Made by a program: the position numbers and the translations under genes. Below the pieces are notes generated by a model. It ran no database searches, had not been told where the DNA came from, and worked only from the letters and a program-made list of their open reading frames with translations. 64,000 nucleotides of DNA, taken from NCBI GenBank assembly GCA_030068145.1, contig JAPJBO010001056.1:1-64000 (forward strand), read 5' to 3'. This document shows positions 1 to 64,000 of this stretch, one piece after another (position 1 is the stretch's first letter; each line of letters opens with the position of its first letter). Source of the DNA: Diplonema papillatum (lineage: Eukaryota > Euglenozoa > Diplonemea > Diplonemida > Diplonemidae).

Positions 1-233
1 CACCGTCTTGACGCGTCGCGGGCTCTCTTCTTCTCGGCAATTGCACGGCCTACGGTGGCGGCTAGCGTCTTGATGGGAAACTTCAGCTTCCACTGAAAGA
101 AGGGCACGTCCAGCGGATACCCGGGCACGGCATCGTTCCAACGGTCGCGGGCGCAGATCGTCTCCAATTTGCACAACATCCACTCTGTCTTCCGACCAGC
201 GGCAAAGCGTGGGCGGTGTGTAGATCCCGGCAT
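1..233 (-). CDS. Partial unknown protein, runs off the left edge
   Basis: A minus-strand frame opens with ATG at 233 and stays open to base 1, so about 77 residues are visible and the 3' end is outside the window. The peptide has a mixed, protein-like composition: a Trp-Met-Leu-Cys-Lys-Leu-Glu stretch, a PLDVPFFQWKLKFP segment and a basic, Ala/Arg-rich tail. The frame is also open upstream of the ATG, so the true start or an exon boundary could lie further right. I do not recognise the family and see no motif that assigns a function. It could equally be an internal exon or an old transposon fragment. Confidence 0.4.
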   Translation of the reverse strand, partial: MPGSTHRPRFAAGRKTEWMLCKLETICARDRWNDAVPGYPLDVPFFQWKLKFPIKTLAATVGRAIAEKKRARDASRR

Positions 234-301
234 CGCCGGCGCACCTAGCAGGGAACAGACGCCCCGGCGCCACCTCCCGTTTGCTACAAACAGCGATAAC
301 T

Positions 302-322
302 TACAGAGAGAGAGAGAGAGAG
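302..322. repeat. AG microsatellite
   Basis: Pure GA/AG dinucleotide tract of about 20 bases. Confidence 0.9.
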
Positions 323-504
323 TTTGAATAGAGTATCTATTTGTATCGGAAGTAGGTGCGAGATCAGGAAAACCTTGTGCGCTAGCTTCGTTTAACCGTG
401 AATCTAATAATCAGGGCTTACCCCACATTCTCGCTTTCATTTCACCAACCCTGCGACCTTTATTTATTTCACCGTTTCTGCCCAGCGCGACCTTTTCCGA
501 GAGC

Positions 505-568
505 GAGAGAGAGTAGATGAGAGAGAAGAGAGAGAGAGAGAGACGAGAGATGAGGAGGAGAGAGAGAG

Positions 569-615
<47 letters not shown>

Positions 616-640
616 GGAGAGAGACGAGCTAGAGTGCAGG
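505..640. repeat. Imperfect AG-rich tract
   Basis: Long purine tract built from GAGA with occasional interruptions. It directly precedes a dispersed repeat that begins around CGAGTTAGAGTGCAGGG. The AG tract recurs in front of that repeat at three other places, so it is probably part of the same repeat unit. Confidence 0.85.
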
Positions 641-780
641 GACCATCACTCCGGGGAGTTTCCGGTCTCCTCACTTCTCTTCGCACTGCTACGGCGGGCG
701 TAAGTCGCTCCGGAGGCGCGCTGCAGGTTGCGGCTCCTGCTACAGTAAGTGGCGGCACCGGAGTTGGTGCTGCGGGCGCG
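616..780. repeat. Dispersed repeat, AG-led family, copy 1
   Basis: After the purine tract comes a stretch reading GCAGGGACCAT, CTCCGGGGAGT, CTACGGCGGGCGTAAGTCG. The same order of blocks occurs near 6,479-6,620, 17,117-17,165 (short) and 34,238-34,330. No terminal repeats or coding frame are evident, so the mechanism of spread is unknown. Confidence 0.7.
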
Positions 781-955
781 GGGGGCTCGTCTCGCGGGGG
801 ATCGCCGCCTTGTAACGCTGCGGGCCCTCTTCTTTCTCGCGACTTACATGCGAAAGGCGGGGCGTAACCCATTGCAGCATGCTACCCCAAGACCCGTGAA
901 GCTCGGTTCGAGCCTCGTAGAGGGACCCGCTCTTTGATTGGTGGCTTCAAAGCTA

Positions 956-1209
956 AAAATACTCGACGTAGCTGCTTTGACTCCGAATGGAAGGGAGGAA
1001 ATATGGAGGTAGAGGGGCAAGTTCAAAACAAACACAATCTGTTTGTTCTTCGCTTTGACCTGTTGTGTTTGTGGGTCTTGCCGTGTAGGGGTAGACCCGC
1101 ATGACCTCACGTCCGGTTGACACGTGGTTCGGTACTTGGGGATCCCTTCGGTTGTTCGTCTGGCAGCTTTTGTTGAGCATTTCCTTCCCAGCTGGGTGCT
1201 TACGTAAAA
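956..1209 (+). mobile_element. SINE-like element, family 1, copy A
   Basis: Member of a roughly 270-bp interspersed family that starts AAATACTCGACGTAGC and ends in GCATTTCCTT, a GGTGCTTA-type block and an A-rich tail. A six-base AAAGCT lies just before the head and again just after the tail, compatible with a target-site duplication. A Pol III B-box-like block (GCTTTGACTCC here, GCTTCGACTCC in copies B and E) lies near the head. No A box is obvious, so the Pol III link is weak. Confidence 0.7.
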
Positions 1210-1890
1210 GCTTCGTCGAGTCGAACGAAAGAATGCCCGGCACACCAGAATCTGTCGCTATCTGGAACGCCAGATCCGAGCGCCCTCCTCGCAGTAGCGC
1301 GTTGGGTCACTCGATGCTCGCGTGAGAGATTGATCCTGTACGGGCTGGCGGAGGCCTTTCCGTGGCGTGGGAGTGCTGGCCAAGTCAGTCAAAGGGCGTG
1401 GAAACACTTTGTTTGGGGTGCATTTTTCTTTTTCTTTTCCGGTTCGCTCACTTTTTTTGTTGCCACCCGGCGGAAGTGTTGCCCCGGTATATTATTTTTG
1501 TGGTTCCGGCGGGAATTCGCTTTTTTTCATGATTATATGTATACCAGGAGCGGCCTTTTTCTCTTTTTCTTTTTTTCTTTTTCTTTTTTTCTCTTCTCTC
1601 TTTTCTCATGATTATATTATTGTTCTAACCCCCGGTTGTGGCCTGATAAAGGTTTTAGAAACCGGGCAAGCCCTATTCCTGGACTTTTGTTGCTGAAGGA
1701 AGGGATGAATCCGTTCACTTCACCCCCCACGTGGCGCTCGTTTAGCAGGGGCTGAGAAAAGGGGGAGGGTGATATAGGCCTATCCGTGGCGAGGCGAGTG
1801 CTGGCGGCCGCAATAAAGGAAGTGGGCCCCCTGAAAGGGGTCTCCCTGGGGTCAGAGACACGGATTCCACACGCAGGGGGGCAATGATCA

Positions 1891-2162
1891 AAAATACTCG
1901 ACGTAGCTGCTTCGACTCCGAATGGAAGGGGGGAAATATAGAGGTAAGGGGCAAATACAATACAAACACAATCTGATTTGTTCTTCGCTTACACCACCGT
2001 GTGTTGTTTTCTCACTCAGGACTTTTGACCTGTTGTGTTTGTGTGGCATGACCTCACGTCCGTTCAACACGTGGTTCGTAGTTACAGCACTTGGGATCCC
2101 TTCTGTTTTTTGTCGGGCAGCATCGTCGAGCATTTCCTTTCAAGCTGGCGCATATATAAAAA
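1891..2162 (+). mobile_element. SINE-like element, family 1, copy B
   Basis: Same head, internal blocks (TGACCTGTTGTGTTTGTG, GACCTCACGTCCG) and tail as copy A, with an extra segment CTTACACCACCGTGTG that is also in copies C, D and E. The tail decays into TATATAAAAA. Confidence 0.7.
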
Positions 2163-3404
2163 TTTGTGATGAAAGGGCTGCTTTTGTCCACAGATCGCAT
2201 GCACAAAGCAAAAGTCGCGGATGCCCGCTTCGTCTTAGAAAAGGGTCGGCGGGCTTTTTTTAGTCTGTTTTCGGCAATTTTCTTTTTTCGGTAGTTTTTT
2301 TTTGTTTTTTTGGGGAGGGGGGAGGGCGTTCGTCTGAGTTGACTGTCGATCCCGAGGGACGGCAGTTTGGCGTTGTAGCTACCTTTGGTTTGTTTGTCAA
2401 GTTTTTTTTTTAAGAGTGAAAGTTCGCTTGAGATTCCGGGGTTTTAAAGTCTCCGGGTGACCTTTGCCGAACATGGTCTCTTGTAAGCTTTTTGCTGGAG
2501 GGAAACTTTCGGGATCGTCGGGGGAGTCCTCGCTACACCCGTTATGTGTTGGCAGACTGGTGACAGTCTTCGTTCGCTCGTGTTGTATCGCGTGCTCGTG
2601 GGAATTTGGGATCCATTAGGATTGCACTTGCTTCCCGGCGATGCCCCAAGGAGGGGAGACATGCTCGCAACGCTGATGTACTGAAGGCTGCGTTAGGTGT
2701 CGTCGGGGTTTCCGACGATCTCCCGCAAGCGCAAGACAGGTGTCGGGGGAGACTTTATTTTTTTAGACTGTTTCGAGTTTTTTTTTTTTTTTTTTTTTTT
2801 TTGAGATTCGGTATTTTCGAGTCTCCGGTTGATCGTTGAGGGCTTTCGTTTCTTTCTTCTTTTTCCCGTCGCAGGGTAAAGGGGGGGGGGGGTCGAATAA
2901 ACACAGCTGCCACCCATCTACTGGCCGCAGCAGCAACCTTTCAAAACAAGGCGCGCGCCAGCCACGAGTGTACGTATACACAACAGCTGCATCAGACGCG
3001 GGTTGATCCGAAAAAACAAGGAGCTATAGGGGAGGTGGCGCCGCTCACCTGTCAGTCCCACTCGCACACGACTGCCGCCCCAAAGCAGGTGCTTATACAA
3101 AAGAAAAACGCATGGCTAAGCTGCTCTGGTGCTTTTACAGTAACCGGGTAGTTTCGGTGCTGTGCGAGATACTCCCAGTGTGACGTGTCACATCGGGGCG
3201 GTGTGGTGCATGCATCTGTATTTGCATGCACTCGAGCCCTACAACGAGCAGCACGCCAGCAACTACAAGGACTAAACTCAGAGAGGGGGGTAGCTTTATG
3301 TGTAGAGAGAAGGCAGGACACTGCCATTTACGGGGAGGAAGGTCTGTCGAGAATCTCCGCGAAGGCCGGAAGGACGGACGCAACATCAAAAAGCCCTGGG
3401 GGGG
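2163..3404. other. T-rich repeat mosaic without a recognisable gene
   Basis: Contains two copies (near 2,447 and 2,822) of the dispersed core AGTCTCCGGTTGACC, a GTCGATCCCGAGGGACG block near 2,345, poly-T and poly-G runs, and near 3,090-3,110 a tail resembling that of the SINE-like families (AAAGCAGGTGCTTATACA). Open frames here have repeat-derived composition and I call none as genes. Confidence 0.6.
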
Positions 3405-3699
3405 AAATACTTGACGTAGCTGCTTTGACTCCGAATGGAAGGGAGGAAATGTAGAGGTAGAGGGGCAAATACAATACAAACACAATCTGGTTTTGTTCTT
3501 CGCTTACACCACCGTGTGTTGTTTTCTCACACGGGACTTTGACCTGTTGTGTTTGTGTGGTTTGTCGTGTAGGGGTAGACCCGCATGACCTCACGTCTGT
3601 TCAACACGTGGTTCGGTAGTTACAGCACTTGGGATCCCTTCGGTTCTTTGTCTGGGCAGCTTTGTGCATTTCCTTCCAAGCTGGCGCTTCTGTAAAAAG
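3405..3699 (+). mobile_element. SINE-like element, family 1, copy C
   Basis: Full-length copy: head AAATACTTGACGTAGC, internal CACCACCGTGTG and GACCTCACGTC blocks, tail GCATTTCCTTCCAAGC followed by GTAAAAAGAAA. Confidence 0.7.
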
Positions 3700-3900
3700 A
3701 AATCTCCGTTTGTGGTAGTAGGTAACGGTCGGACCTTTTCTCTATGCTTCGGTGTGAAAGAGAAAGAAAGAAAGAGTGCGTGGGTGTGGACATTCGAAGG
3801 GGAAATATAAAAAGGGGGCAAACCGGTGGTGTCGGCGTTTTGTCGCTCAGAAACGTTACGATTCCAACTTGAACGCGCCGAAGACGCTCAAGCAGTGTGA

Positions 3901-4024
<124 letters not shown>

Positions 4025-4141
4025 AGTAAGGAAACGTCAAGCCGACAAAGACAACTCCACAAAAAAGCCGGGTTTCCAAGATGCACCGCAGGTGCTCAAA
4101 CAAGTTTGCTAGAAAGTGGGGGGGGAGAGAGAGAGATAGTG

Positions 4142-4289
4142 TGAGCCGGTCCGTCCCTGCCGCTGTTTATTACAGTGAATCACGGTCCACTACGATCTAT
4201 CCATCCCTAGTCCCTAGAGCTGCATCGAATTGCCCGGTGCGGTACTCTTCGGTCTATCACGGTCTATCAAGAGGGGATGGACCGGCTCA
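4142..4289. mobile_element. TIR element (MITE-like), copy 1, 148 bp
   Basis: Begins TGAGCCGGTCCGTCCC and ends GGGATGGACCGGCTCA, a near-perfect inverted repeat. Flanked by a perfect 5-bp direct repeat TAGTG (4,137-4,141 and 4,290-4,294). Internal sequence matches the copies at 13,958 and 14,703. Non-autonomous: no coding frame inside. Confidence 0.85.
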
Positions 4290-5025
4290 TAGTGCGTGTG
4301 TGAGAGGAATGCGCTTGATGAGCATCCACCCCGCATGAGGGGATGGACAGCTCGTGCCGCGCAAGCTGGCCAGCCTAAAGGCCGGATGAGGGAAAAAGGA
4401 ATGTGAATTATTAAGAACGGAATTTTGCGTAGTTTTTTTCTTCTTTTTTTCTTTCACTTGGTTTGTGTTTCCGGCGATAATCGCGCAGTCGCCTGTGACG
4501 GCGTTCTTTTTTTTTTTTCTTTTTTCCCGACGACAACTAGTGTCAGACTAGCCTACCCGAAGGCAGTTGATTTCTTTAGGCAAGATTACTCTACCGGCGG
4601 AAGTTGTTTGGGTTAGCGTCCTTTTTTGTCTCGCGCCGTCTCTAAAAGAAAAGAAGAACGGCTTTTTTTTTTTTTTTTTTTTTTTTTTGTTTTGTCAGGC
4701 TATTAGCTTCATTTTGCCTCAGTTTTCCAAATTCCGTCTGAATAGCCAATTTGCGTTTCCCGCTCTGAAACCGAGAAGCCTTTGTTTGGGCCACCCGAAC
4801 CTTCCAAAAGGGGGGGTCCGGGGGGCTCCGCCCCCCGGCAAACGGTATGGTACATTCAGGTGGAGAAAGAGTTTGCACTTCCCACCGGCGACCCACCGAT
4901 GCCCAGCCCCTGACCGAGCTTCCTGGCACAGCGGCCTAACCCACGCCTCCACCGGACCCCCACGACCTTTTTCATCGAATGTCGTTTTTTGCACTTTTTT
5001 TTATTATTTTTTGAGCCGCCCGGAT
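4290..5025. other. T-rich intergenic mosaic
   Basis: Holds a half copy of the TIR element end (near 4,337), poly-T runs, and a block CCCGAAGGCAGTTGATTTC to GGCGGAAGTTG that recurs near 10,250-10,310. A G-run/C-run hairpin (CCGGGGGG...CCCCCCGG) lies near 4,818-4,838. No gene recognised. Confidence 0.5.
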
Positions 5026-5057
5026 TTCCAAATTCCGTCAGCTGACGAAATTTGGAA
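5026..5057. repeat. Near-perfect 32-bp palindrome
   Basis: The two halves meet at CAGCTG and match at 15 of 16 positions, giving TTCCAAATT... on both strands. Could form a cruciform or bind a dimeric factor. No other copy of the whole palindrome was found, only a half near 4,724. Confidence 0.75.
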
Positions 5058-9459
<4,402 letters not shown>

Positions 9460-9514
9460 CTCACCCGAGACGTCACAGTGGGTGCGACCGTCTCGAGACG
9501 TCAGTGGGTGCGAC

Positions 9515-9535
9515 CGAGCTCCTTACAGGAGCTCG
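9515..9535. repeat. Perfect 9-bp hairpin
   Basis: CGAGCTCCT and AGGAGCTCG around a TAC loop. It follows a short tandem duplication of GTGGGTGCGACCG (9,478-9,515). Confidence 0.6.
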
Positions 9536-11980
9536 GACACTCCGCCCAGCAGATCCCTTTTTGGACAGCGGCACTCCTGCTCTCGCCCCCGATGTGCCGC
9601 ACGACTGTTCCGCCGGCAAGCAACAGGGCACGTTTCGTGTGATATGCAGATAGACCCGCACAAACTGTCGCCATGCGCGTTATCCGGAATATGTTGGAGG
9701 AAAAAGGGGGAAGCCGTCCAATCACCCTTCCTCCCATTCTTGGATTGTGGCTAGGAAACGGGTGGAGAGAGGGAGAAAGAGAGGCTTCCCGTTGCTGTTT
9801 GCTGGGTTTGATGCTGACGAGACCTCAAGAATTAAAGTCCCGAGGGGCTCACGGTGACCGGTCGTCCCGGGCGCAGGAAACCGATCCACCGTAGTGCGCG
9901 GGTGGTACCTTCCTTTGCACGCCAGCAACGCATCCTGCCTGCTTTGGCAGGCGTTTTTTCAGGGTGAATGTTCACTTTTCACTGTTTTTTTCTTTTTTTT
10001 TTTTTTTGTGTTGCCGTCGATCCCGAGGGACGATCCGTTTGGTGTCTTTCGACCGTTTTTTATTTTTATTTTTCGTAGAACGCTGGCAGCGTGTTTGGGA
10101 GAAGATTCGTCTAACGAGCATATACCCTCACTGTCATCCACTAGCAGAGGCTAATCCTCCCCCGGCACGTACAAACAAACACATGCCTGTTCTGTTTTCT
10201 TTTTTTTTTTCATTTATTTTTCCCGCCGACAGCCAAAGGTGAGTTTGCCCACCCGAAGGCAGTTGCTTTCTTTTGGGCAGGGTTTCCTCCGCCGGCGGAA
10301 AGTTGCTTGGATTTGCGTGTTTTTTATTTTCTCTTTTTTTAGACGGTACTGTGTTCGAAGGGTTCGTTGGTCTTGAAAGAAAAAGAAGGGGAACGTGTCA
10401 GTTAGACTTTGGCGGACACTTGCCGGCATAGCGGAGAACTCCCCCCCCTCCCTCCCCCACCTTTATATGTTTTGACGATGTCAGAGTCATACCGCACCCG
10501 AGACTATAGTCAGGTCAGTCAGGCTAAGTCAGGGCTGAGCCACACACGGCACCAGACTCTAAAGTCAGGCCACGTGAAGGCGGGCTAAAGAAAGACTGGA
10601 ATCAGACTAGAAACAGGTCAAATGTGTCAGGCCAAAGTCACATTATAGAGCCACGCACTGGAGCCAGACTCAGGGTAGATATGAGTACTGCGTGCGGTTT
10701 CGGCCATGATGCTTCGTTCTTCTTGACTGGTTCTTCTTCTTAGTCTGTCAATGCTTCTTTTTTCCAACGACAGCAAGTAGCCGCCTGTGCCCCCCCTCCC
10801 GTTCGAAACTAGATCTTATCAGTCGGTATCGTCATCATGTACCCCCTCCCCCTTCTTTGCGTACCCCCGTGGCGGAAGTTTTGCTGCGGAGTTTTGACTG
10901 AACGACACGCCCACCTATTCAAGGGTCGAGATCTCGTTCGGTAACGGAATCAACCTGACCAGGGGGAGGGGGGCGGCGGAGGCAAATGACTTCGACCCAC
11001 TTGTTATGGGGGCTTATGGTATATTGTTACAACAACACGTGGCACCACTTCAATACAGTCAAAAGGCCACATGATCACATGTTGATAACAAGTGAAAACA
11101 ATAGGTATTTCCATAACAAGTGGTCGTGTATGGATATCGACTGATGCAGAAATAAAGTCGGGTGATAGAAGCGATGCTAGCGGCTTGGATTGATGCAACA
11201 AAAACAAAGCTGGATGAAAGGAGCGGTGCTAGCGGCTTAGTGGACACATTTCCGGGCGGTTTCAATGAAGGACCCGGTATTTTCTCGAGGTTTCGGGTGG
11301 TACGGGATAGCAGGATTGCAGTGACCACAGTCGACGGGGTGGTTGCTTCGCTGTACTTTCGGGAAGGCTTGAAGGGGGCAGGGCTCAACCGGTTTCTTCT
11401 CGCAACGCGTGGGCCTCTGCCAAGGTTCTTCATTTTTCTGCTTCTTTGACTGTTTTCGTAACGATCCCGTGGGAAGTGCACAGACTGGTGTATTTCGACC
11501 TTTTCTTTGTTCGAGGGAACGCAGAGTTTTTGTGTTTCCGACGATCCGAATGGACGTACAGATTGGTGTTTTTTTTTTTTTTTTTTTCTTCGTATATTTC
11601 AGGCAGGGGTCTTTAAAAGTTTGGGGGTTGGAGCGGAAAACCCGGTGTCAGCCAAAAACCCGGTGTGAGGTCAAATTTTTTTTTTCCAACACTTGGGCAG
11701 CAGGGATGCCTTGGGACGAAAATCTACGCTCTAAACCGGGGTTTCGGGGAATCGCACGGCATTCAGCGGTGACCCTACTGTAGCCCCGACCCGCACAGTA
11801 GGCTGTCTTGACGCTTCGGGTGGGGGGAGACCTGCCCGCGCAGCGATATATTTTGTGGTGGTGAGCACCTATTGGCTTCTGCGTACGTGTCGCCTCTGGT
11901 GCACGATTGAACCAGCGTTAAACTCCGGAACACCGATTCAGCAACTCTTTTTGTGACGGTTTTGTGTTTCTTAAAGGAGC
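9536..11980. other. Repeat mosaic, no gene recognised
   Basis: Dispersed blocks include GTCGATCCCGAGGGACG near 10,015 with relatives near 11,460 and 11,540, and the CCCGAAGGCAGTTG...GGCGGAAAGTTG block near 10,250-10,310. Between about 10,480 and 10,680 the motif AGTCAGG/CCAGACT recurs in degenerate form. GCTAGCGGCTT is duplicated at 11,176 and 11,228. Confidence 0.5.
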
Positions 11981-12000
11981 CCTGCGCCGCAGGCGCGGAA
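11981..12000 (+). repeat. GC hairpin element, copy 1
   Basis: CCTGCGCCGCAGGCGCGGAA, where CCTGCG and CGCAGG pair around a tiny loop. Followed by GGTCGCACTTACGG, a phrase repeated after copy 2. Confidence 0.75.
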
Positions 12001-12086
12001 ACTTTTAAACGGTCGCACTTACGGATCAAAGCAGATGGGCAGTAGGGTGGCTCGTCACAACTAGGTTGGCTGACATGTCAATTAAA

Positions 12087-12106
12087 CCTGCGCCGCAGGC
12101 GCGGAA
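12087..12106 (+). repeat. GC hairpin element, copy 2
   Basis: Same 18-20 bases as the copy at 11,981, followed by ATTTT and GGTCGCACTTACAG. Confidence 0.75.
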
Positions 12107-12289
12107 ATTTTGACGGTCGCACTTACAGCTAAACAGATGGACGGAAACACGTTGGTTGTTCACCGGCTGCAGCAGGTTTTCGTTTTCGTCCTGCACAACG
12201 CCCCTGCATTGCCTGCCACGGTGGAACACTGTGAACAGAATGAGCAAATAATGCGGTAGCCCCATTACAAAAGATACTCAGCCAAAATA

Positions 12290-12310
12290 CCTGCGCCGCA
12301 GGCGCGGAAA
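12290..12310 (+). repeat. GC hairpin element, copy 3
   Basis: CCTGCGCCGCAGGCGCGGAAA, followed by T-run. Two more copies on the opposite strand are at 37,209 and 37,408. Confidence 0.75.
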
Positions 12311-12364
12311 TTTTTTGGCGCCTTTCTGGCCAGCCAGCTAAGTACGAAGATCGCAAAACAGTTT

Positions 12365-12960
12365 TCCATGAAACAAATTTCCGCCACTCTCATCAGGTTT
12401 CTGCCACGAGAAAATTTCCACCGATGGGTTCCGTTAGAAAACATTTCCACCAACAATTTCTGTTAGAAAAGTTTTCCGCCAAGCTTCCCGTGAAAGAAAT
12501 TTCCGCCGGTGGTTTCCGCCATGAGAAAATTTCCATCAGTTTTCTGTCGTGAGAAAATTTCCACCAACAGTATTCCACAAAGAAATTTCCGCCAGTAGTT
12601 TCCACGAGAAATTTCCACCGATGGGTTCCGTTAGAAAACATTTCCACCAACAATTTCTGTTAGAAAAGTTTTCCGCCAAGCTTCCCGTGAAAGAAATTTC
12701 CGCCGGTGGTTTCTGCCATGAGAAAATTTCCATCAGTTTTCTGTCGTGAGAAATTTCCGCCAGGTTTCCGCCACGAGAAAATTTCCACCAACAGTATTCC
12801 ACAAAAGAAATTTCCGCCAGCAGTTTCCACGAGAAGATTTCCATAAGTTTTCTGTCGTGAGTAAATTTTCCACCACCAGTTTCCCTTCCCACGAAAGAAA
12901 TTTCCGCCGGTAGTTTCCACGAGAAGATTTCCAGCCTACACAGTGACAAAACAGAAATCT
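12365..12960. repeat. Degenerate ~30-bp minisatellite
   Basis: Built from alternating AAATTTCCGCC, GGTTTCC and ACGAGA/GTGAGA phrases. A larger block (about 12,415-12,560) is repeated at about 12,612-12,755, so there is second-order duplication. Open frames on both strands (Glu-Ile-Ser-Phe type peptides) follow from the repeat and are not called. Confidence 0.85.
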
Positions 12961-13336
12961 GGAAAAAAAAATTTCCCAGAAATTTTCTGACTTTTTTTTT
13001 TTTTTCCTCTTTTTTTGACACACCGGGTTTTCCCGGTGTCTGACACCGGGACACCGGGTTTTTAAAGTCCCCTGATTTCAGGGGACTTTAGCTCTTTGTC
13101 TGACCGAGCAAAAATGCCGGTTTCAGCCAAAACCCCGGTTTTGGGGCTCTGCGGTGCCTGTGGGTGTCTGAGTGCCTGGAACCGTCGCCCCGCGCACGCA
13201 AACAAGGGGACCGAGGGGGGTGGTGAGATATAAGCTTGCGGTGGTGGTGGTGTGCACATCTATCAAACTACGGAGTGGAAAGTGAAAAGCTTCGAATTGC
13301 AGTGACACACCGTGACGCGCCATGGATCTGCAGTCA

Positions 13337-13362
13337 CTGTACAGTACAGTACAGTACAGTAC
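13337..13362. repeat. CAGTA pentanucleotide repeat
   Basis: Five perfect units in a row. Confidence 0.9.
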
Positions 13363-13650
13363 AGGGGCCACTTGAAATCATAATTTATAAATTATTGTTA
13401 TTTTTTTGAAAAACCGAAACCGGAAAAACCCGGTTCCTGAAACCGGGAAACCGGGTTTCCAAAGTCCCCTGGTATATTTTTCTACTTTGTTCCTTTCGTT
13501 GCCGGACTTCTTTTTCTTTTCCGTGGTGTTTTGTAGACTTTGGAAGGGGGGGGAGAAGGCGTTGGCTTGCGTTCACCACGAGTTCGCAACACAGCCGGGG
13601 ACGTTAGAAACGCCATAATGGAAACGAATACTCGAAGGAATGGGCAGGTT

Positions 13651-13803
13651 ATTGTGCGTGCCGGTTGATCGTTTTCCCACTTGTATTTGCCCTGTGTATA
13701 TTCAGGTAAGGAATTCTGATCAACCACCAAAACACGCTGCCTACGTCTTTTTAGCCTGCACATTACATTGAAGGGCAACCCGCAAGATTGTTAGTACTAA
13801 AAA
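13651..13803 (+). mobile_element. Dispersed repeat, TTGTGCGTGCCGG family, copy 1
   Basis: About 150 bp: TGTGCGTGCCGGTTGATC, CCCACTTGTATT, CCACCAAAACACGCTGCC, TTTTTAGCCTGCAC, AAGATTGTTAGTACTAAAAA. Nearly identical copies at 19,824 and 57,211. The A-rich end after GTTAGTAC suggests a retroposon. Confidence 0.7.
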
Positions 13804-13957
13804 CTTGGCATTGCTAGCGTTGTTTTCTTCCTTGTTTCGAGAGCAGAACTAGTCATAGAGTCGGAAAGCAAGTGCGAGATCAGACATTGTGCACTAGCTT
13901 CGCGTGACCGGGAACCAATAATCAGGGCTTATCCCAACGTCCCGCTTTCATCCACAG

Positions 13958-14130
13958 TAAGCCGGTCCATCCCTATCTCCTGGAACTGGATCGAACTGCC
14001 TGCCGCTGTTCATTGTAGCGAATCGAGGTCCACCACGGTCTATCAGGTCCACCCCTGGAGCTGCATAGAATTGCCAGGAGCTGCATTCTTCTGTCTATCA
14101 CAGTCTATCAGGAGGGGATGGACCGGCTTA
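13958..14130. mobile_element. TIR element (MITE-like), copy 2, 173 bp
   Basis: Starts TAAGCCGGTCCATCCC and ends with its exact inverse complement GGGATGGACCGGCTTA. The flanks CACAG and TGCAG match at three of five positions, an eroded target duplication. Interior shared with copies 1 and 3. Confidence 0.85.
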
Positions 14131-14702
14131 TGCAGAGACAACATAGAAGGGATACGGTTCCCGCGACAATTTGTCGTGGGAATCTCAATATTACCCACCC
14201 GGGGGCATCTATGGAGGCTTCTATACACTACTTATTGCAGTTTACTGAGGGAATTGGCACAGCGGATTGTTCAACTTGCTTGATAACAAATCAGCAGCAG
14301 GCCGCAGTTAGTGATAAAGGAAAAAAACAAATTTGGCTCTCCTTTTCTCGGTGATTGACACCCGACCTAAGCACTGCATGCCCAGGGAGTTTGAGGACTA
14401 TTCCGTTGTCATATCGCGGCAGGTACTGCGTGAAGCGTCGACAAATGCCTGCAAGAGCTTTAAGTACTGCAAAGGATCGCCGTTCAAAGACTCTGCCGCT
14501 TCGAAAATACAATACTTGTCATCCGGTTTACGGAACGCGTGGTGATCGGTCAGCCGGATGCAGGACGGTTCGTCCATATGGCAGAGTCGGGTGACACCTT
14601 TCTAGCGTTTATTGGCTTAGCTTTCGTATCACCTTCTCATGCGACGGGGAAAAAAGGGGGAAAGTACATCAGTACTCTGCACATTTGCTCTGACGCATGA
14701 GC

Positions 14703-14882
14703 TGAGCCGGTCCGTCCCTATCTCTTGAAACTGCATCGAAGTGCCTGCCGCTGTTTATCACAGTGAATCACAGTCCACCACGGTCTATCAGGTCCATCTC
14801 TAGTCCCTAGAACTGCACCGAATTGCCCGGTGCTGTATCCTTCGGTCTATCACGGTCTCTCAAAAGGGGATGGACCGGCTCA
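14703..14882. mobile_element. TIR element (MITE-like), copy 3, 180 bp
   Basis: Starts TGAGCCGGTCCGTCCC and ends GGGATGGACCGGCTCA. Flanked by a perfect 5-bp direct repeat TGAGC (14,698-14,702 and 14,883-14,887). Confidence 0.87.
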
Positions 14883-15960
14883 TGAGCGCGCGTGCGCATC
14901 GGGTGCGGGGGTACGGCCCTGCAAGACACAAGAATCCCGGCTGCTTTTTCAACAGCGAGGGCAAAAGCGAAAACTCTCCCTCCCCCGATGATTCAAGAGT
15001 GGAAGTTCGCTTGGGACCACAGGTTTTCTTCGGTCTCTCCGGACGATGCTTGTCGTCGTGGGTTCTTTTTAGCGTTTATTAGCTGTAAAAAAAGAAAGAA
15101 GCGGAAGAGTCAATTCCAACGGCACTGCTGCCACAGGGATGACAGGGATTGGCCCACTTTGTTAGCGTCCAGTCAACAAGTGTCAGACTGGGCCCCCTAA
15201 CCCGGGGGGCGGGTTGATTCATTTTTTGGCGGCGGTTAATTTTCTAGGCGGGAAGTCGTGGCCTTCTTTGCTTTATTTGTTAGAGTTTTTAGAGTGCAAG
15301 TTCGCTTGGGGAATCCAGGATTTTAGAGTCTCCGGGTGACCTTCGTCGAATGGGTTCTTTTCAAGATAATGTGTACTGGGTGGGCTTCTTCTTCGACTGT
15401 TTCTTAGAGTGTGAGTTGGTAAGCGGTCGGTCTTTCTAGCGTTTATTGTGGTTTAGAGGTTCGGTGTTTTAGGGTCTCCGGTTGACCAATGAGGCTGTGA
15501 GGCGGGTAGTATGAGGGTAGTAGGTATGCTTATATACTTTAACTACGGCTAGCCATGTTTGTAAGTGTTGCGACCGACACCAAGAAGAAATTCGCTTTGA
15601 ATTTAGGTCGGCTCTGTCCCATAGCTTGGTGGGCCAGTTAAGGGCCGAGCTAACCGTGAGAGAACTGTTGGTCGGAAGAGCGCGTTTGACATACGTTAAA
15701 TTAGCGGAATGAGAAGGGAACCACGGCTCCGAGTGACCCATCTCGAGGGAGGTAAGTTAATCTACTCAAAAACTCTACACCGCGAGAGTAGGAGCAAGAA
15801 GGAAAGGAAGTTGAAGTATGGCTAAAGATAAAGTGGTGTCGCATGAGAAGGTATTCTCAGGGCCACCCACGTGATTTAAAGCCGCTAAATAGCCGCTGCC
15901 TTCTTGTCCCGCGACCCCTTTCATATGTAGTTGGTTATCATGAATAGACTACATTATAGA
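14883..15960. other. Repeat mosaic, no gene recognised
   Basis: Carries dispersed-core repeats (AGTCTCCGG...TGACC) near 15,332 and 15,473, the second starting with TTTCTAGCGTTTATT as in the family copies at 57,744 and 58,640. No coding region stands out. Confidence 0.5.
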
Positions 15961-16013
15961 AAGCGATGATGAGGAGAAGCGAAAAACGAGAGTTTCGCTT
16001 CTCCTCATCGCTT
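15961..16013. repeat. Long hairpin, 21-bp stem
   Basis: AAGCGATGATGAGGAGAAGC... pairs with ...GCTTCTCCTCATCGCTT, one arm having three extra bases; the loop is about 8 bases. The arms are rich in GA/CT. No promoter or gene next to it shows a role. Confidence 0.75.
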
Positions 16014-16854
16014 TTCCGCGATGCCCTGAACCCAACCCTGAAGGTGGTTTCGGGCGGCAAATAGGCAAAACGAACATGACCAGAGGGTCCTACTCGGGCG
16101 GTTCAGTTTCCTTGCACGTAGGCATGGGCTGAAAATATCACGCTTCGAATATAAGGGGGTGACGAGGCTCAGTGGAGAGCAGGTCCCGAAAGAACCTGAG
16201 AACAAGTCGGGTTTGAGGAAGTTTCAAACCCTCGGGACGACAGCTCCGCGCCACGTTTGCCGTTTCATTCGGACTCGTACAGACCCCTGTCGCTGCCGTG
16301 ACATCTCTTTTTTTTAGATTTGTAGATTAAAAGTCTTTTAAAAGGTCGGTATTTTGAAGTCTCTCCGGTTGATTGTTGTCGAGGTTTTTTGCGAGCACAG
16401 GAAATGCCTGCGCACACGAGCCACTGGGCCTTCGGGTCCACAGACGGCCAGCCCCAGGGGCAGAGCAGACGCCGGTTGCGCGGCATCGAGCATGAGCTTC
16501 CTCTCCTCTTCTGTTTTTCCCCCCTCCTCCCCCAACGAGTGCCAGAGCCCGTCGTCCGTCTGACTGAGAGGTGGTTGATTTCTTTCTGCAAAAGGGGTTT
16601 CCTCCACCACCTGCGGATGGTTGTTGCTTGGGTTGACTTGATTCTTTTGTTTTCTCCCCAGCGACGGTTCGGTAAGATTTCCGCGCCTTTTTATCGGGTC
16701 GGGGTTACCATTCACTTGGGTGTCCGGTTGTGGCTCCCGTACGATTTGCTTGCGTGCACAGTAGTGTTGCACGAGCCTGGCCGATCGCTTGAGCGTCCGG
16801 CCGTGATGGCTTTTTCCGCGCCAGTGAATGCGGTATTGGCGAAAGGGGGGAGAT

Positions 16855-17015
16855 TGCAAGAACGTGCTTGGAATCGATATGTGCTCAACAAACACCGCAC
16901 TGGTCCCGTCTGCGTTTCAGTCGTGAATTTGTTGCATTCGTGCGATTGTCAGGAACGCAGACAGGGCAGCGGTGTGAGTCTGGTTTGTCAGGCGGCTGTT
17001 CGTAGCTCGTCAGCC
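16855..17015 (+). repeat. Dispersed repeat, ACGTGCTTGGAAT family, copy 1
   Basis: TTGCAAGAACGTGCTTGGAA, GTGCTCAAC, CGCACTGGTCCCGTCTGCG, then GTGTGAGTCTGGTTTGTC. Other copies: 31,133-31,320, 31,634-31,790, 44,876-45,018 and 45,446-45,514. Confidence 0.7.
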
Positions 17016-19496
17016 AGGACCACCCGTGCTACCGCAGCAAAGGCGAAGGGTTTGTCTGCAGCCATGTTTCTTTTATGAATGCCGACATGTCAATGACAGA
17101 GAGAGAGAGAGAGGGAGAGAGACGAGTTAGAGTGCATGGACCACCTCTCCGGGAAGTTTCTGGGTTCTTGTAAAACTCTCGATGTTTCCGGTGCTAGCAC
17201 TAGCTCGTTTGTCTTTCATCCCCAAGTGTTCCCTTCAGTACAACAGCACTGCTACGAAAGTTGTAGTATGGTTAAAGATGAAACAGTGGTGTCGCCTGAA
17301 AAAAAGAAGGCGCTTCTTGGTCTTCCCCTTGTTAGAATGAAACTTCGCTTGGACTCCGGGGATTTAGAATCTTTTTAATGCGAAGCGGGGAATCGGTCCT
17401 GCTGGAAAAGCATACCGTTCAGAACATCCTTTCCCCGCGCATGTGGAGTGGAATCCTCCGATGTGGACAGGGTTTCGTGGACACGCTTGCCGTTCACTTG
17501 AGTGTCCGGCCGGTGACGTGAACGTCCTCAGTACACGCGGGCGCGTGAGGGGTGTTTTGGGAGCCAAGGAAGAACGCCCCAGCTAAAGCCCGAATCATGC
17601 CATCCTGCCGAGACGTCAGGGAAATAGGCCACCCGACAAAACTCCGTTCTGCGCTGCCCAGAACTCGTTGACGGGGGCGTTTGCCTTGCTGCGTATGACG
17701 GCTTTGGGTCCGCAATAAGTGCAAGGTTGCAGAAACTCTTGCGTGCTCCAATGCTCTTGTCTGCACGGGGTAGGATGCACGACACGACCACCGGTTCTGC
17801 CCCGGACGAATACGCGGGAATGAACGCAGGTCAATCAGCTAAATAGCTAAAACTGGCGATACTCGCATCCCGGGCGTAACTACCTGACACAGACTGCTCA
17901 TCGAATCGGTGGCAATCTACGCGGGGAAGGTGCCTTTTGGGCCCAGTTGGATAACGACAAGCCCGCAAGAGCTTCTGCCTTACCAGCTTGAACACAGCCC
18001 GCAGCAGCGGCACAACCAATACGTGACCCTTCCGGTGTCGCGTAGCGAAACGCAGGAAGTGCCGCTTCGGTCGGAAAATACCCGGGAGACTGCCGTGCGC
18101 TTAAAGTGGGGGAGAGAATACCCGGGAGACTGCCTTGCGCTGGGGAGAAACAATACAGGGTCTTTTTTCGTTGTGGCACGCTTGCGTGGGCTACAGCACA
18201 TTTACCTCCTTTGATATTGGAATATTGTTGTGCGATGGTGGGGAGTCATCGGCACGCTGGTGAGTACCACACCATCTTACTACTTTTGATATTTCACGAC
18301 TGGCAGCCTCCTCGAGTATTTCCTCAAAGCAGGTGCTTCCACAAAAAAGAAAAACGTGAAGTATCGTGCGAGCGTTTGACCCCCTTACAGACGGAGGAGG
18401 GGGAGGGAGGGCAGAAGGCCGTCTGGAGAAACTCGCGGGCCAAACTCAAGTGCAAGTTCACTTGGGGATCCGGGGGTTCATAGTCTCCGGGTGACCATTG
18501 TCGGAAAGGTTCCTTCAAGGCATCGTATGTTAGTGTGCGTATCGGATCTGCTGTAGTGGCAGTACGCGTGTACTTGTGCGTGTGTCTTTGTTGCCGACTA
18601 TTCGACTTATTTTCGCGCGCGCTCTTATTTCCAATGTGTCTTGCCATGTCCCTGCTTCTTACGTCTCCAAATGGGGAATCCGGGGTCTTACCCAGTAACA
18701 GCGCAGTGTTCGAGTTCTGACCTTTCGACATAAAGGTATGCCTTCCGTCCGTAAAGGCTGACGACGAGGGGTGCTCATTTCGACGGAGGCTGGAGGGGGG
18801 GGAAACAATACAACTGCAAGTGAGTCTTCTTCCTTGAACGCTTACGTGCAAGGTTAAGAGACCTGGACTTGTGTCAGGTCTCCCCTCCCGTGGCTTCCTT
18901 CGTTCGCGAGGTTTGTACTTTCAGGTCAAGCTTTTTCAGCGCTACTTCTATAGAGGCTTGGCGTATTGTTCTTGTTTCGTTTGGCCATTTACCATTTTCT
19001 TTCCAGCACTAGTTGCGTTCGACATACTTATTGCCGGTTTTTTTCTTTTTATCTCGCAAGTTGTGTTCGTGGGTATCACTACGTTTGAGCGCACGTGTCC
19101 TCGACCGTACCGATGCGGTCGATAGGTCCCTTGATTTCACCGTTCGCGCCTTTGCCGTATTTCCGGTTTGAATCATTCCATGGACCCAGCATCTGCGGAA
19201 TCGGAATAGCTGAGCAGCAGTTTTTTGACAAGCAATAGAAAAAATGAAGGCGTTTTCATGCTTCGCTTTTTTCTTGAAACGCACGACGGGGACAGCCGCG
19301 TGCACAGCCGTGTGCGCAGGTAGGCTCGTCCGCGTGAGCGCATGCAAAAGCCAACGCAGCATCAGATAGGCTCCGGTTCGAGTCAGTGAGTCGTTTGGCG
19401 AGCGTTACACGCTTCAGCACCTGTTGCAATGTTCCCCTACGGCCATCTGTTGTCTAGCAATGAACGGAAGATGCTCGCAAAAATTAGCATGGCGCT

Positions 19497-19612
19497 TCCG
19501 TTTGTTTGTGCGCACTAGCGGCTTTTCACCTGATTTGGTGAGTTGCTTTTAGTACGCTGCCAACTACTAATTTTTAGTACCAACAGTGCATTGTTAACAC
19601 AAAAAAAACTCA
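19497..19612 (+). repeat. Dispersed repeat, TTTGTGCGCACTAG family, copy 1
   Basis: Shares GTTTGTGCGCACTAG, TACGCTGCCAACT, TAGTACCAA and GCATTGTTAACACA with 24,897-25,013, and in weaker form with 53,410-53,495. Its first and last phrases resemble the 150-bp family at 13,651, so the two may be related. Confidence 0.65.
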
Positions 19613-19823
19613 CCACGATCCTGGATTGCTGTATCGCGGCTAATCTCAATGTGGCTCGTCGTTCGCATCCGTCTTCAGTGCATCCTTAAGCTCGTCGAAG
19701 CTTCCCACACACACATCGAGTCGGACAATTCATGCCATGGCACGGTACGTTGTTCGTTTTCTTCTTGATACAAAAAGAGAACAAGTACAAGAGAAATACG
19801 AGAAAACTTCTAGACCTCATTTT

Positions 19824-19985
19824 TTTTTGTTTGTGCGTGCCGGTTGATCGTTTTCCCACTTGTATTTACCCTGTGCATATTCAGGTAAGGAATTCTGATC
19901 AACCACCAAAACACGCTGCCTACGTCTTTTTAGCCTGCACAATACATTGAAGGGCAACCCACAAGATTGTTAGTACCAAAAAAAG
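19824..19985 (+). mobile_element. Dispersed repeat, TTGTGCGTGCCGG family, copy 2
   Basis: Nearly identical to 13,651-13,803, ending AAGATTGTTAGTACCAAAA and a short A tract. Confidence 0.7.
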
Positions 19986-21867
19986 GACGAACCTCGATAT
20001 GTAGCATACGTTTTCAAGCACAGATTTTTTCCTTCTCCGGGAGGGGCAGGGGGCGGGAAATGTTGGTTCTTTCTTGTTTTTCAAAAGCCACTGAAGCGAA
20101 GGTAGAGTGAGCCGCGACTTTTCCCAGGGACAACACGGCGAAAAAGGCGCGTGCGACCAAGTCGGGCGCCCTCTTTCCAGGGGGAAGAAACGGTGCGCAA
20201 TGTATCTTCTTCTTCTTCCTTCGTTTTCTTTCTGCGAAGATGCGAAGATGGTGGCGCTACAATTTTCGTTCTAACATAACGTAAGAGACCCTTCTTTATG
20301 GCGTCTCGTAGCACCGTACTTCGCAGGCTGCACGATGCAGAGAAGGCCTTCCATTCTCTGCCGCCCAGCGGCATGTATACACCGTGCCTGCGGTACGCAA
20401 CGCTGTGTGTCAGACAGCGCTTCTTTCGAGAAGACTCTCTACTATCATCCTGGAAACCCCAACGAAGGGAATTTTCTTCCCCCCCCCCCCCCTCCCCCAA
20501 CGACTTCGTTTTATCTTATTTTGTTCGATTGGCTTTTCTGATCGTTCTCCCTTCTCCAATATCGATTTGTCCGGTAGCTGGCAGGTGCGCACATCTGCTC
20601 CCTTGGCGGTACACCGGGGAGGACGCACGACAACAGACCTGCGACAGTATGCGCGAGTAATATGTGAGTTTTTAAATCAAACTGAGCCTGGACTCAAGGC
20701 AGACTAGTCTGTTTCAGTCAGACTAAAATGCGAGCAGCGCTCTGTTAGTAAAGGGGGGGGGTTGAATAACAGTTATTTGACACACGTCTGGTTGTCCAAA
20801 AACACTACCACTATTTGATCCTGCTGCTGTTCGGCTACTTTTTTTATTAATCGGCAAATCGAAAAATAACACAGTGTTAGTATTCGACCCCCCCCTTTAC
20901 CAGAGCTAGACTCAATTAAGCCCAAAGCTGAAGCGTCCGCCTTCGGACAGAAACTCAGATGCGCAAGAGCAACGAGGAGCGAGGGGGATGTTCTAAGGGA
21001 AGAACCCTGTTTTTCAGCGTGAGGGAGTTCATCTCTCAACAGTTTCGTTCTCGGTCGTAAACGCGAAGCATCGATTCTAGGACCCCAAAAAAAAATGAAA
21101 ATCCAACGAATTTCTTTCCGAAACGACTGACGAACAAAAAGACAATGCGAAAGAGCTGCTCCCTCGGCGTATATGCTGGGGAAGCCGGCACGCGATAAGA
21201 CGGGGCGGGCGGCCCCGTGCAAGTTGAGTCAGACCAAAAGAATGCCGACCATCTTCACCATCTGCCCACGTCTAGAGTAGTCGACCTACAGGCCACCAGT
21301 TTTCGCCCGTACCCTGAGTCTGATCGGAGTGCGAGTCACGACTTCACAGATCCTGGCACCCTCGGGTTGAGTGCAAGTTCGCTTGAGGATCCGGGGTTTC
21401 AAAGTCTCCGAGTGACCATTGTCGTGAAGGTTCCTTTAGGGTATAGTATGTTAGAGTGCGTATCGTATCTGCTGCAGTGGCAGTACGTGTACTTCGGCGT
21501 GTATCTTTGCCTATTGCCGACTATTCAACTTCTTTTAGCGCGCGCTCTTACTTCCTGAGTGCTTTGCCATTTCCATGGCTCTTGAGTTCACGTTCGCGAG
21601 GAAAGCGATCTCGGCCCCCCCACGTGCATACATGGTTGTGCAGGGAAGGCGCATCAACCCGGGAGGGGTCCACCATGCGAGCTTGAGGAAGACGGAAAAG
21701 AGGAAATGCCGCCTATCCCATTGCCATGGTCAGCCCGTACCCTGAGTCTGACTCTCAAGTCGGACTGCGAGTCACGGCTTCACAGATCCTGAAACCCCTC
21801 GGGTTTATGCAGGAAGGCGTATCAACCCGGGAGGGGTCCACCATGCGAGCACGAGGCGGTACGTGCG

Positions 21868-22268
21868 CACGAAAAAAGGAAGCTCCAGATTCCGTTTTTA
21901 GACGGGAGAAAAACGTGATCCCTGCGGCCCCAACCCTCAAGTCGGGACTGCGAGTCAAAGCTCGCAGAGTTAACTCCCCCTCCCTTCCCCCAACCCTCCA
22001 CCCACGGGAGTGTTGGAAGGATACGATCCACCCATAGTTGGCCGCGTACTGGAAACTGATCCTACGGGGGCGCACGAAAAAAGGAAGCACCAGATTCCGT
22101 TATTAGACGGGAAAAAACGTGTTCCCTGCGCCCAACCCTCAAGTCGGGACTGCGAGTCACAGCTTCGCAGAGATAACTCCCCCTCCCTTCCCCCGACCCC
22201 CCACCCACGGGAGTGTTGGAAGGATACGTGATACGTATCACGCATCGGATACGCTATCACGTATCACT
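21868..22268. repeat. Tandem duplication, ~203-bp unit
   Basis: Two units starting GCGCACGAAAAAAGGAAGC, each containing CAAGTCGGGACTGCGAGTCA, a C-rich tract and CCCACGGGAGTGTTGGAAGG. A third partial copy of the CCACCCATAG...GATCCTACGGGG phrase lies at 22,355-22,401. Confidence 0.8.
22227..22242. repeat. 16-bp perfect palindrome
   Basis: CGTGATACGTATCACG, followed by further GATACG and TATCACG phrases to about 22,270. It sits 250 bp beyond the 3' end of the U-box gene. Confidence 0.7.
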
Positions 22269-22493
22269 GTTTTGGCCGGTACGCTATATAATGAGAGAGT
22301 GCGTAACAACTCACCTGCCGAATGCACCGGTCCCGAAAATGGATGATGCTCAAGCGATCCACCCATAGGTGGCCGCGTACTGGAAACTGATCCTACGGGG
22401 CTTCCAGAGCCTGACACCCTCGTTCCCCCTCTTCTCAGAGGCTTCTTTTGAAAAGCGCGAGCGGCGGTTTCGTTGCGCGTTCCTCGAGAGGCT

Positions 22494-23258
22494 TCACGCG
22501 GGGGAGGACGGCGCGAACGGGTGGTGCACGACGACGACGGGGAATTCGTCGGACAGCGGCGCGGGTTCCATGTAGATGGGCTCGTTCGGGTGCTCGTCGC
22601 GGACGGCGTGCGAGCGCGGGGTGCCGCCGCAGGTGGAGGACGGCGGGGCAGACGACCGCTCGGACGACGTGTCGGAGGCCTGGTTGCGTGGGTTTTCGGC
22701 GACCCAGCCTTCGATCCGGGCGCGGAGCGCGTCGTCGGTGGTGATATCTTCGACGGTCATCGGCGCGCGGGAGAGCGGGCACGTGCTGCTGGCGAGGAGG
22801 GCGCTGACGAGGTAGCTGCGCTCGAAGACGTGGCAGCCGTCGGAGCACCGCACCGGGTCGAACATGATCTCCATCGAAATGGGACAGAAGAACTCGTCGG
22901 GGACCTCGGCTGACCCGACTCGCGCCGTGTACGGGTTGACTGGAAGCTCGGGGAACACGATCTTCGGCTTCTTCTTCGTGACCCGCCCGGCGCGGGCGCC
23001 CTCTCCGTTGGCCGCGCCTTCATCCACAGGCGGGCGCCTCGCGCACCACCTGCTGTGCACCTTGAACGCCACCAGCGGCACCGCCACGCACAGCGCGACC
23101 ACCAAGCAGATCACCGACACCTGCGTCGGGCCCGAGGCGGAAAAGCGCTTGTTCCAGTCGCCGACCTGCTTCTCCGCCTTCGGCGGCTGCTGCGCGTCGG
23201 CCCTCGCGAGAAGACTCGCGAGGCAGCAGAAAACGAGGGCGGACGCGCTAACTTGCAT
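22494..23258 (-). CDS. Membrane-anchored U-box domain protein, putative E3 ligase
   Basis: A 254-residue single-exon frame. ATG at 23,258 is chosen because it is the first ATG and begins a typical signal peptide (MQVSASALVFCCLASLLARA). A second hydrophobic segment (VSVICLVVALCVAVPLVAF) at about residues 48-66 would anchor it in a membrane. A U-box follows at roughly residues 117-190 (PDEFFCPISMEIMFDPV, then the CPLSRAPM turn and an arginine-led final helix). The U-box is a RING-like fold without zinc that recruits E2 ubiquitin enzymes, so ubiquitin ligase activity at a membrane, with the domain on the cytosolic side, is inferred. The Ser/Pro-rich C-terminal tail is not recognised. Codons are strongly GC-rich, as in the laminin-G and PurL exons. 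A further intron cannot be excluded. Dinucleotide arrays begin about 60 bp upstream of the start codon. Confidence 0.8.
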   Translation of the reverse strand: MQVSASALVFCCLASLLARADAQQPPKAEKQVGDWNKRFSASGPTQVSVICLVVALCVAVPLVAFKVHSRWCARRPPVDEGAANGEGARAGRVTKKKPKIVFPELPVNPYTARVGSAEVPDEFFCPISMEIMFDPVRCSDGCHVFERSYLVSALLASSTCPLSRAPMTVEDITTDDALRARIEGWVAENPRNQASDTSSERSSAPPSSTCGGTPRSHAVRDEHPNEPIYMEPAPLSDEFPVVVVHHPFAPSSPA

Positions 23259-23317
23259 AGGGGGGAACGAAGCGAAAAGAACGGCCTTTTTTGTCAAGCG
23301 GGTTCTTTAGTGTGTGA

Positions 23318-23418
23318 GTGGGCTTTTGTGTGTGTGTGTGTGTGTGTGTGGGCTTCTCTTTGGAGTAGTTCTTTAGTGTGTGAGTGGGCTTGTGTGTGTG
23401 TGTGTGTGTGGGCTTCTC
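23318..23418. repeat. Two short TG tracts in a 62-bp direct repeat
   Basis: GTTCTTTAGTGTGTGAGTGG, a TG tract and GGCTTCTCTTTGGAGTA occur twice in tandem, with a third head near 23,430. Confidence 0.8.
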
Positions 23419-23467
23419 TTTGGAGTAGTTCTTTAGTGTGCGAGTGAGTGTGTGTAGAGAGAGAGAG

Positions 23468-23693
<226 letters not shown>

Positions 23694-24896
23694 TCTCTTT
23701 TCGGTAGTTCTTTGGTATGCGAGTGAGTGTGTCTTCCTTTTACTTACCTCGCGTGCGTGCGCGTGCGTGTTAGTTTGAGTTGTGTTCTCTTTTCTTGTGT
23801 TTCTTTAATTAATGCGAGTGTGTGTGTGAGTGAGTGGGTATGAGTGAGTGAGCGAGTGAGTGTGTGGGTTGCTTTGTTTTTTTAGTCTTGCTTTCTTCCA
23901 CGGGTATTTACCTGGCAAGCGCATGTAGGTTGTTGTTAACTTTTATGGAGTTCGGCTTCGTTCCGCAAACGACGAGATTTGTTTTCATCAAAAAAAAAAA
24001 AAAGGACTGACGTCCTTTCCTGGGACAACAGGTGGCGCTCGCCCCAAAGCATTTTTAATTGCGCGAACATGCCGCGCGGATGCGGGGGTCGTGAACCAGT
24101 TCCCCGCTTTGAGCTGTTTTGAAAGTACGCAGGGCCTGTGTACTCTCAAAAGAACAGGACGCGTGGCGGTTGTTCGATCCCCAATCCTGTTCCTTTTTCA
24201 GGTCGGGAACTCTGAACACCCTACCACCACTCGCAAAACACGCTGGTGTCCCACGCCTGTTTACACTTTCACATAACATTTCCATTGGGCTTCCCCCGGC
24301 TTCGTCCTATCCAGGCATAGTTCACCATCTTTCGGGTCCCAACAAGTGTACTTAACCTCAAATTCCTTTCCAGTAAATCAGGATCGGGCTGTGCTGCGTC
24401 CTCAAGGATTGGCACATCTCCCATTCAGTGTGACTTGTGGGTTTGACACCCTAAGCCTCGCACACGTGTTAGACTCCTTGGTCCGTGTTTCAAGACGGGT
24501 AGTAGAAGATCGCTGTGTCTGACATGAGCCTGTGAGCGTTTAACCACGTCAGGCCAGCGGGAGCAAGGACGTTGTCCGAAAACGCCGACACGTACCCTTC
24601 GCTGACGATGCCGCGGGTCACCCCGTCAACTCATTCCTATCCTGGTCGATCCGAGCAAAAGTGAGGCAGCCAGCAAGCCGTCTCGCAATAGAAGCTTGGA
24701 CGATCCGAATAGGTCCAGACGTCTCAACCAAACCCCAGTGAAGGAGCAATGATTAAGATTTGAACGCATCCCCAACTCTAGCAAGCGTGTGTTGGGCAAC
24801 CCGCACGGTTCGTTATCCAGCGACGCACCTTGCAAGCTTGCTTGAGCGCCTTCGGCGCATCAAGTTGGAATTCTTACGTTTCTGATTGCAAGCGGG

Positions 24897-25013
24897 TTTT
24901 GTTTGTGCGCACTAGCTGCGGAACTCGCCTGCTTTGGTAAGCTTCACGTTGTACGCTGCCAACTTCTAATTTCTAGTACCAAACAATGCATTGTTAACAC
25001 ACACAAAAAAACT
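24897..25013 (+). repeat. Dispersed repeat, TTTGTGCGCACTAG family, copy 2
   Basis: Matches 19,497-19,612 at both ends and in the TACGCTGCCAACTTCTAA middle, ending in an A-rich stretch. Confidence 0.65.
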
Positions 25014-25500
25014 GGCGAACGCAGGCCCCACCGTTGGTCCCCTTTTTTTACTCCCCCCGCAGCAGGCGCTGGATCCGACCGGGGCGAGCTCTATTTCGTG
25101 TAGCAGCGGTGCTGCACTGCCGCAGGCTTGCGACGATTGGCCACCGGGCAGGGCGGACAGGCGCTGTGGCACTGTGCTGTCGTACCCGACGCAGAAGATT
25201 CGACCCAGGTAGCCTTACCGAGCTCAGCCGCCTCAGACAGGGCCACGCGGTATTCGTGTGGATCGCACTTGCTGAACGGAGTATCAGAACGAGGGAAAGC
25301 ACACGGAACATATTGGTTCTTCAAGTGGAGGGAAGGGTTGCAAAACTGTGTGTAACTGTCATTTCTTCTTTCAAGGGAGGAACGGCGGTGCGAGTAGTTG
25401 AAACTTGATATGCATTAACAATCGTAGTTGTTGTTGTAGTGGTAGGAGGAACTTCTAGTGGCGGGATGAGGGTAACATTCGGATTGGCTTTGAAGCTTGA

Positions 25501-25531
25501 CCTTAAGCCTGGCTTAAGGCCAGGCTTAAGG
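25501..25531. repeat. Hairpin with 13-bp perfect arms
   Basis: CCTTAAGCCTGGC and GCCAGGCTTAAGG around a 5-base loop TTAAG. No second copy was seen. Confidence 0.7.
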
Positions 25532-25934
25532 TAGACCGACTGCGCCGAGCTACGAACTGGACTGCTGGTGTGCGCACGTTAGTTGCTCGAACAATCACCA
25601 GCAATTGTCTGACCACTCTCCGGAGAAGTCGTCTGGGTGCCTGCGGTATTGCTTATTGCCCGAACGGCTTGCTGGCGCAAATATCTGACCAGTTGCCCGA
25701 TCTAGCTTCCGAGTCGTTACACCGAACAAAACGTAGTAAACTCTGCGACTCAATTCACTGCACACTTCAGGAAGTCGCAGCATCCGAGAGGGACAAGACA
25801 TCTGCGCTCGCTGTACAATCCGTGCTACATCAAAACGGATACGGCGTTCTTGAAACTTGATGGTCCGAACAAACGCAGTAACCCCTACAACTCTATTGAT
25901 GACTGCTCGCTGTATACACTAGGAGGCACACCCG

Positions 25935-28348
25935 CTACATGAACACGGATACAGCGTGCGGGCCACGTGCCGTTGCCGTCCGATGGCCCGCGAAGCGAAA
26001 GCGGCCGATGCTGCGGACCATCGACTCGAAGTACCGCTGGCAGAGGATGCCTGCGTAGTACTGCTCCATTGACAGCGCTGCTCGCGCGAGCTCCGCCAGC
26101 CTCGCTTGGCGCTGGAGGCGGCCGCAGGCCGCGCCACGTGCCGCGGCGCTCCTCCACGCAGCCTGGATCAGCGCCGCGGCCTGCGCCCTCCGCCCGTTGC
26201 GGAACGACAGCAGCAGCAGCGCCAGGGCCGCGACGTCGTCGCCGGTCCTCGGCGCGAAGACGGAGATCAGCTCCGGCCGCAGCTGCTGATGCCGCCGCCG
26301 GGTCAGCGCCCAGTGCAGCGCGTGCGTCACGGCAGACTCTCCCGCCGCCAGCGGAGGAGACGCCCGACGTCCGCCGCCCGTCCGCTTCGACAGGTACGCT
26401 TCGAACGACGCGACCGACTTGGTCAGCAGGTGCCGCCGCTTGGCCTCGGGCCCCGCGATCTGCACGGGCCCCGCCCACGTGACCCCCTGCCCGCCCGCAC
26501 CGAGCGACGCCCGCTGCGACGGCGGCCGCGCGCGGAGCTGGATGAGCGTGATCGAGAGGCCGCAGGCGCCCTGCAAGATGATGACTTGGTGGCTGCACCG
26601 GCGGTCGATGCTCCGGTTCGTCGCGCCCCGGCGGAGCGCGAGCAGCAGCGTCCGCCCACTCACCGGCTCCCAAAAGCGGTCCAGCACGCGCAGGCTGCCC
26701 CCGGGTCCGGGCTCTGTAAGGCACGGAGACGGTCTGTAGTCGTGCAAGCAGTCGAACACCCGCTCCCGCACGGCTCCCGTCTCGTCCTCGGCGGCTGTCA
26801 CCTCGACGAACAGCAGCTTCGCACCCCCCCCGGCGCTCCACTCACCCCCCGCCGCCGCGAACGACGACGCTCGATACCCCCCCTCGACCCCCCAGCAACC
26901 CGCGGCGGTCCCCACCCCGCTCTCCGAGCGGCGCGAGGCGCCGGGCTCCCAGGAGTTGTCGTCCTCGAGGAGGGCCTGCTGGTTCGCGATGTCGCGGAGC
27001 AGCTGGGCTTCGTCGGTGGCGGGGAGGGGGCCGAGGCGCCAGGACGAGAGCTTGAAGCTGTAGTCGCCGGCTTCGCGGAGCTTGAGCTCCGACGCGAGCC
27101 GCCGCAGCTTGAGCGCCGACGACGCCCGTCGGGCGCGCCTGTTGTTTAAAGACGGCGGCACGCGGGCCACGACGCCGTTGTGGCTGTTCCCCGTGCAGTC
27201 CAGTGCGATGGTCGCGCCGGGGCCCTCGTCGAGGCGCCAGCCGGCCCGCAGCAGGCGCAGCCGGCGGCTGCCGTGCCAGACGCGGCACGAGCGCAGGGAC
27301 CCGTGCAGGAAGTTCTTCGGCGCCCCGCGGTCGTTGAGCGCGCCGAGCGTCAGTGCGTCGGTGAAGTCTTCGAAGGCGCGTGGGAGCTCCGCGGCGCCCG
27401 TCTTCACCTCCACCGAGCGGCCGTCGTACTCGGCTCGCAGCGTCCTGGACGCCGGGTCCGCAAGCGTCCACAGCAGCCGGTGCCACTTCCCGTCGGTGCA
27501 GCACGCCAGCTCTCCAGTTGACCCGGAGCCGATGGCTGCCGTCATCACGCGCCCCTCCGCGTCTGCGAGGCGGAGCGCGATGGAGTCCCGCCGCGGCTCT
27601 CCGTGCTGGTCGACATTCGCGACGATTTCCAGCGTCTGCCGCTTGTTGTACCGGTCGGTCACCCCCAGGAGAGTCATCGGCGGCATCGCCGCGGGTTCCT
27701 TCGCCTCCGGCGCGCCGTATGCACGGCCGTCGCCCGGCTTCCCGTCTGTTCTGGCCTCCCACGCCTTCGCGTCGATCCGGTACCAGAGCTCGATCGCCAG
27801 CCCTTCACGCATGCGCGACCCGAAGTTGCCCAGCGTCCCGACGTTCACGCTGGTGTCACCCGCGAACACCAGGCATGTGTCCGGGAAGGCCGCCTCTGCC
27901 CACGCAGCGCCGGCCGGCTCGATCGTCGCGCCGCTCTGCAGGTCAACTAAGGCGCCCGGTAGCGCATCTCCCGCCGCACATCCTTGCGCCCCCCGCAGCG
28001 GCCAGTAGTACAGGACGAGGTCGCCCGCCCACACGACCAGCTCCGTCACGTGCCCGTGCAGCGGGTGCGCTGTGACCGAGCGGTCGCCCTTCGACTCGCC
28101 GGTGCCGCCGATGCACCCGGACCCGCTGCCGGCCGCGCCCCAGCCGTCGAACTTGTGCGGGCACGTGTGCAGGCCGACCCGGCTGCGCAGCGGGACGCCG
28201 TCCAATATGAAGCGCATGTTGTCTTCCTCCAGGTCGTCGAGAGTGAGCGTGACGTTGTGCCACGCGCCGTCGAAGAGGAGGTCGTTCGTGTCGACCACGA
28301 TCTCCAGCTCGTTGTACAGCTGGTCCCTCACTCTGCAGTAGGCGACGC
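25935..28348 (-). CDS. Laminin-G/ConA-like protein with IQ-like motif, terminal exon
   Basis: An 803-residue exon ending in TAG at 25,935. The acceptor is TTCTCAG at 28,349, continuing the frame of the exon at 33,439 with matching phase, so the join forms a glycine codon. The first ~60 residues complete a laminin-G/ConA-like fold begun in the upstream exon (DGAWHNVTLTLDD, RFILDGVPL). A second such domain covers roughly residues 160-380 (GLAIELWYRID, DGKWHRLLWTL, LTLGAL, HGSLRSCRVW). A long Ala/Arg-rich region follows, and an IQ-like calmodulin-binding motif (AALIQAAWRSAAARG) lies about 85 residues before the end. The folds bind carbohydrates or proteins in other systems; the ligand here is unknown. 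Third codon positions are very GC-rich. The antisense frames in this exon are shadows. Confidence 0.75.
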
Positions 28349-28521
28349 CTGAGAATGTTTGTGAGTGACGCAAGCTTGACTTGGCTGGCTGAGCCTATCT
28401 TTTTGCACAGAAATTGTTGGCCGTGCGTCGTAGCACTGATTGGCCGGGCATACTTTTAGACCGAAATGCATTTTACGGACTGAGCGCTTTGGCATGTGTT
28501 GGGTAAAACGAAACACGGCGC

Positions 28522-28623
28522 GTGTGCAGGCCGACCCGGCTGCGCAGCGAGACGCCGTCCAATATGAAGCGCGTGTTGTCTTCCTCCAGGTCGTCGAGAC
28601 TCCACGCGCCGTCGAAGAGGAGG
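28522..28623 (-). pseudogene. Partial exon copy inside the intron
   Basis: Matches exon positions 28,165-28,281 with few substitutions and a net loss of 15 bp around CGTCGAG. It lacks splice sites and a full frame, so it is a non-functional fragment. It lies about 175 bp from the real exon, suggesting a local duplication. Confidence 0.85.
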
Positions 28624-28639
28624 AAATCCCACAAACGAC

Positions 28640-29634
28640 GCAACGGCCACGTTGATAAATGCGTTTACTGGAGAGAACAAGAGGGAGGGCACCCGATAAG
28701 CTCCGGTTCCAAGGTAAACGAAGAGCAGGAGAAGACGAAAAACATCGAGACTGCTATGCGGACCTTTGCAAGCAAGTCGAGATGCGAAACGGCAAAGACT
28801 GCGGGCCAGCAGTGCGTGCGGATCGAGGAAACACGAGATCTGTCACAAGGCGCCGGTGGCTTGGAATTTTCCAAGCGCGTTCGCTCGTTCGTGTGCATGG
28901 TGCTGGAAGGTTTGAGCTACATTACCAGGATGCCCTCGCAAGTTTTGAATGAAACTGCTCGCAAGCAGTTGGACGCTTTCAAGTCCCCTCTGGGACTTGG
29001 CTGCCTTGGGGCGGGATACGTCCTTTACGAAATTCACAAGGGAGCGGTGGCTAATCTAAAGACAGGCGGCAACGTCAGTTGCCGGAGCTCCTTGAAGGTG
29101 TGCAAAGTCGTCGGCTCCCATGTGAAGTTCCTGCGAGACGCAACGGCCCCTTCCGCAGTGGCGAGCAATAGCTTGTTCTGCCCTCCTGCCCTTCACAATG
29201 CATCAATCCTTTCGGTCTGGGTGGAATCTACAGGAAGCACGTCAGGATCAGGAGTCATCTGCTGCGTGGGAACAGGCAGGAAACAGGGGTTTCTGGGGAA
29301 AAGGGGCGGTTCCACCGAAATCGGGTTCCTAGGCGGGTGTCGGCCCAAAAAAACAACTTTTATCTGGTTCCTGGTCCACAAAATGTGGGCACCGCGCCCC
29401 GCTGCACACGGATTCGTTTGCGACAATAAAACTTCGGAGGGAAAAAGACTGCGGGTTTATCCCACTCAAGTAAAAAAAACCGAACCCCCATGCTTTCCCG
29501 AAAAATTACAGTTTTGGCTATTGGAAATCGTTAAGAAGTCTCCCCCCCCCAGTGCTGATGCTAAGGCCCCTAAACTCGGCATCGTTGTCAGCCGGGGGGG
29601 TAGGGGGGGGGGGTCAGTGCTGACACTACCCTGA
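28640..29634 (+). CDS. Unconfirmed open frame inside the intron
   Basis: Part of a 370-codon frame; its first ~35 codons are antisense to the exon copy and cannot be original coding sequence. The middle (about 28,770-29,200) has plausible composition, with hydrophobic stretches such as VRSFVCMVLEGLSYITRMP and GLGCLGAGYVLYEI. The end runs into G-rich repeat. No family is recognised. It may be a decayed gene fragment or chance. Confidence 0.22.
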
Positions 29635-29683
29635 GAGCCCCCAACGACTTTGCAAGGGACCCCCCCCCCCCCCCCCCCCCTTC

Positions 29684-31117
29684 TACAGTGCAGTTGCCTT
29701 GGAGGCTGGGTGGTCGAATTCTCTAAGGTGAAATGGTCAAAATTCCCTGGCAAAAGTGGGCCGGCAAAAAATTTTCAAAGTGTGGTTTTTGGGGTATTTG
29801 CAGTGCAGTCACCGGCCGGTCGAAATGACAAAAAAAAAAATTATTGCTCTCGGATTGACATTCGACCGGTCAAGGCGGTCGAATGTGGACACCGGTCGAA
29901 TTTGACCGGCGCCCGTGTCGATTCGACCGGGCAAAAAAAAAAATTAGAAAAATCTGCCATGGGTAGTGCCTCACAGTAGTAGAAAATGGTGGGAAAACGG
30001 AAAGCTTCGACAAAAGCCAAGGTCACGGGGGCAAGGGCAAGCTTTTGGATTCCCAACTCCGCTCACCAGCTCCCAGATTGCAGTATGTTCGGCTGCAGCC
30101 AGATATACAGAGGCGCACATACAGCAGCACACCCACGAAGGCGCATGCCAAGGTCACGGCAGTCATAATGAGGCCCACCTACAAAACCAAAACAGTGTTC
30201 CATTGCCTCAGGCATCTGAAGACTCCACTGCAACCCCGAAACTCGTCGCTCTGGGCCCATCTTTTGTATTGTGACAGTGAACCTGGGTTGTCGGCCTGTT
30301 CATGGCACTAATGATTCACAAGCGAAGCTACTGGAAAAGTTGTATTACGCCGTCCTACTACTGAAGCAAACTTTGTGAGACTGCCCGTTTCAGCTAAAAC
30401 CCAGAGTTTGAAGGGAACTTTTACTCTAAAACACCACATGTTGTGGTGGTGTGGTGGTTTTCCCTAAGCCAGAAAAAATTTTTTTCTGGCATAGGATGGA
30501 TTTCGACCTGTATTCGCCAGTGCAAAAAAAAGTTGTTGCAAATTCCTGTCCAAAAAAAAAAAAAGTTTTTTCGGAAAGTGACTTGACCGGTCGAGCGGTC
30601 GAGCCTGACTGTACTGGGTATTTGGGCCAAAAAAAAAATTTTTTTTTTCTGACCACCCACCATGGTGACCACCTTAGAGAGTGACAGGTAGCGTCCCCCC
30701 TCCACAGTGAAAATAGCCTGTATATAGGGGGGGGGTCAGATTCTGCCAACGACTCCGCAATCTGGCCGCTTAGGGCCACCCCCACCCAGGGTTAGCAACT
30801 TCGTTTTGGGTCTCCCCCCCCCCCCCCCCACCCCCCCCCCCCCAGGCATCTTGTTAAGAACCATCCATCCATCCATCAGCCGGCTGACCCCCCCCCCCCC
30901 CTCAGGCTATTTTCACTGTGGAGGGGGGAGACGCTACCTGTCACACTCTAAGGTGGTCACCACGGTGGGCGGTCAGAAAAAAAAAATTTTTTTTTGCCCC
31001 AAATACCCCAAATACCACACTTTGGAAAATTTTTGTGGGCCCACTTTTGGCAGGGAATTTTGACCATTTCACCTTAGAGAATTTGACCACCCAGCCTCCA
31101 AGGCAACTGCACTGTAG
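29684..31117. mobile_element. Nested inverted-repeat element, ~1.43 kb
   Basis: Arms of about 113 bp (29,684-29,797 and 31,005-31,117) are inverted copies (CAGTGCAGTTGCCTTGGAGG, TCTCTAAGGTGAAATGG). A C run lies outside the left arm and a G run outside the right arm, mirroring each other. A second inverted pair is nested inside (about 30,615-30,735 and 30,885-31,000). No transposase is seen, so this looks like a foldback or several inserted MITE-like units. A relative of the arm end lies at 57,580-57,620. Confidence 0.7.
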
Positions 31118-31132
31118 GGGGGGGAGGGGGGG

Positions 31133-31320
31133 GTTTGCAAGAACGTGCTTGGAATGGGTATGTGCTCAACACCGCACTGGTCCCGTCTGCGCCGTGTTTC
31201 GGTCCTTTAAGCCACGGACACATAAGGCGGACCATCATCAGCGTGGAACCTGAGTGTCTGCAGACAGGACTGCGGTGTGAGTCTGGTTTGTCAGGCGGCT
31301 GTTCGTAGCTCGTCACAGCC
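31133..31320 (+). repeat. Dispersed repeat, ACGTGCTTGGAAT family, copy 2
   Basis: Starts directly at the right end of the inverted-repeat element. Nearly identical to 31,634-31,790 over about 150 bp. Confidence 0.75.
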
Positions 31321-31633
31321 AGGACCACCCGTGCTACTAGAGCACAGGCGAATCCGTCACGGGGAGAAGGCCCCTACAACCGTGTCTGAGCAATCAGTTA
31401 AAAAAACTCAGGGCACTCGCCCTGATTGTGACTGCGACTCGCTAGACAGCACTGACTTGTCTTCTTTTTACGGTGGCAATCTGCGAAGTAAACTCCGCAG
31501 AGCACAGTGGACATGGGGTTGCCGTGTGCAGCACCAATGGTTGAAGTACCAAAAGGAAAAGAGTGCGAGGAAGTAATCCTGCGTGCTGAGGGCAGCAAGT
31601 CGCGTTACGCGAAGTACCCTACTGGAATGGGGG

Positions 31634-31790
31634 GATTGCAAGAACGTGCTTGGAATGGGTATGTGCTCAACACCGCACTGGTCCCGTCTGCGCCGTGTTT
31701 CGGTCCTTTAAGCCACGGACACATAAGGCGGACCATCATCAGCGTGGAACCTGAGTGTCTGCAGACAGGACTGCGGTGTGAGTCTGGTTT
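31634..31790 (+). repeat. Dispersed repeat, ACGTGCTTGGAAT family, copy 3
   Basis: Direct repeat of 31,133-31,300; diverges after GAGTCTGGTTT. The following CGTGCGTCGTAGCTCTGATT...GCATTTTACGGACTG (31,866-31,930) is shared with 28,421-28,480. Confidence 0.75.
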
Positions 31791-32410
31791 ATCCGGCCAT
31801 CCGGCCAAAGTGGCTGATCCTTAACAAGAGCGCTGCCCCCCCCCTAGAAATGGGTGGTAAGCGGAAAGCCGTGCGTCGTAGCTCTGATTGGCTGGGATAC
31901 TTCTTGACAGAAATGCATTTTACGGACTGTGTGATAGGCGAGGCTAACTTTCAGACCACAACGTATTAGAGTACGGTGTGCAACGCTGGTTTTGCACGTT
32001 GGGTAAAAGCGAGGTGCGTGCGCTGCGGGGATGTTATCTAACCCAACAAAGGCAGAGGTGGTGCTGCCAAGTTCGGAGCAAAAATCGCGCTGCATATCGC
32101 ATGCCGAAGAACTCGCACGAAGCAACACTGCATACAGGGTCACGTGCCACCGTTGAACTGACTGAGGACAGAGAAACCCCCAGCGAAACAACAACCCGGT
32201 TACAAGGCTAAGAAGGCTGCAAAGCCGTGTCCCAAAAAGACAAGCCTCCTTTCAAGACGGAGATCCGCTCCAGCCACGGCTGCTGATGCTGCCAGGTCAG
32301 CACCCAAATCGAACGTCTTCTTTCTGCCGCAATCTTTCTTTCAGCATCATTTTGCCAGTCAAAGATGTTCACCAAGTAGGTTCTTCGCTCTCGGATGCAC
32401 GGTTGCCGAC

Positions 32411-32772
32411 ATGTCGTCAAAAGTGGTCTCGGTCGTGGAAATGCACGGCGTCGTGTGGACGCCGTTCAGCACGGACGCGCTGATCGAGAAGCTGCAAGAC
32501 GTGATACCAGAACACCTTTCCAGGGAAGGGAAGTCTATCGAGTCCATTTCGGACAAGATGGTGAAGTTCTGCTGGAGGACTGGGAAGTTGGCGCCGGTTG
32601 TGCACTTCTGTGTAGGAATAGCCCTCGCAACGGTCTTTGACAGGAACGAAGCGATCGAACACGCGACGCTCGAGCACGTCAAGATGCAATTCTACCAGTT
32701 GCGACGCAGGATTGATGAGCTGTCACTCAACGCGACGTTTACCGCCATGGGCGACACACGATGCGACGGCTG
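32411..32772 (+). CDS. Hypothetical protein exon nested in the intron
   Basis: ATG at 32,411 opens a 121-codon frame with convincing amino-acid balance: a helix-like stretch with DALIEKLQDVIPEHLSREG, then FCVGIALATVFDRNEAIEHATLEH and QFYQLRRRIDEL. The frame would stop at 32,776, but a strong donor GTGAGT begins at 32,773, so it may be a first exon. A basic Lys/Arg/Thr-rich frame with an internal duplication follows downstream (to about 33,050) and could be the next exon. No family recognised. It lies on the strand opposite to the host gene. Confidence 0.38.
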
Positions 32773-33438
32773 GTGAGTGTCATGCGGACGCCGATTCATC
32801 CCATGCTGGGAGAAGAAGCGCAAGCCGAGTACCACGAGCAGACCGGGACGTTGGGGACCGTACGAAGTCGAAGAAGGAGTCCAAAAGCGATGCAAAAACA
32901 CCGACACGGAAGCACGAACTGAGGACGACCAAGCAGACTTCCCAGGGCAGGGGAGAACGCACGGGTCGCGTGACACCGACACGGAAGCACAAGCCGAGGA
33001 CTACTCGCGTTTCCCGGCGTGCCTCTCGGCGCAAACGGGGAAGATAAGTTTGTAACCCGAACAGATTCTGATTCTTTTTTGGATTTCGATCTTGTCGCCC
33101 AGCTACCAGCAACACTTGCAACCGACCACCACGACGAAAGCGCGGCCAAAGAACCTTTCGGGGTCATCTAGCGAAAGCCTGACTCCCCACCTACACAACA
33201 AGAAAAAGGGTTTCGTGAATCGTTTTGCTATGGAATAAATGCGCCACCCGTTGTCAGTGTCGGATCAAAACAGTCTAGGTGTGCGTGCCGTATTCGGGAA
33301 GATGGGCGGTGCTGGGACTTCTTCATTTCCCCGGGGTACGGTTTACAAAAATGTGAAGCGTAGAGTATTCGTCGTGGCCAGGCAAGCAGGCAAGCTTCCT
33401 TTTCCAAGCAGAAACAAGAACATGAAAAAATACCGCAC

Positions 33439-33966
33439 CTGGGCTCGCGTGTAGGCTCAGGTCCTGGTTGAGAACGACCTGCACGACCTCCGAGTGGTCG
33501 CCTTGCAGCTGGAACAGCGTCATGCGGCGCTGCCGAACGGCAAGGTCCGCGGTGATCTGCACCCACAGCGAGACGGACAGCCGGTCTACGCAGCCGCCGA
33601 TGCCGGGGAGGCCGGCGAATTGTAGGTAGGCGCCCTCGCCCAGGCGCGGGTAGAGCCCCGTGCCCCCGTGGCCCTGCTTGTGCCGCAGCGACGTCTGTCC
33701 CGGCGGCCCGCTGCAGCTGGTGCGCCGCGGCGGCTTCGGGCGGCCGAGGCTGGGCGGCGGCTGCTGCTGCTGCTGCGGCGGCGGCGGCGGGGCGCCGCCG
33801 GCGGTGGTGTGCTCTACCGCGTACGGGATCTCGTCGAAGCTCAGCTTCGGGGCCGCGGCCTTCAGGCCCGCGTCGCCCGCGCTGGCCCGGCGGTGCGTGA
33901 CGACGATGCTCCGCTTCGGCAGCAGCCCGTACGGCCGCGCGCCTCCTTCGGAGCTCCTGCGGATCT
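33439..33966 (-). CDS. Laminin-G/ConA-like protein, upstream exon
   Basis: A 528-bp exon with acceptor CTTCGCAG at 33,967 and donor AG|GTGCGG at 33,438, both in phase 1. It encodes a Ser/Arg-rich start, a proline- and glutamine-rich linker (PPPPPQQQQQPPP, about residues 75-90) and then the opening strands of a ConA-like fold (YLQFAGLPGI, LSVSLWVQI, MTLFQLQGD). The fold is completed in the exon at 28,348, which supports the gene model independently of the splice sites. The acceptor choice is less certain than the donor. Confidence 0.6.
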
Positions 33967-34237
33967 CTGCGAAGGAACCCCGCAGGCTGCTCTGTGCGGA
34001 AAGTCTGTGTGTGCGGGTCAATTGCTGCGTGAAACCAAGCGGACTGCCCTTCAACTACCGTTCCCAGACCTTCCGTTGCCACCTACGCCGGTTACAAACC
34101 CGACCCAAGGTATCAGTGGATAAGCCCATATCGACCCTGTGGCAGAAACCCCGGAATAAATCTGTAAGCGTCCCGTCGGAATAGGGTTGAATTCGAGTTC
34201 TGAGAAGTTTTAGGAGAGAGGGAGAGAGAGAGAGAGA

Positions 34238-34330
34238 CGAGTTAGAGCGCAGGGACCATCTCTCCGGGGAGTATCCGGTCGCCCCACTACTGTCCCGTAC
34301 TACTACGGCGGGCGTAAGTCGATACGTCGT
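34238..34330. repeat. Dispersed repeat, AG-led family, copy 4
   Basis: AG tract, CGAGTTAGAGCGCAGGG, TCTCCGGGGAGTATCCGG and CTACGGCGGGCGTAAGTCG. Lies between two presumed exons of the laminin-G gene. Confidence 0.7.
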
Positions 34331-34534
34331 GGGCGCGGAGCGAGCCCAGTCAAAGATGATTGTTGCACCGATGGTGGCGCAGCCGGGGGCGTTCTGACTG
34401 AGCGGACGAGACCACCAGAAGTTTTATAGTCTCCGGGCTAAGTCCGCGCCAGCGTCGACGGGCGCAGCACGGGGAAGACGGCGGCGAAGCGCCGTTATAC
34501 AAAAGAAAAAGACAGAAACGCGTTCATACTGCGC

Positions 34535-35045
34535 CAGAAAGGAAGAACGCCTCCGCTCCAACCTGGGGCCGGCGACCGAGGTCGTCGAGGCGGCGGTGCT
34601 GAGCGCAGAAGGCGACGCGAAAAAGGAACGCGCCGCCGACAGCGGGCGCCGCGGGGCGTCCGGGGCGCGCGGGGTGGCAGCGGACGGCATCGGTTCGTTG
34701 CGGGGCGTCGCCGGGGCCGCATCGGTGTCAACGGGTTGCAGCACGGGGAAGACGGCGGCTGCAACTTCAGCCAGCTGGCTGTCTGTGCACCCGCCCTCGA
34801 AGGCGTAGAGGGCGACCGCCGAGTCGACCCGCCGGCGCACGTTTTCGGCGATCTGCTGCGCGAGGGACCGCGTCGCGCGGGCCAGGTCTGGGCACACTTC
34901 GTCGACTTCCAGCGCCGCCGCGCCTTCCCGGCGCCTCTTCTCCGGCCCGCCGCGGCCCTTCCTCGCGGACGGCAAAGGGTCTCGCACGGAGATTGTCGTC
35001 TGCGTTGCGTGCACGTCCGCCCCACCTTCGCAGGGTACCGTGCAA
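34535..35045 (-). CDS. Probable further upstream exon of the laminin-G gene
   Basis: A minus-strand frame with good coding character: an acidic/Ala-rich helix (LEVDEVCPDLARATRSLAQQIAENVRRRVDSAVALYAFEG), then a Pro/Ala/Ser-rich linker with PRRPLSAARSFF and PRLERRRSSFLAQ. Candidate donors lie near 34,523-34,547, none giving an obvious phase match to the exon at 33,966, so boundaries are approximate and linkage is inferred from strand and position. Part of this exon is the source of the tandem copies to its right. Confidence 0.45.
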
Positions 35046-36593
35046 ATATAAGGCATGCTATGGTATACTCCCTGCCACCCGCTGGGGTGGCGCTGGGTCC
35101 CTTGTCCTTTTGTTTTGTGTTTGCGCGTTTGGCGATACCGTCGATCCCGAAGGACGATCAGTTTGGTGTCTTGCGACCTTTGGTTGCCTTTTTGGGGTTT
35201 AGAGATCCGGTGTTTTAGAGCCTCCAGTTGACCATTAAGGCCGGGAGTCGGGTAGTAAAAGGGATGTAGACATAGTTCCTATTGCAGACTTTAACGTCAG
35301 CTTGCCAATATTCTAACTAATGAGGTCGCCCCCCTCAAAGGCGTAGAGGGCGACCGCCGAGTCGACCCGCCGGTGCACGTTTTCGGCGATCTGCTGCGCG
35401 AGGGACCGCGTCGCGCGGGCCAGGTCTGGGCACACTTCGTCGACTTCCAGCGCCGCCGCGCCTTCCCGGCGCCTCTTCTCTGGCCCGCCGCGGCCCTTCC
35501 TCGCGGACGGCAAAAGGTCTCGCATGGAGATTGTCGTCTGCGTTGCGCGTCCGCCCCACCTTCGCAGGGTACCGTGCAAATATAAGGCATGCTATGGTAT
35601 ACTCCCTGCCACCCGCTGGGGTGGAGCTGGGTCCCTTGTCCTTTTGTTTTGTGTTTGCGCGTTTGGTGATACCGTCGATCCCGAAGGACGATCAGTTTGG
35701 TGTCTTGCGACCTTTGGTTGCTTTTTTGGGGTTTAGAGATCCGGTGTTTTAGAGCCTCCGGTTGACCATTAAGACCGGGAGTTGGGTAGTAAAAGGGATG
35801 TAGACATAGTTCCTATTGCAGACTTTAACGTCAGCTTGCCAATATTCTAACTAATGAGGTCGCCCCCCTCAAAGGCGTAGAGGGCGACCGCCGAACCGAC
35901 CCGCCGGTGCACGTTTTCGGCGATCTGCTGCGCGAGGGACCGCGTCGCGCGGGCCAGGTCTGGGCACACTTCGTCAACTTCCAGCGCCGCTGCGCCTTCC
36001 CGGCGCCTCTTCTCCGGCGCGCCGCTTGCGACCTTTGATTGTTTTTGGGGGGTTTAGAGGTCCGGTGTTTTAGAGCCTCCGGTTGACCATTAAGGCCGGG
36101 AGTCGGGTAGTAAAAGGGATGTAGACATAGTTCCTATAGCAGACTTTAACGTCAGCTTTCCAGAATCTGACTAATGAGGTCGCCCCCCTCAAAGGCGTAG
36201 AGGGCGACCGCCGAGTCGACCCGCCGGTGCACGTTTTCGGCGATCTGCTGCGCGAGGGACCGCGTCGCGCGGGCCAGGTCTGGGCACACTTCGTCAACTT
36301 CCAACGCCGCCGCGCCTTCCCGGCGCCTCTTCTCCGGCCCGCCGCGGCCCTTCCTCGCGGACGGCAAAAGGTCTCGCACGGAGATTGTCGTCTGCGTTGC
36401 GTGCACGTCCGCCCCACCTTCGCAGGGTACCGTGCAAATATAAGGCATGCTATGGTATACTCCCTGCCACCCGCTGGGGTGGCGCTGGGTCTTTTTGTTT
36501 TGTGTTTGCGCGTTTGGCGATACCGTCGATCCCGAAGTACGATCAGTTTGGTGTCTTGCGACCTTTGTTTGTTTTGTTGGGGTTTGTTGGACC

Positions 36594-36675
36594 GGAAATA
36601 TGTTGGACCGGACAAAAGTTGGACCGCGCGACGACCAAAACAGTTGGACCATTTTGTCCGGTCCAACATATTTCC
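36594..36675. mobile_element. 82-bp foldback element, copy 1
   Basis: Perfect 24-bp terminal inverted repeat (36,594-36,617 and 36,652-36,675) containing GTTGGACCGGACAAAA. Interior repeats GTTGGACC. No target duplication is visible. Confidence 0.85.
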
Positions 36676-36750
36676 GCCCAGGCACGTTTTCACTTAGGCG
36701 CAGAGAAGTAGCTTCATATACCCAATGTTAACCCCATACTTCATCCCTTT

Positions 36751-36968
36751 TTGTTCTTCGCTTACACCACCGTGTGTTGTTTTCTCACTCAGGATTTTTT
36801 GACCTGTTGTGTTTGTGTGATTTGTCGTGTAGGGGTAGACCCGCATGACCTCACGTCCGTTCAACACGTGGTTCGGTAGTTACAGCACTTGGGATCCCTT
36901 CTGTTCTTTGTCGGGCAGCATCGTCGAGCATTTCCTTTCAAGCTGGCGCTTATGTAAAAAAAAAAAAA
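36751..36968 (+). mobile_element. SINE-like element, family 1, copy D (5' truncated)
   Basis: Lacks the head but has TTGTTCTTCGCTTACACC, GACCTCACGTCCG and the tail GCATTTCCTTTCAAGC with a pure 12-base A run. 5' truncation plus A tail is typical of LINE-type retroposition. Confidence 0.75.
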
Positions 36969-37208
36969 CTATAGTTATAGCCAGCGGCCGTTGGTGTCGT
37001 GGGGGGGCGGCGGTAGTGGGTGGTCATGTGGTGGGAGGTCGTGGAGGTAGTGCAGTGGGTGGGTGGTGCGGTGGGCAGTGGTGGTGGTGGGTGTGTTGTA
37101 GGCAGTGCAGTGGGTGGGGATGATGCTACAGTACGACCTCTGGATCATGGGTCTAGCAACGTACACCCTCAATTTTGGGCAATACTGGCCCAATAGCTTG
37201 GCAAATTT

Positions 37209-37225
37209 TCCGCGCCTGCGGCGCT
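37209..37225 (-). repeat. GC hairpin element, copy 4
   Basis: TTTCCGCGCCTGCGGCGC, the reverse complement of the copies at 12.0-12.3 kb. Followed by short phrases (GTGGGCAGTAGTGACAAC) that recur after copy 5. Confidence 0.7.
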
Positions 37226-37405
37226 GGCATTTTTGGCTTGTGTAATACACATGTTTCGTGTCGTGTTGCCAAGAAGACTGCTGCTCTCTGTGGTGGGCAG
37301 TAGTGACAACCACAAAGAGGAGCACCCTGCAGAGTGCATAAGTGCGCACTTGACTCGCATCAACTTTGCCGCAGTCCCTGTGGACTACAAAGCGGCAATA
37401 TCAAT

Positions 37406-37425
37406 TTTTCCGCGCCTGCGGCGCT
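37406..37425 (-). repeat. GC hairpin element, copy 5
   Basis: Same inverted orientation as copy 4; about 198 bp apart, with GGACAGTAGCGACAACTATA downstream echoing copy 4's surroundings. Confidence 0.7.
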
Positions 37426-37859
37426 GGTCTTGACGTGTGTAGTGTTAGCCGCCCTGCTGTCGCAGAAAACCGCTAAGCGGCACTCGCCTTCTTCGCATGG
37501 TTCTTTTGCTTCCCGAAGGACAGCCTCTGTGGTGGACAGTAGCGACAACTATAAGTTAGCTCACATCAAAGTTGCCACAGTCTCTGTGGGCTACAAAGCG
37601 GTTAGCAATTCTTGCTGTGTTGCTACCTTCCATGAGCAAAACCCACCTGCACGCGCCGCATTTTGTCCGAACACCCCCCAACACAGTGTCAGTCTGAGCT
37701 CCACACACACAAAGTGCCCCGAGGACCCTGAAAAGCGCTCTGTACAACATTTGGTAGGATTTTACGTGGGGCCCAGAGCCCAAGCTACTTCCCTGCTTAG
37801 GCGGGGTTGAAAAAAAAAAATCCATGTCAAACGGTCCGGAGGACGACAGGTAAGCACAG

Positions 37860-38333
37860 ATGGAAGAATCCGGGCGCTTCATTCGGCGCTGTGCCGAGCG
37901 TTTACGCGACCACGAGGTGCGGAAACGTCTATCAGAAGTAACGCCACCGAGCTGTATGCGCGCACAGACTTTCACAAAACTACGAAAGTTACATGGCACA
38001 ACTGACTTGTTGCAGGCCATCGTACGCCGAGGCATCATGCCCTACGGTACGAAGGTCAAATGTAGAGTGCCCGGGTGTGACGAAACAGCTACATCAGACC
38101 ACGTCCTGACGATAAACGACGACACCCACCTCCGCCACTATCCTGACTCAGCCGACCTACGCAACATAAGCAGCTCCACCCTCACGCGTTGGCAAATACT
38201 CGACGGCTTCGCCGCCTGCGACCCCAATATCATGCGGGCCGTAAGCGAACGCGTACGCTATCAAGAGCCAGGAGGCAAAGCAGCTGAATGGGCAACCTGG
38301 CTTATTCATGAACTCAAGACGCGCTCCGGATAG
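37860..38333 (+). CDS. Unknown 157-residue protein upstream of the transposase
   Basis: ATG at 37,860 to a stop at 38,333. The protein is basic and helix-rich, with a CRVPGCDETATSDHV segment (Cys-x4-Cys-x7-His) that resembles zinc-binding knuckles near the C-terminus of some retrotransposon proteins. The similarity is loose and I assign no function. It lies 129 bp before the transposase frame, on the same strand, inside the inserted segment, so it may belong to the same or a neighbouring element. Confidence 0.4.
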   Translation: MEESGRFIRRCAERLRDHEVRKRLSEVTPPSCMRAQTFTKLRKLHGTTDLLQAIVRRGIMPYGTKVKCRVPGCDETATSDHVLTINDDTHLRHYPDSADLRNISSSTLTRWQILDGFAACDPNIMRAVSERVRYQEPGGKAAEWATWLIHELKTRSG

Positions 38334-38461
38334 ACAGGAGGAAGACAGGACGACGACGACTACTCACTCCCACCGCCACCCTTTTTTTCACCCCCAAAAC
38401 TCCCCGAGCAGAACAAAACCAAACAAAAAGAAAGGTCGCAAGACACCAATCTGAACGTCAT

Positions 38462-40276
38462 TTGATCGTCGGAAACACAAAAATGTCCCTTGACAAATGG
38501 GTGGTCAAGCGCGAGAAGTGCGAAGCACTTGAACAAGCCGTGGCGGGAAACGGTGCGGTGACAAAGAAGCAGGCGCTGGCGATCCAAGCAGAAGTGCGCG
38601 ACAAGAACAAAGCAAAGGATGCAGCACTTCGCCACGGCAAGAAGGGGGTGGAGTGGTGCGAAACCGACAGGGAAAAGATCGCGGACTATGTAAGGGTGTA
38701 CGGCTTGAACGGTGCCATCAGGCAATGGTCAGCGGACGGGAACGAGAGAACACTGTCCAAAGGAAGCGCAAAGCGGTTTTATGACGGTTCTGTCAAACTC
38801 GACGAGAAGCCAGTGGCGGGGAAAAGGGGCCGTCCGGCCCTGTTGTCAGAAGACGAGGAAAAACAGCTGTTCAGGCTTCTTACTGTTGCCCGGGTGACTG
38901 GCACTGCTGTGACTACGAACTTCGTCAGCAACTCAGCACGAGGATTAGTAAAGGCGTCTGCTGAACCGGAGCGCTTGGAGAGTGCAAACACTCTGTCGGC
39001 AGACTGGGCACGGAAGCTACTCAACCGCCGGAATTGGGTCTGCGCAAGGCAACAACATCGTTCGTTGAAACAAAAGCCAAAGAGGCCGAAGTATTTGCTG
39101 CGTTCGGCGAAGAATGTCGCGCAATCATCGAGGGCCCCCCGAACTCATCATCAACGCGGACCACACGAGTGGTCCATTCCTCCCTGTGGCATCTAACACG
39201 TACGAGGTAAAGGGCACTAAAAAGGTCCGAGTGCGCCACGGCCAGGACAAGCGCTGCATCACCGCCTTGTTTGCGGCGAACGCCGTCGGAACAAAGCTGC
39301 CACCGCAGCTCATTTACACTGGCCGCACAAAGAGGGTCCATCCGGATACCTCTGACTACAACGTGGAAGGGTGGGCGTTCACACAGAACAGCAGGCATTG
39401 GGCCACCGAATCCACAACCCTCGAATGGATTTCCGATGTGCTTGCGCCGTACAGAACGAAAACACTCGAACGCCTGCTGCTTTCTGAGGATACCTGGAGT
39501 CTGCTTGTTATTGACAAATTCTGCGGGCAACAGACAGAAGTGGTTCGGACAAAACTGGCTGAATTGAAGTTCCGGGTTGTGGTCATTCCTGCCGGATTCA
39601 CTGGCATGCTCCAGCCAATGGATGTCGCTTTCAACGCGCAAGTAAAGGCCAGCCTTCGTTCGTCCTTCGCATCGTGGTTCAAAGGGAAAATTGCAAAGCT
39701 CTGGCCCGCAAGAAGGCAAAGAAACATCCAACTGTTCATGGCACAGACGCCGACGAAGAAAACCAGATTGTCGAACTCTCGCAGCGCATCAACACAGGAA
39801 CAAAGTCGATCCGCGACATCCATTTTGGCTGGCTGCACACTGCGTTTTCTGCAGTCGACAGCCGCGCAATACAAGATTCCTTCACAACGTGCGGGATCCT
39901 GCCGAAAGCCGAAGGACAAGAAAATGCAAGACAGCAAAAAAAACCCGATGAATTCGACTGGTCCGGAGAGTGTGAGCTCACTCAAGAAGAACTTACTGAA
40001 TTAGACCGTGCCCTGGGCGACCTCGCTGCCTCCGATGCTTCTGACAACCTGGAAGACGCACCGATGGATCTGCCCGATCAGCCTGAGGCGCCTGGCGGAT
40101 GCAAGCTCACGCGGTTGGAGATCGAAAAACTGTGCCGCTTTTTCTCGTTGCCTTCTGTATTTCACTTTGTTGGTGCCATGCCCTTTGACGAATTGAAACT
40201 TTCGCATTTGACGGCTTACCGGAACACCCACACAATCGTGAACACCCAGAAAGCAGGCAAAGAAGGCTATCACTGA
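38462..40276 (+). pseudogene. Decayed DDE_1 (pogo/Tigger-like) transposase
   Basis: The N-terminal part (38,462 to about 39,040) has the basic, helix-turn-helix-like region with GKRGRPALLSEDEEK and the LSADWARKLLNRRNWV block usual before the catalytic core. The core follows in other frames: NADHTSG (first Asp, near 39,155), LLVIDKFCGQ (second Asp, near 39,510) and GMLQPMDVAFN (third Asp, near 39,615). The tail holds GWLHTAF...DSFTTCGILP, a signature of this family, and an acidic end. Shifts near 39,040, 39,135 (a C run) and 39,690 break the frame at least three times, so it cannot give one protein unless introns are present, and no splice sites fit well. The three acidic residues themselves survive, implying recent decay. 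Confidence 0.8.
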
Positions 40277-40847
40277 GTTGCGACAGGGTCGAGAAGATTG
40301 CAGTTGTCAGAGATCCTTTGCGAGACACAAACTGGTCCTGGCATGCCTGTATTGACTTCCTGTGCGGTGTGCTTTCTGCCGAGGAAGGCTGGACGATTCA
40401 AACCCTCTCGCTGGGCAATACAGAGTAGGTTTCACAATCAGTGTAGGTTTGCCGACACCGGAAATAGCCAAAGCACAGCTGCCGGGGAATCACTGCTTCC
40501 CGAGAACAAAAAATTAGTGTCATAATTTTCTTGTGCTAGCTTTTCGCTCTCATTTTCCTCTGACCCCGTTCTACCTTCAGTTTTTTCGGTAGCGGTTTTT
40601 TTCTTGAGCGTACTCATACGTTTTCCTTCAGTGTCAGCCAACCTCGATCCACTTAGTTTTCACTCTACATTTTTGCGTTTGCACTCTACCAAAGCAAAGG
40701 AGCAGACGGATGGGACACTGCGGGTTGTGCCGCGCAGTGTTCTAGAACTCCTGGCGGCGGGCTCATGCGCGACTTGCAAACTAAGGAAGTGAAGCCAGTG
40801 TTGGTCAGTGGTCAGCCGCGAAATTTCACTAAGTGCACAGGACCCCC

Positions 40848-40933
40848 CGAAAATAGTTGGACCGGACAAAAGTTGGACCGCGAGAGCCCGAAATAGGTGA
40901 GTTGGAACATTTTGTCCGGTCCAACTTATTTCC
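40848..40933. mobile_element. Foldback element, copy 2
   Basis: Same GTTGGACCGGACAAAA arms as 36,594-36,675, with a few mismatches at the outer ends and a different centre. Marks the right junction of the insertion. Confidence 0.8.
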
Positions 40934-41372
40934 ATTTACGGTAGTTCCTATTGCAGACTTTAACGTCAGCTTGCCAAGAATCTGACTAATGAGGTCGCCC
41001 CCCTCAAAGGCGTAGAGGGCGACCGCCGAGTCGACCCGCCGGCGCACGTTTTCGGCGATCTGCTGCGCGAGGGACCGCGTCGCGCGGCCAGGTCTGGGCA
41101 CACTTCGTCAACTTCCAGCGCCGCCGCGCCTTCCCGGCGCCTCTTCTCCGGCGCGCCGCTTGCGCCCTTTGATTGCTTTTTTGGGGTTTAGAGGTCCGGT
41201 GTTTTAGAGCCTCCGGTTGACCATTCAGGCCGGGAGTCGGGTAGTAAAAGGGATGTAGACATAGTTCCTATAGCAGACTTTAACGTCAGCTTGCCAATCT
41301 TCTGATCAATGAGGTCACCCCCTCGAAGGCGTAGAGGGCGACCGCCGAGTCGACCCGCCGGCGCGACAGGTT

Positions 41373-41850
41373 CGGAGCACTATCGTCTTGCGACACGAAG
41401 CTGGTAAGACGCTGCCCGCCCTTATTATTTTCGCCGTGGAAGTTCAGGTTGCGCAGGCTTCACCTGGCTGCTTCCCCGAGAAGCAAGCGCCACGGCCTCC
41501 AACGGTTGTAATGCGCGGTCTTTTTTTAAACGGAGAAGGTAGCACCACTCGTGCTGGCTCAGTAGGTGTGCAGCAGTGCTCCGGAGACGCCGCCGCGACT
41601 GCCAAAAAGGCAGCGGACACTGTTCCAGTGGTTCGGCCGCGTGATTTGTTTGTGTGTACGTGTGTAAACCCTGTTGAGTGATTTAGCACAGCATGCTGCC
41701 ATCCGACACTTTTTGATACATACAATGCATGCAAGCTTGTTACCATAAGAAATTGACTTGGGGCTATCAGCGGCCATCGCCCGGGTTGGAGTGCAAAGAT
41801 TCTACGAATGCAGGCGACTAAGCGATAATCTGCCGGTTACCTCTTTGCAC
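41373..41850. other. Short unique stretch, no gene called
   Basis: Between the end of the exon array and the rRNA-like segment. At 41,645-41,755 it has TTTGTTTGTGTGTACG...GCACAGCATGCTGCCATCCGAC, also present at 43,065-43,160 and 44,470-44,560. Confidence 0.5.
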
Positions 41851-42252
41851 GTGGAGTGTCGCGGTTTCCGCCTCTCGCGCTCATTCCATTTTAACGAACG
41901 AGATCTCGAACCTTAAACAGGTGGGCGTGTCGTTGTAGGGGGTGTCCTTTGGTATCGGCGGCTTGCTGCTTACCCGAGACGCGCGCTACTTCATAAGGGG
42001 ACTGCGCGCGACTCATAGCGCGCGGAAGAGCGAGCCAATAGCAGGTCTGTGATGCTCCTAAATGTCCTAGGCTGCACGCGCACTACACTGACGCATTAAA
42101 CGAGTTTGAGAGCCTTCCGGCTAATACTTTGAACTTGCGTCGTGATGAGGATCGATGACTGCAAGTATTCTCCTTGAATGAGGAGTGCCTAGTAGGCGCA
42201 AGTCGTCAGCTTGCTCTGATTACGTCCCTGCCATTTGTACACACCGCCCGTC
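41851..42252 (+). rRNA. Partial, divergent 18S rRNA (3' domain) fragment
   Basis: Recognised by several universal SSU landmarks in order: TTTTAACGAACGAGA, AATAGCAGGTCTGTGATGC, GCACGCGCACTACACTGA, GCCTAGTAGGCGCAAGTC, GATTACGTCCCTGCC and TTTGTACACACCGCCCGTC. Homology stops right after that last motif, and the 5' two thirds of the gene are missing, so it is a fragment. Helix positions look divergent from common sequences; this may be true lineage divergence or decay. GTAGGCGC instead of GTAAGCGC is reminiscent of alveolates, at low confidence. Confidence 0.85.
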
Positions 42253-43318
42253 TTGATCGTCGCGTTCACGCGCGCCTGGCGGTGACCAACGGTGATCGAA
42301 ACGCATGCCGGTGCCACAACCAAGGGCAAAGGGAAACAAAGGGTTGAGTTCGACTGTTTGCCTGCTCCGCAATCTGCGAGTCGGACAGGATGAGGAGAGG
42401 AATAAAACGTGGGAGGGAGTGCGAGATTGTGGGAGTGACACGCGGGAGCGAACATGAAGCTGTTTTCTTTAGGGGTGCCATGGAATTCATTCTTGCGCTG
42501 CTTTCCGCAATCCTGAGAGGGCGGGAGATAGAACGTTTTAAAGCAGAACAAAAAATTGGCGCGGCGAACAAAAAATTGGCGCGGCAAAGTGATCCAACGT
42601 ACAGGGTGGAAGAGCAAGGAATAGAAAGAGAGAGAGAGAAGACAAAACAAAGATTTCACTCTAAAAAGATTCCATGTCGGCGTTTGTAGCGTTATTTGTC
42701 TTAAAGGGGGGAAAATGTTAGTTTAATGTTTAGGCAGGACACTGCCTCTCATGTATGGTTGATGCTAGAATCAAGTCTTCTTCGAAGAAAGTGCAATGGG
42801 GGGTTGAATAATAACGATAGTACAGTGTACTTGCCACGCCCTTTCGACAAGACAAACCCCAGTACAAACGCTGAGTGTTCAACAAACCGACATGCGTCAG
42901 GATTGAGCTCACCGCCCTGTAAAACGCACGGTCATTTTTATTCACCACAACTTCTTTCGTATCTTTTCGAATTGAATGAGTACCTACTCCCCTCCCCGTG
43001 CATAAGATGGATAAATAATTCGGGTTTTGGCAGCATCCATCTTAATCAAGGGGGGTTGGCTATTGTTTGTGCGTACATGTGAAACCCCTGATTTAAGTGA
43101 ACTAGCACAGCACGCTGTCATCCGACGCTTTTGATATAGTACGATGCCAAACCCCCCCCCCCTTTGCACTAATAAAAAAAATTTGATGTCACCCCATACT
43201 GGCCCCGAAACCCCATCTAAAACGGGTCCCAAACGGTTTTTGACGGGCTGAGTCGAGGTAAAGGGGTCTCCGAAGGCCCACGAATGGGCCCAGGTGGGTC
43301 CAGGTGGGCCCCGGAGCG
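42094..43318. repeat. Segmental duplication, copy 1 (~1.2 kb)
   Basis: From CATTAAACGAGTTTGAGAG, inside the rRNA fragment, to GGGCCCCGGAGCG. The second copy is offset by 1,434 bp and differs by small indels. Confidence 0.9.
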
Positions 43319-43527
43319 CGCTCTCAGTGCGAGGGGGAGAGCCCCCAAAATGGGGGTCATTTTCGGGCCTCGCCACTACTCAAGCTAGTCAAACACTTTT
43401 CTGGCCTCCAGCGGAAACCCCAGACTTCAAAACGACAAGATCGGCTGTGTTCCGCTGTAGATAGCCACCAGCGGGTTCTCTTGAAGCCGAAGAATGCTCT
43501 CGGGGGTCACAGTTAGCCCCATGTGTG

Positions 43528-43686
43528 CATTAAACGAGTTTGAGAGTCTTCCGGCTAATACTTTGAACTTGCGTCGTGATGAGGATCGATGACTGCAAGT
43601 ATTCTCCTTGAATGAGGAGTGCCTAGTAGGCGCAAGTCGTCAGCTTGCTCTGATTACGTCCCTGCCATTTGTACACACCGCCCGTC
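43528..43686 (+). rRNA. Second partial 18S rRNA piece (last ~160 nt)
   Basis: Duplicate of the end of the fragment at 41,851, again stopping after ACACACCGCCCGTC. Identical or nearly so, showing the duplication is recent. Non-functional by itself. Confidence 0.85.
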
Positions 43687-44726
43687 TTGATCGTCGCGTT
43701 CACGCGCGCCTGGCGGTGACCAACGGTGATCGAAACGCATAGCCGGTGCCACAACCAAGGGCAAAGGGAAACAAAGGGTTGAGTTCGACTGTTTGCCTGC
43801 TCCGCAATCTGCGAGTCGGACAGGATGAGGAGAGGAATAAAACGTGGGAGGGAGTGCGAGATTGTGGGAGTGACACGCGGGAGTGATCATGAAGCTGTTT
43901 TCTTTAGGGGTGCCATGGAATTCATTCTTGCACTGCTTTCCGCAATCCTGAGAGGGCGGGAGATAGAACGTTTTAAAGCAGAACAAAAATTGGCGCGGCA
44001 AAGTGATCCAACGTACAGGGTGGAAGAGCAAGGAATAGAAAGAGAGAGAGAGAGAAGACAAAACAAAGATTTCACTCTAAAAAGATTCCGTGTCGGCGTT
44101 TGTCTTAAAGGGGGGGAAAATCTTAGTTTAATGTTTAGGCAGGACACTGCCTCTCATGCATGGTTGATGCTAGAATCAAGTCTTCTTCGAAGAAAGTGTA
44201 ATGGGGGGTTGAATAATAACGACAGTACAGTGTACTTGCCACGCCCTTTCGACAAGACAAACCCCAGTACAAACGCTGAGTGTTCAACAAACCGACATGC
44301 GTCAGGATTGAGCTCACCGCCCTGTAAAACGCACGGTCATTTTTATTCACCACAACTTCTTTCGTATCTTTTCGAATTGAATGAGTACCTACCCCCCTCC
44401 CCGTGCATAAGATGGATAAATAATTCGGGTTTTGGCAGCATCCGTCTTAATCAAGGGGGGCTGGCTATTGTTTGTGCGTACATGTGAAACCCCTGATTTA
44501 AGTGAACTAGCACAGCACGCTGTCATCCGACGCTTTTGATATGGTACGATGCCAACCCCCCCCCCTTGCACTAATAAAAAATTTGATGTCACCCCATACT
44601 GGCCCCGAAACCCCATCTGTGTGGCCCAAAACGGGTCCCAAACGGTTTTTGACGGGCTGAGTCGAGGTAAAGGGGTCTCCGAAGGCCCACGAATGGGCCC
44701 AGGTGGGCCCAGGTGGGCCCCGGAGC
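43528..44726. repeat. Segmental duplication, copy 2 (~1.2 kb)
   Basis: Direct repeat of 42,094-43,318. Differences include loss of one GGCGCGGCGAACAAAAAATT-like duplication near 43,990 and an insertion near 44,620. No gene recognised in either copy beyond the rRNA piece. Confidence 0.9.
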
Positions 44727-44875
44727 GGGTTCACTTGCCGACCGAAGTTTTGGCGAGCGTTTTTTTTCTTTCTTTCTTTTCTTTCGCGCCGTCTAAAGTA
44801 AAAGCTTTTAGTTTTGTTTGCGATGTTCAGCTTCGTGCGTGCGATTATTGGTCCGCAGCTTTCGGAGGTTTGGGA

Positions 44876-45018
44876 GGGACACCAATTACGTGCTTGGAAT
44901 GGGTATGTGTTCAACATCGCACTGGTCCTATCTGCGCCGTGTTTCGGCGACTAAGGACACGATAATCGGCGCGGAGGCGGTGTGCCTGCAGACAGAACAG
45001 CGGGGTGAGGCTGGCTTC
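44876..45018 (+). repeat. Dispersed repeat, ACGTGCTTGGAAT family, copy 4
   Basis: ACGTGCTTGGAATGGGTATG, CGCACTGGTCC and CTGCGCCGTGTTTCGG, diverged afterwards. A short further copy is at 45,446-45,514. Confidence 0.65.
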
Positions 45019-45130
45019 TCAGATGCAATGCACGAGGAAACTGAACCGCTCGGTGGCCATAAAGCACCTGAAAGTGTTAAAATAAGCTCGTTCAACGCGG
45101 AGCATCGCGTCAGGATTCAAATTCGGAGGA

Positions 45131-45197
45131 AAAGTAGAAGACGAAGACGAAGAAGAAGAAGAAGAAGAAGAAGAAGAAGAAGAAGAAGAAGAAGAGG
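45131..45197. repeat. GAA trinucleotide repeat
   Basis: About 20 units of AGA/GAA, mostly pure. Polyarginine and polyphenylalanine frames across it are artefacts. Confidence 0.93.
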
Positions 45198-46283
45198 AAA
45201 AAAGAAGAATAATACATCAAAAGGGTGGGTAGGGACGAAGGTAGCCACGCCTTGCCCCGATGAGGCGCAGAGGTATTATGTGACTTTAAAACCTTGTTGC
45301 CCGGCAATGAATACATCACGTTCTTGGCATCCGTCTGACACAGCAAGTACAGGTGCGTGTCATACTATGCCAAGTTTTATCACACGCAGTATACATGTCC
45401 TATGACGAATAAGGTCCTTCGTATAGCTATTCTTGAAACAGGTGGATTGCAAGAACGTGCTTGGAATGGGTAGGTGCTCAAAAACACCGCACTGGTCCCG
45501 TCTGCGCCGTCTTGAAACAGGTGGGGGGAAAACCGCCTGTTAGATGCTACCCAACGAGGGCAATCTCATTGCAGATATCCGTCGAGTGGGTTTGCTTTCG
45601 TTTCTCGTTCAGGAAATTCTCTGGAACATAGGCATGCAAAGGTTGCAATTTCTTCGTTGGCTACGCAGTTCTTTGTTCGTTCCGTTCGTCTTTCAAATGA
45701 ATGTTCGCTTCAGTCCCCGGATTGTCTACTTGAGGGGAGCTGAAGACCTTCTTTTTCGGTGTTAGTTGGCTTTCGGTACAGGAGCAATGGGTGCAGTATG
45801 CATCGATTCTTCAACCCAGGCACGCTCTAGACTCTAACCTGCGACATACATCCACACAGCCGAAGCCGACTCTTGAACGTGCCAATTACTTCCGGTACTC
45901 GGAAGTCACCAGTGATACTCCTATTCAACTTCCAGGCTGGAGAGCTTTCCGGCAGACTCTTTTGTTGCGCGGTTGCATCACTCCCGTGGGACTTCTGCGA
46001 CTTGTAATCCTTCAACACCCCTCATCGACACAGAAGATGGTTTCTTCACAGAAGGTTTGAAGGGGACGTCCAGCCTGGTCCTGATGGTCCAACGTCGTTC
46101 GCATTGGGGACACGCATCTCTCTTCCACCAACCAGTGCGACAGTTGAGGTTCCGGTCGATTTCATCCGCATAGACACACAATCAGAGCTGCGGACTCATT
46201 CCGGCCCAGCGCCTTAGTACACACTCTCCTCACTGACTCGTGTACACAGTCCTTGACACGGCCGGCCGCTATTCGGGTGCCTT
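45198..46283. other. Region 3' of the VWC-like gene, no gene called
   Basis: Unique-looking sequence with a short dispersed-repeat copy at 45,446. Small open frames on both strands (up to about 89 codons) lack recognisable domains. The last few hundred bases are probably the 3' untranslated region of the minus-strand gene that ends at 46,284. Confidence 0.45.
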
Positions 46284-49200
46284 TCAACAAATGGACTTGT
46301 ATTCTTCTTCTGGGACCGCCATGTTCGAACTATCTTCATCTTCGACCTCGTCGATAGATTCTACACCATACGCAGCCTTGCCTGACATCACTTTCGCATA
46401 GTAAACAACCCCCAAAACGGCTGCCACAAATCCAACTCCTCCAACACTAACCATTGTTGCCAACAGCCACGAGTGGTTGCTTCCTTTTCCAGGGTGCTCC
46501 AAAGCCGAATCCTTTACAGCTGTGCAGTTGTCAACATGTTCGCAGACAGGATCCCCAAGCATGCACGTGCAGGTTGTGCACCGGTCAACGTCGTACTTTC
46601 TGCCATTCGAAACAAGGGTAGCATTGGGAGTTACGCATTGAGTGGCTTTGCAGGGGGTGCCACTGCACCTGAACTTTCCTGCATCGCACCTGCAGCTCAC
46701 GCAGTCGTCAACCCAACGGACGGTTCCATTCGCGTAGACACGGTCATCAGCCATACAAGAAGTAGATGGGCATGGAGTTCCCGTGCACCTGAACTTTCCC
46801 GCATCACACATGCACCTCACACAGTCGTCAACCCAGTGGACGCTCCCATTTGCATAGACGCGGTTGTCAGCAACACAAGAAGCAGGTGCTCCAGGTGCCG
46901 ACGTTTGCACGCATTGGGACTTCTTACTGCATACTGGGTCACCAAACATGCACGTGCAGGTTGTGCACTGGTCCAGATCGTACGTTCCACCATTCGAAAC
47001 AAGAGTAGCATAGGGAGTCACGCATTGATTGGCATTGCACGGATTGCCTGTGCACCTGAACTTTCCTGCGTCGCACCTGCAGCCCACACAGTTGTCAACC
47101 CAGCGGACGGTTCCATTCGCGTAAACACGATCATCAGCGACACAAGACGTGGCTGGGCATGGAGTGCCAGTGCACCTGAACTTTCCTGCATCGCACATGC
47201 ACCGCACACAGTCGTCAATCCAGCGGACGGTTCCGTTGGCGTAGACACGGTCGTCAGCAATGCAAGAAGGTGCTGCAGGTGCCGACGTTTGCATGCATTC
47301 AGACTTCTTACTGCATACTGGGTCACCATACATGCACGTGCAGGTTGTGCACTGGTCAAGATCGTACTTTCCGCCATTCGAAACAAGAGTAGCATTGGGA
47401 GTCACGCATTGAGTGGCATTGCACGGATTGCCTGTGCACCTGAACTTTCCTGCGTCGCACCTGCAGCCCACACAGTTGTCAACCCACCGGACGGTTCCAT
47501 TCGCGTAAACACGATCATCAGCGACACAAGACGTGGCTGGGCATGGAGTGCCAGTGCACCTGAACTTTCCTGCATCGCACATGCACCGCACACAGTCGTC
47601 AATCCAGCGGACGGTTCCGTTGGCGTAGACACGGTCATCAGCAATGCAAGAAGGTGCTGCAGGTGCCGACGTTTGCATGCATTCAGACTTCTTACTGCAT
47701 ACTGGGTCACCATACATGCACGTGCAGGTTGTGCACTGGTCAAGATCGTACTTTCCGCCATTCGAAACAAGAGTAGCATTGGGAGTCACGCATTGAGTGG
47801 CATTGCACGGATTGCCTGTGCACCTGAACTTTCCTGCGTCGCACCTGCAGCCCACACAGTTGTCAACCCACCGGACGGTTCCATTCGCGTAAACACGATC
47901 ATCAGCGACACAAGACGTGGCTGGGCATGGAGTGCCAGTGCACCTGAACTTTCCTGCATCGCACATGCACCGCACACAGTCGTCAATCCAGCGGACGGTT
48001 CCGTTGGCGTAGACACGGTCGTCAGCAATGCAAGAAGGTGCTGCAGGTGCCGACGTTTGCATGCATTCAGACTTCTTACTGCATACTGGGTCACCATACA
48101 TGCACGTGCAGGTTGTGCACTGGTCAAGATCGTACTTTCCGCCATTCGAAACAAGAGTAGCATTGGGAGTCACGCATTGAGTGGCATTGCACGGATTGCC
48201 CGTGCACCTGAACATTCCTGCATCGCACGTGCATCGCACACAGTCGTCAATCCAGCGGACGGTTCCATTCGCGTAAACACGATCATCAGCGACACAAGAC
48301 GTGGCTGGGCATGGAGTGCCAGTGCACCTGAACTTTCCTGCATCGCACATGCACCGCACACAGTCGTCAATCCAGCGGACGGTTCCGTTGGCGTAGACAC
48401 GGTCATCAGCAATGCAAGAAGGTGCTGCAGGTGCCGACGTTTGCATGCATTCAGACTTCTTACTGCATACTGGGTCACCATACATGCACGTGCAGGTTGT
48501 GCACTGGTCAAGATCGTACTTTCCGCCATTCGAAACAAGAGTAGCATTGGGAGTCACGCATTGAGTGGCATTGCACGGATTGCCTGTGCACCTGAACTTT
48601 CCTGCGTCGCACCTGCAGCCCACACAGTTGTCAACCCAGCGGACGGTTCCATTCGCGTAAACACGATCATCAGCGACACAAGACGTGGCTGGGCATGGAG
48701 TGCCAGTGCACCTGAACTTTCCTGCATCGCACATGCACCGCACACAGTCGTCAATCCAGCGGACGGTTCCATTGGCGTAGACACGGTCGTCAGCAATGCA
48801 AGAAGGTGCTGCAGGTGCCGACGTTTGCATGCATTCAGACTTCTTACTGCATACTGGGTCACCATACATGCACGTGCAGGTTGTGCACTGGTCAAGATCG
48901 TACTTTCCGCCATTCGAAACAAGAGTAGCATTGGGAGTCACGCATTGAGTGGCATTGCACGGATTGCCTGTGCACCTGAACTTTCCTGCGTCGCACCTGC
49001 AGCCCACACAGTTGTCAACCCACCGGACGGTTCCATTCGCGTAAACACGATCATCAGCGACACAAGACGTGGCTGGGCATGGAGTGCCAGTGCACATGAA
49101 CTTTCCTGCATCGCACATGCACCGCACACAGTCGTCAATCCAGCGGACGGTTCCGTTGGCGTAGACACGGTCATCAGCAATGCAAGAAGGTGCTGCAGGT

Positions 49201-52200
49201 GCCGACGTTTGCATGCATTCAGACTTCTTACTGCATACTGGGTCACCATACATGCACGTGCAGGTTGTGCACTGGTCAAGATCGTACTTTCCGCCATTCG
49301 AAACAAGAGTAGCATTGGGAGTCACGCATTGAGTGGCATTGCACGGATTGCCCGTGCACCTGAACATTCCTGCATCGCACGTGCATCGCACACAGTCGTC
49401 AATCCAGCGGACGGTTCCATTCGCGTAAACACGATCATCAGCGACACAAGACGTGGCTGGGCATGGAGTGCCAGTGCACCTGAACTTTCCTGCATCGCAC
49501 ATGCACCGCACACAGTCGTCAATCCAGCGGACGGTTCCGTTGGCGTAGACACGGTCATCAGCAATGCAAGAAGGTGCTGCAGGTGCCGACGTTTGCATGC
49601 ATTCAGACTTCTTACTGCATACTGGGTCACCATACATGCACGTGCAGGTTGTGCACTGGTCAAGATCGTACTTTCCGCCATTCGAAACAAGAGTAGCATT
49701 GGGAGTCACGCATTGAGTGGCATTGCACGGATTGCCCGTGCACCTGAACATTCCTGCATCGCACGTGCATCGCACACAGTCGTCAATCCAGCGGACGGTT
49801 CCATTCGCGTAAACACGATCATCAGCGACACAAGACGTGGCTGGGCATGGAGTGCCAGTGCACCTGAACTTTCCTGCATCGCACATGCACCGCACACAGT
49901 CGTCAATCCAGCGGACGGTTCCGTTGGCGTAGACACGGTCGTCAGCAATGCAAGAAGGTGCTGCAGGTGCCGACGTTTGCATGCATTCAGACTTCTTACT
50001 GCATACTGGGTCACCATACATGCACGTGCAGGTTGTGCACTGGTCAAGATCGTACTTTCCGCCATTCGAAACAAGAGTAGCATTGGGAGTCACGCATTGA
50101 GTGGCATTGCACGGATTGCCTGTGCACCTGAACTTTCCTGCGTCGCACCTGCAGCCCACACAGTTGTCAACCCACCGGACGGTTCCATTCGCGTAAACAC
50201 GATCATCAGCGACACAAGACGTGGCTGGGCATGGAGTGCCAGTGCACCTGAACTTTCCTGCATCGCACATGCACCGCACACAGTCGTCAATCCAGCGGAC
50301 GGTTCCGTTGGCGTAGACACGGTCATCAGCAATGCAAGAAGGTGCTGCAGGTGCCGACGTTTGCATGCATTCAGACTTCTTACTGCATACTGGGTCACCA
50401 TACATGCACGTGCAGGTTGTGCACTGGTCAAGATCGTACTTTCCGCCATTCGAAACAAGAGTAGCATTGGGAGTCACGCATTGAGTGGCATTGCACGGAT
50501 TGCCCGTGCACCTGAACATTCCTGCATCGCACGTGCATCGCACACAGTCGTCAATCCAGCGGACGGTTCCATTCGCGTAAACACGATCATCAGCGACACA
50601 AGACGTGGCTGGGCATGGAGTGCCAGTGCACCTGAACTTTCCTGCATCGCACATGCACCGCACACAGTCGTCAATCCAGCGGACGGTTCCGTTGGCGTAG
50701 ACACGGTCATCAGCAATGCAAGAAGGTGCTGCAGGTGCCGACGTTTGCATGCATTCAGACTTCTTACTGCATACTGGGTCACCATACATGCACGTGCAGG
50801 TTGTGCACTGGTCAAGATCGTACTTTCCGCCATTCGAAACAAGAGTAGCATTGGGAGTCACGCATTGAGTGGCATTGCACGGATTGCCTGTGCACCTGAA
50901 CTTTCCTGCGTCGCACCTGCAGCCCACACAGTTGTCAACCCAGCGGACGGTTCCATTCGCGTAAACACGATCATCAGCGACACAAGACGTGGCTGGGCAT
51001 GGAGTGCCAGTGCACCTGAACTTTCCTGCATCGCACATGCACCGCACACAGTCGTCAATCCAGCGGACGGTTCCGTTGGCGTAGACACGGTCGTCAGCAA
51101 TGCAAGAAGGTGCTGCAGGTGCCGACGTTTGCATGCATTCAGACTTCTTACTGCATACTGGGTCACCATACATGCACGTGCAGGTTGTGCACTGGTCAAG
51201 ATCGTACTTTCCGCCATTCGAAACAAGAGTAGCATTGGGAGTCACGCATTGAGTGGCATTGCACGGATTGCCCGTGCACCTGAACATTCCTGCATCGCAC
51301 GTGCATCGCACACAGTCGTCAATCCAGCGGACGGTTCCATTCGCGTAAACACGATCATCAGCGACACAAGACGTGGCTGGGCATGGAGTGCCAGTGCACC
51401 TGAACTTTCCTGCATCGCACATGCACCGCACACAGTCGTCAATCCAGCGGACGGTTCCGTTGGCGTAGACACGGTCATCAGCAATGCAAGAAGGTGCTGC
51501 AGGTGCCGACGTTTGCATGCATTCAGACTTCTTACTGCATACTGGGTCACCATACATGCACGTGCAGGTTGTGCACTGGTCAAGATCGTACTTTCCGCCA
51601 TTCGAAACAAGAGTAGCATTGGGAGTCACGCATTGAGTGGCATTGCACGGATTGCCTGTGCACCTGAACTTTCCTGCGTCGCACCTGCAGCCCACACAGT
51701 TGTCAACCCACCGGACGGTTCCATTCGCGTAAACACGATCATCAGCGACACAAGACGTGGCTGGGCATGGAGTGCCAGTGCACCTGAACTTTCCTGCATC
51801 GCACATGCACCGCACACAGTCGTCAATCCAGCGGACGGTTCCGTTGGCGTAGACACGGTCATCAGCAATGCAAGAAGGTGCTGCAGGTGCCGACGTTTGC
51901 ATGCATTCAGACTTCTTACTGCATACTGGGTCACCAAACATGCACGTGCAGGTTGTGCAATGATCAAGGTCATACTTTCCGCCATTCGAAACAAGAGTAG
52001 CATTGGGAGTCACGCATTGAGTAGCATTGCACGGAGTGCCAGTGCACTTGAAGCTTCCTTCATCGCAAATGCACGACACACAATCGTCAACCCACATGAC
52101 ACTTCCATTAGTCAACACATGTCCGTCAGTGGCAGTACAAGGCTGCGAAGCCCATGCCAGAAGTTGGCAAGAGGCAAGTATGAAGAATGCGGTAAGGAAT

Positions 52201-52205
52201 CGCAT
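46284..52205 (-). CDS. Secreted/membrane protein of 44 six-cysteine VWC-like modules
   Basis: A 1,973-residue protein. The ATG at 52,205 is preferred over one 35 codons upstream because it begins a clean signal peptide (MRFLTAFFILASCQLLAWAS). The body is 44 modules of about 40 residues with six cysteines each (pattern C...NGT..W..DC..C.CDAG.F.C...PC), resembling one half of a von Willebrand factor type C domain. Three module types alternate; the third (CVTPNATLVSNGGKYD...CTTCTC) is the most distinct. Most modules carry NxT glycosylation sequons. A single membrane segment (WLLATMVSVGGVGFVAAVLGVVYYA, about residues 1,913-1,937) and a 33-residue acidic cytosolic tail end the protein. A cell-surface adhesive or structural role is inferred from family habits; the ligand is unknown. 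No intron interrupts it. Its GC content is lower than in the other genes here. Confidence 0.85.
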   Translation of the reverse strand: MRFLTAFFILASCQLLAWASQPCTATDGHVLTNGSVMWVDDCVSCICDEGSFKCTGTPCNATQCVTPNATLVSNGGKYDLDHCTTCTCMFGDPVCSKKSECMQTSAPAAPSCIADDRVYANGTVRWIDDCVRCMCDAGKFRCTGTPCPATSCVADDRVYANGTVRWVDNCVGCRCDAGKFRCTGNPCNATQCVTPNATLVSNGGKYDLDQCTTCTCMYGDPVCSKKSECMQTSAPAAPSCIADDRVYANGTVRWIDDCVRCMCDAGKFRCTGTPCPATSCVADDRVYANGTVRWIDDCVRCTCDAGMFRCTGNPCNATQCVTPNATLVSNGGKYDLDQCTTCTCMYGDPVCSKKSECMQTSAPAAPSCIADDRVYANGTVRWIDDCVRCMCDAGKFRCTGTPCPATSCVADDRVYANGTVRWVDNCVGCRCDAGKFRCTGNPCNATQCVTPNATLVSNGGKYDLDQCTTCTCMYGDPVCSKKSECMQTSAPAAPSCIADDRVYANGTVRWIDDCVRCMCDAGKFRCTGTPCPATSCVADDRVYANGTVRWIDDCVRCTCDAGMFRCTGNPCNATQCVTPNATLVSNGGKYDLDQCTTCTCMYGDPVCSKKSECMQTSAPAAPSCIADDRVYANGTVRWIDDCVRCMCDAGKFRCTGTPCPATSCVADDRVYANGTVRWVDNCVGCRCDAGKFRCTGNPCNATQCVTPNATLVSNGGKYDLDQCTTCTCMYGDPVCSKKSECMQTSAPAAPSCIADDRVYANGTVRWIDDCVRCMCDAGKFRCTGTPCPATSCVADDRVYANGTVRWIDDCVRCTCDAGMFRCTGNPCNATQCVTPNATLVSNGGKYDLDQCTTCTCMYGDPVCSKKSECMQTSAPAAPSCIADDRVYANGTVRWIDDCVRCMCDAGKFRCTGTPCPATSCVADDRVYANGTVRWIDDCVRCTCDAGMFRCTGNPCNATQCVTPNATLVSNGGKYDLDQCTTCTCMYGDPVCSKKSECMQTSAPAAPSCIADDRVYANGTVRWIDDCVRCMCDAGKFMCTGTPCPATSCVADDRVYANGTVRWVDNCVGCRCDAGKFRCTGNPCNATQCVTPNATLVSNGGKYDLDQCTTCTCMYGDPVCSKKSECMQTSAPAAPSCIADDRVYANGTVRWIDDCVRCMCDAGKFRCTGTPCPATSCVADDRVYANGTVRWVDNCVGCRCDAGKFRCTGNPCNATQCVTPNATLVSNGGKYDLDQCTTCTCMYGDPVCSKKSECMQTSAPAAPSCIADDRVYANGTVRWIDDCVRCMCDAGKFRCTGTPCPATSCVADDRVYANGTVRWIDDCVRCTCDAGMFRCTGNPCNATQCVTPNATLVSNGGKYDLDQCTTCTCMYGDPVCSKKSECMQTSAPAAPSCIADDRVYANGTVRWIDDCVRCMCDAGKFRCTGTPCPATSCVADDRVYANGTVRWVDNCVGCRCDAGKFRCTGNPCNATQCVTPNATLVSNGGKYDLDQCTTCTCMYGDPVCSKKSECMQTSAPAAPSCIADDRVYANGTVRWIDDCVRCMCDAGKFRCTGTPCPATSCVADDRVYANGTVRWVDNCVGCRCDAGKFRCTGNPCNATQCVTPNATLVSNGGKYDLDQCTTCTCMYGDPVCSKKSECMQTSAPAAPSCIADDRVYANGTVRWIDDCVRCMCDAGKFRCTGTPCPATSCVADDRVYANGTVRWVDNCVGCRCDAGKFRCTGNPCNANQCVTPYATLVSNGGTYDLDQCTTCTCMFGDPVCSKKSQCVQTSAPGAPASCVADNRVYANGSVHWVDDCVRCMCDAGKFRCTGTPCPSTSCMADDRVYANGTVRWVDDCVSCRCDAGKFRCSGTPCKATQCVTPNATLVSNGRKYDVDRCTTCTCMLGDPVCEHVDNCTAVKDSALEHPGKGSNHSWLLATMVSVGGVGFVAAVLGVVYYAKVMSGKAAYGVESIDEVEDEDSSNMAVPEEEYKSIC
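47018..52009 (-). repeat. 13 in-frame tandem units of 384 bp inside the VWC-like gene
   Basis: Exact 384-bp spacing from 47,018 to 52,009. Each unit is 128 codons, three modules. The middle module exists in two forms: A (WVDNCVGCRCDAGKF) and B (WIDDCVRCTCDAGMF). From N- to C-terminus the order is A B A B A B B A A B A A A. Units are otherwise almost identical, with single changes (for example FMC instead of FRC in the 48,938 unit). Flanking modules at both ends are clearly diverged. Confidence 0.95.
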
Positions 52206-53869
52206 TGAGGATGCAGGCGCAGGTTTTCTTGTGTTTGGTTCCTGAGTATTAGTAATAGGGAGGGGAAGAGAGGGGAAAATGACAAGGACCGGCGATCTGG
52301 ATGAAACCATTCATTTCATTCTATTCACAAGACCAAGCATTGGGGGAACCATTCGATTCATCGTTATTCCAAATCCACATACGGGGGTCTACTGATCCAA
52401 CCCTACTCTTTTGAATGCGTACCTATGCTCAATGAGTTCTCAGAGCGAGTTGGTGGACTGCACTGGTCGCAATGACGGTTTCGTTCAAAAATGTTTGTTA
52501 TGTGGCTGTTCACCACTAGATGATCTTCAGTGAAGGTTTTGATTCTGAAGATCTCCACTTTGGGGATCTTTGCTTGAGATCGCTGCTGTAGCAGTCACCA
52601 TGCTTGGCAGGATCTCCGCTTGCAGAACTCGGGTTATCACGAATGCCAGGGGGATGCAAACAAGGCGTCTAAGTAACCACGTTCGCCGGCGCAGCAAGCG
52701 AGGTGTATCACCTTAAAGAAAGGAAGAGGAAGGCGAGAGGTAAATGATGCAACGAGCCGGGGAACGACGACAGACAAAAAAGAACAAAAAGGTAAGCCCT
52801 GGCTTTCCAGGAATGGGGTTGATTAGGGCAAAAGGTTGAGTCTTCTGGAAGCGCTGAGTTTGTGTAGCGTGTTCCAATTTGCCTGCTGCATCACATGGCC
52901 ACGAGCTGCACTTCGACGTGTTTGGCTAAGACTTTCCCTGTGCCACGGGCACGGAAGCCTTTGGTGCCAGAGCGACCACCTATGATGAGTCTACCGTTTG
53001 TGGCTGCACGCCCAGAGCGGTTTGTTTTTCTTTCCGTCGAAGAAATGATTCCATAGGATGGCGCGTAGTGACTACGCAAACACACCTTCGTACCCTTTCA
53101 CCCTGGGATCCGGTAGCAGTGGCCGTAACACCATCTTCTTCTCATTTTATTTTCGCTTTTTTTTTTTTGTTCCGTTTTCTTGGGGAGGACTCCCCGTTTG
53201 CCGACATCTTTGTGTGGCGTATGCTTGTAACTGATGGCGTCTGATTGAAGCAAGGGGTGCCGGAGGTATAGCGGAGACATGCGGGCGGAAACACAAGTGC
53301 ACAGAGGGTCGTCCATGGTCCTAAGCTGCAAATGGGCCAGGCGTTGCACCCCGAACCCTGGCTGTCCGGGCGTAAGGAGCGGTCGCGTTCGGACGGCGCT
53401 TTCTTTGGTTTGTGCGCGCATGCGAAAACCACCTGCAAATTTTCGTGCAGCGCTGCCAACTACCAACGTTTAGCACCAACACTGCATTGTTGGCGCGAGA
53501 AAGTATGTGCGGGCGCCGCCCATTTCACATTTTCGGCGGAGACCAGTCAGACCTGCAGAGCAGGGTTTTGACCTGCAAACGCTCCCCCCCGCACGCCAAC
53601 TAAAATGTCATATGATATTATATTCGCCGGAAGCAAAACGTGCTGGTCGCAGCGCAAAGTAATGACTTGCCGACGGACCCACTGTGTGCATGTGTTGTAG
53701 ACCTGTTTTTATGTGGTGCCTTCCTGTGCGAGAGGCGTCCACGTGTCTGCGTGAGTGTGTATGTGCACCGCAGTCTGAACAGAATAGACGAAAGGCGTGA
53801 ACGCACGAAGAGGGGTGCGGGGGCCCTGCAGCCGGCCTCCTGAAGCAGGTGCGTGTTGAAGATAAGAAC
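52206..53869. other. Presumed 5' region of the VWC-like gene and intergenic DNA
   Basis: The first hundred bases should contain the promoter and leader of the minus-strand gene, but no TATA or initiator is convincing. Between 52,500 and 52,580 the phrases GAAGATCTCC, GGGGATCTTTG and GATCTTCAG give weak inverted symmetry. A dispersed repeat copy is at 53,410-53,495. Open frames up to 122 codons near 53,100-53,470 look like chance. Confidence 0.45.
53410..53495 (+). repeat. Dispersed repeat, TTTGTGCGC family, copy 3 (diverged)
   Basis: GGTTTGTGCGCGCATG, GCGCTGCCAACTACCAACG, TAGCACCAACACTGCATTGTT, parallel to 19,497 and 24,897. Confidence 0.55.
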
Positions 53870-54173
53870 AAAATACTCGACGTAGCTGCTTCGACTCCGA
53901 ATGGAAGGGGGGAAATATAGAGGTAAGGGGCAAATACAATACAAACACAATCTGATTTGTTCTTCGCTTACACCACCGTGTGTTGTTTTCTCACTCAGGA
54001 TTTTTTGACCTGTTGTGTTTGTGTGATTTGTGGTGTAGGGGTAGACCCGCATGACCTCACGTCCGTTCAACACGTGGTTCGGTAGTTACAGCACTTGGGA
54101 TCCCTTCGGTTCTTTGTCTGGCAGCATCGTCGAGCATTTCCTTTCAAGCTGGCGCTTATGAAAAAATAAAAGG
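53870..54173 (+). mobile_element. SINE-like element, family 1, copy E (full length)
   Basis: Best full copy: head AAAATACTCGACGTAGC, block GCTTCGACTCC (one mismatch to the Pol III B-box consensus), all internal blocks and tail GCGCTTATGAAAAAATAAAA. AAGAAC lies at 53,864-53,869 and 54,174-54,179, a likely target-site duplication. Confidence 0.8.
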
Positions 54174-54650
54174 AAGAACGTCCCCCATCTTCGCGTATTT
54201 GCTCCGGATTGCGAAGCCGCTGATGGTGACGTTGATTGGGGTGAGCTTATATCGGTTCACGTTCGATGGTCTGACGGTTGACTCGGTGGTTAATGAACCA
54301 CGGTTCATTTCGCTTCGTCACGGCATCTGGCGAGTGGAAGGTGACTTCTGCCCAGTGCGGAGCCTCGACGCTGAGGGATCTGGTCACGCGCAGAGAAACG
54401 GCGGGAGCAACTATGACCTCTCTTTTAAGGTGCCAAATGCCTTGTCTTTTTAATGAACACGTTAACGGACCAATGAGGTTCTTCGTGTCCGTACCTACGC
54501 AACCGACGAAACAGCCGTCAAGGGACAGCTATAATATATTGTGGAGTACGACACACGGTCACAAGTTGTGCAGTCTAGTGATCTAGGGTTAGCTGTGTTT
54601 TATCGGTTGTTTGCCTTGTCGGCGATCCTCAGAACAGCGCGCCTGGCAGG

Positions 54651-54945
54651 TGTCACATAGAGTGAGCCTCGCTCTAAGTGGCGCTGAACCGTGTTTTTTT
54701 GCGGTTCAGCGTCACTTAGACTGAGAACTTAGAGTGAGGTCTCACGCTAAGTGACACTGAATGCTCGCGCTAAGTGACGCTGAACCACAAGAATCGCGGT
54801 TCCCACAAGAATCGCGGTTCCCACAAGAATCGCGGACTTAGACTGAGAACCTAGAGTGAGGTCTCACGCTAAGTGACACTGAATGTTCGCGCTAAGTGAC
54901 GCTGAACCACAAGAATCGCGGTTCAGCGTCACATAGAGTGAGCGC
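54651..54945. repeat. Foldback/tandem repeat block
   Basis: Built of CGCTAAGTGACGCTGAACC, its inverse GGTTCAGCGTCACTTAG, TTAGAGTGAGGTCTCACG and AAGAATCGCGGTTCCCAC (three tandem copies). GTCACATAGAGTGAGC occurs at both ends in the same orientation. Strong hairpins are possible. No coding frame. Confidence 0.8.
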
Positions 54946-55055
54946 ACCTTCTCTTTTTCCGTGGTAACAGGCGCGTTGTGGCGTCCTCGTTGAAAAGAGA
55001 CGGTTGGCAGCGATCGTAGTACCTAACAAATAGGAGCTACACACGTGCGCATAAC

Positions 55056-55265
55056 CAAAATACTCGAGGGAATGCCTTGTGCTCATTTAGAGGGGGAGAA
55101 AACAATACAACTACAAGGTGGGTCTTTTTTGTTGAACGTTAACGCCCGCCACAGAACCCAGATGTACCTGTGTTTCGTGTGGGCTACAGCACATTTACCT
55201 CCTTTGTCTATCGCAACTGGCAGTCTCCTCAAGCATTTCCTACAACGCAGGTGCTTACAAAAAAA
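55056..55265 (+). mobile_element. SINE-like element, family 2, copy A (full length)
   Basis: About 210 bp: AAAATACTCGAGGGAATGCC, GAAAACAATACAACTACAA, CCCAGATGTACCTGTG, GGGCTACAGCACATTTACC, AAGCATTTCCTACAACGC, GGTGCTTAC and an A run. Its head (AATACTCGA) and tail (GCATTTCCT...GGTGCTTA...AAAA) are shared with family 1. Confidence 0.75.
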
Positions 55266-55396
55266 GAACTGTTGAACGCTTACGCCCGCCAGTAAGCCCA
55301 GATTTACCTGTGTTTCGTGTGGGCTGCAGCACATTTACCTCCTTGGATCTATCGCAACTGGCAGTCTCCTCAAGCATTTCCTACAAAGCGGTGCTT
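55266..55396 (+). mobile_element. SINE-like element, family 2, copy B (5' truncated)
   Basis: Starts at GTTGAACGCTTACGCCC directly behind the A tail of copy A and runs to AAAGCGGTGCTTT. A tandem arrangement typical of insertion at A-rich tails. Confidence 0.72.
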
Positions 55397-55767
55397 TGGT
55401 TTCGTTGACCACACTACCCTGAGCCCATATCCTGGACGTAGTTTTTAGGTGACAATTTGCAAATGATCATGATCAGAAGGTCCTACTTGGGCGATTCAGT
55501 TCCCTCACACATTGCATGTGGCTAAAAAGAAACACACACACAAGTGCACCGGAGAAGACTTGATACACGGGAGCCATGCGGCAACGTGGTTGGCGCGTCC
55601 CCTGCAGAGCCACGAGGCTGGCGGCCAAGGCTACGGAGAACAATGGGGAGGGTGACCCCTGGGGGTGGGAAGGGACGTTGGATCTTGAGGAAATTGACCG
55701 AGCGCGGCGGCACGCGAGAACTATGACTCAACACTCAACACGCGGAGAGGCCTACGAGGGGCAAGAT

Positions 55768-56512
55768 GATCTCGAGCATCGGCAGACGGATGCTTTGTTT
55801 CTAGACTGTTTCTCGATGAGTTTGTGTGGTCGTCGTCGGTGGCGGGCTGCAGCCACGCCAATGAAAGGACTTCGGCGACGCTTTCTGGTGAAGTAAGCAA
55901 GACGTGACAACAACAAATTGGCGCATGTAGCGAAACCGGCAAGACGACCTTGAGCATCGGCAGAAGGTGCTCTGGACTGTTTTCTCGATGAATTTGTTTG
56001 GAGGTTGGTTTCGGACTGCTGCCACGCCAATAAAAGAACTGTCCGGTGAAATAACAACAACAAATTGGCGCTGGCAAGACAAACTCGAGCGAGATGCTCT
56101 GCACCGTTTTCTCGATGAATTTGTGTGGAGGTCGTCGGTGGCGGACTGGTGCCACGCCAATAAAAGAACTGTCCGGTGAAATAACAACAACAAATTGGCG
56201 CTGGCAAGACAAACTCGAGCGAGATGCTCTGGACCGTTTTCTCGATGAATTTGTGTGGAGGTCGTCGGTGGCGGACTGCTGCCACGCCAATAAAAGAACT
56301 GTCCGGTGAAATAACAACAACAAATTGGCGCTGGCAAGACAAACTCGAGCGAGATGCTCTGGACCGTTTTCTCGATGAATTTGTGTGGAGGTCGTCGGTG
56401 GCGGACTGGTGCCACGCCAATAAAAGAGCTTTTTTTTTTTTGGTGAAATGAGTAGGAACGTGACAACAACAAATTGACGTTGCAGCGAAACCGGCGAGAC
56501 GAACTAGAGTGC
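55768..56512. repeat. 130-bp minisatellite, about 5 units
   Basis: Three perfect-phase units start at 56,091, 56,221 and 56,351 (GAGATGCTCTG...), preceded by more diverged units near 55,958 and 55,772. Each contains TTTTCTCGATGAATTTGTG and CACGCCAATAAAAGAACTG. Because 130 is not a multiple of three and the minus strand lacks stops, frames of 200-300 codons run across it; these are not called as genes. Confidence 0.9.
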
Positions 56513-56598
56513 ACGGCACCCGCACCGGAGACGGGCCCACCCCTGCAGTTTCGAAGGGTAGGCCCCGGGTGAACCCGGGTTTTCCGGAGTGACTGAAG

Positions 56599-56697
56599 AA
56601 TACTCGAGCTGTGTGTGGGGCTACGGCACAATCGTCCGTTTGAGCTTTTGACCTCAAGCATTTCCTTCAAGGCAGATGCTCATACAAAAAAAAAGCG
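56599..56697 (+). mobile_element. SINE-like element, family 2, internally deleted
   Basis: Head AATACTCGAG joined to GGGCTACGGCACA and the tail CAAGCATTTCCTTCAAGGC, AGATGCTCATAC plus nine A. Middle 100 bp absent. Confidence 0.65.
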
Positions 56698-57743
56698 AAA
56701 GAAGCCCAAAAAACGACAGCAGCAGCGTCGCCGAGGCATCGAGATCATGCAGTGGTCTGGTCGCACCACTTGCGTGCGTTGACGAAGAACTGTTTTGTTG
56801 GTGTTGCTTGCGATGAACGCGTGTCAGTTGACCGGGTGGTCCAATGGTTCACATAACCAGGGGATCGGGCCCTGGTTTTCAGCCTCGGTTTTCCCCTGTA
56901 CATTCAGGTGGAAAATCTCTCACCAAGGGGTTGGCATTTTTTTCGCATTTTTTGGCAGGGGCCGCACTTTGCATCTGGGTCCGAATCAATCCAAATACGC
57001 CGTTCTCGGAAAGAATAAAAATGGGGTGTTCCTGCAGTTTGATGTGCACTGAGGGCTCCTACAGGGCCTGTGTGCACAGGGACCAGCAGGGTGACCTCAT
57101 CGCTCTAAGGTGGTCGGGTCAGGGTGACCTCATCGCTCTAAGGTGGTCGGGTCAGGTATAGTTGAGTTGCAGCTCTTGACACAGATAGATGGAAAAAAGA
57201 CAGGCGCTTCGTTTTGTTTGTGCGTGCCGGTTGATCGTTTTCCCACTTGTATCTTACCCTGTGTGTATTCAGATAAGGAATTCTGATCAACCACCAAAAC
57301 ACGCTGCCTACGTCTTTTTAGCCTGCACAATACATTGAAGGGCAACCCACAAGATTGTTAGTACTAAAAAGAAGGTGTTTTTATTCTTCGCTTTTTCTCA
57401 CGAACGGGGGGGTCGGTCCTGCTTTTGGCTTTGTAGGTTCTCCCGACTCCCCAATTCGTGGGTAGCACAAACTCAAGAGGTCTAGTCAACTATTCCCAGC
57501 ATCAAGAAAAGAATATCTTTCTTTCGGCCCAAATCGCCCTAAAAATGCACTTCAATTATTTTCTCCCATTTTTTCCCAGGGGACCATTTCACCTTTTGAG
57601 AATCTGGCCACCCAGCCCCGAGGCGATATTTCAAATGCGAGCCATCGAGAGGCTGTTTTGACCGATGTTTACAGATTCGGGTCCAGATGAAGCATTGAAG
57701 CCATTTTCGCACTTCGAAAGTTGGAAAACAGTGATGCATTCTA
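56698..57743. other. Intergenic, no gene called
   Basis: Holds a 31-bp tandem duplication (GGTGACCTCATCGCTCTAAGG near 57,089 and 57,121) and a 150-bp dispersed repeat (57,211-57,371). Near 57,580-57,620 is a relic of the inverted-repeat arm seen at 31,060 (GGACCATTTCACCTT). Small frames only. Confidence 0.5.
57211..57371 (+). mobile_element. Dispersed repeat, TTGTGCGTGCCGG family, copy 3
   Basis: Near-identical to 13,651 and 19,824 copies over the full 150 bp. Confidence 0.72.
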
Positions 57744-57936
57744 GCGTTATTTGTGGATTAGAAGGTCGGTATTTTTAAGTCTCCGGTTGACCGCAGAGGC
57801 TTGAGTATGGCGGGGTGTTGAGAAAAGTGAGAGGGTGCAGCTCGTTTCGGGTGGTGTCACTCCGTTGTGAAACCTTGTGAAGTCCCCTAACGCGTTTAGG
57901 GGGTGCTTGGGATTGGGTAGGGTGTGGTCATTCTGA
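57744..57936 (+). mobile_element. AGTCTCCGGTTGACC dispersed element, copy
   Basis: Starts TAGCGTTATTTGTGGATTAG and matches 58,640-58,833 for about 190 bp, through AAGTCCCCTAACGCGTTTAG and GGTGCTTGGGATTGGG, then diverges. Confidence 0.75.
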
Positions 57937-58127
57937 CCGAAGATGCCCACAGGTTGGTGAACGCTATCTAGGGGCCCGGGGATCGACCGCCTGCCCCCCC
58001 CAATGTGAACCCCTGGGGTAATCCTCTGGTTTAGACAGTTTTTCGTGTTCCGAACTCAGTGTTTATAGGTCTTCAGTTGAGGTGAGACGGAGGTTTGAGT
58101 TTTCCTGCTTTCTCTATGCCGTCCACG

Positions 58128-58391
58128 TCATGCTCGTTGGGCAGTGAGAACTTGAAATGCAGGTACCACGAGGGGTAGGCTTGCATTGTCACAGGCTAGG
58201 GTTACTTGATAACGTCGTCCGAAGACGATCTCAATGCGATGGACGATGATGATGAGGACCGGCTGGTGATATCCAGCCCCATTCTTTGAACGCTGCGCTT
58301 TCACGCCGCGTGCTTTTTTCTTGAATTTCCCCGCCGGCAGCTCTGCGCTCGGGGGAACGATCTCGACGTGGACGTTGTTGTCGTTGAGCAT
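58128..58391 (-). other. Open frame of 87 codons, status unknown
   Basis: ATG at 58,391 gives a small basic protein-like frame (MLNDNNVHVEIVPPSAELPAG, then FKKKARGVK). It lies between repeats, has no recognised domain and could be an exon or chance. Confidence 0.2.
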
Positions 58392-58504
58392 TGAGTTTTT
58401 TTATGGGAACAGGAACCGCATTGTTCGTTGAGCAGCGGTTGCCGAATCATGCCGCAGCACCGTCCTTTGTGTTGTTCGGGCTTCTTCGAGCGGCCTTCTT
58501 GAAC

Positions 58505-59018
58505 AAAAACGCTCGAGGGGCTGCCTTGTGCTTACTTCGAAGGAGGCTAGAGGGGGAGAAAACAATACAACTACAAACACAGTGGGTCTTTTTTGTTGTG
58601 CGTTATGCCCGCCACTGAACCCAGATTTGCCTGTGTTTCTAGCCGTATTTGTGGATTAGAAGGTCGGTATTTTAGAGTCTCCGGTTGACCGTAGAGGCTT
58701 GAGTATGGCGGGGGGTTGAGAAAAGTGAGAGGGTACAGCTCGTTTCGGGTGTTGTGTCACTCCGTTGTGAAACCTTGCGAAGTCCCCTAACGCGTTTAGA
58801 GGGTGCTTGGGATTGGGTAGGGTGTGGTCGTTCTGCTACGGCGTGAAAAGCCAGGAAGTTTCGACGCTAATCTTCGGCTCTTGGTTATGTTCACCGGGTT
58901 GCGTGCTCGTCAGGAAGATCCCGGTGCCTGGTTATTCTTTCGTGTGGACTACAGAGCAGTTACCTCCTTTGATCTTTCAGCTTCCTCAAGTATTTCCTAC
59001 GAAGCGGGTGCTTATACG
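58505..59018 (+). mobile_element. SINE-like element, family 2, split by an insertion
   Basis: 5' part 58,505-58,639 (to CCTGTGTTTC) and 3' part 58,938-59,018 (from TTTCGTGTGGACTACAG) form one full element when the 298 bp between them are removed. Confidence 0.78.
58640..58937 (+). mobile_element. AGTCTCCGGTTGACC dispersed element inserted in a SINE
   Basis: Begins TAGCCGTATTTGTGG and ends TGGTTATTC. TTTC is duplicated at its borders (58,636-58,639 and 58,938-58,941). No terminal inverted repeats. Shows that this dispersed family moves as a discrete unit of about 300 bp. Confidence 0.75.
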
Positions 59019-59367
59019 CAGTGCCTGATCGTTTTTACGTAAAGCTGAATTCAGGACGCAACGTGAAAACGCCACGATGAGCTTCTCATTTCCTCCAACC
59101 TTTCATGTTTAGGAATGTTTCGGAGTTGGGCCTGCACTGATAAACGAAGTAACGGACGATCAGCCTCATCTGACCAGAGGTGATGAAAATGAGAATGCAA
59201 TTTTTTTCTTTCTCAGTTTCACTGTGGAAATCGGACATCAACCCCAGAGCAGGACAACACAGCCAGCAAACCAGGAGGGCTCGAGAACCAAAAATACGTG
59301 TACAGGGACTAATCCTCTCTGGGGGGGCTTCCGGTACTAGCACTTTTGTCGTTGGCTTCATTTTTCT

Positions 59368-59406
59368 TCATTTTCTCTTTAATGTGCGACCGTTGTTCCG
59401 GAAATG
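59368..59406 (-). CDS. PurL (FGAM synthase), probable last exon
   Basis: Thirteen codons including TGA: the peptide HFRNNGRTLKRK would follow SPWIQ of the preceding exon. Known PurL proteins end in a closely similar W-[MI]-x-x-F-R-N-A-R-K pattern. Phase 0 fits the donor at 59,813. The acceptor (GACGGGAG) has only a modest pyrimidine tract, so the boundary is the weakest part of the model. Confidence 0.5.
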   Translation of the reverse strand, partial: HFRNNGRTLKRK

Positions 59407-59813
59407 CTCCCGTCAGTACAGATGTAATATTCGGAATGGCCTTGTGAAACCCACGAAGCCGATGAAGAAATACGTAGTTTTGTTTTATTCTTTTACTTGT
59501 TAGTTGTCGACAACTTTTTTTGTATTGAGGTGTCATTCAGATGTAAATCTAAAGCCGCCAACGTCAAGTTTTGTTAAGCATTGAGTTCTTTTAAGTACAT
59601 GAACCACACGGATTAAGATGCACTTTGTTAAGCATTAGTACATGAACCACATGGATTAGCATGCACTTTGTTAAGCATTGAGTTCTGTAAAGTGCAAGTG
59701 CCACCAAGGCAGGCGAGCCGTCCACGGGCTAGTGTTACTTTATGACGTCATCCGTCGGGAGAGCCAATGCCGTGACACCTATGATCAAAGTAAAGAAGAA
59801 ACGAGGGGAATAC

Positions 59814-60185
59814 CTGAATCCATGGGCTGAAGTCGCCCCAGGGCGACGCGTCACCGCTTTGGTCGGGGGACCAGCTGTTGGCGACGGTGCGCAGGGTCCG
59901 CTCCGGGTGGGGCATCATGATGGTTGCGCGGCCGTCTTCGCTGCAGACGCCCGCGATGCCGTCGGGGGACCCGTTCGGGTTCGCCGGGAACGCCTGCGTC
60001 GGGCGGCCCCTGGTGTCGACGTAGCGCGCCGGCACCTGGCACGCCGCCCGGTCGCCCTCGCTGCGGAACTCGGCCCGGCCCTCGCCGTGCGACACGGCGG
60101 CTGGGATCACAGCGCCCGCCATGCCCTTGAAGAAGATGCTGGTCGCGCCCTCCTGCACCTTCACCAGGGCCACGCGTGCTTCGTA
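59814..60185 (-). CDS. PurL (FGAM synthase), intact penultimate exon
   Basis: PurL makes formylglycinamidine ribonucleotide from FGAR, ATP and glutamine, the fourth step of de novo purine synthesis in the cytosol. This 372-bp phase-0 exon (acceptor ACCCTCGCAG, donor CAG|GTATTC) encodes the C-terminal half of the glutamine amidotransferase domain: [61 protein letters not shown] and [10 protein letters not shown]. The MPHPE motif carries the His and Glu of the Cys-His-Glu triad. It is the only one of three copies with both residues. The exon is very GC-rich. Confidence 0.85.
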
Positions 60186-60434
60186 CTGCGAGGGTGTGTG
60201 GGGGGCGTTAATGTGAGTTTAGTCCGAATATAGAGGTGCGGATTTTCGAAATTCTCTAGATCTAGCTCTCGCGGGCAGCTAACGAAGCGAGCTACCCGCT
60301 TTTCTCGTTGGGGAAGGCCAAAGGGTCCTATCCAGGGCATTTCTCTACCGTTTTTAGGGTTCAAGCGTTTTGGACAAGGTTTTCGAGTTTCTAGCTCCGC
60401 GCGGCCGTCCCAGCCGCAGACGCGTGTAGATGCG

Positions 60435-60892
60435 CCGTGTAGATCCTGGCGTCTAACCTAAATATACTGGGGCTGATCTACACTTGGCGTCTCACCTAAA
60501 TATGCTGGGGCCGATCTACACCTGGCGTCTCACCTAAATATGCTGGGGCTGATCTACACACTGGCGTCTCACCTAAATATGCTGGGGCCGATCTACACAC
60601 TGGCGTCTCACCTAAATATGCTGGGGCTGATCTACACACTGGCGTCTCACCTAAATATGCTGGGGCCGATCTACACACTGGCGTCTCACCTAAATATGCT
60701 GGGGCTGATCTACACACTGGCGTCTCACCTAAATATGCTGGGGCCGATCTACACCTGGCGTCTCACCTAAATATGCTGGGGCTGATCTACACACTGGCGT
60801 CTCACCTAAATATGCTGGGGCTGATCTACACACTGGCGTCTCACCTAAATATGCTGGGGCCGATCTACACCTGGCGCCGAACCCGAATATAC
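60435..60892. repeat. ~39-bp minisatellite, about 11 units
   Basis: Unit GGCGTCTCACCTAAATATGC, TGGGGCYGATCTACACACT. Units with GGGCTG and GGGCCG alternate over part of the array, so a two-unit period was amplified. Preceded by CCGTGTAGATCCTGG. Confidence 0.92.
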
Positions 60893-61216
60893 TGCGGCTG
60901 GCCGTCGGGTGACCAGCTGTTGGCGACGGTGCGCAGGGTGGGGCATCATGATGGTTGCGCGGCCGTCTTCGCTGCAGACGCCCGCGATGCCGTCGGGGGA
61001 CCCGTTCGGGTTCGCCGGGAACGCCTGCGTCGGGCGGCCCCTGGTGTCGACGTAGCGCGCCGGCACCTGGCACGCCGCCCGGTCGCCCTCGCTGCGGAAC
61101 TCGGCCCGGCCCTCGCCGTGCGACACGGCGGCTGGGATCACAGCGCCCGCCATGCCCTTGAAGAAGATGCTGGTCGCGCCCTCCTGCACCTTCACCAGGG
61201 CCACGCGTGCTTCGTA
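60893..61216 (-). pseudogene. PurL penultimate exon, broken copy 2
   Basis: Same acceptor and coding sequence as 59,814-60,185 up to MMPHP. An 11-bp deletion between GGGT repeats then removes the catalytic Glu codon and shifts the frame into minisatellite sequence, ending after about 30 more residues. The original donor is absent. Offset from the intact copy is 1,031 bp. Confidence 0.88.
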
Positions 61217-61474
61217 CTGCGAGGGTGTGTGGGGGGCGTTAATGTGAGTTTAGTCCGAATATAGAGGTGCGGATTTTCGAAATTCTCTAGATCTAGCTCT
61301 CGCGGGCAGCTAACGAAGCGAGCTACCCGCTTTTCTCGTTGGGGAAGGCCAAAGGGTCCTATCCAGGGCATTTCTCTACCGTTTTTAGGGTTCAAGCGTT
61401 TTGGACAAGGTTTTCGAGTTTCTAGCTCCGCGCGGCCGTCCCAGCCGCAGACGCGTGTAGATGCGCCGTGTAGA

Positions 61475-61808
61475 TCCTGGCGTCTAACCTAAATATACTG
61501 GGGCCGATCTACACACTGGCGTCTCACCTAAATATGCTGGGGCTGATCTACACACTGGCGTCTCACCTAAATATGCTGGGGCCGATCTACACCTGGCGTC
61601 TCACCTAAATATGCTGGGGCTGATCTACACACTGGCGTCTCACCTAAATATGCTGGGGCTGATCTACACACTGGCGTCTCACCTAAATATGCTGGGGCTG
61701 ATCTACACACTGGCGTCTCACCTAAATATGCTGGGGCTGATCTACACACTGGCGTCTCACCTAAATATGCTGGGGCCGATCTACACCTGGCGCCGAACCC
61801 GAATATAC
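61475..61808. repeat. ~39-bp minisatellite, about 8 units
   Basis: Same unit as 60,435-60,892; fewer units account for the 916-bp instead of 1,031-bp period between exon copies. Confidence 0.92.
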
Positions 61809-62132
61809 TGCGGCTGGCCGTCGGGTGACCAGCTGTTGGCGACGGTGCGCAGGGTGGGGCATCATGATGGTTGCGCGGCCGTCTTCGCTGCAGACGCCCG
61901 CGATGCCGTCGGGGGACCCGTTCGGGTTCGCCGGGAACGCCTGCGTCGGGCGGCCCCTGGTGTCGACGTAGCGCGCCGGCACCTGGCACGCCGCCCGGTC
62001 GCCCTCGCTGCGGAACTCGGCCCGGCCCTCGCCGTGCGACACGGCGGCTGGGATCACAGCGCCCGCCATGCCCTTGAAGAAGATGCTGGTCGCGCCCTCC
62101 TGCACCTTCACCAGGGCCACGCGTGCTTCGTA
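61809..62132 (-). pseudogene. PurL penultimate exon, broken copy 3
   Basis: Carries the same 11-bp deletion as copy 2, so the deletion preceded the second duplication. Acceptor ACCCTCGCAG is intact, so it could still be spliced in from the exon at 63,062 and would yield a truncated, Glu-less amidotransferase domain. Confidence 0.88.
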
Positions 62133-62384
62133 CTGCGAGGGTGTGTGGGGGGCGTTAATGTGAGTTGAGTCCGAATATAGAGGTGCGGACTTTCGAAATT
62201 CTCTAGATCTAGCTCTCGCGGGCAGCTAACGAAGCGAGCTACCCGCTTTTCTCGTTGGGGAAGGCCAAAGGGTCCTATCCAGGGCATTTCTCTACCGTTT
62301 TTAGGGTTCAAGCGTTTTGGACAAGGTTTTCGAGTTTCTAGCTCCGCGCGGCCGTCCCAGCCGCAGACGCGTGTAGATGCGCCG

Positions 62385-62725
62385 TGTAGATCCTGGCGTC
62401 TAACCTAAATATACTGGGGCTGATCTACACTTGGCGTCTCACCTAAATATGCTGGGGCTGATCTTAGTCCCGCTTTTCTTGTTGGGGAAGGCTATAGGGT
62501 CCCCCTATCCAAGGCATTTCTCTGCCGGTTTTAAGAATAACTATTGGTTTAAGCGTTTTGGAGTTTTTTTAGCTCCGTGCGGCCGTCCCAGCCGCAGACG
62601 CATGGAGATACGCCGTGTAGATCTCGGCGTCTAACCTAAATAAACTGGGGCTGGTCTACACCTGCGTTTGACCTAAATATACCGGGGCCGATCTACACCT
62701 GGCGTCTAACCAAATATAATGGGTC
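62385..62725. repeat. Decayed ends of the 39-bp minisatellite
   Basis: Two units at 62,395-62,465, then a diverged copy of the spacer (CCGCTTTTCTTGTTGGGG, AGCCGCAGACGC) and three weak units to 62,725 (AAATATACCGGGGCCGATC). Marks the older end of the expansion. Confidence 0.8.
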
Positions 62726-63061
62726 CGTCAACTCTAATCCAAATACACTGAAGCCATGCATGGTAGTTGCAAGTCTTCTTCAGATGCTGTATTATACAGA
62801 AAAGAAAAGAATGGCAAAAAATGCGGAAAAGGAGTGCAGGTATGAAACCTGACTGGGGGACTGGCTCTCGTTGTGTAGGGAACCCCGTAGATTTGGTGCG
62901 ATGGCTTGTATTAGTGTGATCAGGCTCAGGTTTTGCCGGGTTTGTCTGAGGGTTTGCCGGCTTTGCGCCTGGGTTCAACCGAGTGTGCCTGGTGCTGGCC
63001 AGTGTTGTTATTAGAATTCTCACGATGCGTGTTTAACACACAAGAAAGCGCAATGTCATAC

Positions 63062-63154
63062 CTGACCGCTCGCATTGTACGTAAACTTCGGCCAATGCGC
63101 CGCTCCGGGGACCATGCTGGACAGTGAACCGAGCATTTGGCAGCCATTGCAGAC
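63062..63154 (-). CDS. PurL (FGAM synthase), exon with the catalytic cysteine
   Basis: A 93-bp, 31-codon, phase-0 exon: acceptor AAAAACAG, donor CAG|GTATGA. It encodes VCNGCQMLGSLSSMVPG and HWPKFTYNASGQ, the nucleophile elbow of the class I glutamine amidotransferase domain of PurL; the first Cys is the nucleophile. Joined to the next exon ([13 protein letters not shown]) it gives the conserved family order without gap. The preceding exon, which should end in Leu-Gly, is not in the visible sequence and presumably lies beyond the right edge. Confidence 0.85.
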
Positions 63155-63201
63155 CTGTTTTTGAATCGTGAATTGTGGTGTGATTTCGATGTTTTGTGTA
63201 A

Positions 63202-63411
63202 CATGCAGGGTCAGAACCTTGTGTCTTTTTAAAACGCTCCCGCGGGGCCGATGGCCCCCAAAAAAAATTTTGGAAAAAAAAAAATTGCTCAACTTCCTCA
63301 AAAAATACTGCAGAGTTTGTTCCAAACTTTTAAAATTCAAAAACCCCATTTTTTTTCCAGAAACAAAATTTTGGCCATTTCCAAAAAGACACAAGGTTTT
63401 GACCCTGCATG
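63202..63411. mobile_element. MITE-like element with 29-bp inverted ends
   Basis: Ends 63,202-63,230 and 63,383-63,411 are inverted copies with one mismatch (CATGCAGGGTCA...TTGTGTCTTTTT). GTAA flanks both sides (63,198-63,201 and 63,412-63,415), a 4-bp target duplication. The interior is A/T-run rich. It lies 47 bp upstream of a PurL exon and next to a SINE tail. Confidence 0.85.
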
Positions 63412-63628
63412 GTAAGCACCTGCTTTGTAGGAAATGCTTGAGGAGAAAGCCAGTTGCGATAGTTCAAAGGAGGTAAATGTGCTGTAGCCCAGACGAAACA
63501 CAGGTTAAATCTGGGCTTAGTGGCGGGCGTAAGCGTTCAACAAAAGAGACCCACTTTGTAGTTGTATTGTTTTCTCCCCCTCTAGCCTCCTTCGAAATGA
63601 GCACAAGGCAGTCCCTCGAGTATTTTTG
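63412..63628 (-). mobile_element. SINE-like element, family 2, full copy on the minus strand
   Basis: Reading on the minus strand: AATACTCGAGGGACTGCC, AGGCTAGAGGGGGAGAAAAC, CCCAGATTTAACCTGTG, GGGCTACAGCACATTTACC, GCATTTCCTACAAAGCAGG, GTGCTTAC. The A tail was apparently replaced by the MITE-like insertion. Confidence 0.78.
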
Positions 63629-63809
63629 TGTCTAACAAATGCAATTTGTCAAGAACAAAAACAGATCGATGGGTGAGACGACAACGACTACTGCTCCCAG
63701 ATACTCGAGGAACCCGCACATGAAATCAGAAGAAGTCCAAGCGAACTTGTTTCCGACCACATTCAACCGAACGGAGGTCAGTAGCTCTCTCATGCACTCC
63801 CCCGCGTTT

Positions 63810-64000
63810 TTAAAAGCTGATTTCGTGCTCTTCGTAGTCGGCTTCTTCAAACTTCAATAGCGTCTGGGGGGCTGGTGCAGCAAGTACAGCACGCGATACC
63901 GGATAGTCTGCAAACAAGGATTCGCGCCGTTTGTCGCTGCGCCACAAATGCGCTCGATCGGCAGGATCCCGTCCCCTGTCCACTCGGCTATCCGCCAGTA
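63810..64000 (-). CDS. Open frame running off the right edge, unknown
   Basis: A minus-strand frame is open from base 64,000 (codons in phase from 63,998) to TAA at 63,810: about 62 residues with coding-like composition (RGRDPADRAHLW, RRESLFADYPVSRAVLAAPAP, LLKFEEADYEEHEISF). A second minus frame, ending at 63,854, is also open to the edge. If PurL continues to the right, this would lie in its intron, so it may instead be an exon whose donor I cannot fix. No family recognised. Confidence 0.3.
   Translation of the reverse strand, partial: LADSRVDRGRDPADRAHLWRSDKRRESLFADYPVSRAVLAAPAPQTLLKFEEADYEEHEISF

Follow-up and report, generated by a model that had tools for sequence, protein, structure and literature searches.

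The 3' part of PurL (phosphoribosylformylglycinamidine synthase), a purine-synthesis gene of the marine protist Diplonema papillatum, lies on the minus strand at the end of the window, i.e., the stretch of 64,000 nucleotides of contig C1056 that was analysed (Table 1). The genuine exon starting at 60185 matches the GATase_5 domain (PF13507) with 127.6 bits at a cut-off of 27, which places it in PurL, and its MMPHPER segment, containing the catalytic His-Pro-Glu, aligns with solved PurL chains. The Glu following His-Pro is at what we take to be the position of E1262 in Salmonella PurL. This residue number was not found in the accessible text of PMC3815217. When the last exon is joined, the best match to a solved PurL rises from 124.4 to 130.6 bits and reaches nearly to the C-terminus.

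The genome was searched in the form of 2,910 contigs with 271,365,524 bases, in which contigs under ~10 kb seem to be missing; the published assembly comprises 6,181 contigs and 280.3 Mb according to the available part of its description (PMC10161547). GATase_5 has six matches in the whole genome, five on contig C1056, of which two are the exon copies discussed below, and one on contig C1840. The latter match represents the start of the domain, is located near a contig end, and fits as the 5' continuation of the gene. We infer that the two contigs carry a single PurL gene split between them, and this gene appears to be the sole one for FGAM synthase in D. papillatum.

Table 1. Features of the PurL locus on contig C1056, in the order of transcription.
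Feature	Position	Strand	Remarks
PurL exon	65144-64986	-	Just outside the window, same contig; precedes the exon with the catalytic Cys
PurL exon with catalytic Cys (VCNGCQ...SGQ)	63154-63062	-	93 nt; donor CAG|GTATGA at 63061
Older, diverged partial copy of the intron unit	62469-62740	-	~80-83% identical; without exon sequence
Copy 3 (decoy 1)	61820-62132	-	Exon nucleotides 1-324 without 11 bp; acceptor intact, no donor
Duplication junction and 39-bp minisatellite	61477-61819	-	8.2 copies at 61477-61792
Copy 2 (decoy 2)	60904-61216	-	Truncation and 11-bp deletion as in copy 3; acceptor intact, no donor
Duplication junction and 39-bp minisatellite	60446-60903	-	11.2 copies at 60446-60876
Genuine PurL exon (YEARV...MMPHPER...SPWIQ)	60185-59814	-	372 nt, phase 0; donor CAG|GTATTC at 59813
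Last PurL exon (FFVNARKWCDQTTA stop)	56789-56745	-	Completes the gene

When the exon region is used as a DNA query, it is found at three places only in the whole genome, all at this locus (three candidates, all three scored). The original prediction had placed three exon starts in direct order on the minus strand, at 60185, 61216, and 62132, and these coordinates are exact. Equally exact was its description of an 11-bp deletion that copies 2 and 3 have in common directly after MPHP, where it lies between two ACCC repeats; the His is kept, the Glu of the catalytic triad is lost, and the frame is shifted. The acceptors of both copies are intact, and both are located between the exon with the catalytic Cys and the genuine exon, as had been claimed. 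What did not hold is that the exon as such is triplicated. The homology to the exon stops after CGAC (at 61820 and 60904), 48 nt short of the exon end, and the copies are, therefore, exon fragments of 313 nt, which lack the last 48 nt as well as the genuine donor CAG|GTATTC and continue into the 39-bp minisatellite instead. Read onward, their frame runs into a stop, which is codon 124 of the copy (61763-61761 and 60847-60845). The original observation is accurate yet incomplete.

The copies are nearly identical to each other and to their source. Up to the deletion, the genuine exon with its upstream sequence and copy 2 are identical at 567 of 567 aligned bases, which is far beyond chance. Between copies 2 and 3, two intronic bases out of 599 differ; these changes, at 62190 and 62167, are private to copy 3 and lie within the 75 nt upstream of the acceptor, where copy 2 equals the genuine exon. 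The change at 62167 turns ACTAAAC, a candidate motif for a branch point, into ACTCAAC. The introns flanking the triplicated exon also hold the arms of an inverted repeat (58503-58577 and 63555-63629), which are 75 nt long and 93% complementary, and relatives of these arms are present at 55054-55396.

For the splice donors of D. papillatum, a set of 21 sites from two families was collected, 17 of them in CCT/Cpn60 genes and four in PurL. The CCT/Cpn60 search yielded 40 matches, from which 18 exon ends were taken; 17 could be read and one, which was ambiguous, was dropped. Three of the sites (50a, 50b, and 169a) come from close paralogues. The consensus appears to be G|GTATGC, with G at position -1 and T or C at position +4 in all 21 donors and G at position +5 in 18; an A at position +4 is found in none. 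Since these sites were picked by eye, every GT in the vicinity of the 18 exon ends was counted as well. In this pick-free count, 19 of 80 GTs fit GTVYGH, compared to ~6 expected, whereas none fits GTRAG, which is a weak figure by itself as only ~1.8 would be expected. A de novo search for donors via drops in coding signal gave 82 candidates and no clear consensus.

When each site is left out in turn, real donors score between 3.2 and 10.4 (minimum 3.21) on the model built from the 21 sites. No matching donor is found in the intron that contains the copies, where the best of 154 GTs scores 0.12; the absence of strong GTs from these 2.9 kb is only mildly unusual, with 2.4 expected. The motif TAG|GTGAGA of the minisatellite scores -2.5. 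The sequence GTGTGT, which forms the start of the intron behind a real CCT donor (220b), is also present in the array, but it follows an A rather than a G there and scores -2.8. An in-frame cassette of 324 nt (phase 0, no stop) that would use GCA|GTATAT was considered and rejected, as this site scores -6.1. Donor predictors of the vertebrate type would be misleading in D. papillatum.

These data bear on the fate of the copies in splicing. Because the acceptor of each copy is present but no donor of the species type follows, the likeliest outcome, judged from the sequence, is that the copies are passed over for want of a fitting donor. The original prediction that two decoys have to be skipped to make active enzyme agrees with this structure, as 63062 has to be spliced to 60185 in any functional mRNA. 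It had also considered that the copies might be a source of an amidotransferase-dead isoform. A cassette isoform of this kind, made by exon substitution, is not supported, as the intron has 154 GTs and all of them score below the weakest of the 21 real donors, whereas the notion that the copies cannot yield active enzyme is supported. Occasional use of a copy's acceptor would result in a truncated PurL that lacks both the Glu and the C-terminus, and not in an exon-swapped enzyme. With respect to PurL biology, the copies are probably inert.

Simple decay, which had been offered as the other explanation for the state of the copies, is not quite right. The 11-bp deletion and a C-to-A change are both located inside the last 32 of the 599 bp before the duplication junction, and the chance that two randomly placed lesions would be so near the junction is low (P ~0.003, calculated post hoc). 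Because of this clustering, the copies were probably broken at birth rather than by later decay. The minisatellite arrays behind copies 2 and 3, read by eye, have their left edge and variant units in common, which is consistent with unequal exchange. Taken together, the locus is probably best explained by a recent tandem duplication of part of an exon that was born broken and was subsequently doubled by unequal exchange, with the resulting copies being skipped for lack of a donor. The proposed course of events would start with a duplication of the replication type that initiated in an intronic minisatellite and came to its end within the exon, where CGAC may have provided a short microhomology. 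It would have copied the end of the intron with the acceptor as well as the exon up to nucleotide 324, and the same event would have introduced the deletion between the ACCC repeats and the C-to-A change. The broken copy would then have been doubled by unequal exchange between homologous units. With an intact 3' splice site and no 5' splice site of the species type, both copies would be spliced over, and the mRNA would contain the junction of 63062 and 60185. Gene conversion could also hold the copies alike, and their true age may, therefore, exceed their apparent age.

The possibility that the intron unit is a mobile element was considered and rejected, since it is mostly local to contig C1056 in the genome search, where counts are lower bounds. 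A piece of the intron of ~70 bp (about 60365-60286) is found with 78-81% identity in at least 14 other contigs and with 70% identity in contig C256, and it constitutes a short dispersed repeat. In contig C67, the array part of the intron unit is matched at 72%.

The PurL copies appear to belong to the partial-gene tandem repeats that have already been described for this genome. According to the available sections of the D. papillatum genome paper, dozens of gene models contain partial tandem repeats, and in a worked example, PacBio reads support the array, whilst RNA-Seq indicates its absence from the mature mRNA (Valach et al., 2023; PMC10161547). As far as these sections go, PurL resembles the repeat-bounded gene structures in that a coding part of the gene is repeated in tandem beside the expressed part, within the same genome, and in that copies of exon ends make up part of an intron; a partial segment bearing coding sequence indeed lies in tandem beside the expressed part at PurL. 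At PurL, by way of variation, the repeat lies in a late intron, comprises the 5' portion of an internal exon together with the acceptor, and is present in only three near-identical copies. Tandem arrays with a period of at least 200 bp were encountered six times in 15 sampled stretches representing 135 kb of the genome. The locus also offers a recent example of a way in which parts of genes may become repeated in D. papillatum, and its pattern would consist of a start in a minisatellite, an end within an exon, and lesions clustered at the junction. Like tandemly duplicated, mutually exclusive exons in the portions of the literature at hand (PMC9013439; PMC9741552), the PurL copies are direct tandem copies within one gene with the same acceptor and phase at their 5' end. 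Unlike them, they are truncated, frameshifted, and devoid of a donor, and cannot substitute for the genuine exon; they neither possess both splice sites nor keep the frame. No exon duplication in PurL was found in the literature searched for "formylglycinamidine" and "exon duplication", and the literature matches listed included no work on purines in diplonemids.

Several other explanations deserve consideration. The repeat-rich intron may have been falsely expanded in the assembly, in which case fewer exon copies, or none, would exist. The genome paper, in the text available, indeed states that a chromosome-scale assembly is needed to clear artificially duplicated or collapsed repeats, but judging by its evidence, the strain seems to be haploid, which speaks against a stitching of haplotypes (PMC10161547). 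Moreover, the two copies differ by two bases and in the length of their arrays, they have a junction and a deletion in common that are absent from the genuine exon, and neither the window nor the 15 sampled stretches contain Ns. Hence, an assembly error appears unlikely, and we infer that the assembly is correct at this locus. Assuming that the copies are real, they might act as alternative terminal exons. If 62132 or 61216 were used as the acceptor, subsequent read-through into the intron and polyadenylation would generate a PurL that ends at codon 124 without the Glu and the C-terminus. Except for the deletion and a single base, the copies essentially reproduce the genuine acceptor and the exon up to nucleotide 324, a copy's acceptor is the first one to be met, and the frame is open until the stop at 61763-61761. 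On the other hand, no functional gain is evident, and such repeats are absent from the mRNA in the example in the accessible part of the genome paper (PMC10161547), which makes this use of the copies quite improbable.

Another explanation would turn the copies into poison exons. The minisatellite motif TAG|GTGAGA would act as the donor of an exon of 372 nt that ends in an in-frame TAG, and decay of the resulting messages would tune the level of PurL. Inclusion would indeed introduce a premature stop (codon 124), and the motif occurs 18 times in the copy-bearing intron, whereas on a vertebrate matrix no site of similar strength is present on the minus strand in the two neighbouring introns. This matrix, which may not fit the host, ranks the motif above three PurL donors, and its calculated pairing with U1 is also stronger (-9.5 kcal/mol vs. 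-5.4, -7.2, and -7.2 for donors B, C, and that of the good exon), although the U1 used was that of vertebrates and may not be the host's. Minisatellites that supply splice donors are reportedly known from human IFI6 through work of Turri et al. in 1995. The accessible parts of later publications also describe this case (PMC4526556; PMC2572611; PMC2915984), which provides a precedent in humans (PMC4526556). There, as at PurL, the minisatellite adjoins coding sequence and its unit contains a donor-like motif; in contrast to IFI6, as far as it is described in those parts, the motif at PurL does not fit the donors of its host. The donors of Diplonema never have an A at position +4 (0 of 21) and score at least 3.2, where the motif scores -2.5, and GTRAG is absent among the 80 GTs near exon ends, even though just 1.8 were expected. 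With no GT among the 154 reaching 3.21, a usable donor is lacking. The poison-exon explanation, favoured by the vertebrate matrix and U1 and contradicted by the donors of the species, was dropped as extremely unlikely.

A trans-splice site for the spliced leader looks like a 3' splice site without a donor behind it. The diplonemid spliced leader (a 37-mer) has 325 and 291 matches, 616 in all, in the genome when up to three mismatches are permitted, whereas the reversed control has none on either count (0 + 0). In the literature searched, the letters of the leader turned up in a single paper, which deals with dinoflagellates. Conceivably, the orphan acceptors of the copies sometimes receive the spliced leader. 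If the exon with the catalytic Cys were joined to a copy, the other acceptors would lack a cis partner and could be trans-spliced. The PurL message would thereby be divided in two, namely a truncated mRNA for the 5' part and a short 3' mRNA capped with the spliced leader. If true, exon duplication would convert a cis-spliced intron into a boundary of the polycistronic style, but we consider this very unlikely. Skipping of partial copies that were born broken is retained as the likeliest explanation of the locus. The locus constitutes a natural experiment, in which three 3' splice sites with near-identical surroundings are present in one intron and a donor follows only one of them. Junction counts at the three acceptors would show if cis-splicing is exon-defined in diplonemids, if the acceptor that is met first prevails, and if acceptors without a donor draw the spliced leader.

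Elsewhere in the window, the minus strand contains a single open frame of 2008 aa (46287-52310), in which 29 stretches match von Willebrand C. It is composed of a 384-bp tandem repeat of 14.4 copies with 96% matches and a C-terminal stretch that looks transmembrane by eye, and an antisense frame is open over 1940 codons. Fragments of 28S and 18S rRNA genes are located at 24339-24472 (minus strand) and about 41848-42301 (plus strand); outside the window, such fragments were found in one of the 15 sampled stretches (6874-7001 of that stretch, minus strand). Scattered 28S rRNA pieces in the D. papillatum genome are mentioned in the available text of the genome paper (PMC10161547). Further features of the window are an open frame with a DDE_1 transposase domain (39069-40001, plus strand; 62 bits), a gene for a U-box protein (22497-23306, minus strand), and a frame of 819 aa with weak similarity to laminin G, slightly below the cut-off (25938-28394, minus strand). 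On contig C50, two Cpn60-like genes are found in tandem (389742-391990 and 394563-396647), apparently as the result of a whole-gene duplication.
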